Origin: Nitzschia sp. DOCU1
Taxonomy: Eukaryota > Bacillariophyta > Bacillariophyceae > Bacillariales > Bacillariaceae
DNA length: 64,000 nt
NCBI GenBank assembly: GCA_951394045.1
Contig: OX595989.1
Span: forward strand, 3,286,001-3,350,000
Direction: 5' to 3'
Shown here: positions 1 through 64,000 of the stretch, piece after piece
Layout: each line of letters starts with the position of its first letter
How positions within the stretch are numbered: position 1 is the stretch's first letter
Position numbers and translations under genes: made by a program
Notes under the pieces: generated by a model
Databases searched by the model: none
What the model was told of the DNA's origin: nothing
The model's input: only the letters and a program-made list of their open reading frames with translations

Positions 1-2436
1 CCACCCCCCGGCGCGTTGAAACCATAGCAACCAAGTCTTGAGACTGGAAACACCATGCTCTCGTTGTTCGACTTGAATGAGACGCCCACGCTTTTTGTTT
101 CCACCCTTGTCATCGTCGTCTGGGCCTTCTTGGCCATCCTTCTTGCTTTCATCTTCACTATCACTTTCTTCGGTATTTTCTCGAACGCTCGACTTGATGT
201 GATCGACTGCACGAAGCGTGTTCTCGTCGGTCGGATGAAAGTGGGCCAACTCGTCCCATGACCCCAAGAAGCGATTTTTGCCATCCACTACTAGCAAAAT
301 CTTGTTTGCTGCCTTGTGCGTGATGAAATGAGAAGCGTGCGTCACCAACAAGACAGCCTTGTCTTTCAATAGAGCTTCCGGAGAAGCTATGAGACGTTCA
401 AAGACGGCCTTGCCTGTACCCGAATCCAATGCACTAAACGGATCATCCAGAATCACCAATGATGCATTCGAACTGTAGGCCGCACGAGCTAGTGACACAC
501 GTTGCTTTTGTCCCCCACTCAAGGTCACACCACGCTCTCCAATTTCAGTCAAATCACCATGCTCGCCCAATTGTTCCAGATCGGTACGCAGACAGCAGGC
601 ATCCAAAACCTTGTCGTATCGTTCTTGATCCATGGGTAGTCCAAACAAGATATTGTCTCGCAAGGTTTGATTCAAAATAAAGGGACTCTGTGGTACGTAC
701 GATACAGCACCATGAATCTTTACTTGGGTATCTCCCAAGGCTTCGGCTTCGTCCAAGATTCCATTAATCAAGGTGGATTTGCCACCACCGACTGGTCCAC
801 AAACCGCCAAAACTTCTCCCTTGGCCAGGGTAAGATTGAATTCCGAAACGGTAAAGCCTGTCACGTCCTTGTTGTAGGAAGGGTCGTCGTCGGGATCCGG
901 TTTCGCCTCTGGTGCATCACCAATTCGAAAGGATGCCTTGATCAAAGTCAATGGAGGCGGTTCGGTAGCTGGTGATGGCGGTGGCGACGGCGCGGCGTCC
1001 TTGGCTGCAGCTGTTCCTCCTTCCAAGGATTCGTCAGCAGCAGTGGATGTATCTTCTCCGTCCTCTTTTTCTTGACTGCGCAGTGGTCGTTCCAAGAAAA
1101 TGGCAATGCGTCGGACTGCCGATAGGGCTTGAGCGGCTTTTCCAATCAATCGACCCGCAAAGTTAATGGGGAAACGAAGTGCCGAAAACAGCAACAAGAC
1201 ACCAAAGGTATCACTTGCCGTCAAAATGTTGTTTTCATCAATCAAGACGTATGTAGCAAAGGTAGCTCCTGTCGCCAATACAGGCGACGTGACAGTCATG
1301 AGCAATGTGGTAGCCCATACGGCCATTTCTCTCGACAAAAAGTGCAATTCATGATTGCGAGTTTCCGTAACATTTTTGAGATAACTGTCTTCGTAATTGT
1401 TGAGTTTGGTCACTTTGATGCCTTGTAACATGTTGCTGACAATTTCGACACGTTGGTCGGTATAACGAACTCGTTTTTGCCGAATGGTCATCATGCGGGC
1501 CGTCACATTTTGAATAATCGGCACAAAGGCAATCAACACGACAATCCCCACCAATGTCGATGGTCCCAAGGTTCGGTACAAGAAAAAGGACACGAGTACA
1601 ATACTCAGGGGAAGTGCCCAAATCAAATGTCCTTCTTGCGTGACTTCATAAAGTTTTTGAGCATCGACTGCCACTAAATTGGTAACTTCTCCCGACGTTA
1701 ATCCTTTTTTGCCTGCCGGACTAAGTTGCAAGACATGTTGATACAATTGATTGACAATGGCGGCTCGTAATGTCACGCCTGTTTTCATTGCCAAATGCCG
1801 ATGTCGATGATTTCCAAATCCATTAATGACGGAAACCGCAAAGATCGACACTGCAATCGGCAAGCCTCGTTTAAAAATGACATTGTCTTGTGGAGACGCC
1901 GATGACTGTTCGAGAACTTCCAGTAATTCTCGTACCAATAAAGGCAACGCTGTCCCACACAATACCACCAACAATTCACAAAAGCCCGCCGGAACAAAGG
2001 TCGGTGCACCAATCTTCCACAAGGCCCACAACAGTCGTCTTCGAGACGCCTTTCCATCATCATCTTCTTTTTGCTGCTGTGGTTGTTGAAAATAATGCAG
2101 ATCAAACTTTTCTACCAGTTTGATGCTTTTCATATCTCGTGGTACCACATACAAATCCTCCGAAGTTAAATTGTGTCCATTTTGTTTGTGTTGTTGGGCG
2201 CCCTTGGCTAGCACAACCGACATGTATGCAAAGGTCCACGAATTCCACAGCCTCGAAATAAATTGAATAGGATTGATCCACACCGAAAATTGAACATCGT
2301 GAATGGCATCTTCCGGCCACACGGCTAAACGAGGATCACGTTTCACCATGGGCTCTGATGTTGTTGCATCGTGCAGCTTGTCGCAAGTGCCGTCTTCCAT
2401 GGTAGACAGTGCCGGGGGCATGTTACCTTGGCACAT
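1..2436 (-). CDS. ABCC/MRP-type ABC transporter, N-terminal part (runs off the window start)
   Basis: The minus strand is open without a stop from an ATG at 2436 to base 1, about 812 codons. Residues about 110-430 form a first transmembrane domain; a segment with SGEVTNLVAVDAQKL is typical of the ABCC TMD1. The first nucleotide-binding domain has Walker A GPVGGGKST near residue 546, a VPQSPFI Q-loop, signature LSGGQKQRVSLARA near 638 and Walker B LVILDDPFSALD near 655. An acidic and basic linker follows, and the reading frame leaves the window where a second TMD would be expected, so this is probably a full-length exporter of organic anions or conjugates at the plasma or vacuolar membrane. 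The substrate cannot be read from sequence. It is transcribed divergently from the BEACH gene. No intron is needed in the visible part. Confidence 0.93.
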   Translation of the reverse strand, partial: MCQGNMPPALSTMEDGTCDKLHDATTSEPMVKRDPRLAVWPEDAIHDVQFSVWINPIQFISRLWNSWTFAYMSVVLAKGAQQHKQNGHNLTSEDLYVVPRDMKSIKLVEKFDLHYFQQPQQQKEDDDGKASRRRLLWALWKIGAPTFVPAGFCELLVVLCGTALPLLVRELLEVLEQSSASPQDNVIFKRGLPIAVSIFAVSVINGFGNHRHRHLAMKTGVTLRAAIVNQLYQHVLQLSPAGKKGLTSGEVTNLVAVDAQKLYEVTQEGHLIWALPLSIVLVSFFLYRTLGPSTLVGIVVLIAFVPIIQNVTARMMTIRQKRVRYTDQRVEIVSNMLQGIKVTKLNNYEDSYLKNVTETRNHELHFLSREMAVWATTLLMTVTSPVLATGATFATYVLIDENNILTASDTFGVLLLFSALRFPINFAGRLIGKAAQALSAVRRIAIFLERPLRSQEKEDGEDTSTAADESLEGGTAAAKDAAPSPPPSPATEPPPLTLIKASFRIGDAPEAKPDPDDDPSYNKDVTGFTVSEFNLTLAKGEVLAVCGPVGGGKSTLINGILDEAEALGDTQVKIHGAVSYVPQSPFILNQTLRDNILFGLPMDQERYDKVLDACCLRTDLEQLGEHGDLTEIGERGVTLSGGQKQRVSLARAAYSSNASLVILDDPFSALDSGTGKAVFERLIASPEALLKDKAVLLVTHASHFITHKAANKILLVVDGKNRFLGSWDELAHFHPTDENTLRAVDHIKSSVRENTEESDSEDESKKDGQEGPDDDDKGGNKKRGRLIQVEQREHGVSSLKTWLLWFQRAGGW

Positions 2437-3429
2437 TTCTGGTTGAGAGAATGAAAAAAGTGTCGACTTGTTCAAGTATTAGTTTGAGCAAGAGCAATGC
2501 GATGGGAGACGTTGTTATGAGTGGGTGTTGTTAGTCAGAGAAAGCCCCAGAAACCTATAAAAGCGGAGTGAGTGAATCCAAACGTTGGCGCTTTCGTTCT
2601 TGGTGCGATGACAATGATGAGTGATGTAGTGACGAAGAAGAATAGGGCGAACGCATCCATCGATTTCTCTCTCTCCAAACCCAGCATGCGCCCCGTTTGC
2701 AATGAAAGCGGAAGGAACAACTTGGAGCCTCGTCGTAGATAGGCGATCGACGACATTGGATGCAATTAGCGTTTGTTAACTTGTAGGCGGTATTCAAGGG
2801 GCTATTGCTTTATTGGTCCATTCGCCGGTAAATATCTTCGCAATGGAATGACGTGTTGTCGCGTGTATGCATAAGCAACAAACCCAAACCAAAAAGGATA
2901 GCGCTTGGACGAAGCGGTAACAGATTTGGGGAGTTGCGAATCGAGAGAAGGCCCGATCTTTACTTAAGGCACGAAGGCCCAGACATTTACGACGACACGC
3001 CTCTGGGCTCTATCTGCTGTCTCCCACCGACAACGAGTCCAATGGGTCATTGAAAATCCAAATCTTGGGCAAATGCCGGGTCCCTGCTTTGCTACTAAGT
3101 AAGTACTTTCCAAGCGCGCGCCGCGCGCCGGCCTGTCACGTAGACCTTCTACAAACTTCTACAGACTGCCGTGCCATGTCCGCGATTTTGCTCGGAAGAA
3201 GATCGCAACGATGATGGGGCAACAGCGGCGCCGTGTCATTGCCGTAAAGGTCCATTGAAAGAGACAGCGCCGCAACTTACACAACGTCTTGTGTGTGTGT
3301 GTGTTGTGCATTGACCCCGTCTCATTGACGACGATATAGCTACTTTGTAGTCTCTCGAGAAGTCGTCCTTTGTCGGCTGTTGCTCTCCCTGATTTTGACT
3401 GGTTCCTTCCTGGTTCGTCCCCTGAAATC
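2437..3429. promoter_or_regulatory. Divergent intergenic region between the ABC transporter and BEACH genes
   Basis: This 993-bp spacer must hold the promoters of both flanking genes. It contains a (GT)7 microsatellite at 3291-3304 and a GC-only patch around 3113-3131. Short ORFs here have no recognisable protein features. No core promoter element is convincing by eye. Confidence 0.5.
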
Positions 3430-6400
3430 ATGTCGCTTCCTAATGCTAATGACACAAATGATGACGATTCCATGAGTCGTCACTTGTTTGATCGCTTTCA
3501 ATCGTTTGTGAATCCCGATTTGGATGCGAGTCAAAAAGTGGAAATTGCACAAGACGTTCAACCTTTTTTAGCCGAGGTCGACGGCTATTTGAGTTTTTCT
3601 TCAGGAGCCAATAGTGGTCAATTGCCGGCACTAGAATGGAATACCCATTTTCGCAAAGCTTATACTCTACTATTGTGGATTCGTCCGGTCGTGGGAGACG
3701 AATTGCAAACGACCATTTTGGAAGATGATCGGAACGTGATGGAACGTCGTATTCTGTATCGATTTGCCACGGCTCCTGAGGACGCAGCTGCCACCACTGG
3801 CGTTTGTGCGGCCATTGGAGATTGGAGAGTCGTGGAATTGGATAGTCCACCGACAACTCTGAACAGCAAAAAGAAAACAAAACGCATGGTTCATTCACAA
3901 TTGACCGTGTATTCCTTGCCCCATGTGGCTCCAAATTTGCAAGATGGACCTAACAAAAGTAGTAGCAGTCTGAGCACTGCTTCTTCGTATATTATTGCAC
4001 CCTTGGAATTGGAAGAAGATCAATGGAGTTTGATAGGAATTACTCATGTCTTTCCTTACCTCAAAAGACCTCATTGGACCATGTGTGTCAATGGACGGGT
4101 CAAAGCACAAGGCGAACTAAACTATCCTACTTTGGAACGAAGTCCCGTCATGAATTTCAATACTCTCTTGGAAGATCCCGTCAAGGGAGGATGTACTCTT
4201 TACATGGCAGATCAACAGAAGCCAGATGTTGCCAAACGCGCTTCCGAATTACAAGCTCAAGTGGCTCATCCACGACATGCTCTCAAATTGCATTTGGCAA
4301 CGTGGCTCTTGAGCAATGATGCCTTTAATCCAACCATACAAGCTTTATTGGCACAAGCCGGACCCAACATGAGCCTGGCAAGTCATGGTAATGTACCGAT
4401 ATTGCCACCTGTAGCAAATTGGTCGAAAGGATCCAGTTTGGAAGGTCCTAATGTGGGAATTCCACTCGTAGTACATGGACAAGCATTGGCCGTCCAACAA
4501 TTGGCAGCAACCTGTGTTTTGTGGGCGAGTGCGGTAGAAGCACGATTGTTGGGTTCTGCTGGAAGCAGCAATGCGCAAAATCAACAACGAATCATTTGTC
4601 GCATGCCACCAAGACGAGGAGCTACCTACAATGCACCCCGAGTAGGACTTATTCAACCCACTCCGACAGCAGCTACTGCTACAACAAATAGTCGAAGTGC
4701 CGCTACGGTGGGCCCCAACGAAGATCCCATTTCCTTTACCGTCACTGGAGATGTCAGTATTCATCACAATCTCAGTCATTATTTACTGAATTCACCACAT
4801 GTCGAACATGTCGATACACATTTATTTGCCACCTCGAAACACTTTTCCATGTTGGCATTGGATGGAACACAATTCGATACCTTTTTGCTGTTGCCCCTGT
4901 TTTTGGCTTTACCGCCTCCCGGTACTACCATGGGATTACAAGTGACGCTATTGACGAATTCCTTGCGTCATTTATTTGATTTGTATACCCAAGAGGCAGC
5001 CTTTTTGTGTCATTTGATTCGATTGTTATCCACGTCGATTCAAACCGGAGGAGGACGATGGCAAGAACATCTTTTGCAAAATGGTTCGTTGCATGTATTG
5101 GCATCATGTTTACGACAATCGCTGGTACGGGCGGAATATTTACAAGTCGACAAGTATGCCACCTATACCGAATTCGTCAAGGCACAAGCTAGTGCTGCCA
5201 CGGGCAAAGCCATGAAGGCTCCCATGAGTCAAATGCCCGTGTCTCCAACGCGTATCCCCAAGTCAGTAGCCATTGCCATGGCCGAATTGATTCATATTTG
5301 TTGTGGACCTCCCATGAGCTTTTTGGAAGATCTGGATCCATCCATGCAAATTCAACGTACGTCAGATCTAGCTTTGACAGCCTTGTTTGGGATTGGATTA
5401 GATTGGGAACTGTGGGGTAAAGATTGGGATGCCTGTGCCATTATTTTGGAAACCTTGGCGAGCCGCTATGGTGGATCGTGTGTCACGGCTGGATATATAC
5501 TCCGAAGTCAAATTTCGGTGCAATTCTTTTTGGATACTTTGCAACATGCCTTGGATACTACGAGTTGCGTCAAATCCAATCAGGGCATGACGGAAACTCT
5601 GCAACGCATTGCCAATGCGTGTGCATCCTTGTTAAAGGCCATGTTGCTTTCTTCGTTGTCCAACACACGAAGCATTTCTCAAGGCGAACATGATATTGGT
5701 GCTTGTTTGGGCGCTCTCTCGGATTGTCCCTTGGGAAGTGTCGGTGCCCATGTCATTTTTACAGCCTTGATGGGAGTCTTACAATGGTGTGATGTCCTTC
5801 CACCGGCCACGGCCAAGATTCGACGCTCGTCTAAACAAGACACGTCGCAGTATGCATCGCCCCGAGTCGATGATGATTACAAATCGGCAGTAGCCACACG
5901 CCTGGGACGCAATTTGCTCATTTCGCAATTTCATGATGTCGTAGCACCCATGTTGTTGAGTCGGACGGTCTTTTCGGGAGAACGAACCATGAGTCAAGAA
6001 CAACACGCCCTTCCATTGGAATGGGAGCATCATTGGCGATTGGGTTTGTTGATCTTTTCGTGGGTATCCACCTTGGCCGGCCCGGATGGCGTGATTGCGG
6101 CCAAATCCTTGGGCTCGCTCTTGTTGGCAAGTGGATTGGCGGGATCTTTGGGGGGAGCCTTGACGGAAGCTGATCCTATTGCGGTGCAACACTTGTTTTT
6201 GCCACCCCCTACCATGGCACTGACAATTGCGGCTGCGTCTCGCAAGTTTAATGACTGGTCCTACACGGATCTCTTGTCGGATCGACTAGCCGTCATGATG
6301 CCATTGTTGCCTGGACTAGTCGTCTCGCTCGTGTCTCATCCTCCATCGAGTGTTGCGTCGTCGTCGACTAAACAAATTTCATCGGACGCCCTAGAAGTAT

Positions 6401-9400
6401 TGGCAGAGCTCTTGACGGCCGTTGGTGGGAACTTTTATCGTGTCTTTGGTGGACAAACCCATTCGGCTGGCACGGCCGGTGTCGGTGGCAATAAAAAGAC
6501 CAAGAATCGTCAGGCCGACTCTATTGCCATTCAAGCGGCCAAGTCCTACATTCCGCATTTGCTAGTTGTGGCAATGATATTGGAGCACCATTTAGTGGCC
6601 TTGAAGAAGGACAGTGGTGATGCCGACAAGTCCGTGTCCATTCTCGGTACGCCCGCCATGATTCAGAAGCGAGCTGATGATGGCTCTTGGGTCGAAGTCT
6701 CTTCCACAATCAATGAATCCTTTTTGAGTGACGGGGCCATCAAGTTGCCGGAAGGTTTACCCAAAGATTCCAAAGAAGCACTCATTATTTCATTGCAAGC
6801 TTGTCAGTCCAGTATGCTGACTACCATTTCGGAGCTCATGACCAACGCCATGCGTGCTGGAGGTGGAGAAGCTTCAACGAATTTGTGGAGGGCAGTCCTA
6901 GCGACGCTCCAGGAATCGGCCACGTACGCGGCCAAGTCCAAGAACAAGGACGTGGACAAACAGAACGCCACGACGACACAAACCAATGTGTTGTGTCGTT
7001 TGGCTGCCATGGTCCTGACCAAGTCTTTGAAGCGAGATTATCAGTGGGAAGTGTGGCATCAAGATCTGGGATCCGGAATCTCCCGGTTATGTTTGCTCAT
7101 CGAGGAAAAGGAGCTCTTGATGAAACCTTTGGGCGTTGGTGGAGCCTATTCCAATGATCAAGTCGTTTTGCTCTGCGCCCTGCTCAACGTTCTCAAATAC
7201 GGAAGGGATACTACGGGATGGTGTCAACTCATTCTGCCCACTCCACCAGGCCCCGTGGATCAAGAAGAAGAGCACCAGCCCAAGCATCAAGTCGACTCGG
7301 CCCCAGCTTCTTCCAAGGTCATGTTGCCAGTTCTGCAGCCCGCCCTTCGTTGCATTGTGGAATCCGTTGGAACGCTGGGTTCTAGCATACGTATCCAAAG
7401 TCCTCAGGCGGATTCTTCGTCCAAGAAGTCTTCGAGCAGTGACAAGAAGGATGACCAGGAAGACCGCGGACTGTTGGATTTTATTGTATCAGAGCTTCGA
7501 GATACTCTGATGGCTGCGATTGTGGGCATGTCCTTTGCCAACGCTCGGGATGTCGCTTTGCATGCTCTTGCGACGTTACGACGGGCCCGACTAGCCTATG
7601 AAAATGTCAAGGACCTGCAAGGCGTCGACTTTAGCAATTCACTCATCTGCATGGTAACCGAAGAGATTCGAGTGCGATACGAAGGAGAACGTCGACGACG
7701 AGAAACAGCTTTGTTCGACGCTTACGAGGAGACCGAGAATGCCAGTGACAAGGCTCGAGCTTCAGCGGTTGCGGATTCCCAGGCCATTGAGAATATGATC
7801 CTAGGAGGTGATTTGATTCCCGTGGCGAGTAGCAACAAGAAACCGATTGAAGAAGTCATATTTGACGCGGACGATGACGATGCTGAGGGTTTAAGGGAGC
7901 TCAAGCCATCCCAAAGTGAGGACTTTGTTGTCTACAACGATGGCCTTGCCGTTGGCGGAACTGGTGACCACAAGGTTGCCAAGATGCAATGGAGTCAATA
8001 CGAGGGCCTCAGTGCGGCGTTAGAAGAGTGTTCAGTTGCCAGCAAGGCCGCGGCCGACGAAAAATCCAAGGATGAGCCCATGCCCACGGTAGAACCGATT
8101 CTCAAGATTCTTTCACCGTTTTTGGATGCCTGGGACGAAAATGCAGCCAAGGAAGCCGCGGAATCCGAGCTTGTACAGCTGTTCGATTTCAGCATTAGCT
8201 CAGAAAATGACGGAGATGAGTCGGATGGCGCCTTGATGCCACTTCAGGGCTCCGAAACTGCGGCCGACTCAATGTCGACATTCATCGAATTGTCTGCAGC
8301 TGAGAAGGCGAGAATGGCCGAGGTTGCCAACGTCTTCTTGCCCAATCACCGGCACAGTACCATGGCATACACAGAAAGATTCTGCTGGGCTCGGTATAAT
8401 GAGATCGCTGGGGAAGGAACCATGGATGCGATTTGGGAACGGGGCGTTGCGGACGGAAACCGGGACATTCGAAGCCGTCTGGTTACGATTCCCTGCAGTC
8501 CTCAATTCAAGCGCTTCATTCCAAAGTATCTAGACCACGGAGCGGTCGGCGATGACGAAGCTGCCGCAAAACGGTCCACTATGTTGGCCAACAATGAAGA
8601 TACCATGGATGAGTTCACCAAAGCTCTCATTTCGACGGGACATTTGCAAATTGTCGATATTACTAAGAAAGAAATAAACGAGGAGGAAGAGCCCGAGCTG
8701 AAGCTGCCGGTTGAAGGCTCGATGATGGATTTCGATGAGTACGGAGAAGCTCCGCTTGAGGCGCCGACGCCTCCCGGAGAAAAGTCTGGTGACGATTCGT
8801 CGACAACAGATACGGCGAGTGCGACGGATGCCACGACGAACACCGAGGAAACTACCCGTCACGAGGAAGTGTTTGACAAAACGAAGATTGGTTCTTCGCA
8901 CTATAACATTACCGCAAGTGCTTTTGCCAGCCCACCGGACAACTCATCATCGACGCTGAGCTTGATGCACTCTGCCGCAGCTGGATTGATCGAGAAGCAC
9001 TTGGAGAATTGTCTTCACATCAAGGCCGAGGGCAGTCGGAAGTGCTCCATGTTGTTGACCTCGACTCATCTCATCCTCGAATATGATATCGACGAAGAGG
9101 GTCTTTATGAAGGTGAAATGATGGCCGTGCGCGAGGAAGCGGACCGTCAACGCATGATCGAAGACGCCGGAGGCACTAATGGGAAAGAAGACGATACAAT
9201 TCAAGAGGAAATCGAGAAGCGACAGCGAGAAGCTGCTTCTTTGCGTCCAAAATCGATTCGCTGGAATCTTTCGGAGCTTTCTCATGTCTACCTGAGAAGG
9301 TATCGTTTGCGAGATTCGTCTATTGAGATGTTTTTCATACCGTCTGGTGGAACGTCCTTTGGTGGCTATGGGCTCTACTCTCCGTCCACGTCACTTTTCT

Positions 9401-11979
9401 TGGACTTTGGACCTGGGTACGAAGGCAACACCCGTCGCGACGACGCTGCGTTCGCAATCATGAAGAGGGCGCCTCCGCAGGCGATAAAGCAATGGCCCGA
9501 TCGGAGTTCTCAGTTTTTGCACGAACAGCTGAGTCGCTTGACCATGGGCTGGGTCGAAGGTCGAATTACGAATTTTGACTATCTTCTCCACCTGAATATG
9601 TTGGCAGGACGAAGTTACAACGACACCTGTCAATATCCAGTAATGCCATGGGTCCTCTCGAACTACAAGGACGAAGAAATTCCAGATCTGTGTGATCCAA
9701 GCAACTTTCGAGATTTGAGAAAGCCTATTGGAGCGCTCAATCCGGATCGGCTGGAAGACTTTATAGAGCGATTCAGCACGTTTGCCGACCCGTCCATCCC
9801 GCCTTTCATGTATGGCAGCCACTACTCAACGAATGCTGGTGTTGTCCTTCATTTCCTGGTTCGTTTGCACCCGTTTGCTGGCCTCCACAGGCAACTCCAA
9901 GGTGGGCACTTTGATGTGGCCGATCGGCTTTTTTCGTCGGTCCCAAGAACTTGGGAAATGTGCACTGGCTCTTCAGCTGCAGAAGTAAAAGAACTGACCC
10001 CCGAGTGGTACTGCAACCCTACTTTCCTGAAGAATGAAAATAAATTCAAGTTGGGCACTTCGCAGGATGGAGAAGTCCTCGGTGACGTTATTTTGCCTCC
10101 GTGGGCCAAAGGCTCTCCCGAGATTTTCGTTGAAGTTATGAGGAATGCTCTTGAGAGTGATATCTGCTCCTCGATGCTACCGGATTGGATCGATCTGATT
10201 TTTGGGCGCAAGCAGCAGGGCCCGGAAGCCATCAAAGCTCACAACGTGTTTTTCTACCTCACGTACTACGGGAGCGTCGACGTGAATGCCATTGAGGACG
10301 AGAGTCTTCGGCAAGCTACAGAACTCCAAATTGCACACTTCGGCCAGTGCCCGATGCAGTTGTTTGTGAGACCCCATGTGCGAAGAATACCAAAAATGAA
10401 CCTGAAACGCATGTCCTTCTACCAGGTCACGAGCGCCTACACGCACGGTGCTGGCCGGGAGGGCGAGGATGAAATGCAAAAGAGCAGACGAATGTCGAAT
10501 CCTGTCTTTGGGCAACCGTTCTATTTGCCGTTCTTTTCTGCTCCCATGTCCCACTGGGTGCACCTCGACGCACCGCCACCGGGGCCGCATGCAAGCTTAT
10601 TAGCCGTGCGATTGGCAGGAACAGATCGATGTCTTGCAGTTGACGCACATGGGGTTTTCCATTGCTTCAGATGGGCATGGAAGCCAGAAGAACCTGAAGA
10701 AGTAGAAGGGGCATCGGGCAACGGTACATTCTCCATGGATGGGGGCTGTTTCATCGCCCAACGAGAACTGCCCCGATTCCGAACAGTGCCGCGGCTGGTC
10801 CACACACCAAGGCCGGACGAGCTGCCAGCCGTGGCGATTTCCAAAACACTTTTTGCTGGCAGATCTGTTCTGTTGGTGCTGTCAGATGGCGATGGTCGTG
10901 GCGGGCTGGCAATGCAGCTCGTGGATCCCGCCAAAGGATCTGTCCGGGGAGAGGCCCTCGTGGAACTAGTTCACTCCTCTCAAATCAGTTGCATCGCTAC
11001 TGATCCTATTGGCACTGCTGCTGGGCACGGAGGAGTGGGAGGTGAACTTGCGATTGTCGGAAGTTCTGACGGTAGCTCCTCAATCTGGCGTTTCATGTCT
11101 AGCCACTATTTACCGCTCCGGCCTCGAGTCCGCTTGGCGGGTCACGCCGGATCTCCAATCCTTGCAGTGGGTTTGAGTGCGGCCACCAATATTGCAGCTA
11201 CAGTGTCGAGCCGCCGGGTATGCTTGCATTCCATTGGAAATGGCAACCTCATTCGTGTCATCCAGGCGCCTCAGAACTTTTTGGACTTGGCCGAGGGAAG
11301 CGAGATGACGACGACGTTTGCCCGCTCTCCTGCTGTTGCCATCAGCGTTCAAGGCTTCGTCGTAACCGTCTGCGAAAGTGTGATCAAATCGACTTCCTCC
11401 ACCTCTTTGAGCGACTCTCGCAGCGTCGTTACCTTGCACCTATTTTCACTTGAGGGTGTGTCGTTAGGATCCAAGCCTTTGGAAAGCTGGCGAGGGGTAC
11501 CCCATAAGATGTACTGCACGCCCGATGGCACCGCCGTCATGGTCTGTTCCGGACGTGGCGTGACGATACATCGATTGTCGGCCATTACACCGCTAGAGTT
11601 TATTGACGAGTGGCACATTACCGAAACGGAGGAGTTGACGTCGTCGGTATCGCGCGCATGGGATGTCGACCTCGGTCCATCATTGAATAGGCCAGTAATC
11701 GCGGCCGCCGCATGTAGCCACGGAAGTCTCCGTCTCCATGCCCTTTCGGGTATTTCTGCCTTTTCAGAACGCCACAAAAAGCTGGGCTTGGGGCAAAGTG
11801 TGGGGAGCGTCTTCGCTGCTCCGGCCCGCCGACTCAAGGATGCTGTCGGGAAGGGCTGGGGCATTGGGTCAAAAGTTGCTGTTGTGGGCAAGGAAATCGG
11901 AAAAGAGATTCAATCAGATGTGAAAGAGAAGGGCGTCGGAGGATTCATCGGAAACATGTTCCGAAAGAACGACAAATAG
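3430..11979 (+). CDS. BEACH/WD40 giant protein (neurobeachin/LYST/LRBA-like)
   Basis: A single open frame of 2849 codons from ATG 3430. The frame extends 20 codons upstream, but only from a TTG, so ATG 3430 is chosen. An N-terminal region (about 50-270) resembles the concanavalin-A-like lectin module of BEACH proteins. A long helical and disordered middle follows. A PH-BEACH domain lies near 1920-2010 and the BEACH domain at about 2030-2310, with NFDYLLHLNMLAGRS, MYGSHYSTNAGVVLHFLVRL and QLFVRPH. WD40-type repeats occupy about 2375-2780, and the protein ends in a Lys/Gly-rich amphipathic tail. BEACH proteins scaffold vesicle trafficking, lysosome-related organelles and autophagy in the cytoplasm. 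The exact subfamily is not clear; the BEACH call itself is secure. No intron is seen over 8.5 kb. Confidence 0.95.
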   Translation: MSLPNANDTNDDDSMSRHLFDRFQSFVNPDLDASQKVEIAQDVQPFLAEVDGYLSFSSGANSGQLPALEWNTHFRKAYTLLLWIRPVVGDELQTTILEDDRNVMERRILYRFATAPEDAAATTGVCAAIGDWRVVELDSPPTTLNSKKKTKRMVHSQLTVYSLPHVAPNLQDGPNKSSSSLSTASSYIIAPLELEEDQWSLIGITHVFPYLKRPHWTMCVNGRVKAQGELNYPTLERSPVMNFNTLLEDPVKGGCTLYMADQQKPDVAKRASELQAQVAHPRHALKLHLATWLLSNDAFNPTIQALLAQAGPNMSLASHGNVPILPPVANWSKGSSLEGPNVGIPLVVHGQALAVQQLAATCVLWASAVEARLLGSAGSSNAQNQQRIICRMPPRRGATYNAPRVGLIQPTPTAATATTNSRSAATVGPNEDPISFTVTGDVSIHHNLSHYLLNSPHVEHVDTHLFATSKHFSMLALDGTQFDTFLLLPLFLALPPPGTTMGLQVTLLTNSLRHLFDLYTQEAAFLCHLIRLLSTSIQTGGGRWQEHLLQNGSLHVLASCLRQSLVRAEYLQVDKYATYTEFVKAQASAATGKAMKAPMSQMPVSPTRIPKSVAIAMAELIHICCGPPMSFLEDLDPSMQIQRTSDLALTALFGIGLDWELWGKDWDACAIILETLASRYGGSCVTAGYILRSQISVQFFLDTLQHALDTTSCVKSNQGMTETLQRIANACASLLKAMLLSSLSNTRSISQGEHDIGACLGALSDCPLGSVGAHVIFTALMGVLQWCDVLPPATAKIRRSSKQDTSQYASPRVDDDYKSAVATRLGRNLLISQFHDVVAPMLLSRTVFSGERTMSQEQHALPLEWEHHWRLGLLIFSWVSTLAGPDGVIAAKSLGSLLLASGLAGSLGGALTEADPIAVQHLFLPPPTMALTIAAASRKFNDWSYTDLLSDRLAVMMPLLPGLVVSLVSHPPSSVASSSTKQISSDALEVLAELLTAVGGNFYRVFGGQTHSAGTAGVGGNKKTKNRQADSIAIQAAKSYIPHLLVVAMILEHHLVALKKDSGDADKSVSILGTPAMIQKRADDGSWVEVSSTINESFLSDGAIKLPEGLPKDSKEALIISLQACQSSMLTTISELMTNAMRAGGGEASTNLWRAVLATLQESATYAAKSKNKDVDKQNATTTQTNVLCRLAAMVLTKSLKRDYQWEVWHQDLGSGISRLCLLIEEKELLMKPLGVGGAYSNDQVVLLCALLNVLKYGRDTTGWCQLILPTPPGPVDQEEEHQPKHQVDSAPASSKVMLPVLQPALRCIVESVGTLGSSIRIQSPQADSSSKKSSSSDKKDDQEDRGLLDFIVSELRDTLMAAIVGMSFANARDVALHALATLRRARLAYENVKDLQGVDFSNSLICMVTEEIRVRYEGERRRRETALFDAYEETENASDKARASAVADSQAIENMILGGDLIPVASSNKKPIEEVIFDADDDDAEGLRELKPSQSEDFVVYNDGLAVGGTGDHKVAKMQWSQYEGLSAALEECSVASKAAADEKSKDEPMPTVEPILKILSPFLDAWDENAAKEAAESELVQLFDFSISSENDGDESDGALMPLQGSETAADSMSTFIELSAAEKARMAEVANVFLPNHRHSTMAYTERFCWARYNEIAGEGTMDAIWERGVADGNRDIRSRLVTIPCSPQFKRFIPKYLDHGAVGDDEAAAKRSTMLANNEDTMDEFTKALISTGHLQIVDITKKEINEEEEPELKLPVEGSMMDFDEYGEAPLEAPTPPGEKSGDDSSTTDTASATDATTNTEETTRHEEVFDKTKIGSSHYNITASAFASPPDNSSSTLSLMHSAAAGLIEKHLENCLHIKAEGSRKCSMLLTSTHLILEYDIDEEGLYEGEMMAVREEADRQRMIEDAGGTNGKEDDTIQEEIEKRQREAASLRPKSIRWNLSELSHVYLRRYRLRDSSIEMFFIPSGGTSFGGYGLYSPSTSLFLDFGPGYEGNTRRDDAAFAIMKRAPPQAIKQWPDRSSQFLHEQLSRLTMGWVEGRITNFDYLLHLNMLAGRSYNDTCQYPVMPWVLSNYKDEEIPDLCDPSNFRDLRKPIGALNPDRLEDFIERFSTFADPSIPPFMYGSHYSTNAGVVLHFLVRLHPFAGLHRQLQGGHFDVADRLFSSVPRTWEMCTGSSAAEVKELTPEWYCNPTFLKNENKFKLGTSQDGEVLGDVILPPWAKGSPEIFVEVMRNALESDICSSMLPDWIDLIFGRKQQGPEAIKAHNVFFYLTYYGSVDVNAIEDESLRQATELQIAHFGQCPMQLFVRPHVRRIPKMNLKRMSFYQVTSAYTHGAGREGEDEMQKSRRMSNPVFGQPFYLPFFSAPMSHWVHLDAPPPGPHASLLAVRLAGTDRCLAVDAHGVFHCFRWAWKPEEPEEVEGASGNGTFSMDGGCFIAQRELPRFRTVPRLVHTPRPDELPAVAISKTLFAGRSVLLVLSDGDGRGGLAMQLVDPAKGSVRGEALVELVHSSQISCIATDPIGTAAGHGGVGGELAIVGSSDGSSSIWRFMSSHYLPLRPRVRLAGHAGSPILAVGLSAATNIAATVSSRRVCLHSIGNGNLIRVIQAPQNFLDLAEGSEMTTTFARSPAVAISVQGFVVTVCESVIKSTSSTSLSDSRSVVTLHLFSLEGVSLGSKPLESWRGVPHKMYCTPDGTAVMVCSGRGVTIHRLSAITPLEFIDEWHITETEELTSSVSRAWDVDLGPSLNRPVIAAAACSHGSLRLHALSGISAFSERHKKLGLGQSVGSVFAAPARRLKDAVGKGWGIGSKVAVVGKEIGKEIQSDVKEKGVGGFIGNMFRKNDK

Positions 11980-12991
11980 ATAGAAGCAAGTACGCCGTCA
12001 CCCAAATAGATTTCTGAATCCTACTCCTGTACATCATTCGTCGCCAATTGAACCCAAAACCTTTAGTAATTTATTCGTATATCCTTGATCTAATTTGAGT
12101 GCAATAATACATTATATTCGTTCTGTACCGGGGCATACTGAACCTGCCGAAGTCTCATCGATCAGTGCATATTCTTAGTGCTGTTTTGCATATATTAGTG
12201 GCAGACCACCGTCGTTCCAGCTCCTTCTGGCCGCCGGTATCACTTTTAGGCTCCCCAATCTTCACCGACGGTTTCTTTCGCAACGCAGCCATTTCTATTG
12301 CTTTCAGGGGTAAACTGCTGCCCCTTTGGATCATATTGGTAGTAACCAGCGGTGTTGGACAGCAACGATTTTAAAAATTGCATGGTTGTCGGAGGCAAAA
12401 AGTGACGAGACAGACTTTTCTAGTTGTGCGCCGCGCCATCAACGAACTTAGGACACATCCGTAAAGTACGGACACGAACGTGTGTCTTGGTAGTGAAATG
12501 ATGTTCGCCATCGGAATTGAATGCATGGACTTTGTGACAAATCAAAAACCTGGTATGGGCATTACTATGAACTATGATATTATGCCGGTAAACACCGGTA
12601 GTTCGCATTGCGCGAAGGCAACGACAATGCCCTCTAATTGAAAGATAGAGATACATGGTTAGGTCGTTGCCGCTATTTATGCGACATTCTTGGCGAAAAC
12701 GAAAGAAGGTTTTCGTGTAATAGTGATTTATCGATGTATATTTATGGGGCATATATATCAATGAAATTAATATTCGCACGAAATATGGAGAGAAGAATGC
12801 AACATCGGCTCTGTCAACAGAGAGAAGGAAAAGCGCTATTCTCTCCTGCATCACCACCACAAAACGGCACTGCCCAATAGCTAGCGTCTCTACGTAATTG
12901 CAACTCTTCTCGAGCGCATTTAAAGCGATGTGCCCTCTTCTTACAGTGGGTATCGTACCATTTCTTTCCTTTGCCCGTTTCACCAAACATA
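11980..12991. other. Intergenic region, AT-rich at its start
   Basis: This 1-kb stretch between the BEACH and CRAL-TRIO-like genes begins with AT-rich sequence that probably includes the BEACH 3' UTR. A 202-codon minus-strand frame (13028-12420) opens at GTG, has no domain and overlaps the next gene, so it is not called. I see nothing else in it. Confidence 0.45.
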
Positions 12992-14306
12992 ATGGCAGAT
13001 GCAATGACACAGCGTCCTTCATCGGCACCTCTTACACCAGAGGGTCTATACTTTCAAATTGTGTGCGATCCTGGCCATGAAAGAACGGCGAGGGAACTCT
13101 CTGAACTTCCACGAGAGTCCCGCGAACGCGTTTGGGCAGACATGACAGGAGCGTCATATGCAAATCCTGCTGCACACTCGTTCCATCAATCTTCTTCTAG
13201 CAACGGTAGTGACTCCAATAACCATGGGGCATCTGATGAAAACCCCATATTTTTTCAAGAGCGGCTTTCCGCATTAGATGGAGAATTAGGCCTGCTTCCT
13301 CCGACCGAAGGCTTGGAGTTGGGTTTGCAGACGGCGCTGGGGAAGGATCCTGAGTTTCGTCTGGCTTTCTTACGAGCATGCGATTTTGATGCAGCGCAAG
13401 CAGCTCAGCGCGTTGCAAGGCACTTTGACCAGAAAGTTGCCCTTTTTGGAGAATCCAGGGTTGGAAGATCAATCCGTCTTGACGATCTTTCGGAGGGCGA
13501 CCTGGAGAGCCTGCAGTGTGGAGCCATTCAATTCCTTCCAAAATTGGATCGAGGGGGGCGTTTGGTCCTTGTATCCCGTTATCGTGACTTTGTCTACAGG
13601 TCCCCCGAGAATATGGTAAATTTTTCAAAACGCCGCCTTTTGTTTTGTGTCGGCATTAACTCGTGGAACTCACATTGTATACTTTCGTAGCTGAGGGCCC
13701 TATGGTACATGCTCATGTCAGCCTTGGATACCCCAAATGTCAGTAAGGTCGGCCTAGTTATTGTGGGCTACGAAGTGGGAGATTTCGTTCCGGTGGACTA
13801 TGAATTGACCCGACAAATGTTCCGCCTTGTTCGAAATCTGCCGATTCGCGTCGTGGCCAGTCATTCCTGCTACAGCGACAGCCCTATGCAAAAGGTTGCG
13901 GACTTGGTAGTTCACATGGTCAGCACCTTTGTCCGTTTAAGACTTCGGATGCATTACGGTAAGCGGAATATCAGCAATAGAGTGAACACACGACCATATG
14001 ATCGTTGGTTGTCATTTGAAACGGCCTGATTGTTCTAATGAAAACTTGCCCTCCCCATACACCGGCTCTTGCACACCAGGTTCACACCAGGAATGCCGTT
14101 ATCGACTATTGACCATGGGAATACCTGTAGACTTTTTGCCTATTACCATGGATGGTGTTCTGCACACCGAAAACCACATGCAGTGGCTGCAGTTTCGCAT
14201 CCGCGAAGAGCAAGTCCAAGGCCATTTGTCGCTTGCTAGGCTTGTCTCAACTGAACCGCAGCGAGTGGAAGACGACAACGATGAGGATGCGATGCAAACA
14301 TTGTAG
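12992..14306 (+). CDS. CRAL-TRIO-like lipid-binding protein, three exons
   Basis: Rebuilt as exons 12992-13615, 13691-13958 and 14080-14306, joined by introns with donors GTAAAT and GTAAGC and acceptors GTAG and CCAG. The phases agree (0, then 1) and give 372 residues. The N-terminal half has a helical CRAL-TRIO-N-like stretch (FRLAFLRACDFDAAQAAQR), then DDLSEGD and GAIQFLPKLDRGGR, a pattern I associate with Sec14-like proteins of diatoms. The third exon reads SHQECRYRLLTMGIP, which fits the end of that fold. Such proteins carry or sense hydrophobic ligands such as phosphoinositides or tocopherols; no ligand can be named. A second possible acceptor lies 11 bp downstream (after 14090), but it shifts the frame and loses the similarity. 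Confidence 0.72.
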
Positions 14307-14608
14307 GGAGAAGATTGATAATATGCCGCATGGCCTGACTAAAGGACTAGAGAGATCGGGTATTTTGGCTCATCGCTGGTGTAATGTCGTCCATGAAATT
14401 GATGTTGAATGAACAAGTTATCGTACGTTCAGGCTGAAAGTTGCAGCATGCACCAAAGTGGGCCTTTACTCTAGACAACTTACAAGGCACAACATTTTGT
14501 ACCGCGTAACGCCAAGTCGACGCGGAAACTGATGAAGGGTCTCACACACAATAATTTCGATCTCAAACATGAAGTGAACCAAGACGCCTTTGAATCGCTA
14601 CAAGGAAT
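14307..14608. other. Convergent spacer between the CRAL-TRIO-like and TM-protein genes
   Basis: About 300 bp between two convergent stop codons, expected to hold both 3' UTRs. No repeat or ORF of note. Confidence 0.4.
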
Positions 14609-15862
14609 TCAAATCGCCCCTGGCTTCATTTTCTCGTCCTTTCCGATCCCCGTGTTCGATATCTCATCCCATGGCTGAGGATGTTTTGCTTGAAGGAAAG
14701 TCTCCGCTGCCTGAAATGCCAACCCGATTTCCTCGTCGATAGTACGACATACACAGGGCACCTTCATTTTCTCGTTCTTTCCGACCCCCATGTTCGATAT
14801 CTCATCCCATGGCTGAGGATGTTTTGCTTGAAGGAAAGTCTCCGCTGCCTGAAATGCCAACCCGATTTCCTCGTCGATAGTACGACATACACAGGGCACC
14901 TTGCAAAACAGACATCGAGTCGACGATGTCCGGTCGCAATCTACTCCGACCGGCATAAAGTCAATTGTTGTCTCGTCACCATTTTCGAAATCATTTACAC
15001 CCTCCGCCAAACGGTTGGCAAAGGTTGCCGAAAAGCCATCCTTGGATCGAAGAGACTCTTCCAGTCGAACGTCTTGCATGGCAAAATTAGATTTCACGAA
15101 ACTCATGACCTTATCCGCGTGCGTACTTTGGGTGTGCTTTCGCCCGCCGATAGGCTGATACTTCATCTTCCGGCCTTGATTCGAAACTAGGTCGGCCGTA
15201 CCAGTTTCAATGGATCGACGGGACGCTGTCCATTTGAGTTGAGGGGGGCTGAGAGGCATCGTGCCGAGACTTTCAGTCAAGGAAGAACAAGTTGACAAAA
15301 TACCATCCTCTTGTGAAGAACCAGTTTTAGTAGAATTGTCGGTGGCAGTGACCTTCGGCAATTCTCCGGACCAGTAGCAATTGACACGGTTTGCGAGCCG
15401 CTGCTTATAGGTGACATTCCAGCCCCCCGGAGGACTTTTCAGCACCCGGGCATCCTTGTCTTCATATCGCTCAAGGTAGGATCGAACAATTTTCTCACTT
15501 GCTGTTCTTCGTTGAGTGCGTCTCCACAAGTAGTAAATTGACATTGATACCAGCGCAACTAAAAGTAACCACGCAACGATCAAAACTCCAACCCCCATAA
15601 ACACTTTACCGTCCATATCTTTTCCTCCCATATATGTTGCTTGTGCCGTTTCATTGTCGCCTGTCCAGGGATAGGACGAGGCGGGAAGGAGCTTGTCGTC
15701 GTAGGTTGCTGGGGCATTAGCAAAATCGCCCCCTTGATCGCTGTGGGTATAGCTTGAGCCCGCGGTCACCTGATCAAACGGTGACAGCCCAAACCCTTTG
15801 GAAGACAGTGTAGTGTCTTCTTTTTCGTCAATGTACACGACACCAACAGCAGCGTCACTCAT
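14609..15862 (-). CDS. Single-pass membrane protein with tandem 46-residue C-terminal repeat, function unknown
   Basis: The frame opens at TTG 15898, but the first ATG is at 15862 (MSDAAV), giving 417 residues. One strong membrane segment (VFMGVGVLIVAWLLLVALVS) lies near residues 88-112, followed by a basic WRRTQRR stretch, which suggests a cytoplasmic C-terminal side. There is no obvious signal peptide. The C-terminus carries two consecutive 46-residue copies starting KVPCVCRTIDEEIGLAFQ and ending near WDEISN, nearly identical and encoded by a 138-bp tandem repeat. Each copy contributes a C-x-C pair. I do not recognise the family. It lies upstream of, and divergent from, the first histidine kinase. 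Confidence 0.75.
   Translation of the reverse strand: MSDAAVGVVYIDEKEDTTLSSKGFGLSPFDQVTAGSSYTHSDQGGDFANAPATYDDKLLPASSYPWTGDNETAQATYMGGKDMDGKVFMGVGVLIVAWLLLVALVSMSIYYLWRRTQRRTASEKIVRSYLERYEDKDARVLKSPPGGWNVTYKQRLANRVNCYWSGELPKVTATDNSTKTGSSQEDGILSTCSSLTESLGTMPLSPPQLKWTASRRSIETGTADLVSNQGRKMKYQPIGGRKHTQSTHADKVMSFVKSNFAMQDVRLEESLRSKDGFSATFANRLAEGVNDFENGDETTIDFMPVGVDCDRTSSTRCLFCKVPCVCRTIDEEIGLAFQAAETFLQAKHPQPWDEISNMGVGKNEKMKVPCVCRTIDEEIGLAFQAAETFLQAKHPQPWDEISNTGIGKDEKMKPGAI
14625..14900. repeat. 138-bp tandem direct repeat (two copies) inside the TM-protein gene
   Basis: Copy A is 14625-14762 and copy B is 14763-14900. By eye they differ at three bases, all within the first 30 nt. The unit is 46 codons long, so the reading frame is kept and the product gains one extra domain-sized copy. 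The near identity points to a recent duplication. Confidence 0.93.
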
Positions 15863-16584
15863 TTTGAGACAGACAAAGATTCGTAGAAGCGTTATCAAAG
15901 AACGGTGCCCGATTCAAGCCTCCAGCTTCCCGAAACTTCAAAGGGGATTCCGACCACACAGTGATCTGAGAGTGAACAGTTGAGAATGTTTATAGGTCGT
16001 TTATCTGCATGTGTTGCAGGAAATACAGCTACAGAGGATTGACGAAGTCAATCGATCTTGTAATTTGTATTTTTGGTGCCCGAGATGGATTTTTGGGCAA
16101 AGATGAGTCGCGGGGGATCGGCAGGCGCGGGCGAAGGGTCGAATCGGGGGAGGAACTTACCAGGTATCACAGGGAAATTCGATTCGTCGTGCCCGACTTT
16201 GGCTCAATAGGATTAAGCCCCCTTAGTTAAGGAAATTCTAGCGCACCGTCGGCGTTCGCTATGTAATCAACTTTCTACCTTGAATGGCACGTTTTGCGCT
16301 CAGAAATGGACACGATTAATTATTGCCCAACGGCCAATCGACCTTCACAAGCTTCCGAGACTCCTTAACATTTCGGACTTTTGGGAACAATCTACGATAT
16401 TCGTTGCACGTGTGTTGAGGTTCTCCATGATGAAGTTTGTCCTTCAAAATCCCATGGACCTATTTCTGGAAAGCGTCAGAAGGTACTGTAGGTTGCCCGA
16501 GAAATAGCAGGAACCAACATCGAGCTCCATTTTCCAAGTATTGCTGAGTCCCTGTCTTGGGTTGCCACAGTGTGTGCAGTTCAA
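15863..16584. promoter_or_regulatory. Divergent intergenic region upstream of the first histidine kinase
   Basis: A 722-bp spacer between two divergent start codons. Short ORFs inside lack any recognisable feature. No clear motif seen. Confidence 0.4.
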
Positions 16585-19358
16585 ATGGATGATTCGAGTC
16601 GACCCAAAAGTTGGCATGCTGCGGGAGATGACGGTGACGACTTTAACCAAATCGGCATTCTTGCTTCTGAGCAGGTGTTCAAAGAAAAGGTTTCACTCAT
16701 CGACGATGATGAACACCGATCAGTGCAGTCTACCGTTGCAACGTTTTCGGCCGAGGATGACAGTACAGCGACTATCTGCTGGGGCTCCACGAGTCGTTCT
16801 TGCATTATGGCAACAATAGTTGCGCTTATCGGGGCACTCTCTGCTGCCCTCTTTGTGGGCATGGGCAATGCATCAGCGAATGACGAGCAAGCTTTCAATT
16901 TCCATCACCTAGCAGAGGAGCTGGCGTTGCAAATCGAAGCTTCCTGGGAGGATTATGAGACCGCATCGCGATGGCTGCATCAAGCTTGCTCTTTTCGCAA
17001 CGTTTCACGATCTGGTTTTCGGGATCTTTACGAGTACATGACGCTTAGTCTTGACGTTCAGGTGAGTCGAGAGGTGTTTGGAAGATTTCAATGAACTACT
17101 TGTCTGCTGAGCTATTCTATTGTCAGAGCATCAACTGGGTACCTAGGGTCTTATATGATGATCGAAAATCAATGGAGGAAGATGCTCTCAATTACTTCGC
17201 GGACAATTACCCAGACTTGGACTATGAAGGATTCCGTCAAATGCGGTACGACGCAAAACTCGAACTCGGCTATGAAGTTGTGCCAAGCAATGAAGAGGAG
17301 TTTTACTATCCTGCTCATTTTGTGGAACCAGTGGAAACAAACGCTTTGATGCTAGACTTGGATTTGACTTCCCTGGCTGAGGGGCCCTACTATATGGAAC
17401 GTGCACTGACGACATGGCAGCCGATAATTTCTGCGCCCTTTCGGCCATTCCCTGGGTCTTCGGTAGGGAGCGAGCAAAACTCGATCATGCTTTTCCATCC
17501 GGGAATCCCTCTTGACCTGCATTATGGTCTCAAACCCAAAGATTTAGCAGTACTTGTCGTGAACTCAAAATCAATTGTCAATCGGGTTTTGTCGTCTTTG
17601 AATTACAAAACGGCAAGAATATATCTTTATGACTTTTCGGCAGAAAGACAAGTGCATACTTTCATGATTGGAGTGGACTTGTCTCGAGATCCCTCAGACG
17701 AAAATTCGTACTATTTGGAGCCGATCGATCTGGTGCAACTTCAAGAATCTACAGTGAATTTGATCGAGATCGAACAACTCCCTATATCGTCCACGCTATG
17801 GACGTTGGTAGTAGTGGCATTGGATGGAGAATATGAGCCGAATGATACGACGGTAATAGTTGCAGGCATCTTCATATTTGTTGCTTGTACGTTTGTTGCT
17901 TTTTGGATCTGGTGGGACACAAGAAGGACCCAGAAAATCCAGTCGCTCCGGCGCCGGGCAGATGCCGTGACAGCAGCCATCAAGCTTCAAAGTGCACAGG
18001 AGCACGCCAAGGCAGAGCAGGAGCTGAACGAGTATATAGCTCACGAAATTCGGAACCCACTCGCGGCAGCAATGTCGGCTTGTTCGTTTGTCAAGTCGGC
18101 AGTCGAGGGATCCTTCCCGTTTGCGGATCAGCAAGCGACACTCGAAGATGTCGACATCATCGATTGTAGTTTATCCTTTATGGATGATCTTCTTCGTTCG
18201 ATGCTTGACATCCATAAGGCGGCAGCGATGAAGATTGCAGTCACGATGGCGCCTGCGGATCTTGGGCGGGATGTCCTCCAACCTGTAGCCAACATGCTCT
18301 ACAAGCGAAACTCAAACTTCGATGTTCGAATGGATTGTCCCGATAACTTGATACTATCGACTGACCGATTACGGCTCAAGCAAATCGTCCTGAACCTGGG
18401 AAGGAATTCCGCAAAATTTGTGGAAAAGGGATTCATTAAGCTCTCAGCCAGGATCGTTGAGGGGAAAATCCTTATATTTATTGACGACTCCGGGCCGGGC
18501 ATCCCAGCGGGAAAGAAGCCACAGCTCTTCAGCAAGTTCCAAGAGAGCCTTGATATCCTGGAGCAAGGGACTGGCATGGGATTGTGCCTGTGCAAGAACA
18601 TGTCTCGTCTACTCGGAGGAGATGTCTGGCTGGACGAATCTTATAAAAGTGGAATCCCTGGATGTCCCGGCACTCGGTTTGTTGTCAATACAAATGCAGC
18701 TCCAATGTCCCTAGAAGAGCACCAGGAGTATCTTTTGTTAGGAGAAGATATGGTGACAAAGGAGTTGATGAAGCCCAATTTGAAAGACAATGGAGCTCCC
18801 GAGACACCGACTCATGACGAGGAAAGCCAGCAAGTTGACCTCCCTGTGAATCTCTCCGTTCTCTTTGTCGATGACGACTTGATTCTACGAAAGCTGTTTT
18901 CGCGATCTTTGAAGAAAATTGCCGAAAGTTGGACAATCTCCGAGGCTGCAAATGGCGAGGTGGCTCTCAAAATGGCCACGGAACAAGAGTTCGATGTGAT
19001 TTTCTTGGATCAGTACATGACATCCGCGGAGAAGTCAATGCTTGGGACAGAGACTGCACGAGCCTTGAGAGTTCACGGTGTCCAGAGCCGGATATGTGGT
19101 CTGTCGGCGAATGATTTAGAACGAAGCTTCCTGGCAGCTGGAGCCGACTTCTTCCTTTTGAAACCTTTGCCTTGCAACGTGGATGATCTTCGGAGAGTAC
19201 TCGTTCGGATTCTAGCCTCTGGGAACCCTCTACGTGAGCAGAATGCGGATCGATCGTCACTTTTTAGTACTACCTCAACCCTGCCCGTTGAGAACTCTTC
19301 CGAGAACACAACATATTCTGAAGAACTTCAGTGCGACGGGCGACTACAGGCAGCTTAA
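16585..19358 (+). CDS. CHASE-domain hybrid histidine kinase with receiver (HK1)
   Basis: Two exons, 16585-17061 and 17127-19358 (65-bp intron, GTGAGT...TCAG, phase 0), encode 902 residues. TM1 lies near 72-93. The extracytoplasmic region (about 110-390) has the CHASE layout, including a W(V/I)P(R/K) start, YYPAHFVEP and LFHPGIP. TM2 is near 401-424. The H-box is EYIAHEIRNPLAAAM with the phospho-His near 465, followed by an ATPase domain with N-box LNLGRNSAKF, DDSGPGIP and GTGMGLCLCK. A C-terminal receiver (about 733-855) has the acidic FVDDD, phospho-Asp in FLDQYM, LSAND and LLKP. All phosphotransfer residues are present, so it should be an active sensor kinase; the ligand is unknown. It is the paralog of the kinase at 22416-25657 and shares its first intron position. 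It converges on the desaturase, with 57 bp between stop codons. Confidence 0.93.
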
Positions 19359-19415
19359 AGGCACTCGAGCAAGGGCGACTTCTGTGAATCATGAACTTTC
19401 TTCTATGTTAATACA

Positions 19416-21097
19416 TCAGAGTCCTGTCGCCTTGACAACTTTCCCCAAGGCAGCTCCTGGAGTGTTGGTGCTTGCAATGGCGCCAAGCTGCCCTGGTCGA
19501 CCACGCGATGGTGGAGCCCCAGGCACAGGGTCTGCTTCTGCTACTCGTTTATATAGCTCCCAATTCATTTTCAGAATCTCGAATTCTCCCGTCTCTCGGT
19601 AGCCTCCTGGAATATTGTTTTCTTTGGCAAAAGCCTGGAGCCTTTCCTTTAGCATCGGGTACTTGCTCCTAGGCATAGACGGAAACAAATGGTGCTCCAA
19701 CTGGTATTGCATGCCTCCCCAAATCCATTCTGAGAACGGATTGGTTGTCACTGCATTCCTGGTTGATTTGAATTGCGCGGTCACCCAGTCCGGCTGGTAG
19801 TCCTCGAATAATTCCTCCGATTGATGTGTTGGAGTCACAATCAACGCCGATACCAACCCACTCATGAAGATTGCGGGAATCCAAACGTCCACAGGGAAGA
19901 AATTAAATAGTACAAAATAGTGAATCAGTAGAGAGTTGAGTTGATCTTTCGCGTCGGTACGCTTTTGCTCGACCGATTCGATAGCCACCTTAACGGAATC
20001 AACTCTCCACAACGCGAACAGAAAAGAGAATGGGATGAAGAAATACAAATGCTGGATCTTTCGGAGCGGGGAGTCGTTTTCCGGGGGCGGGGGCCACTGG
20101 AACAAGAATGGGTCCGTTGCGATATCCTCATCGACTCCCATCTCGTTAGCTGAATGTTACAATTAGTGAGAGTGGCTCGATGTAGTAGATTCACCTGTTG
20201 AAAAGGACACTTACTCAATGCGTGGTGCTTATTGTGTTTGTCAGACCACCAGGTAGGGTGAAGCCCTGCTGCCAGTGCAGCAAAGTTCCTCAATCGATTC
20301 GCAAAGTCGTCCACGCCGTGGATATAGTCGTGTCCCAGCCATCCAGCTGCGGTCATAGAGAGACCCAACATGAAGGTTGAAACCAAAGGGACGGAGTCAG
20401 CTGTCAGAGCGGCACCAACGACCAAGCTACCCCAGATGCCAAGCAACCGAAATTCGTGCCCAAGTTCTCGCTCCCAGAATCCTTCCTCTTCCAACTCCTC
20501 GCGTAACTTCCGGAATGCAATCTGAGTGGGTGTATCTGGATCAGTAGTGGCTGTCAATATGGGCAGAACTTCTTCTTTTGACTTGGGTAGACGTTTGTAC
20601 ATTGCTCGCCCCTTGTCAGAATGGAAAGCATCCATGACTTCTGTCGCATCCCTGCCGTCATACCAGTCGATCCAATGGTCGCCCGCTGGGTGAGCCTTTC
20701 GCCACCCTACAGCAAAGTAGTCAAGTTGTTAGTCTCGGCAAATCACTATTGAAGACTCATTTCACGGTATCGAGGACCAACAGGCAAAGAACGAACCTGT
20801 CAAATCATACCACTCTCCATGAATCCTAACATCCAAAGAGGTACGGCACTGTTCCTCGTCGCAAGCTGGTACTTCGACGCACTGCGCCTCCTCATCGCAT
20901 TCCCACGTAGTGAGAGCCGCGGTAGCATCGCTACTAGCAGTGGTTGTTTCCTCGATGGTGGCAGCTCTCAAACGAGTAGCTTGATGCCGATTGCCGACAC
21001 TGCCCAACAAACCCGACGGGGAAAACGCCTCGCAGCTCGCAACGCAAGCAAGGAGGCCAAGAGCTCGGACGCTGAGGCCTTTGGAAATCATCATCAT
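19416..21097 (-). CDS. Front-end fatty acyl desaturase with N-terminal cytochrome b5-like domain, plastid-type presequence
   Basis: Three exons on the minus strand, 21097-20797, 20706-20215 and 20149-19416, with introns of 90 and 65 bp and matching phases, give 508 residues. The start is the first of three ATGs at 21097. The N-terminus has a hydrophobic signal ending ASCEA|FSPSG, the ASAFAP-type motif of diatom plastid import. A cytochrome b5-like part follows, with HPAGD in place of HPGG. Three histidine boxes are seen: HDYIH, HNKHH (split just after by intron 2) and QYQLEHH; the Gln in the last box marks front-end desaturases, which insert a double bond on the carboxyl side of an existing one using b5-delivered electrons. 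Regioselectivity cannot be read from sequence. Plastid targeting is inferred from the presequence only. Confidence 0.9.
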
Positions 21098-21565
21098 CAA
21101 CACGAGGCAAGAACTTGTTATCCTTTCAGGACACAAAAGCGGTAAATCCAATACAATGGAAGAAAAAATCGTCGGGCTCGATGATGATGATGTGTGGTTT
21201 CAAAAGAATTGGTGTCGTCGGGGTGAAGTTAATCCAATGAAATGCCTCCGATCCAACTGATGGCGTACTTTGGGCTTCAACTTCCAAGCGAGCGAAGACA
21301 GAGGTTCCAGCACACTCAGCGAGAAATGCGGCGAATCTTCTACGACGACGAACCAAATACGTCAGTGTCAATTTCCATGACTGGAATGATTCACGAATCT
21401 TAATAGACTCGGACGACCATAAAACCGTTCCCTCCATTTTTTCCTCCCCCTCTTTTTGCGGAAAACGATGAACTGACCATGGAGATCCGCGGCATTTGAA
21501 CAAAGCAAGTCATTGCTATCTGGAGACCTCAGCACGTGAATCGTCAAAAGTCTACTTTCCTAACC
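21098..21565. promoter_or_regulatory. Divergent spacer between desaturase and ArfGAP-A
   Basis: A 468-bp region between two divergent start codons, expected to carry both promoters. No specific element recognised. Confidence 0.4.
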
Positions 21566-22243
21566 ATGGTGACGTTACATCACATGCCACCCGAAGACAG
21601 GCGGGTCGTTGAGAAATTGGCAGGCAATTCGCTCTGTATCGATTGCAATGCTCCTAACCCGGAGTGGGCATCGGTCAGCCTCGGCACTTTGTTTTGCTTG
21701 GACTGCAGTGGAAAACACAGGTGAGTCAAAAATGAACGATAGCAGGCATCTACTTCTGGGATAGTTTGTCGCCTCTGACCCATTGTTCTGCTGCCCCTTC
21801 ACCTCGCTGCTATATGGTGCAGAGGCCTTGGAACCCATATTTCGTTCGTTCGGAGCGTCACCATGGACTCGTGGACGGAGAAGCAACTTGCGTTGATGAA
21901 AGCAGGCGGGAACCAAAAGTGCAAGGATTTTCTCTCGAAGTATGGGATTAACTGTACGTCAGCATCGATCAAGGAGAAATATGACTGCCCACCGGCCGAG
22001 CTCTACCGTCAGGTTCTCAAAGCCAGGGTAGAAGGTCGAACAGAGCCGACTGAACTTCCGAAACCTAATTTGCGTAGCGAGGAAGAAGAAAAGGCGTGGG
22101 CAAATCGACCCATGCAAGGTTTTGGGAGCGGTCCTTCTCCTCGAGAAAACGAGCAGAGGCGGCAACGGAGAATGATTGCCATTGGCGTCGGGGTGGGGTC
22201 CGCAGTCGCTTTTGCCGCTGGAATTCTCATAAAGAAGAAATAA
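21566..22243 (+). CDS. Small ArfGAP with C-terminal membrane anchor (ArfGAP-A)
   Basis: Exons 21566-21720 and 21823-22243 (102-bp intron, GTGAGT...GCAG, phase 2) encode 191 residues. The ArfGAP zinc finger is C-x2-C-x16-C-x2-C (CIDC...CLDC), followed by SGKHRGLGTHISFVRS, whose Arg is the catalytic arginine finger, and a MDSW...LMKAGGN segment. Such proteins stimulate GTP hydrolysis by Arf on Golgi or endosomal membranes. The last about 23 residues are a hydrophobic helix ending in KKK, which suggests a tail anchor. The frame could be extended upstream only from GTG. A paralog at 31801-33028 has an intron at exactly the same place. It converges on HK2, with 172 bp between stop codons. Confidence 0.92.
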
Positions 22244-22415
22244 TATGATAGTGCCCCATAAGGCGGGCGCCTTGATAGCTTCAAGACGACTAGCAATGAT
22301 GTATCTTCCCACGAACGCAAGTCCAAGACTTCTTGTGTGTAACCCGAGCTGTAGCGTAAAGGAAAGGACCTCGGTGGTTGAGATAACAAAATTGAGTCTA
22401 TTTGATTGGTGCAAA

Positions 22416-25400
22416 TTATTTCGGGTTCAGAGGTCTGTGTTCTGACAAATTTTCTTTCGACAATTCTTCTTCTTTGGACTTTTCCTCGGCAGCCGCCGGC
22501 TGCGTGGAGAGGCTTTTCGATTGGGACGCATCTCGAGGCGCTCGGGCTGCCGCCAGCTCGTCTAGCTTTGGGTGCCGTGCAACGTTCAGGATACGATGCA
22601 GTTCAATTTGAAGTTGTTCCTTCTTGCACGGGAAAGGCTTGAAAATAAAGCAGTCCGCCCCAGCGCTCCAGAAACCGTCACCGACGTCATTAGCTGAAAG
22701 CCCACAGATTCTACTTCGGACTCCCTTCGATCTCAGTGCCCGCACAGTCTCTGTACCGAGGAGTTTCTTCTCTACCGAGGCCATATATTGGTCCATGAAA
22801 ATCAAGTCGAACTCCTTTTGATCCGTCATTTTCAATGCGGCTTCTCCGCTTGCTGCCTCTTGGATATCCCACGTATCGATGACTTTTCGTACGGAACGCA
22901 TGAACAACTTGCGGAGGATCATGTCATCGTCCACAAACAAAACCGCGACGTTCTCTGGAAGCACAGGAAGTTCTGGGTCGACCTTCCCAGCACTATTATC
23001 GTCACTGCTGGCTCGAGAAGAGGCCAACGATGCAGGCTGCATAGGGGCTGGTTGTGGGTCCTTGGCATCAAAAGTAAATTCAACACTCGTCTTCTTCTGC
23101 AATTTCTTATCTGGCCCAGGAAGCTTGGTCTGTGAATCGACACTGGTGTTGCCAGCATTGGAGTTGCTGTCCTCGTGGGTGGTGGATGTTTCGGAATCTT
23201 CGCTAAAAAAACCAACAGTTTCCTTTACTTCCCTTTCAGGCATCGGCGGTTTTTTCAGGCCAACGACAAAGCGAGATCCAGGATAGCCAGGCACGCCACT
23301 ATCAAAGTTTTCGTCCAACCATATATCACCCTGTAGCAAATTCGCCATAGATTTGCATAGGCAAAGACCAACTCCCGAGCCTTGATCCATGACGTTGAGG
23401 CTTTCTTGAAATTTGGAGAATAGATGCTTCTTTCGTTCGTCCGCAATACCGAAACCAGAGTCTTCTACATACATCTGTACATTGTTGTCGACAATCTCCG
23501 CCCCGACTTTGATAAATCCCTTCTGCACATAGCGCGCTGAATTCCGACAGAGGTTTAGCAAGATTTGCTTCAGTCGGATTCGATCCGAAAGGATGTACAT
23601 GTTCTTTGGGCACTCTGCGATGATCTCAAACTTCATGTTACGCTTGTAAAGCATTGCCAAAACTGGTTCGAGCACATCATGCATGACATCCAAGGGGGTT
23701 TCTTCAATGAACAATTTCTTGCTAGCGGCCCGGTGCATGTCAAGCATACTTCGTAAAAGGTCGTGTGTAAAGGTAAGCGAAGAATCGATGATTTCCACAT
23801 CCTCTCGAACGGCCTTTATGGATTCTGTATCCGCCATTGGATTTTGTTCGTTCACTGCAGCTTTGACAAACGTACAGGCTGACATGGCAGCGGCGACTAC
23901 ATCACAAAGAACGGAGATTTGTTGTGAGCAAAGAACCAACTTCAATCGAATGGTGCCCAACCCTACCATCGTTGAAACACTTACGAGGATTTCGAACTTC
24001 GTGCGCAATGTAATCGTTGAGTTCTTGTTCGGCTCTGGCGTTTTCTCGAGCGCTTCTTACAATCACAGCCGTCTTTTCCATGTCCGCCTTGCGTTTCACC
24101 TCCAGCACAGTTCTCGTGCGACGATGGTTGGTCAAAATCCATAAGGAAACACACAGCGATGCAACTAGGATGAATTTCCCCGCCAAGATGATGTATCGCA
24201 AATCCGGAACATATGTATCTTCCAACGCCACAAAAGCGATGGTCCAAGTACGCGACGTAACATTAATCTGGGAAGAATACACATAAAACACTGTCTCTTC
24301 CACAAGGTCGGCCAACGAAACTTCGTCCAGGTAGACAATCCCCTCACCGTGTTCCGAATTGCTGGAATAAACTTCAGCAGCAATTACAAATTGCGGCTCC
24401 TCGTCTTTGTTGGTGGTATCGTAAATATAAAACGATATATCCTCCTGCACATTGCGAGTCGCAACTTCCACCAGGGTCTCTACTTGAATGACCAGAGCCG
24501 CCAAATCTTTGGGCTTAAGATCAGGGATTGGAATTCCTGGATGCAGCAGTTGGATAAACTTTTCCTCTGTATATCCACCGTCTGGTGATAACCTTTGATA
24601 CGTTTCAGTAGCCACCGGAAGGAAAGTGTCGAGGGCTAACTGAAGTACCGCATGGTGTAATTCCGACGTCGCTACATCCAAATCCACCACTAGGGAGTTT
24701 GACTTTTCGCTCATGGGTTCAATGAGATGAACTGGATAATAATAGTCCTGTGTGGGTCGATATTGGATTGATACTGCAGAATCAGGATCACTTGGATCCT
24801 CCGGTTCTAGGCCCGTAATTCCAAGGTAATCGATTTGTGGGTAATTCGTCTCGAAGTAAGTGCGCGCTTCCTCCTCTAGTGCCGCCCTATCCTCATCTAA
24901 GATTTTTGGAATCCATTGAACGGCCTTTGTGGGGAGCAAGCGAAAGAAGAAGTTGAGCGATGACAGATGGGCCAACGGCCTTAACTTTCTTATGGTGCAT
25001 GCAACCACTTACAACAATGTCGACATTGGACTCGATATAGGAATACAAATAGGAGAATTCCTCCCTGCTAATGGGGTGGAAGGCACATGCTTGGAAAGCC
25101 CACGAAGCCGCGGTTTCATAGTTAGCCCACGTTTTGTTAAACTGCCGCGTCAGCTCTCTGGCCCTTATGTCAAAGAGAGATTGTTGATCTTCTACGGCGC
25201 TTCCGATGCCGAACCCCAGAAACAGTGTCGAGGAAAGCACGCCAAGAAACCCTATCAACACGGATAATGCGATCGTGCGGTTTGGTAATACGCTTGAAAA
25301 GCCAGAAAAGGAACCTGTAGACCCTGTCCTGTATGAATTGGATACCGTAGAACGGTCCGAGCGGTCTAGATCGTCCACACATCTCCTCGAACCTCGTTCG

Positions 25401-25657
25401 ATGTCGTAGTCACTCTCCCTCATCGAATGAAGCATCTCATTGGGCTTAAGATCACCAGCGGAAGAATCACAGCGGTCTGAAATCCCAATCGATAAGAGGC
25501 CTAGTCGGCTTCGTCGCCTTTTCACGGCCCGTTGGCCATCGCGAACCACGTCCATATCAAACTCGAACGTTGCTACAGAAGCACTCTCAGCCTCGTGCGA
25601 GTTGTGGGTTAAGCTACGGCCGCTGGCGACTCGATTTATCCTCTCGAATATCGTCAT
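22416..25657 (-). CDS. CHASE-domain hybrid histidine kinase with receiver (HK2)
   Basis: Three exons, 25657-25013, 24924-23985 and 23896-22416 (two 88-bp introns, donors GTAAGT), encode 1021 residues. The layout matches HK1: a long cytoplasmic N-terminus, TM1 (IALSVLIGFLGVLSSTLFLG), a CHASE region with WIPKIL, YYYPVHLIEP and LLHPGIP, TM2, H-box DYIAHEVRNPLAAAM, ATPase motifs LNLCRNSARY, EDSGFGIA and GSGVGLCLCK, and a receiver with FVDDD, FMDQYM, LSAND and FKPFP. Intron 1 sits at the same place and phase as in HK1. Intron 2, absent from HK1, interrupts the codon right after HEVRNP, beside the phospho-His. The G1 box reads DSGFGIA rather than DSGPGIP; the key Asp and Gly remain. Likely an active sensor with an unknown ligand. 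Confidence 0.92.
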
Positions 25658-27040
25658 GGTAGAGGAGATGATGGGGTGGACTTCTTTTTGGAGATGTTAA
25701 TATAGAGTTAATGCCCTACTACTAGGGGGAAATCTGCGGTCGGTGGAGGTTGATCGACAATGTCGGCGCCTTTTTAATCCACAGAGCTCATCTACCGTAC
25801 TCGGAGCGCATACAGCGCTATTCGTTGGCCGTTTATTGGGGGGTGGTGCCCTTCATACCACATATGGCATGCTTCCGCATGCGAAAGAAAATCTTGTTGA
25901 ACGAGTACTAGAATCGTCCGTACATGCACCAAATTGACTCAGAAGCCGTGAGAATTTGGGCTGAAGGGTGCAGTTATGGTTCGCAGTCATAAATTCATCC
26001 TCCCATCCAACGAGGCATTATGTCGCGAACAAGGAGGAAGTTCCCAACCCCGGAACTTCAACTCACAAATTCCTAAGGCATATGGTTCCTATCGCACGGA
26101 AGCATCCGCTTTATGCTTTTCGAAGGCGACTTTAGCTACCGAGCGCCTTATGTTAGCATCCCCAAGGAACTTTTATTGTAGATTGTTGAACTAAGCACCA
26201 GAATTTTCTTATGGATCATTGAACTAACATAAAATGATGCGTCATGAACCTTAATCATTTCAACAAATGAGGATTGAAACCTCCGTCCACCTTGAGAGAA
26301 CTATTGAACTACCGTGGAAATATCACTTTCCTTGCTCGCACTCGAAGCTCTTCGTAGTCGCGGTTCAATGAAATTTTATTAATGGATTCGATTCCGCGCC
26401 ACCTCTCCGATTAAGTAATTTCCTTTGCTCAGAGGTTGTCGTCGTTGTCGTGGCCGCAAAGTTCGGATTTGACCCGAATTGGGGCGAGCCATTGGGTACT
26501 CTGCTGCCATAATAATAAAATAAAATAGGTTACATGGCCATCATCATCGCTCGGTGCTACCAACATCGCCTTTTTGCTCGCGCAAGGAGCGAACCTTCGC
26601 TACCATGGAGATCCGATGGGTCTCGATCCCACGGGAGGAAGAAGAAAAGAGAAGGGCGAAACACAAAACGCTACTGCGGGGGCAGATTTTCCACACTGAC
26701 GGATGATCCTTGCTACTCTTCTTGCCGATACAGCCACGAGGATCGCTTTGGATCTCTCTGAAAGATCTGTAAGCTGCATGCTCCTCGAGCTGTATGACTA
26801 CTTTCACTCAACGAATAACACCACTACTCTAGCTAGCTCGGTCTGCGAGAGCAATAGCGATCATGCCAGCCACATCACTGCTAATGTTCTTGCTCTGTCT
26901 TGTTATGTTACTTTATGAATAGCGGCGGGGGCGTCGGCGTCAACGACGCCAGTGCTAGCCGGAGCATTATCATTAACATTACGCTACTTCACGGCCCCAG
27001 TAGACGACGACGCAAGTACTATCGGTAGCTAGTAGAGCAC
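25658..27040. other. Gene-poor region upstream of HK2
   Basis: About 1.4 kb without a supportable gene. The part next to 25657 should hold the HK2 promoter. Short ORFs (for example 26534-26761 and 25976-26194) lack domains or conserved-looking composition. Confidence 0.4.
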
Positions 27041-27765
27041 GCGCTTTCGTCACACTAGATTTCGCAATGCACGCTTTTCGGAACACAATATTTCGTAAGA
27101 CGCGATTTCTACACTACGCGATTTCCTAAGACTTCACAAGACGCAATTTCTTAACGGTCGGTCCACGACTCAACCAGGCATTTTTTTGCCTTTTCGATGA
27201 AATAGCCGAACAATGGCCTCCTCACCAACTGCTCCTCAATCGTTGAAAATTAGGGGATCGATAGAATGGTATCTCCCCGGTTTTGCATTCAAGTTTGAGA
27301 CTAATCGTACATGTAGTTGCTGAGATATCTTGAGTCGGCTGCGCAGGGTCCATACCCGTGATAATGCTAAGTAAAATTTAATCCAATTGAACTTTCCGAT
27401 TAACTTTTTACTTAGCATTATCACGGGTATGGACCCTGCGCAGCCGACTCAAGATATCTCAACAACTACCTGTCCGATTAGTCTCAAGCTTGAATGCAAA
27501 ACTGGGGAGATACCAAACTATCGATCCCCTAATTTTCAACGATTGAGGAGCAGTTGGTGAGGAGGCCATTGTTCGGCTATTTCATCGGTTTTTGCCTGGT
27601 TGAGTCCTGGACCGACCGTTAAAACAAGATTTCATAAGAAGCCCTTTCGCACCACAACGCGATTTCGCAAGACGCGCTTTTGTAACTCCAGTGATTTCCC
27701 GAGATTTCACAACACGCAGTTTCGTAACACACTATTTTGCAACCACGCGATTTCGGAACAGCCGC
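27041..27765. repeat. Degenerate short-period repeat, split by a foldback element
   Basis: Both flanks of the foldback element (27041-27150 and 27623-27765) are built from imperfect copies of a unit like ACGCGATTTCGTAAGAC, about 17-20 nt long, for example at 27109-27123 and 27656-27676. The array has decayed and the spacing is irregular. The foldback element appears to have been inserted into it. Confidence 0.7.
27151..27622. mobile_element. 472-bp foldback (MITE-like) element, long inverted repeat
   Basis: The left arm (27151 to about 27376) and right arm (about 27404 to 27622) are imperfect reverse complements over about 220 bp, separated by a loop of about 27 bp. The outer ends are TTAACGGTCGGTCCA and its near complement TGGACCGACCGTTAA. 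TTAA at both tips would suit a TTAA-targeting (piggyBac-like) transposase, but because TTAA is palindromic the target-site duplication cannot be separated from the inverted repeat. It contains no transposase ORF, so it would be non-autonomous. The arms carry several mismatches, so insertion is not very recent. Confidence 0.85.
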
Positions 27766-27829
27766 GTTCGCCACTCTTTGGCTATTGTTGTGTTATTGTG
27801 CGTTGTTCGGAAGCAACGCGATGCGCGGG

Positions 27830-27950
27830 TGCTAAATTCGTAGCTCTGCGTACATACTTATGCTAAATTTGAAGCTCTGCGTGGAATACTTATGCTAAAT
27901 TTGAAGCTCTGCGTATTCCTTATGCTAAGTCTCCAAGCACTGCGCGCCGA
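27830..27950. repeat. Short tandem repeat, about 31-nt unit, roughly four copies
   Basis: Units begin TGCTAAATT and continue with GAAGCTCTGCGT, starting at about 27830, 27861, 27893 and 27923 (spacing 31, 32 and 30). The first and last copies are the most diverged. Confidence 0.8.
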
Positions 27951-28453
27951 ATCGACTTCGACCTCCATAGTATTTTTCATTTCCCCATCCGTCAGTGTGG
28001 CAAGTTACCCACTGCGGGAGATACCGTAGTTCTACTACCCGGTGACAAATAGAAGTAGCACCTCTCTAGCTAGAGTACACAGAAGGGGTCTATCTGTGCC
28101 GCTATGCCCAGCATCATTTCACAAAGAGTCTGATATAGTTCAGTTCGAGGACGAGCAGCAAGAAGTACAACAGCGAGTGCTAGTACTAGTACTGCAAGAA
28201 CAAGGATAATCATCTCCTCTTTCTTGGCCCCGCTCTTGTGCAAGTTACTACAATAGATACGGTAGTTGCTGCCCAGATAGCAAACTTCGGGTACCGACTT
28301 CAGCACACGCAATGGATTCAGAGTAGGAGGCACCGGTTCTCTAACACACTATCACAAGTCTATACTGGCATTTGGCTACGGTAGAGCAGGTGGAAGTCGC
28401 ATGTGATTTGTCCCTATCTAATTCTTGTAGTACCACCTACTAGAAGAATGTTA

Positions 28454-30717
28454 TTACGACATCAGCGTTATTGGGGTCGAAGTGCTGGCAGTAGGATCTA
28501 GTTCCGCCGATCCACCCGCCGCGGTCGATGCCCCCATCAAAGAAGCCCCAAAACTCTTAAATTCTGCCAATTGATCCGCCAACGCGCTCATACCATCGTC
28601 TCCCATCATACTCTGTTCTTGTTGTTGTTGCTGCTGCGAAGCATTGACGCTTTCAAACAATTGCAGTCGCTTTGGGGGCTGAATCATGTCCCGCATAATG
28701 ATGGAGGAGGACGCTGCCAACGCGCTTGCGGCATTCGACGAAGTCTCGTTATCGTCTGTCGCATCCACAGCAAACGGCATGTCGTCCGGATCTTCGTGGG
28801 CGTGCATCATCATCATCGTCATAACCCCGCTTCGTCCGGGACTACTCGAGAAGGCCAGATCGGCTCCTCCGATTCCGCTGCCTATGGAATTGAATGGATC
28901 AGGGGCCATGCTCGATCCAAAGTTATTTCCATATAAGGGTTGTCGAAATGGACTGGAATGCAACAAATCCAACGACGTTGTGGGCGCTAGATTGGGCTGC
29001 AAGTGATGCGACAAGTGTGGCTGCTGTTGTACAGGTGGCGGAAGTGGTTGACTCGGTGGCTCCCCAACAAATCCCATGGGCCGAGTAAAGGGAGGAGTCA
29101 CGGCACCACGCGGTGGGATTAGATTCGACCAATTGGACGGAGGCGGCGTCGGGGCTCCTAACAAGTATCCCGGAGGTGTCGATCCCAGGGGAGTCGAAGC
29201 AATGGGCGACGGCAAGGGATGGGCGTTAGGAGGAGTATTGTTGGTCGGTGGTCGAATTGGCGGAATATGATTGTTGTAAGCATATCCGTACTCGCCGGCC
29301 GAAGCTAGCGGTGACTTTTTATTGACGTTTGGGGACGACTGTGGCAACTGTGGGGGAGCATGATGCAAGGCCGCCCGACGCTTTTCGGCAGCTTCTGCAT
29401 TGGCCGCAGCAGCTGTAGTCGTCGTGGGAGAGGAGGTAGTATTGGTGGGGTCGTCGTCACTCAAGCTCATCATGGCTAGAGATAGCGCTGAAAAATTCTT
29501 GGTCGGAGGGTTGGACGTATCAATAATTCTGTTAGAGGGGGAGTTTGTTTGAGGGGCAAACTGGGAGGGTGACTGTGATGGCGCCGTATGTTGGTTCGCA
29601 TACAAACCACCGCCGGTAACAGATATGGCATGATACTGCGCATCCGAAACGTCTGAATGGGACCGCTGGTACATGATGCGTCCCGTGTTCTGAGGAGCGG
29701 ATCGAGCTGTGATCGACGGTGGAGTGGAATCGCGTCGCACCATGTCGCGGCTGGGGTGAAAGGATTGAGGTTGGTGGGTCTGCGCAGGTTGTTGTTGCTG
29801 TTGAGGCCTCATCGGAATGGGTTGTGAGGAGGTTCGACTTCCATTGCTGCTAGTCAAGGGCGAATACGGCGGCACTTCTGGAATAAACCGCTGTACCACA
29901 CTGTTTGGCGCATAAAATACCTTCCAACCCAACTCTCCATAAGGCGTCCAGACCGAGTGAGGCTGTCCCTGACTGGAAAATCCCTGTTGTGACACAAGCC
30001 CACTGACATCGTCGTTTCCTTCACTAACCACGTATATACTGAAGCCAATAGCATTGTTTTGTGTATTATGGCTTCTCAGCGCTTGGGCCGGGAGCATTCG
30101 AGACCAGCAATACAACGTCCGCATCCAAATAACAATCTGTTTGCATACTTGCCGCAATTGAACTATAGGATCTGTCGATTGAGCAAACCCTTGATGATGC
30201 GTTGCAGTCTTTGGGGCATATTCTAGGCACCATCGCTCCAACAATTCTCTGCGGGAATCGGGATGTTGATAATACACATCCAGTCTAAGCGGAACATGTA
30301 ACGCTCTCTTCCATCGTTGCAGAATGGATCTAGAAAAGAAGATGCATAAGAGAATCGAGAAGTGTCAGCGACGCTTTCTAGAACTCGAAACAGTGCAGCC
30401 AGATATTGCACTTTTGTGCTTCCTTACCTCACTCCTTGCACTTCTGGAACGAGCAGATTGAAGCGTCGACTGCTCGATGATGCGCTAATGTTGGGCGGTA
30501 GGTGATCAATCCAGCAGCGGCTTCCCACCACAATCTCGGCCGCCTTGGCGATCGCTTCAAAAACGACTTGATCGCACTTGGCTCTCGGTCCATTCTCGAG
30601 CGCAGCGGCGGCAGCAGCATTTGTATGCTGGGGTTGCTGGGACAAAAACGGCTGGTGGGGCATAAAGTGTTGCTGCTGCTGCTGCTGCAAGGGATTTGAA
30701 TTTCTCCAAGACGACAT
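28454..30717 (-). CDS. ATG13: ATG13-like autophagy initiation protein (HORMA domain, long disordered tail)
   Basis: Exons 30717-30428 and 30329-28454 (98-bp intron, GTAAGG...CTAG, phase 2) encode 721 residues. Residues about 35-235 resemble the ATG13 HORMA domain: a VVFEAIAKAAEIVVGSR helix near the start, then ELLERWCLEY and VCKQIVIWMRTLYCWSRMLP, the characteristic ATG13 block before the LPA turn, and GFSIYVVSEG. The rest is low-complexity Pro/Ser/Gln/Asn sequence, as expected for the regulatory tail that binds ATG1 and is phosphorylated by TOR. Poly-Gln tracts lie near residue 11 (encoded at 30671-30688) and near the C-terminus. ATG13 acts in the ATG1 kinase complex at the phagophore. The call rests on motif similarity by eye. 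Confidence 0.75.
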
Positions 30718-31800
30718 GGCGATGCAAGTATTGTGCGCTTCACAAAGCAGAACTCAGTTTGACAAAGAAAAAGTAGAACAATCAACGAGGCTTCACCGAT
30801 GCGCAATCGAGCCACGCCTCAATCTTGGCGCGAGTCTTCCTTCAAATCCGACGAAAACGCCCAACTTGAAAAGACTTCTTCCACAGAGTAAGTAGCTTTT
30901 GAAACGACCCACTTTATGGTTAATACAATGGCGGAAAGGGAGGTTACAACTTGTTGTGAATGCCTCGTGTCGAGACACAATTCTGCTTCTGCACCGTGAG
31001 CGTCATGGTCAACGCTTATTTGTTCGGCGTGGTCGCCGACTGGCGAGGTCCGAAAAACATCAACTTGACGTAGACACCCAGTAATAATTTGTACGGACGT
31101 GGACCCCTACGAGAAAAATGTACTGTGGAGCCCAAATTCGCAATTATGCTCGAAGTAGTCAATCACTTGGATACGTCACTCCAACGCAACTATGCGGCGA
31201 TGCTTTAGCTACTCCCTCTAGTTAGGAGTAGCGAGTAGCGTAGCTGCCCGTTCGGACCAGCAACTCACAGCTATCAGCAAAGTAACTATTACATCTTAGC
31301 TAGAACTAGGCGGAAATAAGCAAATTCACTCTAAATAGAACAGAACTCAAGCGTAGTAGTAGTGCAGGCTGCCCGCGGCAGCCTGCGGAAACTGGGGCTC
31401 TGCATGCTCTTGATACCTTTGCAGTCGCAATTCTACGAGTACCTAGCTAGTTAAATGCACTCTGGTAGGTAGTACCAATAGAGCTGCTGCAGCCTCCGCT
31501 GGATTGTACGTTTTAAAATGACAAAGAACCTCAAAATGGCTCTGGTAGCAGGGTCCAATCGAAAATGCAGCAATGTATAGATAACGCACAAGAAAGGTTC
31601 ATGATATATAATGCAAGTCATTATAAAATAGATAAGTTTCTCCCCGCAAAATTGGCTTGGGAGTGTGTGTGTTTCGTGATTCAGAGCCGCAATCATTAAC
31701 TCAAGCGCTCGAACCAGCTGGTTTCCCCACTTTACACAGGTTTATCGACATCCTCGATAAACGCGACGAGTATAATGAGGAAAAGGAGGAGTTGTCGCTT
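30718..31800. other. Intergenic region with a perfect 10-bp hairpin
   Basis: Between the ATG13 start and the ArfGAP-B stop (both minus). The hairpin at 31364-31386 has stem GCAGGCTGCC, loop CGC and the exact complement. No gene is supported. Confidence 0.5.
31364..31386. repeat. Perfect GC-rich inverted repeat, 10-bp stem and 3-nt loop
   Basis: GCAGGCTGCC / CGC / GGCAGCCTGC. It lies in AT-richer non-coding DNA. Function unknown. Confidence 0.85.
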
Positions 31801-33028
31801 TTATACGCTCACCAAACTTGGCTTCCGAACCAAGCCGCTATCCTTTTCACTAGAGCTGCTTTCCTCCAACGTTTCGGCAGTTGTTGGCGGGGTTTCTGCT
31901 TCTTCGTTTTCTGCTGCTACTAATGCTGCTGTTGTATCCTTATTGTTCTCTCCCTCTTCTTTTATCACTGCTGTTGCTGTGTCGTTGGCGTCTTCCTCTT
32001 CTTTTACCACTTCTGCAGTCGTCGCAGGCTGCGTTTCACCACCCGTCCTGCTGCTACCAAAGAGCGAAATCCGTTTAAATAGCGCCGTCGCCTTGTCCAA
32101 CACGGCAGCTTCCAATTCCTTGCCCTTTTTCTCCAGGTCTCTCTCTACTCGACTGCCCTTAACTTGAAGACTCGTCAAGCTGGTACGTGGTGTTGGTGGT
32201 ATTGATGATGACTCCTGCGATGCGGATTCGCTGTGAATGCTTCCATTGAGACTTGCGCTTCCACTAAAGACGCTTCCACCATCACTAATGTTGCTGTTAC
32301 TGGTGCTCCTAGTACTGGAGGTGAGGGTAGCATTCATGTTGTCGCGTCCAAAGCCGATTATGGATTCTCGAGTGGCTCGTTTTTTGGTCGGCGTATAGTC
32401 TGGCATTTCTTTGGGCTCTTCTTCTCCATCCCGACGTGCCTTTAGAATCTGTTGATACCACATGGCGGCGGCACAATCGTATCGTTCGGCAATGGTGTGG
32501 TGTCTACGAAGACCATGCTGCTTCAAGAACTTGACACACTGCTTGTTCCCACCGCACTTCATTAATCCGAGCTGTTCAGGTGACCAAGAATCCATATACA
32601 CCGATCGAACTTTAGAAACATGAGTTCCGAGCGCGCTGTTATAATAAATTAAATACAAAGATATGAGTCAGACACAAGACTCTCTGGGGGTGGGGGCGTC
32701 GACGCGAGTGTGGGACGACGACGATGACTCACCGATGTTGCCCGCTGCAGTCGAGACACATGAATATTCCCAGCGAGATACTCGCCCAATCCGGATTCAG
32801 CTTGCCACAATCAATACAGAAATCGTTTCCATCCAATTTCCTCAAGTCTGCCAGATCGGAAGGTCGCATACAATGCTCGGCATCCTCATCGTCCATTAAT
32901 TCACAGGCCGACAGTAGCATCATCTCGACCGAATCGCGACGCTTAAAATCGACCTTTTCTGCCTTTTCGGTCGATGGGGCCAACGGGGATGGTGATGCCG
33001 CACGTTCATCTCCTTCTCGAGGGGACAT
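31801..33028 (-). CDS. ArfGAP-domain protein with long acidic Ser/Thr-rich tail (ArfGAP-B)
   Basis: Exons 33028-32733 and 32635-31801 (97-bp intron, GTGAGT...ACAG, phase 2) encode 376 residues. After an N-terminal extension of about 65 residues comes the zinc finger CIDC...CLDC with 16 residues between the pairs, then SGQHR|ALGTHVSKVRSV with the arginine finger, and MDSWSPEQLGLMKCGGN. The tail (about 190-376) is low complexity, rich in Ser, Thr and Glu, without the membrane anchor of ArfGAP-A. The intron sits at the same codon and phase as in ArfGAP-A, so the two share an ancestor. Expected to act on Arf GTPases in vesicle budding; the different tails suggest different membranes or partners. 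Confidence 0.92.
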
Positions 33029-34537
33029 GGTGACAATACGATAGATCGGAGGTAAAAGAAATACAATACACGAGTTGTCGTCAGCGCAACGTATGATGAT
33101 GTGTCCTTTCCGAGCGAAACGAGACTCAAAGCAGTTGGAGTGGATGCAGCAACAACGGGTTTCTCGCGTTCGCAAGCCACCAACCATCACTACGTGATAA
33201 ATCTCCGAGAAGCCTTTCCGAGCGAGCGAGCAATGTATGTCACACCCAGTCTCCAAATTCTGGTTCCCGACCAAAAAAGGACCTTGCGTAAAAATTTGTA
33301 GTGGAGTCTACACGAACTAAGTCTTGGGAGGGTTGATTCTTGAGAAAACCGCTCGGCATTCAACTCATTAAATCAGTCACCTCGAAATGCATATATGATT
33401 CCAAGAAGGCGAAATCTTTGAACATAGGTAATAGTATCATGCTTAACTATTATCAGTTAGAAGAATAAAGCCTTCGCATCTTGCGGGCAATATCTAGCTC
33501 CTGCTTCGTATCGGTTCTCGAAAAAGTCGGAAAACAATTGTTCGATCGAAGGCCAAAACATGCATTGGGCGCGTCGTTCCCCTCATGCCCCAGCTAAGAA
33601 GGCAGCAACGAAGGACAGACCGCCCGACCAGCAGTAACTCAAAAGATCAGCAAGCGCTAGCGGACTTTCTGGGTACTACAAATTTTCTTTTTCTCCCACC
33701 CACCCACCCTGTTTTGATTTATATGTTTGGCGAAATTGCTTTCGCCATTTCGTATCCGTCTTGCGAAGCGGAACGAGTAAGTTCGGCAGTACTTGTGAAG
33801 TTCGGACTCCAAGTCGAAGTGGCCCTTCGACAAAGAGTTGATCCTAGCTGTTTCTAGGAACGCTAGGATCGGGGGCAAACCGTGAGGAATGAGCGCCATC
33901 TAAGATATGGCGCCGGGCCCCCCTCTTCACGAACAAGCAAGTATTGAAGTTCGCTACCGTTTTCGTTTCAACGCAGTCGAGAGACCGCGGCGACGGGTCC
34001 TCTTAGTCGAGGACAGTTCAAAGAAGGAGGTCGTGGGACCTACCCCTTTTCTACGGGATTCTTCTAGGATTCTAATTGGTCTAACTTCTTTTATGTGATA
34101 CTCTACTACTACAGTTCAATGCGAGTAAAGCGGCCGTAGAATGACAGAGGCGATGCCGTCGTAGATTATTCCCCAAGCGTGCATGGATTTCGGCGGTACC
34201 TAGGGCTCGGGATAGTATGATTGGATTTATTCATTCCTATTCATATGGAGTAGTTGTCGCCGCGCACGCTAACTACAAGGAAGCAGTGCTCACCCCACCA
34301 TTGCATCCCTAACCTATAGCAACAAGACTTACACCAAAACAATCGCTAATAGTCTCATATCGCTGACTATCGTTGTTAGAATTTGGAGATTTTCATAGCC
34401 GAAGCGTCAGCGCGATGTGGTTCCTTGTCCTGCTGTGTCGCCAATGAAAGAGACGACAAAGACTCCAATGTAGTGACACTCGTCTCTTAAAAAGAGGGCT
34501 CGAATCTCAGCTAGATAGTCGTATCCTTGTTTGTGAC
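33029..34537. other. Intergenic region, no supported gene
   Basis: 1.5 kb upstream of ArfGAP-B and downstream of the FKBP. ORFs at 33585-33857 and 33907-34098 have no recognisable features. No clear repeat. Confidence 0.4.
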
Positions 34538-35584
34538 TCAGAAAATGCTATAGGTTCGTTCCCCCTCCACTAGATCCAAGAGTTCGATACGCCACCACAG
34601 ACGAACATCCCCAGGGACATCAAAGACCTCAGATCCAAATCGACCATATCCAAGAGAGCTTGGAATGTCGAGCTCCCGTACCTCGCCTTTGCACATGCCG
34701 TCCATACCAATTTCAACTCCAGGGAGAGCCTTTCCGTCGCCTAATTGGAAGGTCACCGGTTTGCCTCCACGGTCGGCTGTGGAATCATAGATTGGGCCAC
34801 CCGGAGAAGCCACTCGAGCTTCGTATGTAATCTGTACCGTGTCCCCTCGTTTGGCTTTGACTGTACAGCCACTGACTTTACGAATCGTCTTGACTCCCAG
34901 GCCGGCGCCTTTACTAGACAACTGCGGCTCGTTGCTTTGAGCGGCACGGCTTTGACTTGCTTCGTTTTTCGCTTGCCCCATCGCCATCATGGCAGAACTG
35001 CTACTGCCACCGCCTTCTTCTTGCTGCAGTTCGACCGACAAGTCGTAGAACTGCACAGCAAACGGGTAGGGACCTCGTTGCAATCGTTGGACTAAACTTT
35101 TAGACGAAGGCCATCCTCCCAAAACGACCATTCCCGGAACTACCCCTTCTGTACTGGCCACTCCATCGGATGCAACCGACTGGACGACAGGATATACGGT
35201 TTGATCTTTTCCCAATACGACATCTTCCAGTTTAACGCCCAACTTGGAGTCTGCGGAATCGAGAATGACAGTCGTAATTCCCTTTTGTAGTGGCGGCTGC
35301 TGCTTAGATAGTAGCAAAGCATTGGTCGGATCTGGAGCGACAGTGATAACTGCACCAATCAGAAACAGTGGTATTGAGGCAAAAGCTTCTCGCCGGCTTG
35401 GAATGGATGTTGGGTGATGATGCAGGACGACTGTAGCTGGGGACTTTGAATTGGCGGCGCATGGCGACGTCCAAGCGTCGGCAAATCTAGGTAGCACCAA
35501 CACCAACACGGCTCCTATAACCCGGAGTAGTCTTGGGACAAGTCCATGGCCCGTCATAGCTTGTCGTTTAGTGTCGTGGATCAT
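34538..35584 (-). CDS. FKBP-type peptidyl-prolyl isomerase, predicted thylakoid lumen
   Basis: 348 residues from ATG 35584; a second ATG at 35557 gives a more typical signal peptide. The N-terminus has three targeting parts: a hydrophobic signal ending RFADA|WTSP (ASAFAP-like, Trp is tolerated at +1), a short transit region, then SRREAF with a hydrophobic stretch ending PTNA|LLL, which looks like a twin-arginine lumenal signal. A PDZ-like segment (about 95-185) precedes the FKBP domain (about 240-345), with GDTVQITYEA, GGPIYDST, FQLGDGKALPGVEIGMDGM and SLGYG. FKBPs catalyse prolyl cis-trans isomerisation and assist folding of photosynthetic proteins. Targeting is inferred from the presequence only. 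No intron. Confidence 0.88.
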   Translation of the reverse strand: MIHDTKRQAMTGHGLVPRLLRVIGAVLVLVLPRFADAWTSPCAANSKSPATVVLHHHPTSIPSRREAFASIPLFLIGAVITVAPDPTNALLLSKQQPPLQKGITTVILDSADSKLGVKLEDVVLGKDQTVYPVVQSVASDGVASTEGVVPGMVVLGGWPSSKSLVQRLQRGPYPFAVQFYDLSVELQQEEGGGSSSSAMMAMGQAKNEASQSRAAQSNEPQLSSKGAGLGVKTIRKVSGCTVKAKRGDTVQITYEARVASPGGPIYDSTADRGGKPVTFQLGDGKALPGVEIGMDGMCKGEVRELDIPSSLGYGRFGSEVFDVPGDVRLWWRIELLDLVEGERTYSIF

Positions 35585-35875
35585 GCATCAAGGGATCAAC
35601 AATGAAGATACTCCAGGATCGGCCGACAAAACGAGAGGACCATCAACACGCACGCCGACAAAAGATTCTGCCGCGAGGAAGCAAGATCGCGAAGACGATT
35701 TTTTGATCCGGTGGGTCAACGTGCTCGTGATTGAATGTTGATTGACCCTCCAGACTATGTCGACTAGCTTCTGGATGAACTCTACGACGTCGTCACCCCC
35801 ACGATGTGTTGCTCGAGACGCACCCCTTTCCTATTCATCTATAATGAAGTTTGATTTAATGGTTATTCTTTGCTA

Positions 35876-37823
35876 CTAGTAACACACTGTTTCTTCAGGC
35901 ACTGGTACCAAATGAGGATGCTCCGTGTTTTTATCTCCACCCGAAAATCCTGTTGAATTGGATGGGCCGCCACTGCTGCTACTACTAGCGGGATGCACCA
36001 AAAGCGCAGCGGCTCGGGCTTGTTGTTCCTTGGCTTCCAAATCCTTGATGGCTGCAACGACTTCTTCTCGATAGTCATGTCGTACGGCAGGGAGCAAGAT
36101 GGGGAGTGTTTCATGGTAAAAGACGTCTCTTCGAATATTCTCTTCTCGCATTTGGTTGTATCGAGAGTTCTCCGCTCGTTTTTGTTGTTGCTTACCCCAG
36201 AGCTTGCCGCGATTCAGAATTTCGGCCGTTCGCGGAAGTCGCAACTTGTTGTAGAGTGATAGTGCCGTCTCGACATTGGCAAAGGAAAAGAGGGGCTTTG
36301 GCGACGATTGGCTACTGTCTCCGCTGCTGCCAGTCAACAGCGGCGATTGGGGTGTTCGTTTTCGTGTACAAAAGTGTTGAAGCAACAATGCCAGCGTTCC
36401 AGCATCTTCCAGTCCTTGTTGGGCGCCTTGACCCAGGTATGGTACGGGAGGATGCGCACTATCTCCGACCAAGGCAATATGATCAAAGACGTAGGTTTCC
36501 AAATGCGGCTCCAATGTCGTGAATCCAATTTTAAGTGCCTTGTCCACTTTGCGCAACGGTTGAATGAATTTCTCGTCCCATCCATCTGCCAAGAGTCGAT
36601 CGGCCAGTTTGTTGCATTCTTCTTGCTCCACTGCATGAGTTAGGCCACCCCAGGACACATCTTTGGGATTGACGGTATTACTCGAGGGGGCTGTGGCATC
36701 ATCTGGTTCTTGCTCCTTGCCGTCGTCGTTCTTGTCGTCAGTCTTGGTAGGAAAATGAAATTGAAAGCATTGTTCATTTTCGCCAGTAGGATAAAAGGCA
36801 CCATGGCATTTGGTAGTTTCACTCGATGGCAAAGTTAGACCCCTAACTTGACGAGGAACTCTGGAAGAGCCCATTAAACACGTCGTTCCCGTGTATTGCA
36901 GTTGATACTTTCCATGCGAAACTAGGTTCCGCACTTGCGATTTGGATCCGTCACACGCAAACAAGAGTCGTGTGGTGCACGTCGTTCCATCCGCAAATGT
37001 CAGTCGAATCTGATGAAGTGGCATGGGGTCTGCTGTCGCTGTTGCCTTTTCTGCTGCTGCAGGCTGTTCCGGTCGATCACTAGTCGTAGCAGATGAAATG
37101 ACGCTTTGCTCGACGGATTCAAGACGCTTGTTGAAGTGGATTTTGATCCCTGCCTCTAGTACTGCTTGATACAAAATCTTTTGCAGTCTCCATCGTCGAA
37201 TGCCAATGGGTTGCAAATCTTCTGCGTCTTCTTCCTTGCAATCTTCACCTAGCAGTTTCTTCTCGTCGGCAGTGGCCACTTCAGTTCCGTCGTGGCGCTA
37301 ACAATAAAAAGAAAGACGACAAGAAAAGTGAATGTAAGAAACAAAAGACTTGCTCGTCGGTCACTGCCCCCATGTCCAGTTTCTGCCGATGCATGCGTAC
37401 CTCAAATCGTCGTAATAAATAAGGAAATCCTGCCTCTTGAATCTGCTTCAACAAGTCTGGAGAAATATCTCGAATCACTCGTAGTCCATTCGGGTACATG
37501 CCCATCCCAGCCCCCACATCGTCGGCAAAGGCCTGGGCTTGTTCATACAATTCCACCTTGAGGCCACAATACTTGTCCAGCGCCAAGGCAAGAACCAGGC
37601 CCACAATACCAGCTCCTACAATCAGAACTGGGGCCAGGATAACGTCGTCGCCGTCGGCTCCAGTAGGTGGTGACTCTGTGGCAGCAATCTGCTGGGGGGC
37701 AGCAGCTGTACTACTGGGCGAGCTGTCCTCGTTCTCCTTACTTGCATCGTTCTTGGCGTCGTCGCCTTTGCTTCGGCCTCGGGAGAATAATTCCTTGGTG
37801 CGCTTTATCAGTGATTTTGCCAT
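35876..37823 (-). CDS. FAD-dependent monooxygenase (FAD_binding_3 / zeaxanthin epoxidase-salicylate hydroxylase-like)
   Basis: Two exons. Exon 1 starts at ATG 37823 (the frame is open upstream only to a TTG) and ends at 37365 (donor GTGACC) or 37350 (donor GTCTTT); exon 2 is 37297-35876. Both options keep the frame and give 626 or 631 residues. The dinucleotide site is VLIVGAGIVGLVLALAL, RHDGTEVA opens exon 2, IGIRRWRLQ fits the substrate/FAD loop, and VGDSAHPPVPYLGQGAQQG is the second FAD motif (GD). Class A flavoprotein monooxygenases use NAD(P)H and O2 to hydroxylate or epoxidise aromatic or isoprenoid substrates; the substrate is unknown. The C-terminus is Ser/Gly-rich. No plastid presequence is evident. 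Confidence 0.88.
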
Positions 37824-38446
37824 TATTTGAAATGATTCCAATAGCGGTGCTGCTGTCCTGGGAAGGTTAGAAGATGTGCGTGTAGCAGTATCGTTACTCA
37901 ATCACTCGTGCTGATGATAATAATGTTGTGGGGGTAGTGCTTTTTAATCGCTGGGCGGGGGGTTGGTTGTTTTTGTGAACTGAAGTGGGGAAGCCGATGA
38001 TCTAAAAGCAATGGTGTGTAACGTTTTCAGAGAGCGAAACAAGATGAAACTCGGCATCTACTAGCTAGCGTTACCAACCCGAAGCGAACCTTCTACTGGC
38101 GAAATGTTTAGCTGACTTCGGTGCAAAGTGGTTCGACGAGTTCGGGTTGGCATCAGCCGTTTGCCAACTCCGCTGTCCTTCTTTGCGGTGGTTGTGTGTG
38201 TGTGTTGCGTCGTCCGGAAGAATGGAAGTCGATTGAGTCAAACAACACCAAACTTATCTGGTCAAATAAGTCAATCGCCGGCGGCGCGCGCTGTCGTGTT
38301 CGTGACGCCTATTCGTGGTCAAAAAAGTCAACGATCACACGAGTTCACCTTTTTACTCGAGCTAGAGTATCCATTCGTCGAAAGAGTAACTCAACCAGGT
38401 ACGGCAGACAGGGAGCAATTCTAATTTTAGCTCTTGATTCCATCAC
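37824..38446. promoter_or_regulatory. Spacer between the FAD monooxygenase start and the GNAT stop
   Basis: 623 bp that must hold the monooxygenase promoter and possibly the 3' UTR of the GNAT gene. Several small overlapping ORFs but none with protein features. Confidence 0.4.
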
Positions 38447-39688
38447 CTAGTTTTTTGCGCTGTCAGCGGCGGGGGAGCTCCAGTCCCAAATCACCATTTT
38501 CCAGTCCTCGCCGTCCGTGTATTCGCACAAAGTTTCAAACCCTACTTTGGCATGGGCTCGTAATGATCGTGGATTGGTGGCCGCAATCGCCGTGACAATG
38601 CAGTCAAAGTGAGGCGACATGATTTCTTTGAGTTGATGATAGACACCCGCAAAGACGCCCTGACCTCGATATTCCTTGGCAACACAAACTTGTCCTACCA
38701 AACAATACTTCCAATCTTCCTTTAGGGATTTGCCACGAAACATGCAACTTTCAATTTGTTCGCACAAGCCCTTGCTGATAGGTATCATGGTATGATGCGC
38801 TGGAAGCATGCTAAGAGCGTATCCGACAATCTTTCCTGTCGACGACGAGTCATTAGTTGTAGGAGGAGTCGCCTTGGCAACGGCGTGAGGAAAATCCTCA
38901 TGCATTTGTCTTAACGTCTCCAAGTCATGTTCCAAAGACAAAAATCCTTCTTTTTCTCGTTCGTCTTTGGATACATTTCCTTTTAAATACAATCGTTGAA
39001 GACTCAAAATTTCGGCAAGATCCTCGTCGCTCTGAGTTCTCTGATACGACACCATTACTGGTGATGGTGTGGCTAACGGCGGCATATCGTCCTTTGTCCA
39101 ATCCCATAATACAATTTTCCAGTCGTCCCCCTTGGCAGTATATTCATGAATGACTTGGAATCCTACCTTGGCATGTGCCCGTAACGAACGTGGATTTCGT
39201 GTCGATATCGATGTGGCAATGCCTTGGAATTTCAGAGACATGACGGTACGCATGTGTTGATACAATCCTTGAAAAGCGCCGCATCCTCGATAATCCTTGT
39301 CAAGACAGACTTGTCCCATGACAAAATATCGAAAGGAGTTACTAGTACTACCATTGAAGGGTTCATTGATGAGTGTTTTTTCTTGATACGGAACGGATTC
39401 AATGGCTGCAAAAAGTCCAGCAAGTGACGGAACAATTTGTTCGGCCGATTGCATCATGCACAAGGCATATCCAATGACTTTGTCGCCGTGCTTGGCAATG
39501 ACATGAGGATAGTCTTGATGCATGGCTTTTAACACCTGCAAAGTATGACGGGCGGTGACAAATCCTTGTGATGCCAATTCTTCGGGACTTATATTCTCGG
39601 CCCGATTCGCCGTTTGCAAATCGAGAATTTGTTGCAATTCGTCATCTGTTCGAGTGACTGTATATTCAATATTAGTAGTAGGACTCAT
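38447..39688 (-). CDS. Tandem GNAT-fold acetyltransferase-like protein
   Basis: 413 residues from ATG 39688; the frame runs a few codons upstream, but only from a TTG. Two homologous halves (about 1-200 and 205-413) each carry a GNAT-like core. Motif A is GQVCLDKDYRGCGAFQGLY in the first and GQVCVAKEYRGQGVFAGVY in the second, each followed by a conserved NPRSLRAHAKVGF block, the GNAT motif B. Each half ends with DWK(I/M)V(L/I)WDW. GNAT enzymes move acetyl from acetyl-CoA to amines, peptides or small molecules. The Gly-rich acetyl-CoA loop (RGCGAF, RGQGVF) is kept in both halves, so both could bind acetyl-CoA. Substrate unknown. Confidence 0.82.
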   Translation of the reverse strand: MSPTTNIEYTVTRTDDELQQILDLQTANRAENISPEELASQGFVTARHTLQVLKAMHQDYPHVIAKHGDKVIGYALCMMQSAEQIVPSLAGLFAAIESVPYQEKTLINEPFNGSTSNSFRYFVMGQVCLDKDYRGCGAFQGLYQHMRTVMSLKFQGIATSISTRNPRSLRAHAKVGFQVIHEYTAKGDDWKIVLWDWTKDDMPPLATPSPVMVSYQRTQSDEDLAEILSLQRLYLKGNVSKDEREKEGFLSLEHDLETLRQMHEDFPHAVAKATPPTTNDSSSTGKIVGYALSMLPAHHTMIPISKGLCEQIESCMFRGKSLKEDWKYCLVGQVCVAKEYRGQGVFAGVYHQLKEIMSPHFDCIVTAIAATNPRSLRAHAKVGFETLCEYTDGEDWKMVIWDWSSPAADSAKN

Positions 39689-40389
39689 GATTGTATGGAT
39701 TGTCAATCAAGCGGGTGTTCTCAAGTAGTAACGTAAGGGCATGAACTACAACAGGGAGAGGGGAGGAACGAGACCATATTGTTGTTGTTGTGAAGGCTTC
39801 ACAACCACAAGATTTTGTGTGTGGGTGCCGATCTCGAAACGCCGCTTCGAGGGAGCTTTGACTTTGGTGGTAGTTGGAAACTTGCCGCCGAAATTCTGGA
39901 TACGGGTGCAATCGTTCCTACCTGGCTGGGTAGTCACTTACACTACCTACATACCCAAAAGGTCATTTCCAATGACTGCATTCTGCCGCTTAGACTATTG
40001 CCCTCCGTAGACATCGTACGGCAGGTGTACATGGATGCAATTTTTTGCCGCAGGTGCGCGTTGGACGACAGAAAGATCGTCCAAACGATCCGTTGAACGA
40101 TAGTCAGAGAACGCCAACGATGGACGGAGGGGAGCAGCTGTGACTCTCCTCGACGGCCAAGCGCTCCTTGAGGATTGTCAAAGCGCACCTCGACGATAAT
40201 CACTAGTAGAGTGAGTTGTCTGCCTCGTTGGGAGAGGACAATAATAACACGAAGACGGAGGAGTAAAGTTGCTCTTGCTGCTTGCAATTGACTAGGTGTT
40301 AAGATTTGACCCCTTCAGAGTTACCTGACAACGAGCAGATCTGATTGCTATAACCTTGTGGTCGCGAGAAAGAATCTCCCAGAAGTACA
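39689..40389. promoter_or_regulatory. Divergent spacer between the GNAT gene and the first NLR-like gene
   Basis: 701 bp between divergent starts, presumably both promoters. No clear element; short ORFs are not convincing. Confidence 0.4.
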
Positions 40390-43300
40390 ATGGCTGATTA
40401 CGATTCCGAGTATTATGCGACGGACGTCGTCGCGCCTCATAAAAATGAGCACTTGACCTTGGGCGGTGAGGAACTGGAAGAGTATTGCAAAAAGCACGGG
40501 TTGTGCAGTTTGTGTGCTCAAACGCGTACCCACAAACGAGTCTTTCGTCTCAAAAAGAAGAATCAGTGGCAGCCTCTCACAGTGTCCAATAAGGACGATG
40601 GCGAGTACATTGTCTATAAGGGATATTGTGTCCAGCCTGGCTGCTTTACTCTGGAACAAGCGAAACGTTTGTTGGGGGAAGTCGCGCCGGATGCCGTACG
40701 CCACCAGGCGCCCCCAGCACAAGAGCCGGTGTCTCATAATAACCATAGTCATAACCAGCCCAAGGCGATTGATCGGGATCCCGAAGCGGCCTTTGTGGAA
40801 GGACAGAATGAAGAACCCACCCGGAAGGAACGCAAGGGGCTTTCGCGTTTGCTCCTGGGACGAGGGAAAAAGAAAAAGGCCAATGGTGCGGCGTTAAGTG
40901 CCGGAAGCTTTGATAGCATGACGGGCTTTTCGACCGCACCTAAGACCGGGGGTCGTCACCGTGGAGGACCTGCGGGTGGCCGGGCTCGTCCTGGATCGTC
41001 CACGACACAGTCCGAGACTTCAGGCTCGTCGACTCCAGTCAAGTCGGAAATTCGCCGAGACGACGATGATGTCTCGGTCGCATCCAACTACACTAGCATG
41101 ACGAGTGCCAGTAACGTACGCATGTCCTTGGCACAACTCTTGCAGGAAGCCGCTGGAACCATGTTGGATCTTTCTTCGACCCGATTGCATCATAATCACA
41201 TTACGGAACTCGTGAATTCCTTAAATATGGCAAGCGCCCTCGACACGCTCATTTTGGAAAATTGCAAATTGAACGATAATGAGATTGAAATCCTGGGGAA
41301 TGGATTGGCTGGTGAAGGCATGGTGGCTCCCATCAAACGACTCTCCTTTCGTTCCAATCGCATGGGGAATCGAGGAGCTGTCTCGTTGCAAGCGTGGTTT
41401 CTCAAAACGACTACTCTGGAAGAATTGGACATGTCCAAGAATCAAATTGGTAGCCGTGGTGCAGCCTCTACGCTTCACGCCTTTCGAGACAATCCCGGTT
41501 GTAAACTGCGAATGTTGAACTTTGCCCACAATGAGATTTGGGATCCGGATGACGGGTCCTTTTTCGCCGCCAACAAAACCTTGGTACTGATCAATTTGGA
41601 AGGAAACTTCATTCACGATGAGGGCATTGAAGCCATTGCCAATGGCATGCAATCAAACAAGCGATCCAGTTTGCAACGACTCTTTTTGGGATGGAATGGT
41701 ATTGGAGATGTAGGTTGCATGCAATTGGCCCGCATGCTGGAAACCAATACGTCATTGACAACTTTGGGGCTGGGTGAGAATGATATCACTAGCGTGGGAG
41801 CCCGAGCTCTCTTGTCGTCCTTGGCCTCGAATGGGACGCTTCGAGAAATCACTGGCTTGTATCACAATCAGATTGATCGCAAATTCATTGTTGCGGCTAT
41901 CAAGCGCTTGTTGCAGTCGCACGTAGAGGCTGTGGAAGGAAAGGATTTGAGCATGGAACCGAATACTGACTCCTATGAAGAGTCCATATCAGCCATGGAG
42001 ACCTTGGCCGAACCCTTAGGCTCTGCGCTCCCTGTGCCTGAAGAAATGTCGGAAGGCTCCTTGGATTGGGCCGACAAGCTGTTTGTGCCATCAGAAGGTG
42101 GCAAAATCATTCCCATGGCAGAGCGAAACGATCCAGGTGTTCCCTTGGGGACCTTTGACAAGAAGATGGAGCATGGACCTGACTGCACCTGCGCCACTTG
42201 TCAAGCGGCCGCGTCGCGCAAGGAAGAAGCGCCAACTCCAAAGCAACCACCCGTCTCGCGGGCGCCCCCACCAACGACCAATCGTCCAGGCCCCAAACCG
42301 ATTGAATTCGCGCCCATGCCCGAACCCAAGAGCACTTTTGATAGAGTCGTCGTCTTTCAATCGGCGCCTCTGGCGTACTTTAATCGCGACACGTCGCTGC
42401 ATCATGCCGTGCCCTTGCACGACTTTGACTATGAACGTCATGCCATGATCAAGGCGTTGGAAGGGGCCGACAAATTGGGTGCCAATATTGACCTGGAGGT
42501 CGAGCCTGGTCATCCAGATCGCCTGCGCGCGTTCTTTGACAAAAGCCCTAGCCGTGTGTTGCACCTTTCATGTTATGGTCATCCTGAGCATTTGGCATTT
42601 GAAAATGGCGCGGGCTATATTGAGACCATGGCTGCCGAAGAATTGAAGAATCTGATCAAGGCACAAAGTACCGGGCCTTGTCCTCTTAAATTGGTCATCG
42701 TGAACTCTTTTCACTCGGGGCGTATTGGAAAGGCCTTTCTCGATGCGGGTGTTCCCCATGTGGTATGTTGTCACCACACCGAGATCTTCCGTGACAAGGC
42801 GGCGACTGTGTTTGTCAAGAATCTATATCGAGGACTGGCTGCCAACAAATCCTTGAAGCAGGCCTTTCACATGGCGCAGGAAGCTGTTCGAGTGGAAGAG
42901 ATCTCCAAGCACGTGGATCGATACGTCTTATTGCCGCAAAAGCCAGAAGATGATCCTTACCATGATATCCCAATCTTCTACATCGACGAAGTTCCAGCCG
43001 AGGGCATCCGCGACGATGATGTCGAAGACGAAGAACGTCCCAATATCCTCCCTACCCTTCCGAAGCATTTCATTGGCCGGGAAGTCGATATCTACGAGGT
43101 CTTGGAAGCGCTTCGTGTGGACGACGTTGTTCGTATCGGTGGACCAAAAGGAAGCGGAAAGAGTTCCTTGGTGGCGGCGACTTGCCGCTACGTGAATCAA
43201 CGTCGCAAGATGTTTGGTTACGACGAAGTCTTCTGGCTTCCTGCGGCTCATGGCGTTACCCCGCAAGAAGACACTTTGTTTGGCGACCTGTGCGAGCTGA

Positions 43301-44904
43301 TCAATCGAATGATGAAGGGCGGTGACATGTTTGAAGATGAGGAGACAATGGAAATCAGCGACAGAATACAGATTGAGCTCGAAGCGACTCGTGCCTTGAT
43401 TGCAATTGATTCACGCAAATTCGATTCCGAGGTTGCTGCCGAGAACTTGGAACTCTTTTTGGGTGAGCTTTTCAACAAGCCCGAAATCAACGTCAAGATC
43501 CTCTTGGTTTCGTCTGCCAGCGAAGGTGGCGAAGATGAAGGCGAAGAAGATACCATCCGTCTTAAACCGATTGATTTCAAATCGACGGCCTTGCTGTTTG
43601 GCGAAGTCTCGCGCTTTATCACTGCAAACGGTTGCCCAGCTGCCCAATCACCCGATGAATTTGCCGCTTTAATGGTACCACCATCAGTTGCCAAGATTCA
43701 AGACCAAGCCAAGTTCTCATCTAGCCGTCGTACACATCTAATGCATCAAATGGGAAATGGCAATCCCTTGGAGGTCATCAAGGCCGGGAAGAATATGCCA
43801 GCAAGCGCTTTCATCCAGTTGATTGGCATGGCTAACACCCCGGAAGTCCAAGTCGATTCCTTCAAGTCCATGGAAGCTGCCCTGAAGCGTTGGACTGAGC
43901 AGAGGGACCAAGCGGTCAGGGCAAAGAACTATTTGCGCGCCGCCGATTTGGACAAGGTCTTGGCGGAAATCGAAGCATTACGCAATAACTTTCCGAGTCT
44001 AGACGATTTGATGGCCAAGGAACAAGATCTCCAGCGCAAGTTGAGCCTAGCCATGTCCAAGAAGCAGTACACCGCTGGAAACAACATCAAGCGTGAAATC
44101 TTAGCTCTAAAGAAGGTCATCATGCAAGAAAAGCGGGCTTCGAACGTCGGACATGCGGCCAAGGATCAGATTGATGAAATCCAGCGTCAAATGAATTCTA
44201 TAATGAAGTTTGCTCACTCTTCATTCTCTGACATGGACAATCTTATTACTCCTGAAGTCAGCGCGGCGGCTTTTTCGCTGGGATCGGCCTACCACCATTG
44301 CGAAGTTGCCATTTATCCTGGCTCTGTGGTTCACTTCGATCCTGGAAACGATCTCGGTGCCATCATTTGCTGGACCAACGAATGCTGTGACATGCAGCTG
44401 CACGAGAATGGGCGGGAATTGATTGAATACGGCGGCAACAGTCTGGCTCGAGACATTGGTTCCTTGCCAGGAATCACTAAAACTCGATGGGGTCTTGCCA
44501 AGTGCGGAACGGGCAATGCCGTCATTGTCGGACCAGGCAACTACGAAGAACTTCAAGTCCATTGCGTTATATTGGCAGTTGGTCCGCTCTCGCCGGGTGG
44601 TGACGACCACATTGCCGCTGACGACGAGGATTCGCTACACTACGCCAAGATTATGATTCGATCCTGTATACGCTCTGCCTTGATCCTAGCCAAACACTCA
44701 CAAGTTCAGTCTGTAGCCTTCCCGACCCTTACAACCGCACGGGGAGGAGAGACGTACGAACAGACCTTGTTGATGGGGTTGAAGATTTTGGTAGAAGAGG
44801 CCAAGCATTCGGATCTGAACAACCTCCATATCGTGGCAAAGGATGAAGAAGAATCTACCAAGCTCATCGCCATGGCTATCGACATGGGATTAACCATGTC
44901 CTAG
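40390..44904 (+). CDS. NLR-like protein 1: Cys motif, LRR, CHAT-like, STAND NTPase, UVR coiled coil, macro domain
   Basis: One exon, 1504 residues, ATG 40390. Domains in order: Cys motif C33-x5-C39-x2-C42 with C80-x4-C85, possibly metal binding; a disordered Gly/Ser/Arg linker (100-245); ribonuclease-inhibitor-type LRRs (about 255-505, repeated L-x2-L-x-L-x2-N steps); a linker with CTCATC near 599-604; a CHAT fold (about 650-868) with VLHLSCYGH and LVIVNSFHS, where Tyr729 and Phe774 sit at the usual His and Cys positions; FIGRE near 894-898; Walker A GGPKGSGKSS (917-926); Walker B ALIAIDS with Asp1007; two UVR-like helices (about 1173-1245); and a macro domain (about 1290-1500) with ICWTNECC, CGTGNAVIVGPG, ILAVGPL and VAFPTLTTA. 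By analogy with NLRs it may sense a signal and oligomerise, but no function is proven. Paralogs lie at 47109-51491 and 52516-56841. Confidence 0.9.
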   Translation: MADYDSEYYATDVVAPHKNEHLTLGGEELEEYCKKHGLCSLCAQTRTHKRVFRLKKKNQWQPLTVSNKDDGEYIVYKGYCVQPGCFTLEQAKRLLGEVAPDAVRHQAPPAQEPVSHNNHSHNQPKAIDRDPEAAFVEGQNEEPTRKERKGLSRLLLGRGKKKKANGAALSAGSFDSMTGFSTAPKTGGRHRGGPAGGRARPGSSTTQSETSGSSTPVKSEIRRDDDDVSVASNYTSMTSASNVRMSLAQLLQEAAGTMLDLSSTRLHHNHITELVNSLNMASALDTLILENCKLNDNEIEILGNGLAGEGMVAPIKRLSFRSNRMGNRGAVSLQAWFLKTTTLEELDMSKNQIGSRGAASTLHAFRDNPGCKLRMLNFAHNEIWDPDDGSFFAANKTLVLINLEGNFIHDEGIEAIANGMQSNKRSSLQRLFLGWNGIGDVGCMQLARMLETNTSLTTLGLGENDITSVGARALLSSLASNGTLREITGLYHNQIDRKFIVAAIKRLLQSHVEAVEGKDLSMEPNTDSYEESISAMETLAEPLGSALPVPEEMSEGSLDWADKLFVPSEGGKIIPMAERNDPGVPLGTFDKKMEHGPDCTCATCQAAASRKEEAPTPKQPPVSRAPPPTTNRPGPKPIEFAPMPEPKSTFDRVVVFQSAPLAYFNRDTSLHHAVPLHDFDYERHAMIKALEGADKLGANIDLEVEPGHPDRLRAFFDKSPSRVLHLSCYGHPEHLAFENGAGYIETMAAEELKNLIKAQSTGPCPLKLVIVNSFHSGRIGKAFLDAGVPHVVCCHHTEIFRDKAATVFVKNLYRGLAANKSLKQAFHMAQEAVRVEEISKHVDRYVLLPQKPEDDPYHDIPIFYIDEVPAEGIRDDDVEDEERPNILPTLPKHFIGREVDIYEVLEALRVDDVVRIGGPKGSGKSSLVAATCRYVNQRRKMFGYDEVFWLPAAHGVTPQEDTLFGDLCELINRMMKGGDMFEDEETMEISDRIQIELEATRALIAIDSRKFDSEVAAENLELFLGELFNKPEINVKILLVSSASEGGEDEGEEDTIRLKPIDFKSTALLFGEVSRFITANGCPAAQSPDEFAALMVPPSVAKIQDQAKFSSSRRTHLMHQMGNGNPLEVIKAGKNMPASAFIQLIGMANTPEVQVDSFKSMEAALKRWTEQRDQAVRAKNYLRAADLDKVLAEIEALRNNFPSLDDLMAKEQDLQRKLSLAMSKKQYTAGNNIKREILALKKVIMQEKRASNVGHAAKDQIDEIQRQMNSIMKFAHSSFSDMDNLITPEVSAAAFSLGSAYHHCEVAIYPGSVVHFDPGNDLGAIICWTNECCDMQLHENGRELIEYGGNSLARDIGSLPGITKTRWGLAKCGTGNAVIVGPGNYEELQVHCVILAVGPLSPGGDDHIAADDEDSLHYAKIMIRSCIRSALILAKHSQVQSVAFPTLTTARGGETYEQTLLMGLKILVEEAKHSDLNNLHIVAKDEEESTKLIAMAIDMGLTMS

Positions 44905-46170
44905 CCGCGGGGAAGGGATGGGCCTTGGGGACTTGATGCGAATTGAGGCGTGCCCAGGCTTGTAGGCACGGTGATCGCAAGGGAATTACCAGGGGAAAGA
45001 ATCACAACACATACAGCATAAAGCCAAGAAGTTAATATATACATGTTATTATGAATGATACAAAATGATCAATGGTAATGTCGAACAAATCTGGTCGCCC
45101 CGACCAGTTCCATGGTGTGTGGAACAGTTACTTCCTAGCTCGCTTGCTAGCTCGAACGGCAGCTTCAATGTCAGCCGTGAAAGCAACGGGCAAATCATCT
45201 AGCAATGCTCTTGGAGATAGGCGATAGGACAATGCAGGCGTTGCCTTGTCTCGCTTCTTGCTTTCATCTTGGAAAGGGAGGGACAGAGAGGAGGCCATCC
45301 CTGATGTGCTTGGGGCATCCGTCGGGTGGCAAGAGGGTGCGCTTGTTTGCATGTTGTTGTTTGCATTGAAGCGGCTGAAGGGACCAATGTTGTGAGGACG
45401 ATTCATCTAGCCTATATTTGCGCAAGAGATGGTGCATATCTTTTCGGCAATGACTCAAGGGTTTTCGCCCAAGCCAAAGAGCGGACCTGCCAAACCAAAG
45501 AACAACCAACGTTGGCTGGATTGTATTTTGTCCGGGGCGGGTGATAGAGGGCTTACTTACTTGCTTTGATTAACACAACAACTAGTAGATCCCACTTTAT
45601 GTCGCCCGAATCAACTCGTCGCCGCCATGCTGGTATTGATGGGATCCAGGACCGTTGGGCTTATCACCATTGAATGTGTGAGACACTTGCTTGGATGGTA
45701 ACTTCCGATGACCTCTCCATGGTCTTGTAAAGTCATCAACGGCATAAACTGTCATTGCCTTTTGTTTAGAGAGCCAAGACCCGTAGGAACGCGTCGAATG
45801 TTTTGGTCTCCATCATAGTAGTCGGTAAGGTAGCTACGCCGCGTCGCAGTTGTTGTTACTTGATGTAATGTTACTCAACGTCAGTCGTATCGTACGTACG
45901 TACGATGATGACTGCTTCCCGCCACGAGCCAGCATCGCCCTGGACGAGCACGCCCCACCACCCGCCAAATACCCGTTTCTTCGACTTGTACGACTGGTTT
46001 ATTCACGAAAGCTTTCCCGTCAGCGGTCGAGAACAGACGAAACGGCCCTTGCTGACTGCCGCCGAAACCTTTTGCGCCACCACTGCTCGCTGGCCATGAT
46101 GAAGACCGTCATTTACACTTTGAGATGACTCATTGTGCGCTTTTCCTTGTAATCATCAAAGACTCTAACA
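44905..46170. other. Intergenic region between NLR-like 1 and p47/UBX
   Basis: 1.27 kb. The only ORF with a reasonable start is the small minus-strand frame at 45128-45406. An alternating ACGT run (TCGTACGTACGTACGA) sits near 45888-45905, upstream of the p47 gene. Confidence 0.4.
45128..45406 (-). CDS. Small hypothetical protein, 92 residues
   Basis: Starts at ATG 45406, ends at 45128, basic C-terminus (RASKRARK) and Ser/Pro-rich N-terminus. No domain recognised. The length alone does not prove coding; it is listed because it opens with ATG and has no better overlapping frame. Confidence 0.3.
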   Translation of the reverse strand: MNRPHNIGPFSRFNANNNMQTSAPSCHPTDAPSTSGMASSLSLPFQDESKKRDKATPALSYRLSPRALLDDLPVAFTADIEAAVRASKRARK

Positions 46171-46981
46171 ATGGCAAACGTGCACGGACTATTTAGTAAT
46201 CGCAAGGACGATGATTCCGATGATGATGACCACAATAACAGATTTGTTGGAGGCATCGACTCGCGCGGTGGAGGGAGGTACGTCTGGATGGAGGTGCTTT
46301 GCAGTCATTGCATGGGTGGCTTTTCCGCTCACGCTTGCGCATTTCAGTGGTCTAGCCGTCGAGCCGAATCATGATAGTGACGGTGCTCCCCGGGATTCCG
46401 TCTTTGAGCTAGCGGAACAAGCGGGCGGTGACGAGTCGGAACAAGTGAGACGAACGATCACCATGTACCGCGAGGGTTTTGTAGTCGACGACGGGCCATA
46501 TCGAACTTTGGATGATCCTGCAAACGCGGATTTCCTTCGATCCCTCGCTATGGGGCGAACTCCTGCGGAACTCATGGAGGGAGACGGCAATGTCGTAGTG
46601 GGTCTAGTGGACAAACGACAAGAAGACTATGTCGAGACCTTTCGCTCCTTTTCGGGTGCTGGGGCTACACTAGGAAATAGCTCAGCTGTGACTGGAAGTA
46701 CTGTGGATCCTTCTAGTCTTCCCGAAGCCCAACCGGTAGATGAAGGCCGCCCCACAACGTCTATTGCTGTGCGATTACCTAGCGGCAAGCGTAAGGTCCT
46801 CAAAATCAATTTGGACGTTTCGGTATTGCAACTTGCCGCCCACGTTGTGCCAATGCTAGAAGATTCTTCTAGTAGCTTTCAAGTGGTTTCGGGGTTCCCT
46901 CCCAAGCCCTTGGAGGACTTTGATGCAACCGTCGAAGCTGCGGGCCTCAAGGGTGCTCAAATCCAGATAAAGAAAGTATAG
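46171..46981 (+). CDS. p47/NSFL1C-type SEP-UBX cofactor of CDC48/p97
   Basis: Exons 46171-46277 and 46348-46981 (70-bp intron, GTACGT...TCAG, phase 2) encode 246 residues. The joined start reads NNRFVGGIDSRGGG|SGLAVEP, the typical p47-family lead-in. The SEP domain (about 75-150) has ITMYREGF, DDGPYRTLDDP and FLRSLAMGRTPAEL. The UBX domain (about 172-246) has SIAVRLPSGKRK and a GFPPKPL loop in place of FPR. p47 recruits the AAA ATPase CDC48/p97 for membrane fusion and ubiquitin-dependent work. The usual N-terminal UBA domain is missing, as in several short p47 relatives. It lies between two NLR-like genes and converges on the second, with 127 bp between stops. Confidence 0.9.
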
Positions 46982-47108
46982 ATACGATTTGACTATCAAA
47001 ACGCACACGTTTTGTCCCACTTGTCTAACACATATTACAAATAGTGACTGTATTGCCAAGCGGCCCTTCAGCAAACGGACCCCCATTCATATTCAGTCTC
47101 GACCCCTT

Positions 47109-50100
47109 TTACTTCCGTACTACTGGGCTCAGTCCATTCGTCTTTGCCATTTTGATCAATAACCTAGCTTCCTTCTCCGTTGACGCCATGTAGTGAATGG
47201 ACTTGAGCTTGGTGTTCTTGGCTTCCTCGATCAGCGTTTGCAGGCCGATCTGAAGAACTTTTTCATAAACTTTGCCTCCTTCCTTCGTCGTTACGGTGGA
47301 AATTCCGACCGCCTCCATCCCGGTATTCTTGATTAGCCCAAACGCCGAGCGATAGCAAGATTTCAGCCCCGTTTCCACAAAGTTGAATGCATCTTCATCT
47401 GTCGTTTCATCCCACTCGTCGTCATCATTGGATGGCGACATTGGAGGGACGGCCAATACCACGTATCGGGCTGCCAATTTGGAATAGGAACGCGGTCCCA
47501 CAATTTCCGCCTCCCCAATGGCAATCTTGGCAGGCCCCCACTTGGTGTCGGCAAGAGCAGGGAGGAATTCAGCATCATCTTTGAGATTTTTCCCACCAAA
47601 ACTTAGGATTTGTTCCCCAACCTTGTAGGTAGTAAAGTCGCAATTCTCGTTCGTCCAGCAGACAAGACCTGACATTCCACCGGAATACGAAAAGTCGACG
47701 ATGACTCCCGCAGAAATGCGTAATTCACATTGGGACGCATTTCGGATTGCAAGAGTGCAATCAGCAATGTCTTCGTCGGTCAATTTGATTTGATTCGCCT
47801 GCGCCTGAAGTTGATCAATTCTGGCTTGCAACTTTTGGAGCCTCTCAGATGAAGGCGCCGCAGCTGCACCCTTCGGCTTGGAGAACTTTTCCCTCATCAT
47901 ATCCTTCTTCAAGGCCAAGATCTGACGTTTAACCTTGTTGGCTTCGTCGTACTTGCGCGCCTTGAGGAGTTCTGAAAATTCTTTCTTGAGTTCCTTCTCT
48001 TTCTCCGCGAGATTATCCAGGCTCGGGAATTTCGACTTCATCCTTTCCAGCTCGTCCAGAGTGTCTGCCAGATCTTGGGCACGTAAAAAGTTCTTTCGCT
48101 TGAGCGCCTTTTCCAGTTGAGAAGTTCTCGTGGTAATTTCGTTCTTCAGCGCTTCAGCATTTTCTACTTGCACTTCAGGACGTTGGGCGAATCGGCCCAT
48201 GTTCGCTAGATCTTCTTCCGAGATGGTAGCGGCAGCAGCAATGACATCCTTTGGAATTCCCCTGCCCATTTGATTGTAGAGCTCCAGCTGCCGACGTGAT
48301 AATTCCTTGTTAAGATCCGCTCCTTGCTTCTTGACAGACGGAGGGACCATCAACTTGGCAAACTCTTCGGCTGTGTGGACCAGTAGGTTGCCTTCCGGAG
48401 AAACATGAGGACACGAATGCCCAAACAACAACGCGGTCGACTTGAAGTCTAGGGGACCCATCGTAATCATGGTTTCCTCCGCTCGCGATCGCTTGGTGCG
48501 GGCACTTCCTTCGTGGGCGGTCAATAGGATGATCTTGACACTTACTTCATTGAGAAGATGCGACAAGAACCTTTCCAAGTTCTCGCCGGAGGCTTCCGTA
48601 AGGAAAATACGGCCATCGATGATCAAAATGGACTTTTGGTCTTCCAACTCAACCATGATACGTTCTCGACACTCGGCGTAGAGGTCTTCATCCCAGATGT
48701 CATCCTCGGCCTCTACCAACAGATCAATGACTTGACAGAGGTCTCCGTAGCAAGTATCCTCTTCCGGAAATATATCAGGTGGAGCGGGGAGCCAATAGAC
48801 AGCACCGATACCGAAGGACTTGGGTCGAGAAAGGATGTATCGACTGACCGCGGCAAGGAGTGTCTTTTTGCCACTTCCTTCGGTACCACCTATTCGCACC
48901 ACATCATCGACACGCAACGACTCGAGAATTTCATACATGTCGACTTCTCTCCCCACAAAATGTGGTGGGAGAGGAGGAAGCATGGACATATCACCAGGTG
49001 GCGGCAGGGCTGGCTTCTTCGGCAACCTTCCCCCAAACAAGACATCAATCATGTGGTAATCCGAGGTTGGAGGTTGCTTCGGGAGCAGCATGAAGCGTGT
49101 CGAGTTATCGACCGCTTTTACCGCATTGTCGAATGCTTCTTGAAGTGTCTTGTTTTCGGCCAACGACTTGTAGAATACTTTCGCAAATTCTACCGGGCCT
49201 TCGTCTCGGAAGAAAGGTTCCCGTTCGCAGCATACAACGTGTTTGACCCCTGCATTCAAAAAGATATCGGCGGTAGCCTGCGCATGAACTGCGGAGACGA
49301 CGACCACCTTGGTAGTTCCTTGGTTCGATTTGATGAGCTGTTCCAGATCGTCGCGACCCATTGCATGCATGTAGCCAAATCCATTTTCTAATGCAAGGCA
49401 ATCAGGGTGACCGTGCGACATGAAATGTAGAACTGGACTGATGCCTCGAGAAAAGAATTCTTTTATGCGATCCAGCGTGGCGATTTCATGGACAACTTCA
49501 ATATGAGCGCCAAGGGAATCCTTGTTCTCGAACAGTTCCTCCAGAGCAGCCTCCTCGTAATCAAAGTCCAGTAATGGGACGTCATGATGCTCTGAAGTCT
49601 GGCGATTGAAGTAGGCCAGCGGTGCGGATCTAAAGATTGAGATTCGGCCAACCTTGAGTCCACTAGTTGACATCGGACCGGTGTCTTCCTCTTCCTCCTC
49701 GTCCGTAGAGTCGGGCATGGGCTCTGGCATGGCGCCTGGTGCCAGCTGATTCTCTCGTTCTTCGATCTCGTCGATACCAAAGGTTCCCCAGTCCCAGTGT
49801 TCAATGGCGTCTAGTGCCACGCTGCTCCTCTTTTCCTGTGGCGGTTCATCCGCTCGGGGTTCCGCATACATTTGTGCGGCCCAGTTTGTGGAATTGTCCG
49901 AGGCGTCGTCGTCAGCTTCTGGCGTCTTTTCTTCACCAGGCACGGTTGGCTTTGGCGGTGGCTGCTCGCCCCCCTCGCCATCGTCTGGCTGTGCCAGTCC
50001 GGTTCTTTCCCCATAGCGATGGAGCAAGCGCTTGATGGCCACAATAATAAATTTCCGATCGATCTGATTATGATACAGACCACTAATTTCTCGGACGCTG

Positions 50101-51491
50101 GTATTGACTGCAAGAGCCGACAAGATAGCACGGGCTCCCGTGTTACTGATGTCGTTCTCGGCCAGTCCCAGGACCTGAACGGTGGCGTTAACTTCCATCA
50201 TTTTCGCAAGGGCAGTTGCACCGTCGTCCGAAATTCCATTCCATCCCAAATAGAGCTTCTCGATAACGGAGTTTTTGTTTGCAGCAATGGCGTTGGCGAT
50301 GTGTTCGGCGCCTTCATCATGCATGAAGTTACCGTCCAGATTCAATGTTTTGAGAGTTTTGTTCGTGCGAAGGAAGGTACCATCGTCCATGTCCCAGATT
50401 TCATTCTGGGAGAGGTTGAGAGTATGCAAGATGGTTCGTCGATTCTTGCTCAAAGCATCCAACACGGCAACAGCACCCCGGCTACTGATGGCGTTTTCGC
50501 TAAGATCCAACTCCTCCAAGGTGGTTGACTGCTCCAACAAAAAGACCAGAGACTCGGCACCCTTATTTCCCACATTGTTTTGGCGCAAGCTCAACTTTTT
50601 GAGATTTATGTGATTACCAGCCTTGATACCTTCCATGATCCTTTCAACGCCTTCATCTCTTAACTTGCATTTGTCCAAGGTGACACTCTCCAAAGTCTTG
50701 GCCTTTCCTAGGGCGTTAACGACTGCTTCCAGATCTTCGGTTCGAAGCGAGACCTTACTCAAGTCTAAAACCGTGAAGTAGTCATAGAGCATAAGCTGTT
50801 CGACCCGATGAGAGACGATGGGATTAATCTCCCCGTCTTCTACAGTTGGATTGACATCCTTGGTCATGGTAGTGTCCACAGTGGCATCATCGTCGTCACT
50901 CATATCCATGCTCGAGACTGATGAAGAAGTGGAGCCGCCCGACGAATTTTTCTTGGCTTTTCGTCGCCTACGAAAGTTAGCAATTCCGCTGAAGCCGCTC
51001 ATCCCACTGATTCCACTGATGGCCGAAAGACCACTCATGGCGGACATCCCAGACATGTCGGAAGCAATGGACATATCGTCGTCCTGCATAGCGCTCATAA
51101 CGCTGCCAGTTTCAGGGTTGGCTCTGGGTTTGCGTCGACTCGGTCGTTTGGCCCCACCTTTAAAGCGATCTGATAATCGTTGACGGCGTGAACTAGCACG
51201 ACCCCCACCGCCACCTTCCCCCAGCATTCGTTTCGCTTGTCCTAGCGTAAAACAGGTGGGCTGAAGACAGTACCCTTTGTAGACGGTGTATTCTCCAGTC
51301 ATATCATCATGCAACGTCATAGGCTCCCATTTACGGCCTCGCCCAAACATCTTGACGACGCGGCGGTGCGTCTTGACCTTGGCGCAACGACGACACAAGC
51401 CATGATCCTTGCAGTATTCTTCAAACTCTTCGCCGCTCAAGACTTTGCCGTCGACTTCTAAGAAGGAGACTGTAGGGTACCCTTCAGCCAT
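47109..51491 (-). CDS. NLR-like protein 2: Cys motif, LRR, CHAT-like, STAND NTPase, UVR coiled coil, macro domain
   Basis: One exon, 1460 residues, ATG 51491. Same order as NLR-like 1: Cys motif C27, C33, C36, C75, C80; a linker with a short SGMS/SGLS/SGIS repeat (about 147-170); LRRs (about 235-490); an acidic linker; CHAT-like (about 612-820), where His693 is kept (HFMSHGH) but the Cys position is Val735 (VVSAVHA); FVGRE near 845-849; Walker A GGTEGSGKKT (868-877); Walker B ILIIDG with Asp959; UVR-like helices (about 1125-1200); and macro domain (about 1245-1455) with VCWTNENC and AIGEAEIVGP. CC follows HVV at 754-755, as in the other two. It is divergent from NLR-like 3 and convergent with p47. 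Confidence 0.9.
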   Translation of the reverse strand: MAEGYPTVSFLEVDGKVLSGEEFEEYCKDHGLCRRCAKVKTHRRVVKMFGRGRKWEPMTLHDDMTGEYTVYKGYCLQPTCFTLGQAKRMLGEGGGGGRASSRRQRLSDRFKGGAKRPSRRKPRANPETGSVMSAMQDDDMSIASDMSGMSAMSGLSAISGISGMSGFSGIANFRRRRKAKKNSSGGSTSSSVSSMDMSDDDDATVDTTMTKDVNPTVEDGEINPIVSHRVEQLMLYDYFTVLDLSKVSLRTEDLEAVVNALGKAKTLESVTLDKCKLRDEGVERIMEGIKAGNHINLKKLSLRQNNVGNKGAESLVFLLEQSTTLEELDLSENAISSRGAVAVLDALSKNRRTILHTLNLSQNEIWDMDDGTFLRTNKTLKTLNLDGNFMHDEGAEHIANAIAANKNSVIEKLYLGWNGISDDGATALAKMMEVNATVQVLGLAENDISNTGARAILSALAVNTSVREISGLYHNQIDRKFIIVAIKRLLHRYGERTGLAQPDDGEGGEQPPPKPTVPGEEKTPEADDDASDNSTNWAAQMYAEPRADEPPQEKRSSVALDAIEHWDWGTFGIDEIEERENQLAPGAMPEPMPDSTDEEEEEDTGPMSTSGLKVGRISIFRSAPLAYFNRQTSEHHDVPLLDFDYEEAALEELFENKDSLGAHIEVVHEIATLDRIKEFFSRGISPVLHFMSHGHPDCLALENGFGYMHAMGRDDLEQLIKSNQGTTKVVVVSAVHAQATADIFLNAGVKHVVCCEREPFFRDEGPVEFAKVFYKSLAENKTLQEAFDNAVKAVDNSTRFMLLPKQPPTSDYHMIDVLFGGRLPKKPALPPPGDMSMLPPLPPHFVGREVDMYEILESLRVDDVVRIGGTEGSGKKTLLAAVSRYILSRPKSFGIGAVYWLPAPPDIFPEEDTCYGDLCQVIDLLVEAEDDIWDEDLYAECRERIMVELEDQKSILIIDGRIFLTEASGENLERFLSHLLNEVSVKIILLTAHEGSARTKRSRAEETMITMGPLDFKSTALLFGHSCPHVSPEGNLLVHTAEEFAKLMVPPSVKKQGADLNKELSRRQLELYNQMGRGIPKDVIAAAATISEEDLANMGRFAQRPEVQVENAEALKNEITTRTSQLEKALKRKNFLRAQDLADTLDELERMKSKFPSLDNLAEKEKELKKEFSELLKARKYDEANKVKRQILALKKDMMREKFSKPKGAAAAPSSERLQKLQARIDQLQAQANQIKLTDEDIADCTLAIRNASQCELRISAGVIVDFSYSGGMSGLVCWTNENCDFTTYKVGEQILSFGGKNLKDDAEFLPALADTKWGPAKIAIGEAEIVGPRSYSKLAARYVVLAVPPMSPSNDDDEWDETTDEDAFNFVETGLKSCYRSAFGLIKNTGMEAVGISTVTTKEGGKVYEKVLQIGLQTLIEEAKNTKLKSIHYMASTEKEARLLIKMAKTNGLSPVVRK

Positions 51492-52515
51492 TTTTGTGGG
51501 TAAAAGGTTCCTTTAGAGGAAATGCAAAGTACCCGACACTGAAGTAAAAGCCACTAATTGAAGTGTTCGAACACAAAATCGGTTGTTTCTAGTGTCGATC
51601 TCCTACACTTTAGGCATGCAGAGATCTTTAGAGGTCCTAATTCAAGGCAAAGAAGAACTTTCGCTCCCGTCACACAGGCTCGGAACGATCTTCACGAAAG
51701 AGGCGCGTTGACCCCAAAAATTCATCTTCAGTGGTGGCTCACGCTTTTCAATCTCTGGCTCGCTCTGCGCGCAAGCGGTCATAACTATGACTTTTCTCAA
51801 CATTCTGTACCAAGGTCAACGTACGTGGGTTTACGTGATCGTCAGTCAATCGTACGTGCATTTTCCGAGAAATTTTAAGTCAATTTAGTCATTTGGTATA
51901 TTTAAGCCGGTGGGAAAAGTCGCCTATTTCGTCGGTCTGCCGGGCTCGAAAATTTCATTTGATAGCCTGCGACACATCGGAACGGATGGCATGAAGTCGT
52001 CAATTCTGGAGGATGTAATTTTTCACAAGCTGGGCTTTTACTTAACATACTTTTAGGAAAGGCATAACTTTTTTGTAAGCAGTCATCCTGTGTCCGACAC
52101 TGTAGTGGACTTGGTGGTGCCACAGCATCTGAGATCTTCTCTCTCTCTTACCATCATCGGACTGCAACGCACCTTTCATCCTGTTTGAGAAGGTCCAACT
52201 TTGGCTTGTGCATTTCGGGTTATTCAGGGCGCCAATTGGACCGTGTTAGGATCTCCACGAGACGGGTCAAGATAGTGGAAAGAGCTAGCGATCCAAGGAA
52301 AGGTGAAGGGAACGGACCAGCGCAGAAGTGTGTATACCATCGACAATCGGTTGCGTGCAAAACACATTCGATTGCACCGTCTGGCGAGGGGTGCTACCCA
52401 AGAAAACTTTATCAGTTACTGGTATTATTCTTCCTGCATTGAACTATCTTAAACAAGCAGTTCAAGTTTGCCACTCCTGGGTGAATTAATCTATACTATC
52501 GGTGACCACGCCAGC
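51492..52515. promoter_or_regulatory. Head-to-head spacer between NLR-like 2 and NLR-like 3, with TACGTG cluster
   Basis: 1.02 kb between divergent starts. Three TACGTG sites (51822-51827, 51832-51837, 51853-51858) lie within 37 bp, about 330-370 bp upstream of the NLR-like 2 ATG. ACGT-core sites are classic bZIP targets. Shared regulation of the two genes is possible, not shown. Short ORFs here are not convincing. Confidence 0.5.
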
Positions 52516-55500
52516 ATGAAAACCTCTCACGTCTACGCCGAGAGACCGCCCATGAAAAATCGAGAGTCAGTACAGAATATCAACAAAATGGCCTTGAAGT
52601 TGGAGGGAGATGAATTGGAAGACTACTGCAAAAAGCGTGGTCTTTGTCCACTGTGTGCGAAAACTCGAACGAAGAAGAAAGCGTTCAAACTTATGAACAA
52701 AAACAAATGGGAATTATTGACTATCACGGACAGGAAAGGGGCGTACAAAGTATACAAAGGATATTGCGTTAAACAAAACTGCTTCACCTTGGACCAAGCG
52801 AAGCGACTGGCTGGAGAGGTGGTGGCCTCGTCCGAACCGCGAAGACGGAACCTCAAGGTGAATCCTAGCCTTAATCGATCCACATCGAACGTATCCAGTG
52901 TCGGCGGGGAAGATTCCGATGACGACGCAAATGAAACAAATAAGGGAAGTCAATTGGCGCACAAACGCACTCCAGAAGCCTTTCCTCCGCCGGAACTGCG
53001 GAATGCCGCCAATTTTGAGGTACGGGACGACCAACCACTTTTTGTGATTGAGAAGGCAGTCGAGGGCCTGCATCAAAACTCGAATACGATACTTGTTTTG
53101 GAACTGAGTGGTCTACAACTACGAACGATTGACTTTAAATCACTGGCTGAGGGGCTGAAGGTCAATTCGACATTGACCGCCCTGATATTGGAAAACTCAA
53201 AGTTGGACGACAAACACCTCAGCATCATTGCTTCGGGATTGGAAAAGGCGAGTGATATCCCACTTAAAAAGCTCTACTTGAGAAGCAATCAAGTGGGAGA
53301 TACAGGAGTCGACGCTTTGCGCCCATTTCTACAGGCCAACAACACTCTAGAGAGACTCGATCTGTCGAGGAATTGCGTCACGAGTCGGGGAGCACTGGCG
53401 ATCTTCAGTGCCTTTCATCGCAACACGTTGACCAGGATCAGAAGCATCGACTTATCTCACAATAATCTGGGGGATTTGGTTGACGAGTCGAGTGGGATTG
53501 AGCCCTTTCTGGGGGGAAATGGTAGTCTGCGGATACTTAACCTCGAAGGAAACCGCTTGAACGACGAGACCATCCAAGCTTTGTCTTTGGGAATGAAACA
53601 CAATGATCAGACCGCGCTAGAGCGATTGTACCTAGGTTGGAATTCGTTCGGCGACGATGGGGCCATGGCATTGGCAGAAATGCTGGAAGAAAATACGTCG
53701 CTGCTGGTCCTGGGGCTTGGGGAAAATCAGATACAGAATTTGGGTGGGAGAGCACTGTTGGCTGCATTGGATCGGAACGTTACGCTCAAGGATATACCAG
53801 GGCTATGGAGAAACAAAATCGATAGGCGTTTTATCATCATTGCGATTAGACGGCTGTTACTAACCAATGAAAAGAACGACAAGGTGAGGTCGAAGCTGTA
53901 CGAACAATCCCCTTCCAACAATCCCGGAAGAATGGCTTCTGTGATAGCTTTCGATTCCGGGTTCGACGACCCTTTTGACTCTACACCGAGCGTGGGGGGA
54001 GGAACCGCAGTGAGTACAATGTCAAATGATGTGGACTATGCTGAGCCGTCTAGTACTACAGACGCCGACGATGACGACATGCCGGTTGGTCGTGGAAGGA
54101 AGCCTACACATGTGCGAGTCGCCAGGCTAATGCCACAACAAGAAGAGGGAATGGTAGATTCAGATAGTTTGCCCGATGGGGAAGACTCCCCGTACGATCA
54201 AATGGTGATATTGCAATCAAATGCGTTGACTACGTTTGATCGAGAGACTGGGACCCACACGCCGATTCCAGCCATTGATGTCGATTACGAGAGCTCTCTC
54301 ATAAAGGAAGCGTTAAGCCAAGTAGTGGTAGGCAAGATCGATACCGAGGTTGAAGTTGCCACTGTGGAAAGCTTCGCGGCAGCGTTCGAGCGGTCAAAAT
54401 CCACTATTCTGCACATTTCGTGCGTCGGACAAACAAATCAGCTAGTACTTGAAGAAGGCTTCGGTGGGATCCAAAACATATCCATTGGCGACGTCAAACG
54501 ACTTGTCACATCTTCGGAGGGCAGGCTTCAAGTGGTTGTTGTGTCTTCTCGAGATGCAAAGCCGATCGGGAAGATGTTTATAGATACAGGCGTGCCACAC
54601 GTGGTGTGCTGTTCTCTAGATTACCGATTTCGCGACTTGGTGGGAATGGAGTTCGTGCAGAACTTCTACGCGGCTTTGGGGGGAAACAAGCCTTTGCAGC
54701 AGGCATTTCAGATTGCCAGATCCGCCGCCTGCACTTGCCCCCATGCAAAGGCGCAGCGCCTGGTCTCGGAGCGCTTTATGCTATTACCCGAACGCGGTGA
54801 CACAGACAACTACCACAATATTCCGGTCTTTTTCAATAAGTACATGCCTCCTAAGCATGTTGAGGAGAATGAAGAGGACCTGGGTACTCCCCAAGCCGAT
54901 CAGCTACCAAGACTCCCACAAAATTTTGTAGGCAGAGAGACGGTCGTTTATAAAATCTTGGAAAAAATTCGGGCAGACGACATTGTGCGAGTCATCGGAC
55001 CCCCTGGTTGTGGCAAAGACACTGTCGCCACAGCGGCGTGTCACTACGCTCTGAAGAGACGAGACATGTTGAAGTTGGACTTCTTATTTTGGTTGCCTGC
55101 CCCGGATGGAGTCGTCCCCGACGAGGACTCGCTCTATGAGGATCTTTGTCGAACTGTCAATTTTTTTAGGGGCACGGAGTCCTTGGGTGACGACGATACT
55201 TTGCTGGACCGGATTGAAATTGAGCTAGAGAGTCTTCGCACGCTGTTGGTGGTTGACGCGCGACAGTTTGAGAATCGAGCATCTCAAGTCGCGCTTGAGA
55301 AGTTTATTTCGTTTGTGCTGAATGTCGGCTCTACCAAGATTGTGCTTCTAGAAAATCGAAGCTCCGCGGATGAAATGTCACCCATTTCCCCTATTATACG
55401 CGACGCCACTGACTCGAACTTCGACGAAGCTACCATTGAAGTGACTCCTCTGGATTTCAAGCCGACCGCCCAACTCTTTGGAGAAGTATCCAAGTTTATT

Positions 55501-56841
55501 ACAAGCAGTGGGATTCCCGCCGCCCATGATGCCGCAGAATTCGCCGAGTTACTGGAGCCCTCCTATCTCCACGACGTTGACCTGAATTCCCTTATCTCCC
55601 AACGTCGATCCGATTTGTACAGCAGGATGGGCAATGGGATTCCTGCAGATGTCATAAAGGCTGCTAGCAACATGCCTTCGCGTGATTTCATTGACTTGAT
55701 TCGCATTGCCCATCGCCCCGAAATCTTTGTGGATTCTCTGAGTGCCCTCGATTTGGAAATTGAACGCCGGACTCTTCAAAAATCCAAGGCAGTTGACGAC
55801 AAAAACTACTTGCGGGCGACGGACTTGGATACTCTCCTGGAGGAATTGGATAGCATGCGGCCCGAGTTCCCTACGCTTGAAGAATTGAAGGAAGAAGAGG
55901 ATCTCATGAAGGCCGATCTGGCCGATGCAGTGGCAAATCGCCAGTACGATCAAGCCAACGAACTGAAGCGCGAACTGATAGCCATCAAGAAGAAGATAAT
56001 CAAGGAGAAACGATCTACGAATGCGGCCAAGAAAGAACGCGACCCAAATGACCAGGCCAAGAAGCTTAAAGCCCAAGTTCAAAACATGGTTTTGGCATCC
56101 AAGCGCCGTGATAGCAGCTTTCGGGGCCTGCCTGGCAACTTGGCCCCCCTTGTGGATCCCACCGGCCCGAATTTTGAAGTTACGTTTGCGATTACATGTG
56201 GCGACCATCGAGATTGCTCCTTTGTTGTCTGCGTGGGGGATGTGTTGGATTTTGAACATCCTGCAGACGCCCGCGGAATTGTCTGCTGGACCAACGAATG
56301 CTGTCAGCTAGAAGGAACCACTCAGGGCGATGCCTTGTTGGGCATGGGAGGCACCGCTGTGCGGGATGAACTATCCGAGCTGCCTGAAATGGTCAAGACT
56401 CCGTACGGCTCGGTTCGCTGTGCTACGGGAAATGCGTTGATCATGGGCCCCGCGAACTTTGGCCTTTTGAAATCGCCGTGTATCATCTTGTCCGTGGGCC
56501 CTCTGGCACCAAGTCGTTCGAATGTGAAAGTTCCGGAGAACGAGGAAGAAGAATATTGGACGGCTGATACGTTGGTGTATACAACGACTATGCTACGAAG
56601 TTGCTATCGCTCTAGCATTGTCCTAGCCAAGCATGCTGAACTCCAGGCACTTGCCTTGAGCTTATCTACCACTTCACCCCAAAGCCCCAGCTACGAGGCG
56701 ATGATACAAATCGGCTTGCAAACACTTGTCGAGGAAGTCCAGTTCTCTCATTTGCGGGATCTGCATTTGATGGCGCGGACGCCCGAGGAGGCTTCCTTGC
56801 TTGTGGAAATTTTGCATGATATGGGGCACCGCCAAATATAG
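52516..56841 (+). CDS. NLR-like protein 3: Cys motif, LRR, CHAT-like, STAND NTPase, UVR coiled coil, macro domain
   Basis: One exon. The frame opens at TTG 52468; the first ATG is 52516 (1441 residues), with in-frame ATGs at 52552 and 52588 that would keep the Cys motif. By comparison with the paralogs, 52516 or 52552 fits best. Domains: Cys motif C38, C44, C47, C84, C89; LRRs (about 190-450); CHAT-like (about 560-772) with HISCVG, so Val637 at the His position and Arg679 at the Cys position; FVGRE near 804-808; Walker A IGPPGCGKDT (827-836); Walker B LLVVDA with Asp914; UVR-like helices (about 1090-1165); macro domain (about 1220-1435) with VCWTNECC, CATGNALIMGPA and IILSVGPL. CC at 698-699. 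Its stop lies 35 bp from that of a convergent small membrane-protein gene. Confidence 0.9.
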   Translation: MKTSHVYAERPPMKNRESVQNINKMALKLEGDELEDYCKKRGLCPLCAKTRTKKKAFKLMNKNKWELLTITDRKGAYKVYKGYCVKQNCFTLDQAKRLAGEVVASSEPRRRNLKVNPSLNRSTSNVSSVGGEDSDDDANETNKGSQLAHKRTPEAFPPPELRNAANFEVRDDQPLFVIEKAVEGLHQNSNTILVLELSGLQLRTIDFKSLAEGLKVNSTLTALILENSKLDDKHLSIIASGLEKASDIPLKKLYLRSNQVGDTGVDALRPFLQANNTLERLDLSRNCVTSRGALAIFSAFHRNTLTRIRSIDLSHNNLGDLVDESSGIEPFLGGNGSLRILNLEGNRLNDETIQALSLGMKHNDQTALERLYLGWNSFGDDGAMALAEMLEENTSLLVLGLGENQIQNLGGRALLAALDRNVTLKDIPGLWRNKIDRRFIIIAIRRLLLTNEKNDKVRSKLYEQSPSNNPGRMASVIAFDSGFDDPFDSTPSVGGGTAVSTMSNDVDYAEPSSTTDADDDDMPVGRGRKPTHVRVARLMPQQEEGMVDSDSLPDGEDSPYDQMVILQSNALTTFDRETGTHTPIPAIDVDYESSLIKEALSQVVVGKIDTEVEVATVESFAAAFERSKSTILHISCVGQTNQLVLEEGFGGIQNISIGDVKRLVTSSEGRLQVVVVSSRDAKPIGKMFIDTGVPHVVCCSLDYRFRDLVGMEFVQNFYAALGGNKPLQQAFQIARSAACTCPHAKAQRLVSERFMLLPERGDTDNYHNIPVFFNKYMPPKHVEENEEDLGTPQADQLPRLPQNFVGRETVVYKILEKIRADDIVRVIGPPGCGKDTVATAACHYALKRRDMLKLDFLFWLPAPDGVVPDEDSLYEDLCRTVNFFRGTESLGDDDTLLDRIEIELESLRTLLVVDARQFENRASQVALEKFISFVLNVGSTKIVLLENRSSADEMSPISPIIRDATDSNFDEATIEVTPLDFKPTAQLFGEVSKFITSSGIPAAHDAAEFAELLEPSYLHDVDLNSLISQRRSDLYSRMGNGIPADVIKAASNMPSRDFIDLIRIAHRPEIFVDSLSALDLEIERRTLQKSKAVDDKNYLRATDLDTLLEELDSMRPEFPTLEELKEEEDLMKADLADAVANRQYDQANELKRELIAIKKKIIKEKRSTNAAKKERDPNDQAKKLKAQVQNMVLASKRRDSSFRGLPGNLAPLVDPTGPNFEVTFAITCGDHRDCSFVVCVGDVLDFEHPADARGIVCWTNECCQLEGTTQGDALLGMGGTAVRDELSELPEMVKTPYGSVRCATGNALIMGPANFGLLKSPCIILSVGPLAPSRSNVKVPENEEEEYWTADTLVYTTTMLRSCYRSSIVLAKHAELQALALSLSTTSPQSPSYEAMIQIGLQTLVEEVQFSHLRDLHLMARTPEEASLLVEILHDMGHRQI

Positions 56842-56876
56842 TCACCAGTAGAGTGAAGATGTTATAATTTGTACTA

Positions 56877-57176
56877 TCAATCCGTCTCTTCTCTGGGAAC
56901 ACCTTGATAGCTCGATGGATTTGACACTGCTTCCAGCATTGGCCTCGTCTCTTTTCGGCTCAATGAGCTCGCTTCCCAAATTTGCCCGAGCCATCGAACA
57001 AAGAAAATAGCAGCTACTGACAAAGCCACCGGTCTCCAAAACCACACAGTATTAGCATTCCGTAATCCACAGGCTTCGCTGAACCCCCAAATGGCACCAC
57101 CGCCTCCCAGCACTTCCAACACAAACTTGGCTAGAAACGTCGCTATGAGTTTTTCGCCGTTCGATCCTTCCGTCAT
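56877..57176 (-). CDS. Small two-helix membrane protein, unknown function
   Basis: 99 residues from ATG 57176. Two hydrophobic segments are visible: about 9-28 (LIATFLAKFVLEVLGGGGAI) and about 47-63 (FWRPVALSVAAIFFVRW), with a polar C-terminus. No family recognised. The coding call rests on the ATG start and a membrane-protein composition. It is convergent with NLR-like 3. Confidence 0.65.
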   Translation of the reverse strand: MTEGSNGEKLIATFLAKFVLEVLGGGGAIWGFSEACGLRNANTVWFWRPVALSVAAIFFVRWLGQIWEASSLSRKETRPMLEAVSNPSSYQGVPREETD

Positions 57177-57758
57177 GTCTCGTCGTGATTGAAGTGCCCT
57201 ATTCTCAAATTGAGACTGAAAGAGTGGAATCCTTCTTTCGACTGTAGCAAGGGCCGCTTTTGCACTGTCAAAATCGGTGATAGCTTGGTGTCATTGCTTT
57301 CGCTGTTCGATGCCTCTGCCCTCCATTTTTTCCATTTCACGTCGACGGGACTGATGGTTCACGACACTTTTGGGGACGACTCATTTGACATAGTTCGGGG
57401 ACAATGGTTGGGTGTTGAAACTTTAGGGAGCCGTAGGGAGGGGGGCACGAAATGCCGAATTAGATGACTCAAATGACATCTAAGCTTCGAGGATTTCTTC
57501 CCCCCATTTTCGCCGCGATGATGCCGGTCGGGAGCGATGACGATGATGACACGTGAAGAAAAAGCTGGAAGAGAGGTTACACTTCCCTTTTTATGCTCTA
57601 CTAGCAGCGGGGAGTCCTATTGACCCCAGCGTATCCTCACGTCGAGCTGTGTCTACAGTCGAGTGCCGTCTAGTGTCCTGGTGCATCGCAAATCTGACGA
57701 GGATTCGATTGCAGGGACTTACCGCAAAATCCCGATCTCATTTCTTTCTGGTAGAAAC
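57177..57758. promoter_or_regulatory. Divergent spacer between the small membrane protein and the coiled-coil protein
   Basis: 582 bp, presumably both promoters. No motif or gene supported. Confidence 0.4.
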
Positions 57759-58880
57759 ATGGCGTTGACATCTGCAACAGAAAACGCGTCGGATGGAATT
57801 CATCCCGACCTTCAAAAAGAACTAGAAGAGTTGGATGACGATGACGACGATGATGATGACGAGGACATTGAGCTTTCACTCAAGCAAGATCCTCAATCCC
57901 AAACACTGGCAGCCTTGGAAGAACAATTGGCCGCCGCAACGAAAGAGTTGACGGCTATTCGGAGCGAACGGGAGAAGCAACGCATTCAGCTCGACCAAGT
58001 GACTAAAGAGCACGTGTCATTGCAAAATCAAAAAGAACTTCGTCTGGAACGGATCAAGCTTCAAGAACAACTGGACGAATTGCAGGGGACGATCGATGCC
58101 AAGGCTTTGTTAAACCGGATTGCTCAAGAAAATTTGGAGCAGACCAAGTCGCATCATCGTCAGCTTCTAAAAACGCTCAAGTTATTACAAGGGGGTGTAG
58201 AGCATATCCTCGAGCAGTCAACTACCGACCCATCCACCACTGCAGAAGGACGGGCCCGAGCCTACCAGCGCCAAACACTGTTAAAAGACATTTTGAAACA
58301 AGATTGGAAATCAAATCAATCCTTGTTTGCCGCTCACGATGAGATCCAAGAGGATGGCGATGGCGAGATTCGTCTCTTTCACCAAAAGAACCGCCGCTAC
58401 GATTCCATTGACAGTATGATGAGTGAAATCGCCAGCATTTCCCCCGAAGACATGCTGTTTGGGCCATCGGCGGCTATTAGTAACCGAGCGACAGTGTTCC
58501 GAGCCGCCAAGTCATTAATCTCCACCTCTAATCGCGAGGGGCGCTCTCGTAGCCGCTCCAAATTTTACTTGGAAGAGGATCAACAGCGGGCCCGTAGTCT
58601 GTCACGAAGTAAGGCAAGCTTTGATGGTAATGCCAGTACAGGCAGTGTGGGGCAGCGCCGGCGAAGCAAGTCAGGTGGACGCAAAGGTACTCTCCGGCGC
58701 ACGAAATCGTTGACCATGCCGACAAGTCCTTCTACAGGGGGCCACACTAACAGCATCAGCAGCGGGTCAAGTCGACGCAAGACATCCCTAATGCGCATGC
58801 TGGATGAGCCGCATGATGACGATGTAGGGTCCGAAGACACTCCACGAACTACCAACACACAAGGCTCTGTTGGAAGATAG
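57759..58880 (+). CDS. Coiled-coil protein with acidic N-terminus and basic Ser/Arg-rich C-terminus, unknown
   Basis: 373 residues from ATG 57759; the frame is open upstream to a GTG, which is not chosen. A run of nine Asp lies near residue 27. A coiled coil runs from about 50 to 150 (TLAALEEQLAAATKELTAI and following heptads rich in Leu, Glu and Lys). The second half is rich in Arg-Ser pairs (SRSRSKF, ARSLSRSKA, RRTKSLTMP), resembling kinase-regulated RS-type tails. Not recognised as a known family. Single exon. Confidence 0.72.
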   Translation: MALTSATENASDGIHPDLQKELEELDDDDDDDDDEDIELSLKQDPQSQTLAALEEQLAAATKELTAIRSEREKQRIQLDQVTKEHVSLQNQKELRLERIKLQEQLDELQGTIDAKALLNRIAQENLEQTKSHHRQLLKTLKLLQGGVEHILEQSTTDPSTTAEGRARAYQRQTLLKDILKQDWKSNQSLFAAHDEIQEDGDGEIRLFHQKNRRYDSIDSMMSEIASISPEDMLFGPSAAISNRATVFRAAKSLISTSNREGRSRSRSKFYLEEDQQRARSLSRSKASFDGNASTGSVGQRRRSKSGGRKGTLRRTKSLTMPTSPSTGGHTNSISSGSSRRKTSLMRMLDEPHDDDVGSEDTPRTTNTQGSVGR

Positions 58881-58971
58881 GTGGTACAACTACGAGTTAA
58901 GAGAAATGAGTCTTTTGTTCCTACTTTGGTTTATGATCCGACGTCAACGGAAAGACTTGTGGCAAGCGCAA

Positions 58972-59356
58972 GTGAGTGCTGCTTCAAGCAGTGGGGCTCA
59001 GGCCAGCAGCAACGCAACCTGCCATGCAAACGCCCAAGGAGCTGTTGCATCCGACAATGGCAGCGGGGATTCCGGCGCCGGCCGTGACAGTACCAAAGGT
59101 GAACCCAGCAGCAGCGTAACATGATGCGGCAAGGGCATTGCAACCTGTTTGGCAAATGCCATAGACCAAGGGGCCTGCCTTGGCCACGGGGAGTTGAACC
59201 AAGCCGAGCAAAATGGTACACAAGACGGTCAAGAGGCAACTGCGGGGGTTAAGGGAGACGTAGGGTTTGCGGATCATTGTCTTGGAAGCGATGCGTGTTT
59301 TTGTGTTGTTCGAACGAGGCCGGCAAGTTTTTATGAGATTCGTGTCAAACTGTCTT
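58972..59356. repeat. Duplicated segment, copy 1 (carries the intact mini-gene)
   Basis: Clearly similar to 61105-61489 in the same orientation, from about GAGTGAGTGCTTC/GTGAGTGCTGCTTC at one end to GTGTCAAACTGTCTTA at the other. A further short match, CGACGAAACAAGACGA, lies at about 59678-59693 and about 61506-61521, which suggests the duplication was longer and copy 2 has lost about 300 bp. Confidence 0.8.
58984..59277 (-). CDS. Small secreted Cys/Gly/Ala-rich protein
   Basis: 97 residues from ATG 59277; an upstream ATG at 59397 would add 40 residues of unlikely sequence. A signal peptide (SCLLTVLCTILLGLVQ) is followed by VAKA|GPLVYG. The mature part has ICQTGCN, ASCYAAAG, TVTAGAGIPAAIVGCN and CMAGCVAAG, a spacing of six Cys in a hydrophobic Ala/Gly background that I associate with a widespread small eukaryotic family of unknown function. 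A broken copy lies at 61105-61489. Confidence 0.75.
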   Translation of the reverse strand: MIRKPYVSLNPRSCLLTVLCTILLGLVQLPVAKAGPLVYGICQTGCNALAASCYAAAGFTFGTVTAGAGIPAAIVGCNSSLGVCMAGCVAAGLSPTA

Positions 59357-59926
59357 ATAGCATGATGTGCGGGCCCGGGTACGGTACGAGACAACATCTC
59401 ACGAACGAAATTGGGGGTTTCACGGCCCGCAACAGAAGCCGGGACATGCCAATTGGTGGTTTGAAATTTTCATTGCCGTGAATGGGCAGGAGGGAAACGT
59501 TCTCAACGCACTCAATATACACCACAATTAAGCAGGGAACATTCCCACGATGTGACTCTATCGTAAAGAATAACTAGTGGAGGTTTGTATTGTCGACAAG
59601 GTCATGAAACTTTCGGTACGGAAAAGTACAATAGCTTATCGTGCTTTTCCACGATCGAAGTAAGGCCATGTCATCGTCGACGAAACAAGACGAAGGTCAA
59701 CACACGGGCGTTTTTGTAGTCACGGGAATCGAAGCATCTGCGCGGTCGGTGCGTCCACGTGGGACCGAAGCGTGACGACAACACTCCGCGACCTTGGATC
59801 TTTGTTGCGATCTTTCTCCACTTTGCGCGTCAAATGAAAATGGTGGAGCCTCATCTCGATCGCAGGACGCAAAGGGAGTCACAAAGGATTAATTCGGGAG
59901 CCTTATTAGCGACACCGCCCAGCAAT
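59278..59926. promoter_or_regulatory. Divergent spacer between the mini-gene and the 2OG oxygenase
   Basis: About 650 bp including the promoters of both flanking genes. The first part is in the duplicated segment. No specific element recognised. Confidence 0.35.
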
Positions 59927-61038
59927 ATGATGTTTCATTCATTCAAACTTTCTCGGTTGTTTGTCTTGTCAATTTTGCTTGTGGATTCGTCTAAGATTCA
60001 TGCAAAGCTCGACGCCAGTACTCTGGTAAGAGTGTACGACGGCGTAATTGGCTCCCAGGAGGCGGAATGGTTGCACCAAGAGTGTCTGAAGTGGGACAAA
60101 GGAATTGGTGGAAATTCAGTGATCCAATTTCCCCTAGACGAGCCGGAGAGTCAAGTCCCTATTGCGCAATTTTTGGATAGGTTGCTTCATCAACTATATC
60201 CTAAGACCACGTCAAAATACTACGTGGAGTTTTGGAAACGACCCAAATGGCATCATATTCAGGCTCACGCTGATATGGATGGTAAGTTTGGACTTTGATA
60301 TTCGATTATTGATGGTTTTCGTCGATTCAATTATCACCGCATTCCACAGAAAACTGGGAGAAGCAAACGCAGGACTCGCCCTCAACTCCGTTGCGGCACC
60401 CAGAGACTGGCCATGTATTGTATCTAAAAGTCGGACGCTATGTGCAAGGACCTACAGTGGTTTGGAACGTAACTCGAGGAGGAGAGCTAGTTGAGAAAGA
60501 CAAGACCTTTGAAATGATAACCGTTCCTGCGGTTCCTGGGCGTTTGCTTCAATTTCAGGGTGACAAACTACATGGCGTACCTCGGCCGGCCAATGTCTAT
60601 TGGACACATCGAGAAGATGATGAAGACTCCTTTGAAGAGGACTCGGATCAACGATCTGTGCTACTATTTAATCTTTGGCCGATTGAGCAGGGTATGCTGG
60701 TGGGACATGAGCTCTTGAATTCAACCACCAGCCCAGTCCCCATTCCAGACGAAGCTACATGCAAACCAGCAACCAAATGGGTGTCGGTCGAGGTGGTGCC
60801 CTACCAAGAACCTTCCATGGTTTCGTTGTTCGATTATTTGTACCGAATAGTGACGTCGACATACTACGAGATCTTTTTGATTCCGCTCATGGGCAACGTT
60901 CGACGCCGTGGCACAACGAAACGATTTGTTGAGGCAGAAGGTCACTACGGAATTCGAGACACCTTTATGCAAACGAAGCAAGTAACGAAAGTGACCATTC
61001 AGCCTCCCAAGAATCGGATTTTGGGGTTTGAACTTTGA
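59927..61038 (+). CDS. 2OG-Fe(II) oxygenase-like protein (prolyl 4-hydroxylase family), secretory
   Basis: Exons 59927-60281 and 60350-61038 (68-bp intron, GTAAGT...ACAG, phase 1) encode 347 residues. The chosen ATG gives a signal peptide (LFVLSILLVDSSKIHA); an earlier ATG at 59834 would add 31 residues. The catalytic layout fits 2OG dioxygenases: His-x-Asp in QAHADMD, a distal His in FQGDKLHGVPRP, and a candidate 2OG-binding Arg in DQRSVLLFNLW. Such enzymes hydroxylate proline or other residues with Fe(II), ascorbate and 2-oxoglutarate. A hydrophobic stretch (YEIFLIPLMG) is near the C-terminus. Family assignment is moderate; substrate unknown. It lies between the two copies of the duplicated mini-gene. 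Confidence 0.68.
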
Positions 61039-61104
61039 CGATGCAAATAAGTCGGCAGTGCGGTGAATGCACTCAACCTATCCGGCCGAGTATGGCTCGT
61101 TAGC

Positions 61105-61489
61105 TATGAGAGTGAGTGCTTCTACAAGGAGTGGGGCTCACGCCAGCAGCAACGCAAGCTGCCATGCCAACGCACAAGGAGCTGTTGCATCTGACAATGG
61201 CAGCAGGGATCCCGGTGCCGGCCGTGACGGTACCAAAGGTGAACCCGGCGGTGGCGTAACATGATACGGCAAGGGCATTGCAAACCTGCTGTTTGATAAA
61301 TGCCAAAGGCCAAGGGGCCTGCCTTGGCCACGGGGACTTGAACCAAGCCGGGCAAAACGGTACATAAAGATGGTCAAGAGGCAAGCGCATGGAGTGAGAG
61401 AGACGTAGGGTTTGCGGGGCGATGGGTGTTTTTTCTTTGTTCGAACGAAGTCGACAAGGATTTTATGAGCCTCGTGTCAAACTGTCTTA
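61105..61489 (-). pseudogene. Broken second copy of the secreted mini-gene
   Basis: Similar to 58972-59356 throughout. It still encodes VPVAKAGPLAFGIYQT in one frame, and CNALAVSCYATAGFTFGTV in another: a 4-nt insertion (CAAACAGCAGGTTTGCAATG against CAAACAGGTTGCAATG, near 61285-61291) shifts the frame. The ATG used by copy 1 is also lost through a small deletion, because the sequence before CGCAAACCC differs. Two of the Cys are also replaced. Likely a pseudogene. Confidence 0.82.
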
Positions 61490-62201
61490 ACAAAGTGATA
61501 TTATCGACGAAACAAGACGACGTAATAGAAGTGATAGAAATGAAAATAAGAACGAATGGGCCAGCGGAGCAGATTGTCGTATCATGTAGTAGTCGTGATA
61601 CGACTACCTAGTCTGGACTGGATAGGGACTGAACGGGATGCGTAGCCAGAGTTTGCTTAGCTCTACTACTCAAGCATCGTTTGTACGATGTTTGGGTGGA
61701 ATATTAGCGTATCATACCTCTATCGCGGTGTGTATCGCGTGCCACTTTTTTCGGTCTTTTTATCAAGACGACCTCGGTGGCACTACGGATACTTCTGCCT
61801 AATCAATACCACCGAACATCAACATCGGTCTTTTTATCAACACGACTTCGATAAGCCTGGGGCACTATCAGACGCTAATGCTAAATTCTACTTTATACTT
61901 ATTGCTCTCTTTTCGAACCCCGTCCACAGCTTGGGACAAAACGAGGTGGGCGGCATTCAACTTCTCTTCGTTGATTGTTCTATCGGTCGAGCCGCCAACG
62001 CAGAGAGCCTGGCTTCTTGGAAACCAAGAAAGACGATGTTTCCTGACCGAAAACCCAACACGAAAGTGTAAAGGGTTGAAAAGACGTGAACCGTAGCTGT
62101 AAGATCAAAAAGGCTTCTAAAAGCAAAATTCACAATGGTATCAAAATCAAGCCCCCAGTAGGAGGCAATCTCGAGGTTTGATGCTCCAAAACACAAACGA
62201 C
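61490..62201. other. Non-coding region with a repeated 20-bp motif
   Basis: No gene supported. A motif TCGGTCTTTTTATCAAGACGAC-like occurs near 61752 and 61825, about 73 bp apart. A short hairpin (GTAGTCGT / GAT / ACGACTAC) lies at 61589-61607. Confidence 0.5.
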
Positions 62202-62642
62202 TTAGGCTGCTCGGTTGGTGAGACTATGAGGCTTCAGTTTCGACAAATCCTTGGCCGCCAAATGCATAGAAGTCAGGTCCTTAGCTTGGCATTCAGACGC
62301 TTCATTGTTCTGAGGAACAAAGACCATTTCGCATGGAAGGCGATCCTTTGTGTCGCTGACTTTCATGCTCACTGATTCTTTGATTTTTTTCGCCATGTCG
62401 ATCGAGTCGTTCGCATAACTATCCGCAGAGTTCCGTCTGCGTTGAGTCCGTCTTCGTGCCCCCGCGGTCACTTTCCCCAAACGAAGCGAGTCGTTAGCGT
62501 AGCTGTCATTTTCGTCGTCATCGTCGTCAGAGGCGAAGCTCATTTCCTCCAATTTTTGGACCAAAGTCTCAAGATCGGCAATGCGCAAAAGCTCAAGGCC
62601 AAGGATCTCAACACTCATCTGTTCAGACTGATTCTTCGTCAT
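62202..62642 (-). CDS. Hypothetical acidic/basic protein with DSYANDS repeats
   Basis: 146 residues from ATG 62642. A Leu-rich helix (about 10-34) is followed by an Asp run, a DSYANDS motif, a basic stretch (ARRRTQRRR) and a second DSYANDS about 26 residues on. No family recognised. The repeated motif and ATG start support coding, but a longer spliced gene is possible. Confidence 0.5.
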   Translation of the reverse strand: MTKNQSEQMSVEILGLELLRIADLETLVQKLEEMSFASDDDDDENDSYANDSLRLGKVTAGARRRTQRRRNSADSYANDSIDMAKKIKESVSMKVSDTKDRLPCEMVFVPQNNEASECQAKDLTSMHLAAKDLSKLKPHSLTNRAA

Positions 62643-64000
62643 CTTCTTCTCGCTGCCTTTGTAATGGGGGTTGTCCTTTCAACCACGTGAACGCAAAAGT
62701 CGCTGCGAAGTTTGGGTTGTTTTGCCAAAACTCAAAAATGTGACCATAATCTGAGTCATCAGCCAAGGTGGCTTCATCATGCATGGATTCAACTCAAACA
62801 TTCTCTTTGATAGTGCCTACCTCCGCTTCACTGGCATGAAGTTTCGGTGAGAAGGGCCCCGACGAACGGGAGATCTTTATCCGACCATATTTGTTTCTTT
62901 ATTTCCAAAATTGCATCAACGAATCGTAAAGAACTAGGCATATGCCCGGTCATTATTGACACTTTATGCTTCCCGTAGTGGGGTTAAGAGTGGGGTTTCT
63001 TCTTGGTCCACAAATACTTTTCAATGCCAAAAAAACAACGCGGGGGGATTTTGGAAAGGAGAAGTACTTATTGCATCTTCGGCTCTCAAATTCTTTCGCC
63101 TTCGCCCCGAACGAAAATTGCATGCCAAAACAAAAATCCCGCGCGAGGCGGGCGGGGCGCGATTTTGACGTCACGTTACACCGACTAAAAGTTGGACAAG
63201 GTGAGATCATTCCCATCCAAGGTCGTCAGACTTTGACCTCGCGGCATCGCCTTTGATTTAGCTCGCTAGAGTAGCCATCGTCGTCAAATCTGTGACTTCC
63301 AGTGGCCATTGTAATAGAATGACCAGACTATAGAGGCATCATCATCGAAAATCTTCCGTGAGATGTTACCGGCCACGGGGCAAGTTCACACTGACCTTTT
63401 CAAAACTTTCCTCTTAAACAAGAAATGGAAGTTTGGTGATCAATTGATTTTGGATTTCCGTGCCGATTTCTGGAAGCTGTCTTTATTTTGAGTGCCCGGC
63501 GAAATCACTTGCTAGCAGCCAAATCGCAAGGAGGAACCTTGGCGGTTGAGAATGCTGGACTCAAAATTCGATGCCTCTACTCCTCCGTCTTGCCTCTAGT
63601 TTTTCGTCGAAATGGTATTATAAAAGCTTGCCATAGTCATTGAGCTCAAAGCGTAAGAGCGGGACAAAGTGGCCTGTCGATGATCATTGAGCCATTTGGT
63701 GATGCCGAGGTGTGTAGACCCCCCGTCACCATGCATAAACAAGCGCTCCTGCCTCGAGAATCCAGGGGGGTCCCGTTTTTGCCGGTACGGCCTACCTACT
63801 AATAAATTGGAGCGGGGGAATCGGCAACATGTTCACGAAGTCGGGGTGGAGCCCCCTTTCTGATTAATGCGCTTCCGGCCAGCACGGCAGTTGACTCGAC
63901 CATGATCATTTTCACCAGCTGCACACGGTCTTGATCTACATCCTCGAAACGCATACGACGTGATTGTACGGAATCAGACGATCTAGCTTCAGAGCAAAAC
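62643..64000. other. Right-end region, no supported gene
   Basis: Overlapping short ORFs (62953-63256) in several frames show no protein features. The last 700 bp have no ORF of note. A gene continuing past the window edge cannot be excluded. Confidence 0.4.

What the first reader, a model, noticed from the sequence alone, without database searches (positions are those of the whole stretch)
40390..56841. Three paralogous LRR-CHAT-STAND-UVR-macro proteins: a candidate undescribed NLR-like system
Seen: three single-exon genes with the same domain order, namely Cys motif, RI-type LRRs, CHAT fold, GRE plus P-loop NTPase, two UVR-like helices and macro domain. Known: STAND NTPases with LRRs are immune sensors, CHAT domains are caspase-like proteases of prokaryotic and eukaryotic defence, and macro domains bind or hydrolyse ADP-ribose. 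Inference: a diatom sensor that links ligand recognition and nucleotide-dependent assembly to ADP-ribose signalling. The combination of LRR, CHAT, STAND and macro in one chain is unfamiliar to me.
Basis: partly seen in the sequence, partly recalled or inferred. Interest (0 to 1): 0.95.

Follow-up and report, generated by a model that had tools for sequence, protein, structure and literature searches.

The report
Diatom NLR-like proteins with dead enzymes
A cluster of three related diatom genes encodes large immune-receptor-like proteins that keep the shapes of a protease and of an ADP-ribose-binding domain but have lost the residues those need to work, which suggests they became sensors or regulators of a still-active sister protein.

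Summary

The proposed mechanism is not supported. None of the three window proteins keeps the CHAT His-Cys dyad; 9 of 81 macro-bearing family members (window included) do. The seven macro-less CHAT paralogues found in the same genome keep it. The MacroD-type catalytic loop is gone: no member has the Asn-rich or GGG-V-D motif. Walker A Ser/Thr survives in W1 only, but some macro-less paralogues lost it too.

The family's sister gene, on contig 11 of the same genome, has the same order without macro, with dyad and Walker A intact. Best reading: a macro domain was fused to an active LRR-CHAT-STAND protein, whose copies then repeatedly lost protease activity and became sensor or regulatory pseudoenzymes. 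Partner and immune role are inferred.

The parts
40390..44904 (+). W1 (clade A): 1504-aa Cys-LRR-CHAT-NTPase-helical-macro protein
   Evidence: open frame; Pfam; AlphaFold; clade A of the trees
40459..40689 (+). W1 N-terminal Cys module (aa 24-100), C-x5-C-x2-C ... VYKGYC-x4-C
   Evidence: alignment A1; AlphaFold pLDDT mostly 87-96 over 31-100
41158..41922 (+). W1 RI-type LRRs (aa 257-511)
42340..43011 (+). W1 CHAT fold (aa 651-874); dyad positions are Y729 and F774 instead of His and Cys
43048..43860 (+). W1 STAND-type NTPase (aa 887-1157); Walker A GPKGSGKS intact
   Evidence: nSTAND1 over cut-off in six-frame scan
43879..44139 (+).
   Evidence: AlphaFold helices; no Pfam UVR match listed
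44263..44901 (+). W1 macro fold (aa 1292-1504) with CWTNE in place of NAANE and no GGGGVD loop
47109..51491 (-). W2 (clade B): 1460-aa paralogue, same order
   Evidence: A1; clade B
49014..49649 (-). W2 CHAT (aa 615-826): His693 kept, Cys replaced by V735
48159..48980 (-). W2 NTPase (aa 838-1111), Walker A GTEGSGKK (Ser/Thr lost)
   Evidence: NACHT below cut-off
47112..47759 (-). W2 macro (aa 1245-1460), catalytic loop lost
   Evidence: NCBIfam PRK00431 E 0.0044, far below its curated cut-off
52468..56841 (+). W3 (clade C): 1457-aa paralogue, same order; start ATG probably 52516, 52552 or 52588
   Evidence: clade C
54196..54855 (+). W3 CHAT (aa 577-796): V653 and R695 at the dyad positions
   Evidence: no Pfam CHAT match listed, assigned by alignment to W1
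54904..55737 (+). W3 NTPase (aa 813-1090), Walker A GPPGCGKD (Ser/Thr lost)
   Evidence: nSTAND1 over cut-off
56173..56838 (+). W3 macro (aa 1236-1457), catalytic loop lost
   Evidence: by alignment only

Best explanation
Shown by sequence and prediction: W1-W3 are one member each of three clades of a diatom family that most simply arose when a MacroD-like macro domain was added to the C-terminus of an active Cys-LRR-CHAT-nSTAND1 protein; the CHAT dyad was then lost repeatedly, and the macro catalytic loop was replaced. Inferred: the macro-bearing proteins are pseudoenzyme sensors or regulators. Ligand binding at the LRRs or the remodelled macro pocket would change the NTPase state and assembly, and the CHAT fold would serve as a docking or inhibitory surface. 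Execution would lie with a protease-competent relative, most likely the macro-less sister on contig 11 of the same genome, much as plant sensor NLRs act through helpers or cFLIP through caspase-8 (analogies recalled, not tested). Confidence in the anatomy and the losses is about 0.9; the number below is for the whole regulatory reading.
For: Folds of W1. Catalytic columns fixed by alignment to SAVED-CHAT 8tl0 (profile E 9.9e-9; GHG His and AC Cys); in another CHAT protease, Craspase TPR-CHAT, changing the catalytic Cys to Ala or Ser abolishes activity (passages of PMC9729208). Dyad intact in 14 of 14 relatives without macro but 9 of 79 macro-bearing rows; two macro-bearing hits found later also lack it, so 9 of 81. 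Same genome: 7 of 7 macro-less CHAT genes found are intact, 0 of 3 macro-bearing (Fisher p 0.008). Each clade still holds dyad-intact members (A P0034; B P0057, P0058; C six), so losses in W1, W2 and W3 are most simply independent; the Cys state changes at least 8 times on the tree. Sister gene gC11a: Cys-LRR-CHAT(His, Cys)-nSTAND1(GKS)-helical, no macro, joined to the macro-bearing rows at 100/100 (20 of 81 macro-bearing rows were in that tree). Macro: NAAN-type and GGG-V-D-type motifs in 0 of 81, W[TSA]NE in 81 of 81; the canonical C10 macro of the same genome keeps both motifs and matches W1 (29%, E 8e-15). Between W1 and P0001 the CHAT is 85% identical, the other three parts 78-93%, so the dyad-less CHAT is still constrained.
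Against: No partner, ligand, phenotype or expression change was tested. The link between macro and dyad loss is not absolute: 9 of 81 macro-bearing proteins keep the dyad. W2 keeps its His. Walker A decay is not special to macro-bearing copies: 4 of 7 macro-less CHAT paralogues of the genome (gC9, gC10, gC11b, gC15; gC10's alignment there is poor) also lack Ser/Thr. The Fisher test treats paralogues as independent, which they are not. In clade A a single ancestral loss with regain in P0034 is as short as, or shorter than, several losses. At least two of the 14 relatives without macro, P0081 and P0084, look cut off before the end of the NTPase, so their lack of macro is uncertain. gC11a lacks the first Cys of the Cys module. 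No gasdermin was found, but that search rang in no control genome, so it says nothing.
Confidence: 0.4

Rival explanations
1. Stand-alone scaffold: W1, W2 and W3 assemble only with each other. W1 supplies the nucleotide switch, W2 and W3 are structural, and the output is recruitment by the CHAT or macro surface rather than proteolysis.
For: A, B and C proteins P0005, P0060 and P0087 each report a contig of 40,740 bp from the same source; Walker A Ser/Thr kept in A 40 of 52, B 0 of 8, C 0 of 19; none of the 12 other long frames scanned (of 14 of 250 aa or more) shows an obvious effector domain in Pfam.
Against: On that contig the A protein P0005 also lacks Ser/Thr (GKC); clade C keeps an intact dyad in 6 of 19, which a pure scaffold would not need.
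Confidence: 0.27
2. One reading: each protein is a self-contained receptor with working CHAT protease output and ADP-ribose-dependent control by the macro domain.
For: Domain order and folds are as described.
Against: 0 of 3 window proteins have the CHAT Cys, 1 of 3 the His; macro motifs lost in 3 of 3. An unusual nucleophile or binding mode cannot be excluded by sequence.
Confidence: 0.06
3. Remodelled nucleotide sensor: the macro fold still binds an NAD-derived or other nucleotide through its new CWTNE pocket, and the proteins sense metabolite state rather than microbes.
For: W, N and E of CWTNE invariant in 81 of 81; in the pairs compared the macro part is about as conserved as the other parts; one PARP match in the genome.
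Against: Glycine-rich loop and the second loop (SAGVF in the C10 macro) are both replaced; GDAP2, a similar macro domain, is recalled as a non-hydrolase.
Confidence: 0.22
4. Decaying pseudogenes: the lost catalytic residues reflect genes drifting without function.
For: Several catalytic sites are lost at once.
Against: Three intact frames of 1457-1504 aa; many dyad-less relatives of 1400-1700 aa; four hits are MMETSP transcripts (P0024, P0037, P0057, P0065); an aromatic residue sits at the Cys position in 49 of 52 clade A rows, and NSFHSG in 34 of 52.
Confidence: 0.03

Closest known systems
LRR-CHAT-STAND proteins without macro, in the same genome and elsewhere (gC11a, gC7; P0071 and relatives)
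   Same: in gC11a and gC7 LRRs come before CHAT and a STAND-type NTPase; gC11a also shares the Cys module and the helical part
   Different: intact CHAT dyad, no macro domain
Fungal NLRs with an N-terminal CHAT protease, some clustered with gasdermin genes
   Same: CHAT in an NLR-type protein (passages of PMC12881547 and PMC10197012)
   Different: fungal NLRs are described there with mainly WD40, TPR or ANK repeats as C-terminal sensor; here RI-type LRRs lie N-terminal, a macro domain is C-terminal, and the CHAT mostly lacks its dyad
SAVED-CHAT (8tl0) and Craspase TPR-CHAT
   Different: active His-Cys proteases of type III CRISPR systems (8tl0 role recalled; TPR-CHAT from PMC9729208 passages); W1-W3 lack the Cys
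Animal NLRs (NOD2, NLRP3)
   Different: reverse domain order and no CHAT or macro domain (recalled)
MacroD-type and GDAP2 macro domains
   Same: fold, and sequence match to MACROD1 (E 0.0024) and GDAP2 (E 0.0067)
   Different: catalytic motifs replaced; C-terminal domain of a STAND protein
Plant sensor/helper NLR pairs
   Same: clustered paralogues, a divergent gene pair (W2/W3), degenerate copies beside a competent relative (recalled analogy)
   Different: no shared domains beyond the STAND and LRR classes; helper role of gC11a untested

Membership tests
CHAT protease | CHAT fold | tested here: met
CHAT protease | catalytic His and Cys | tested here: not met
   W1 Y/F, W2 H/V, W3 V/R
STAND NTPase (nSTAND1) | profile match over curated cut-off | tested here: met
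   W1 28.5 and W3 29.0 vs 27.1; below cut-off with full proteins; W2 not matched in either
STAND NTPase (nSTAND1) | Walker A GxxxxGK[ST] | tested here: inconclusive
   met in W1 (GKS); not met in W2 (GKK) and W3 (GKD)
STAND NTPase (nSTAND1) | Walker B Asp and GxP motif | tested here: met
   Walker B Asp in 78 of 79, GxP Pro in 79 of 79 macro-bearing rows (motif roles recalled)
STAND NTPase (nSTAND1) | fold of the NTPase part | tested here: inconclusive
   W1 887-1157 predicted mostly with high pLDDT, but macro and CHAT matches fill the lists
NLR (animal/plant sense) | effector - NTPase - C-terminal LRR order | tested here: not met
   LRRs are N-terminal, macro C-terminal
NLR (animal/plant sense) | ligand-induced oligomerisation and immune output | not testable with these tools
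   needs biochemistry and genetics
Macro domain | macro fold | tested here: met
MacroD-type ADP-ribose hydrolase | catalytic loop with NAAN Asn and GGG-V-D Asp | tested here: not met
   in the alignment 0 of 81 keep the first Asn and 1 of 81 an Asp at that column (loop alignment uncertain); alignment-free, GG[GA][VIL]D in 0 of 81; C10 macro as yardstick; motif itself recalled
MacroD-type ADP-ribose hydrolase | ADP-ribose binding | not testable with these tools
   needs calorimetry or a structure
Known anti-phage defence family | PADLOC model match | tested here: not met
   0 families for 3 proteins at E<=0.01

The most novel reading that the evidence does not exclude
A lineage-specific immune module built from pseudoenzymes: three linked receptor paralogues, one from each clade, in which the protease, the ADP-ribose site and (in two of three) the nucleotide switch have been turned from catalysis to recognition, wired to a protease-competent sister elsewhere in the genome. 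To my knowledge (recalled, no search beyond those cited) it would be the first NLR-like sensor/helper network in a unicellular alga, evolved on caspase-like rather than TIR or coiled-coil output.
Probability: 0.2. Interest if true: 0.88.

Novelty: new variant of a known kind. Interest (0 to 1): 0.7.

Why it matters
How diatoms sense viruses, bacteria or damage inside the cell is largely open, and receptor networks of the NLR kind are known mainly from plants, animals, fungi and bacteria (general knowledge). Here one genome holds a dyad-intact LRR-CHAT-STAND gene and three macro-bearing derivatives with eroded active sites. That makes two things testable: whether an alga uses caspase-like NLRs, and whether sensors and executors split by repeated loss of catalysis, as recalled for plant NLR networks. 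It also warns that source names such as 'O-acetyl-ADP-ribose deacetylase' and 'CHAT domain-containing protein', given to several relatives, may mislead about activity.

Tried and rejected
Prokaryotic or viral origin: one pattern-based scan each of genome contigs and viral contigs with A2 found no relatives; each used one short peptide pattern only, so this is weak. Known defence family: PADLOC gave nothing. PDB search with the W1 CHAT alone gave one unrelated weak hit and with the NTPase alone only P-loop matches to PilT; the profile search settled the CHAT. The VIA-align lists are filled by CHAT, macro and LRR rows, so the NTPase and Cys-module folds remain untested. Gasdermin in the genome: none, but the search rang in no control, so it is no evidence. 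The macro search in long proteins returned 53 proteins: 51 already, and P0095 and P0096, which carry the same CHAT, Walker A and WTNE motifs. It saw only proteins of about 827-2632 aa and missed clade B and most of clade C, so free-standing or distant macro relatives could not appear. I considered Walker A loss as a mark of the macro-bearing proteins and dropped it: 4 of 7 macro-less CHAT paralogues have lost it too; in 8 of 12 outgroup rows the Walker Lys itself is Arg. An attempt to compare branch lengths of macro-bearing and macro-less clades gave an unusable number, because the outgroup node took in the whole tree. The careful tree has two long rows, gC6 and gC10, joined to each other, and its chosen outgroup was not one clade; their places are unsure. 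A strict Cys-module pattern matched 42 of 99 proteins; a looser look showed it in many more, the rest being mainly fragments and macro-less relatives. Rows left out of the trees: P0065, P0069 (fragments), P0070 (His not covered, no macro, wrongly scored as macro by the length filter), P0083, P0084, P0094. P0083 and P0084 are counted in the 14 of 14; P0065, P0069, P0070 and P0094 are in neither count. Two of the 14 other frames of 250 aa or more in the window were not scanned with Pfam. Paper searches listed nothing on this architecture (listings only).
Full report
OBSERVATION. The region 40390-56841 holds three large uninterrupted frames, W1 (+), W2 (-) and W3 (+), of 1504, 1460 and 1457 aa. 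W3's frame is counted from a TTG; ATGs follow at 52516, 52552 and 52588. W2 and W3 align with W1 along their length at 41% and 39% identity. A SEP-UBX gene lies between W1 and W2, and W2 and W3 are divergent with about 1 kb between them. Pfam finds LRR_6 in all three, CHAT above cut-off in W1 and just below in W2, nSTAND1 just below cut-off in W1 and W3, and Macro above cut-off in W1; six-frame scans of the whole genome put W1 and W2 over the CHAT cut-off and W1 and W3 over nSTAND1.

FAMILY AND DISTRIBUTION. Searches with W1 and W3 gave 84 and 14 proteins, and one with the W1 macro part gave 53. Named macro-bearing sources are Nitzschia, Cylindrotheca, Pseudo-nitzschia and 'Bacillariaceae sp.'; the three species I looked up are Bacillariaceae. 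Trees of the CHAT-to-helical part, with catalytic columns left out, give three clades: A with W1, 52 rows; B with W2, 8; C with W3, 19 or 21; SH-aLRT 97-100. P0005 (A), P0060 (B) and P0087 (C) all report a longest contig of 40,740 bp from the same source; P0006 (A) and P0088 (C) share 29,104; P0051 (A) and P0096 (C) share 17,540; Cylindrotheca fusiformis genes AAC.20 (A) and AAC.22 (C) share scaffold8535. Equal contig lengths are indirect evidence of linkage. Together they suggest a conserved cluster.

THE PROTEASE SITE. The dyad columns were fixed by alignment to 8tl0, where GHG and AC line up with the family columns. W1 has Y729 and F774, W2 H693 and V735, W3 V653 and R695. Of 79 macro-bearing rows (the window's three included), 9 have both residues, 17 His only, 3 Cys only, 50 neither; 14 of 14 relatives without macro, P0071-P0084, have both. 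Of those 14, P0081 and P0084 look truncated, so their lack of macro is uncertain. By clade: A 1 of 52, B 2 of 8, C 6 of 19; P0095 and P0096, added later, have neither, giving 9 of 81. The Cys state changes at least 7 or 8 times. Because every clade has an intact member and the outgroups are intact, the losses in W1, W2 and W3 are most simply independent, though loss and regain in clade A is not excluded. Replacements differ by clade: Phe or Tyr in 49 of 52 of A; Val in 3 and Asn in 2 of 8 of B; Arg in 7 of 19 of C.

SAME-GENOME CONTROL. The window lies in a 52-Mb assembly of 63 contigs. CHAT genes found there: W1-W3 plus seven others on contigs 6, 7, 9, 10, 11 (two) and 15 (the tool calls such counts lower bounds). 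No macro match better than E 0.045 lies in the stretches fetched around those seven. All seven keep His and Cys: 7 of 7 versus 0 of 3, Fisher p 0.008, with the caveat that paralogues are not independent. The gene at C11:826222-830464 (gC11a) has Cys module, LRRs, CHAT, a probable intron, an NTPase over the nSTAND1 and NB-ARC cut-offs with GKS, a helical part, then a stop and no macro. In a careful tree with 20 of the 81 macro-bearing rows it is their sister (100/100; macro-bearing rows together 99/98). So the macro domain was most simply gained on the stem of A, B and C.

THE MACRO SITE. Pfam Macro has three matches in the genome: W1, a MacroD-like protein at C10 and one at C8. W1's macro matches the C10 protein (29%, E 8e-15). 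Where C10 reads GAIVNAANESCLGGGGVDG, W1 reads GAIICWTNECC followed by an unrelated loop. In the alignment of 81 macro-bearing members the first Asn is kept in 0 and the catalytic Asp column in 1, with some uncertainty in the loop; the second Asn, the new Trp and the Glu are invariant in 81. Without alignment, an N[AS][AS]N or GG[GA][VIL]D motif occurs in 0 of 81 and W[TSA]NE in 81 of 81. That these are the MacroD catalytic residues is recalled. PDB profile matches include the GDAP2 macro domain along most of its length.

THE NUCLEOTIDE SITE. Walker A Ser/Thr is kept in A 40 of 52, B 0 of 8, C 0 of 19, and 12 of 12 outgroup rows. But 4 of 7 macro-less paralogues in the genome lack it, so this decay is not tied to the macro domain. 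Walker B Asp is present in 78 of 79 and the GxP Pro in 79 of 79.

HOW IT LIKELY WORKS. In described STAND proteins the effector lies before the NTPase and the sensor behind it (passages of PMC10907252, PMC10197012). By position the CHAT is the former effector and the macro the added sensor-side domain. With both sites eroded but the folds and sequences still conserved, the likeliest role is regulation: recognition by LRR or remodelled macro, switching by the NTPase, and output through contact with a competent CHAT protein such as gC11a. The anatomy, the losses and the sister relation are shown by computation; partner, ligand, switching and immune role are inferred.

COMPARISON AND NOVELTY. CHAT-bearing NLRs are described in fungi (passages). 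I found 0 papers holding 'CHAT domain' with 'macro domain' or with 'macrodomain', 0 holding three of CHAT domain, diatom, leucine-rich repeat and macro domain, and the one paper with diatom and CHAT domain concerns a cyanobacterium (listing only). The library lacks most subscription journals and all bioRxiv preprints. I rate it a new variant of a known kind.

Noticed in passing
L010 1465-6043 (G000:C11:826222-830464): Macro-less sister gene of the family with intact CHAT dyad, intact Walker A and a probable intron at the CHAT-NTPase junction; lacks the first Cys of the Cys module.
   Followed up: yes
L012 and L014 (G000 C9 and C11): Two closely related CHAT-NTPase genes (gC9, gC11b) on different contigs that keep the CHAT dyad but have GKV at Walker A.
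   Followed up: partly
L016 1-4212 (G000:C11:1108370): The same N-terminal Cys module (47% identical to W1) sits in a frame with armadillo-type repeats and no CHAT match (1404 of 1451 aa scanned): the module is shared beyond this family.
   Followed up: partly
window 46211-46981: SEP-UBX domain gene between W1 and W2, 128 bp from the end of W2.
   Followed up: no
window 17091-19358 and 22416-25008: Two CHASE - histidine kinase - receiver hybrid kinases, the second spread over two frames.
   Followed up: no
window 3370-11979 and 28454-30277: BEACH-domain protein and an ATG13-like autophagy gene in the same window.
   Followed up: no
L019 (G000:C10:870756-871151): Only one PARP catalytic-domain match in the genome, so ADP-ribose writers of that type appear few.
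   Followed up: no
Pfam columns: Newer Pfam entries PF27087 and PF27089, not named in the copy searched here, are assigned to many relatives; PF27087 seems to fall in the N-terminal or LRR part, as relatives without that part lack it.
   Followed up: partly
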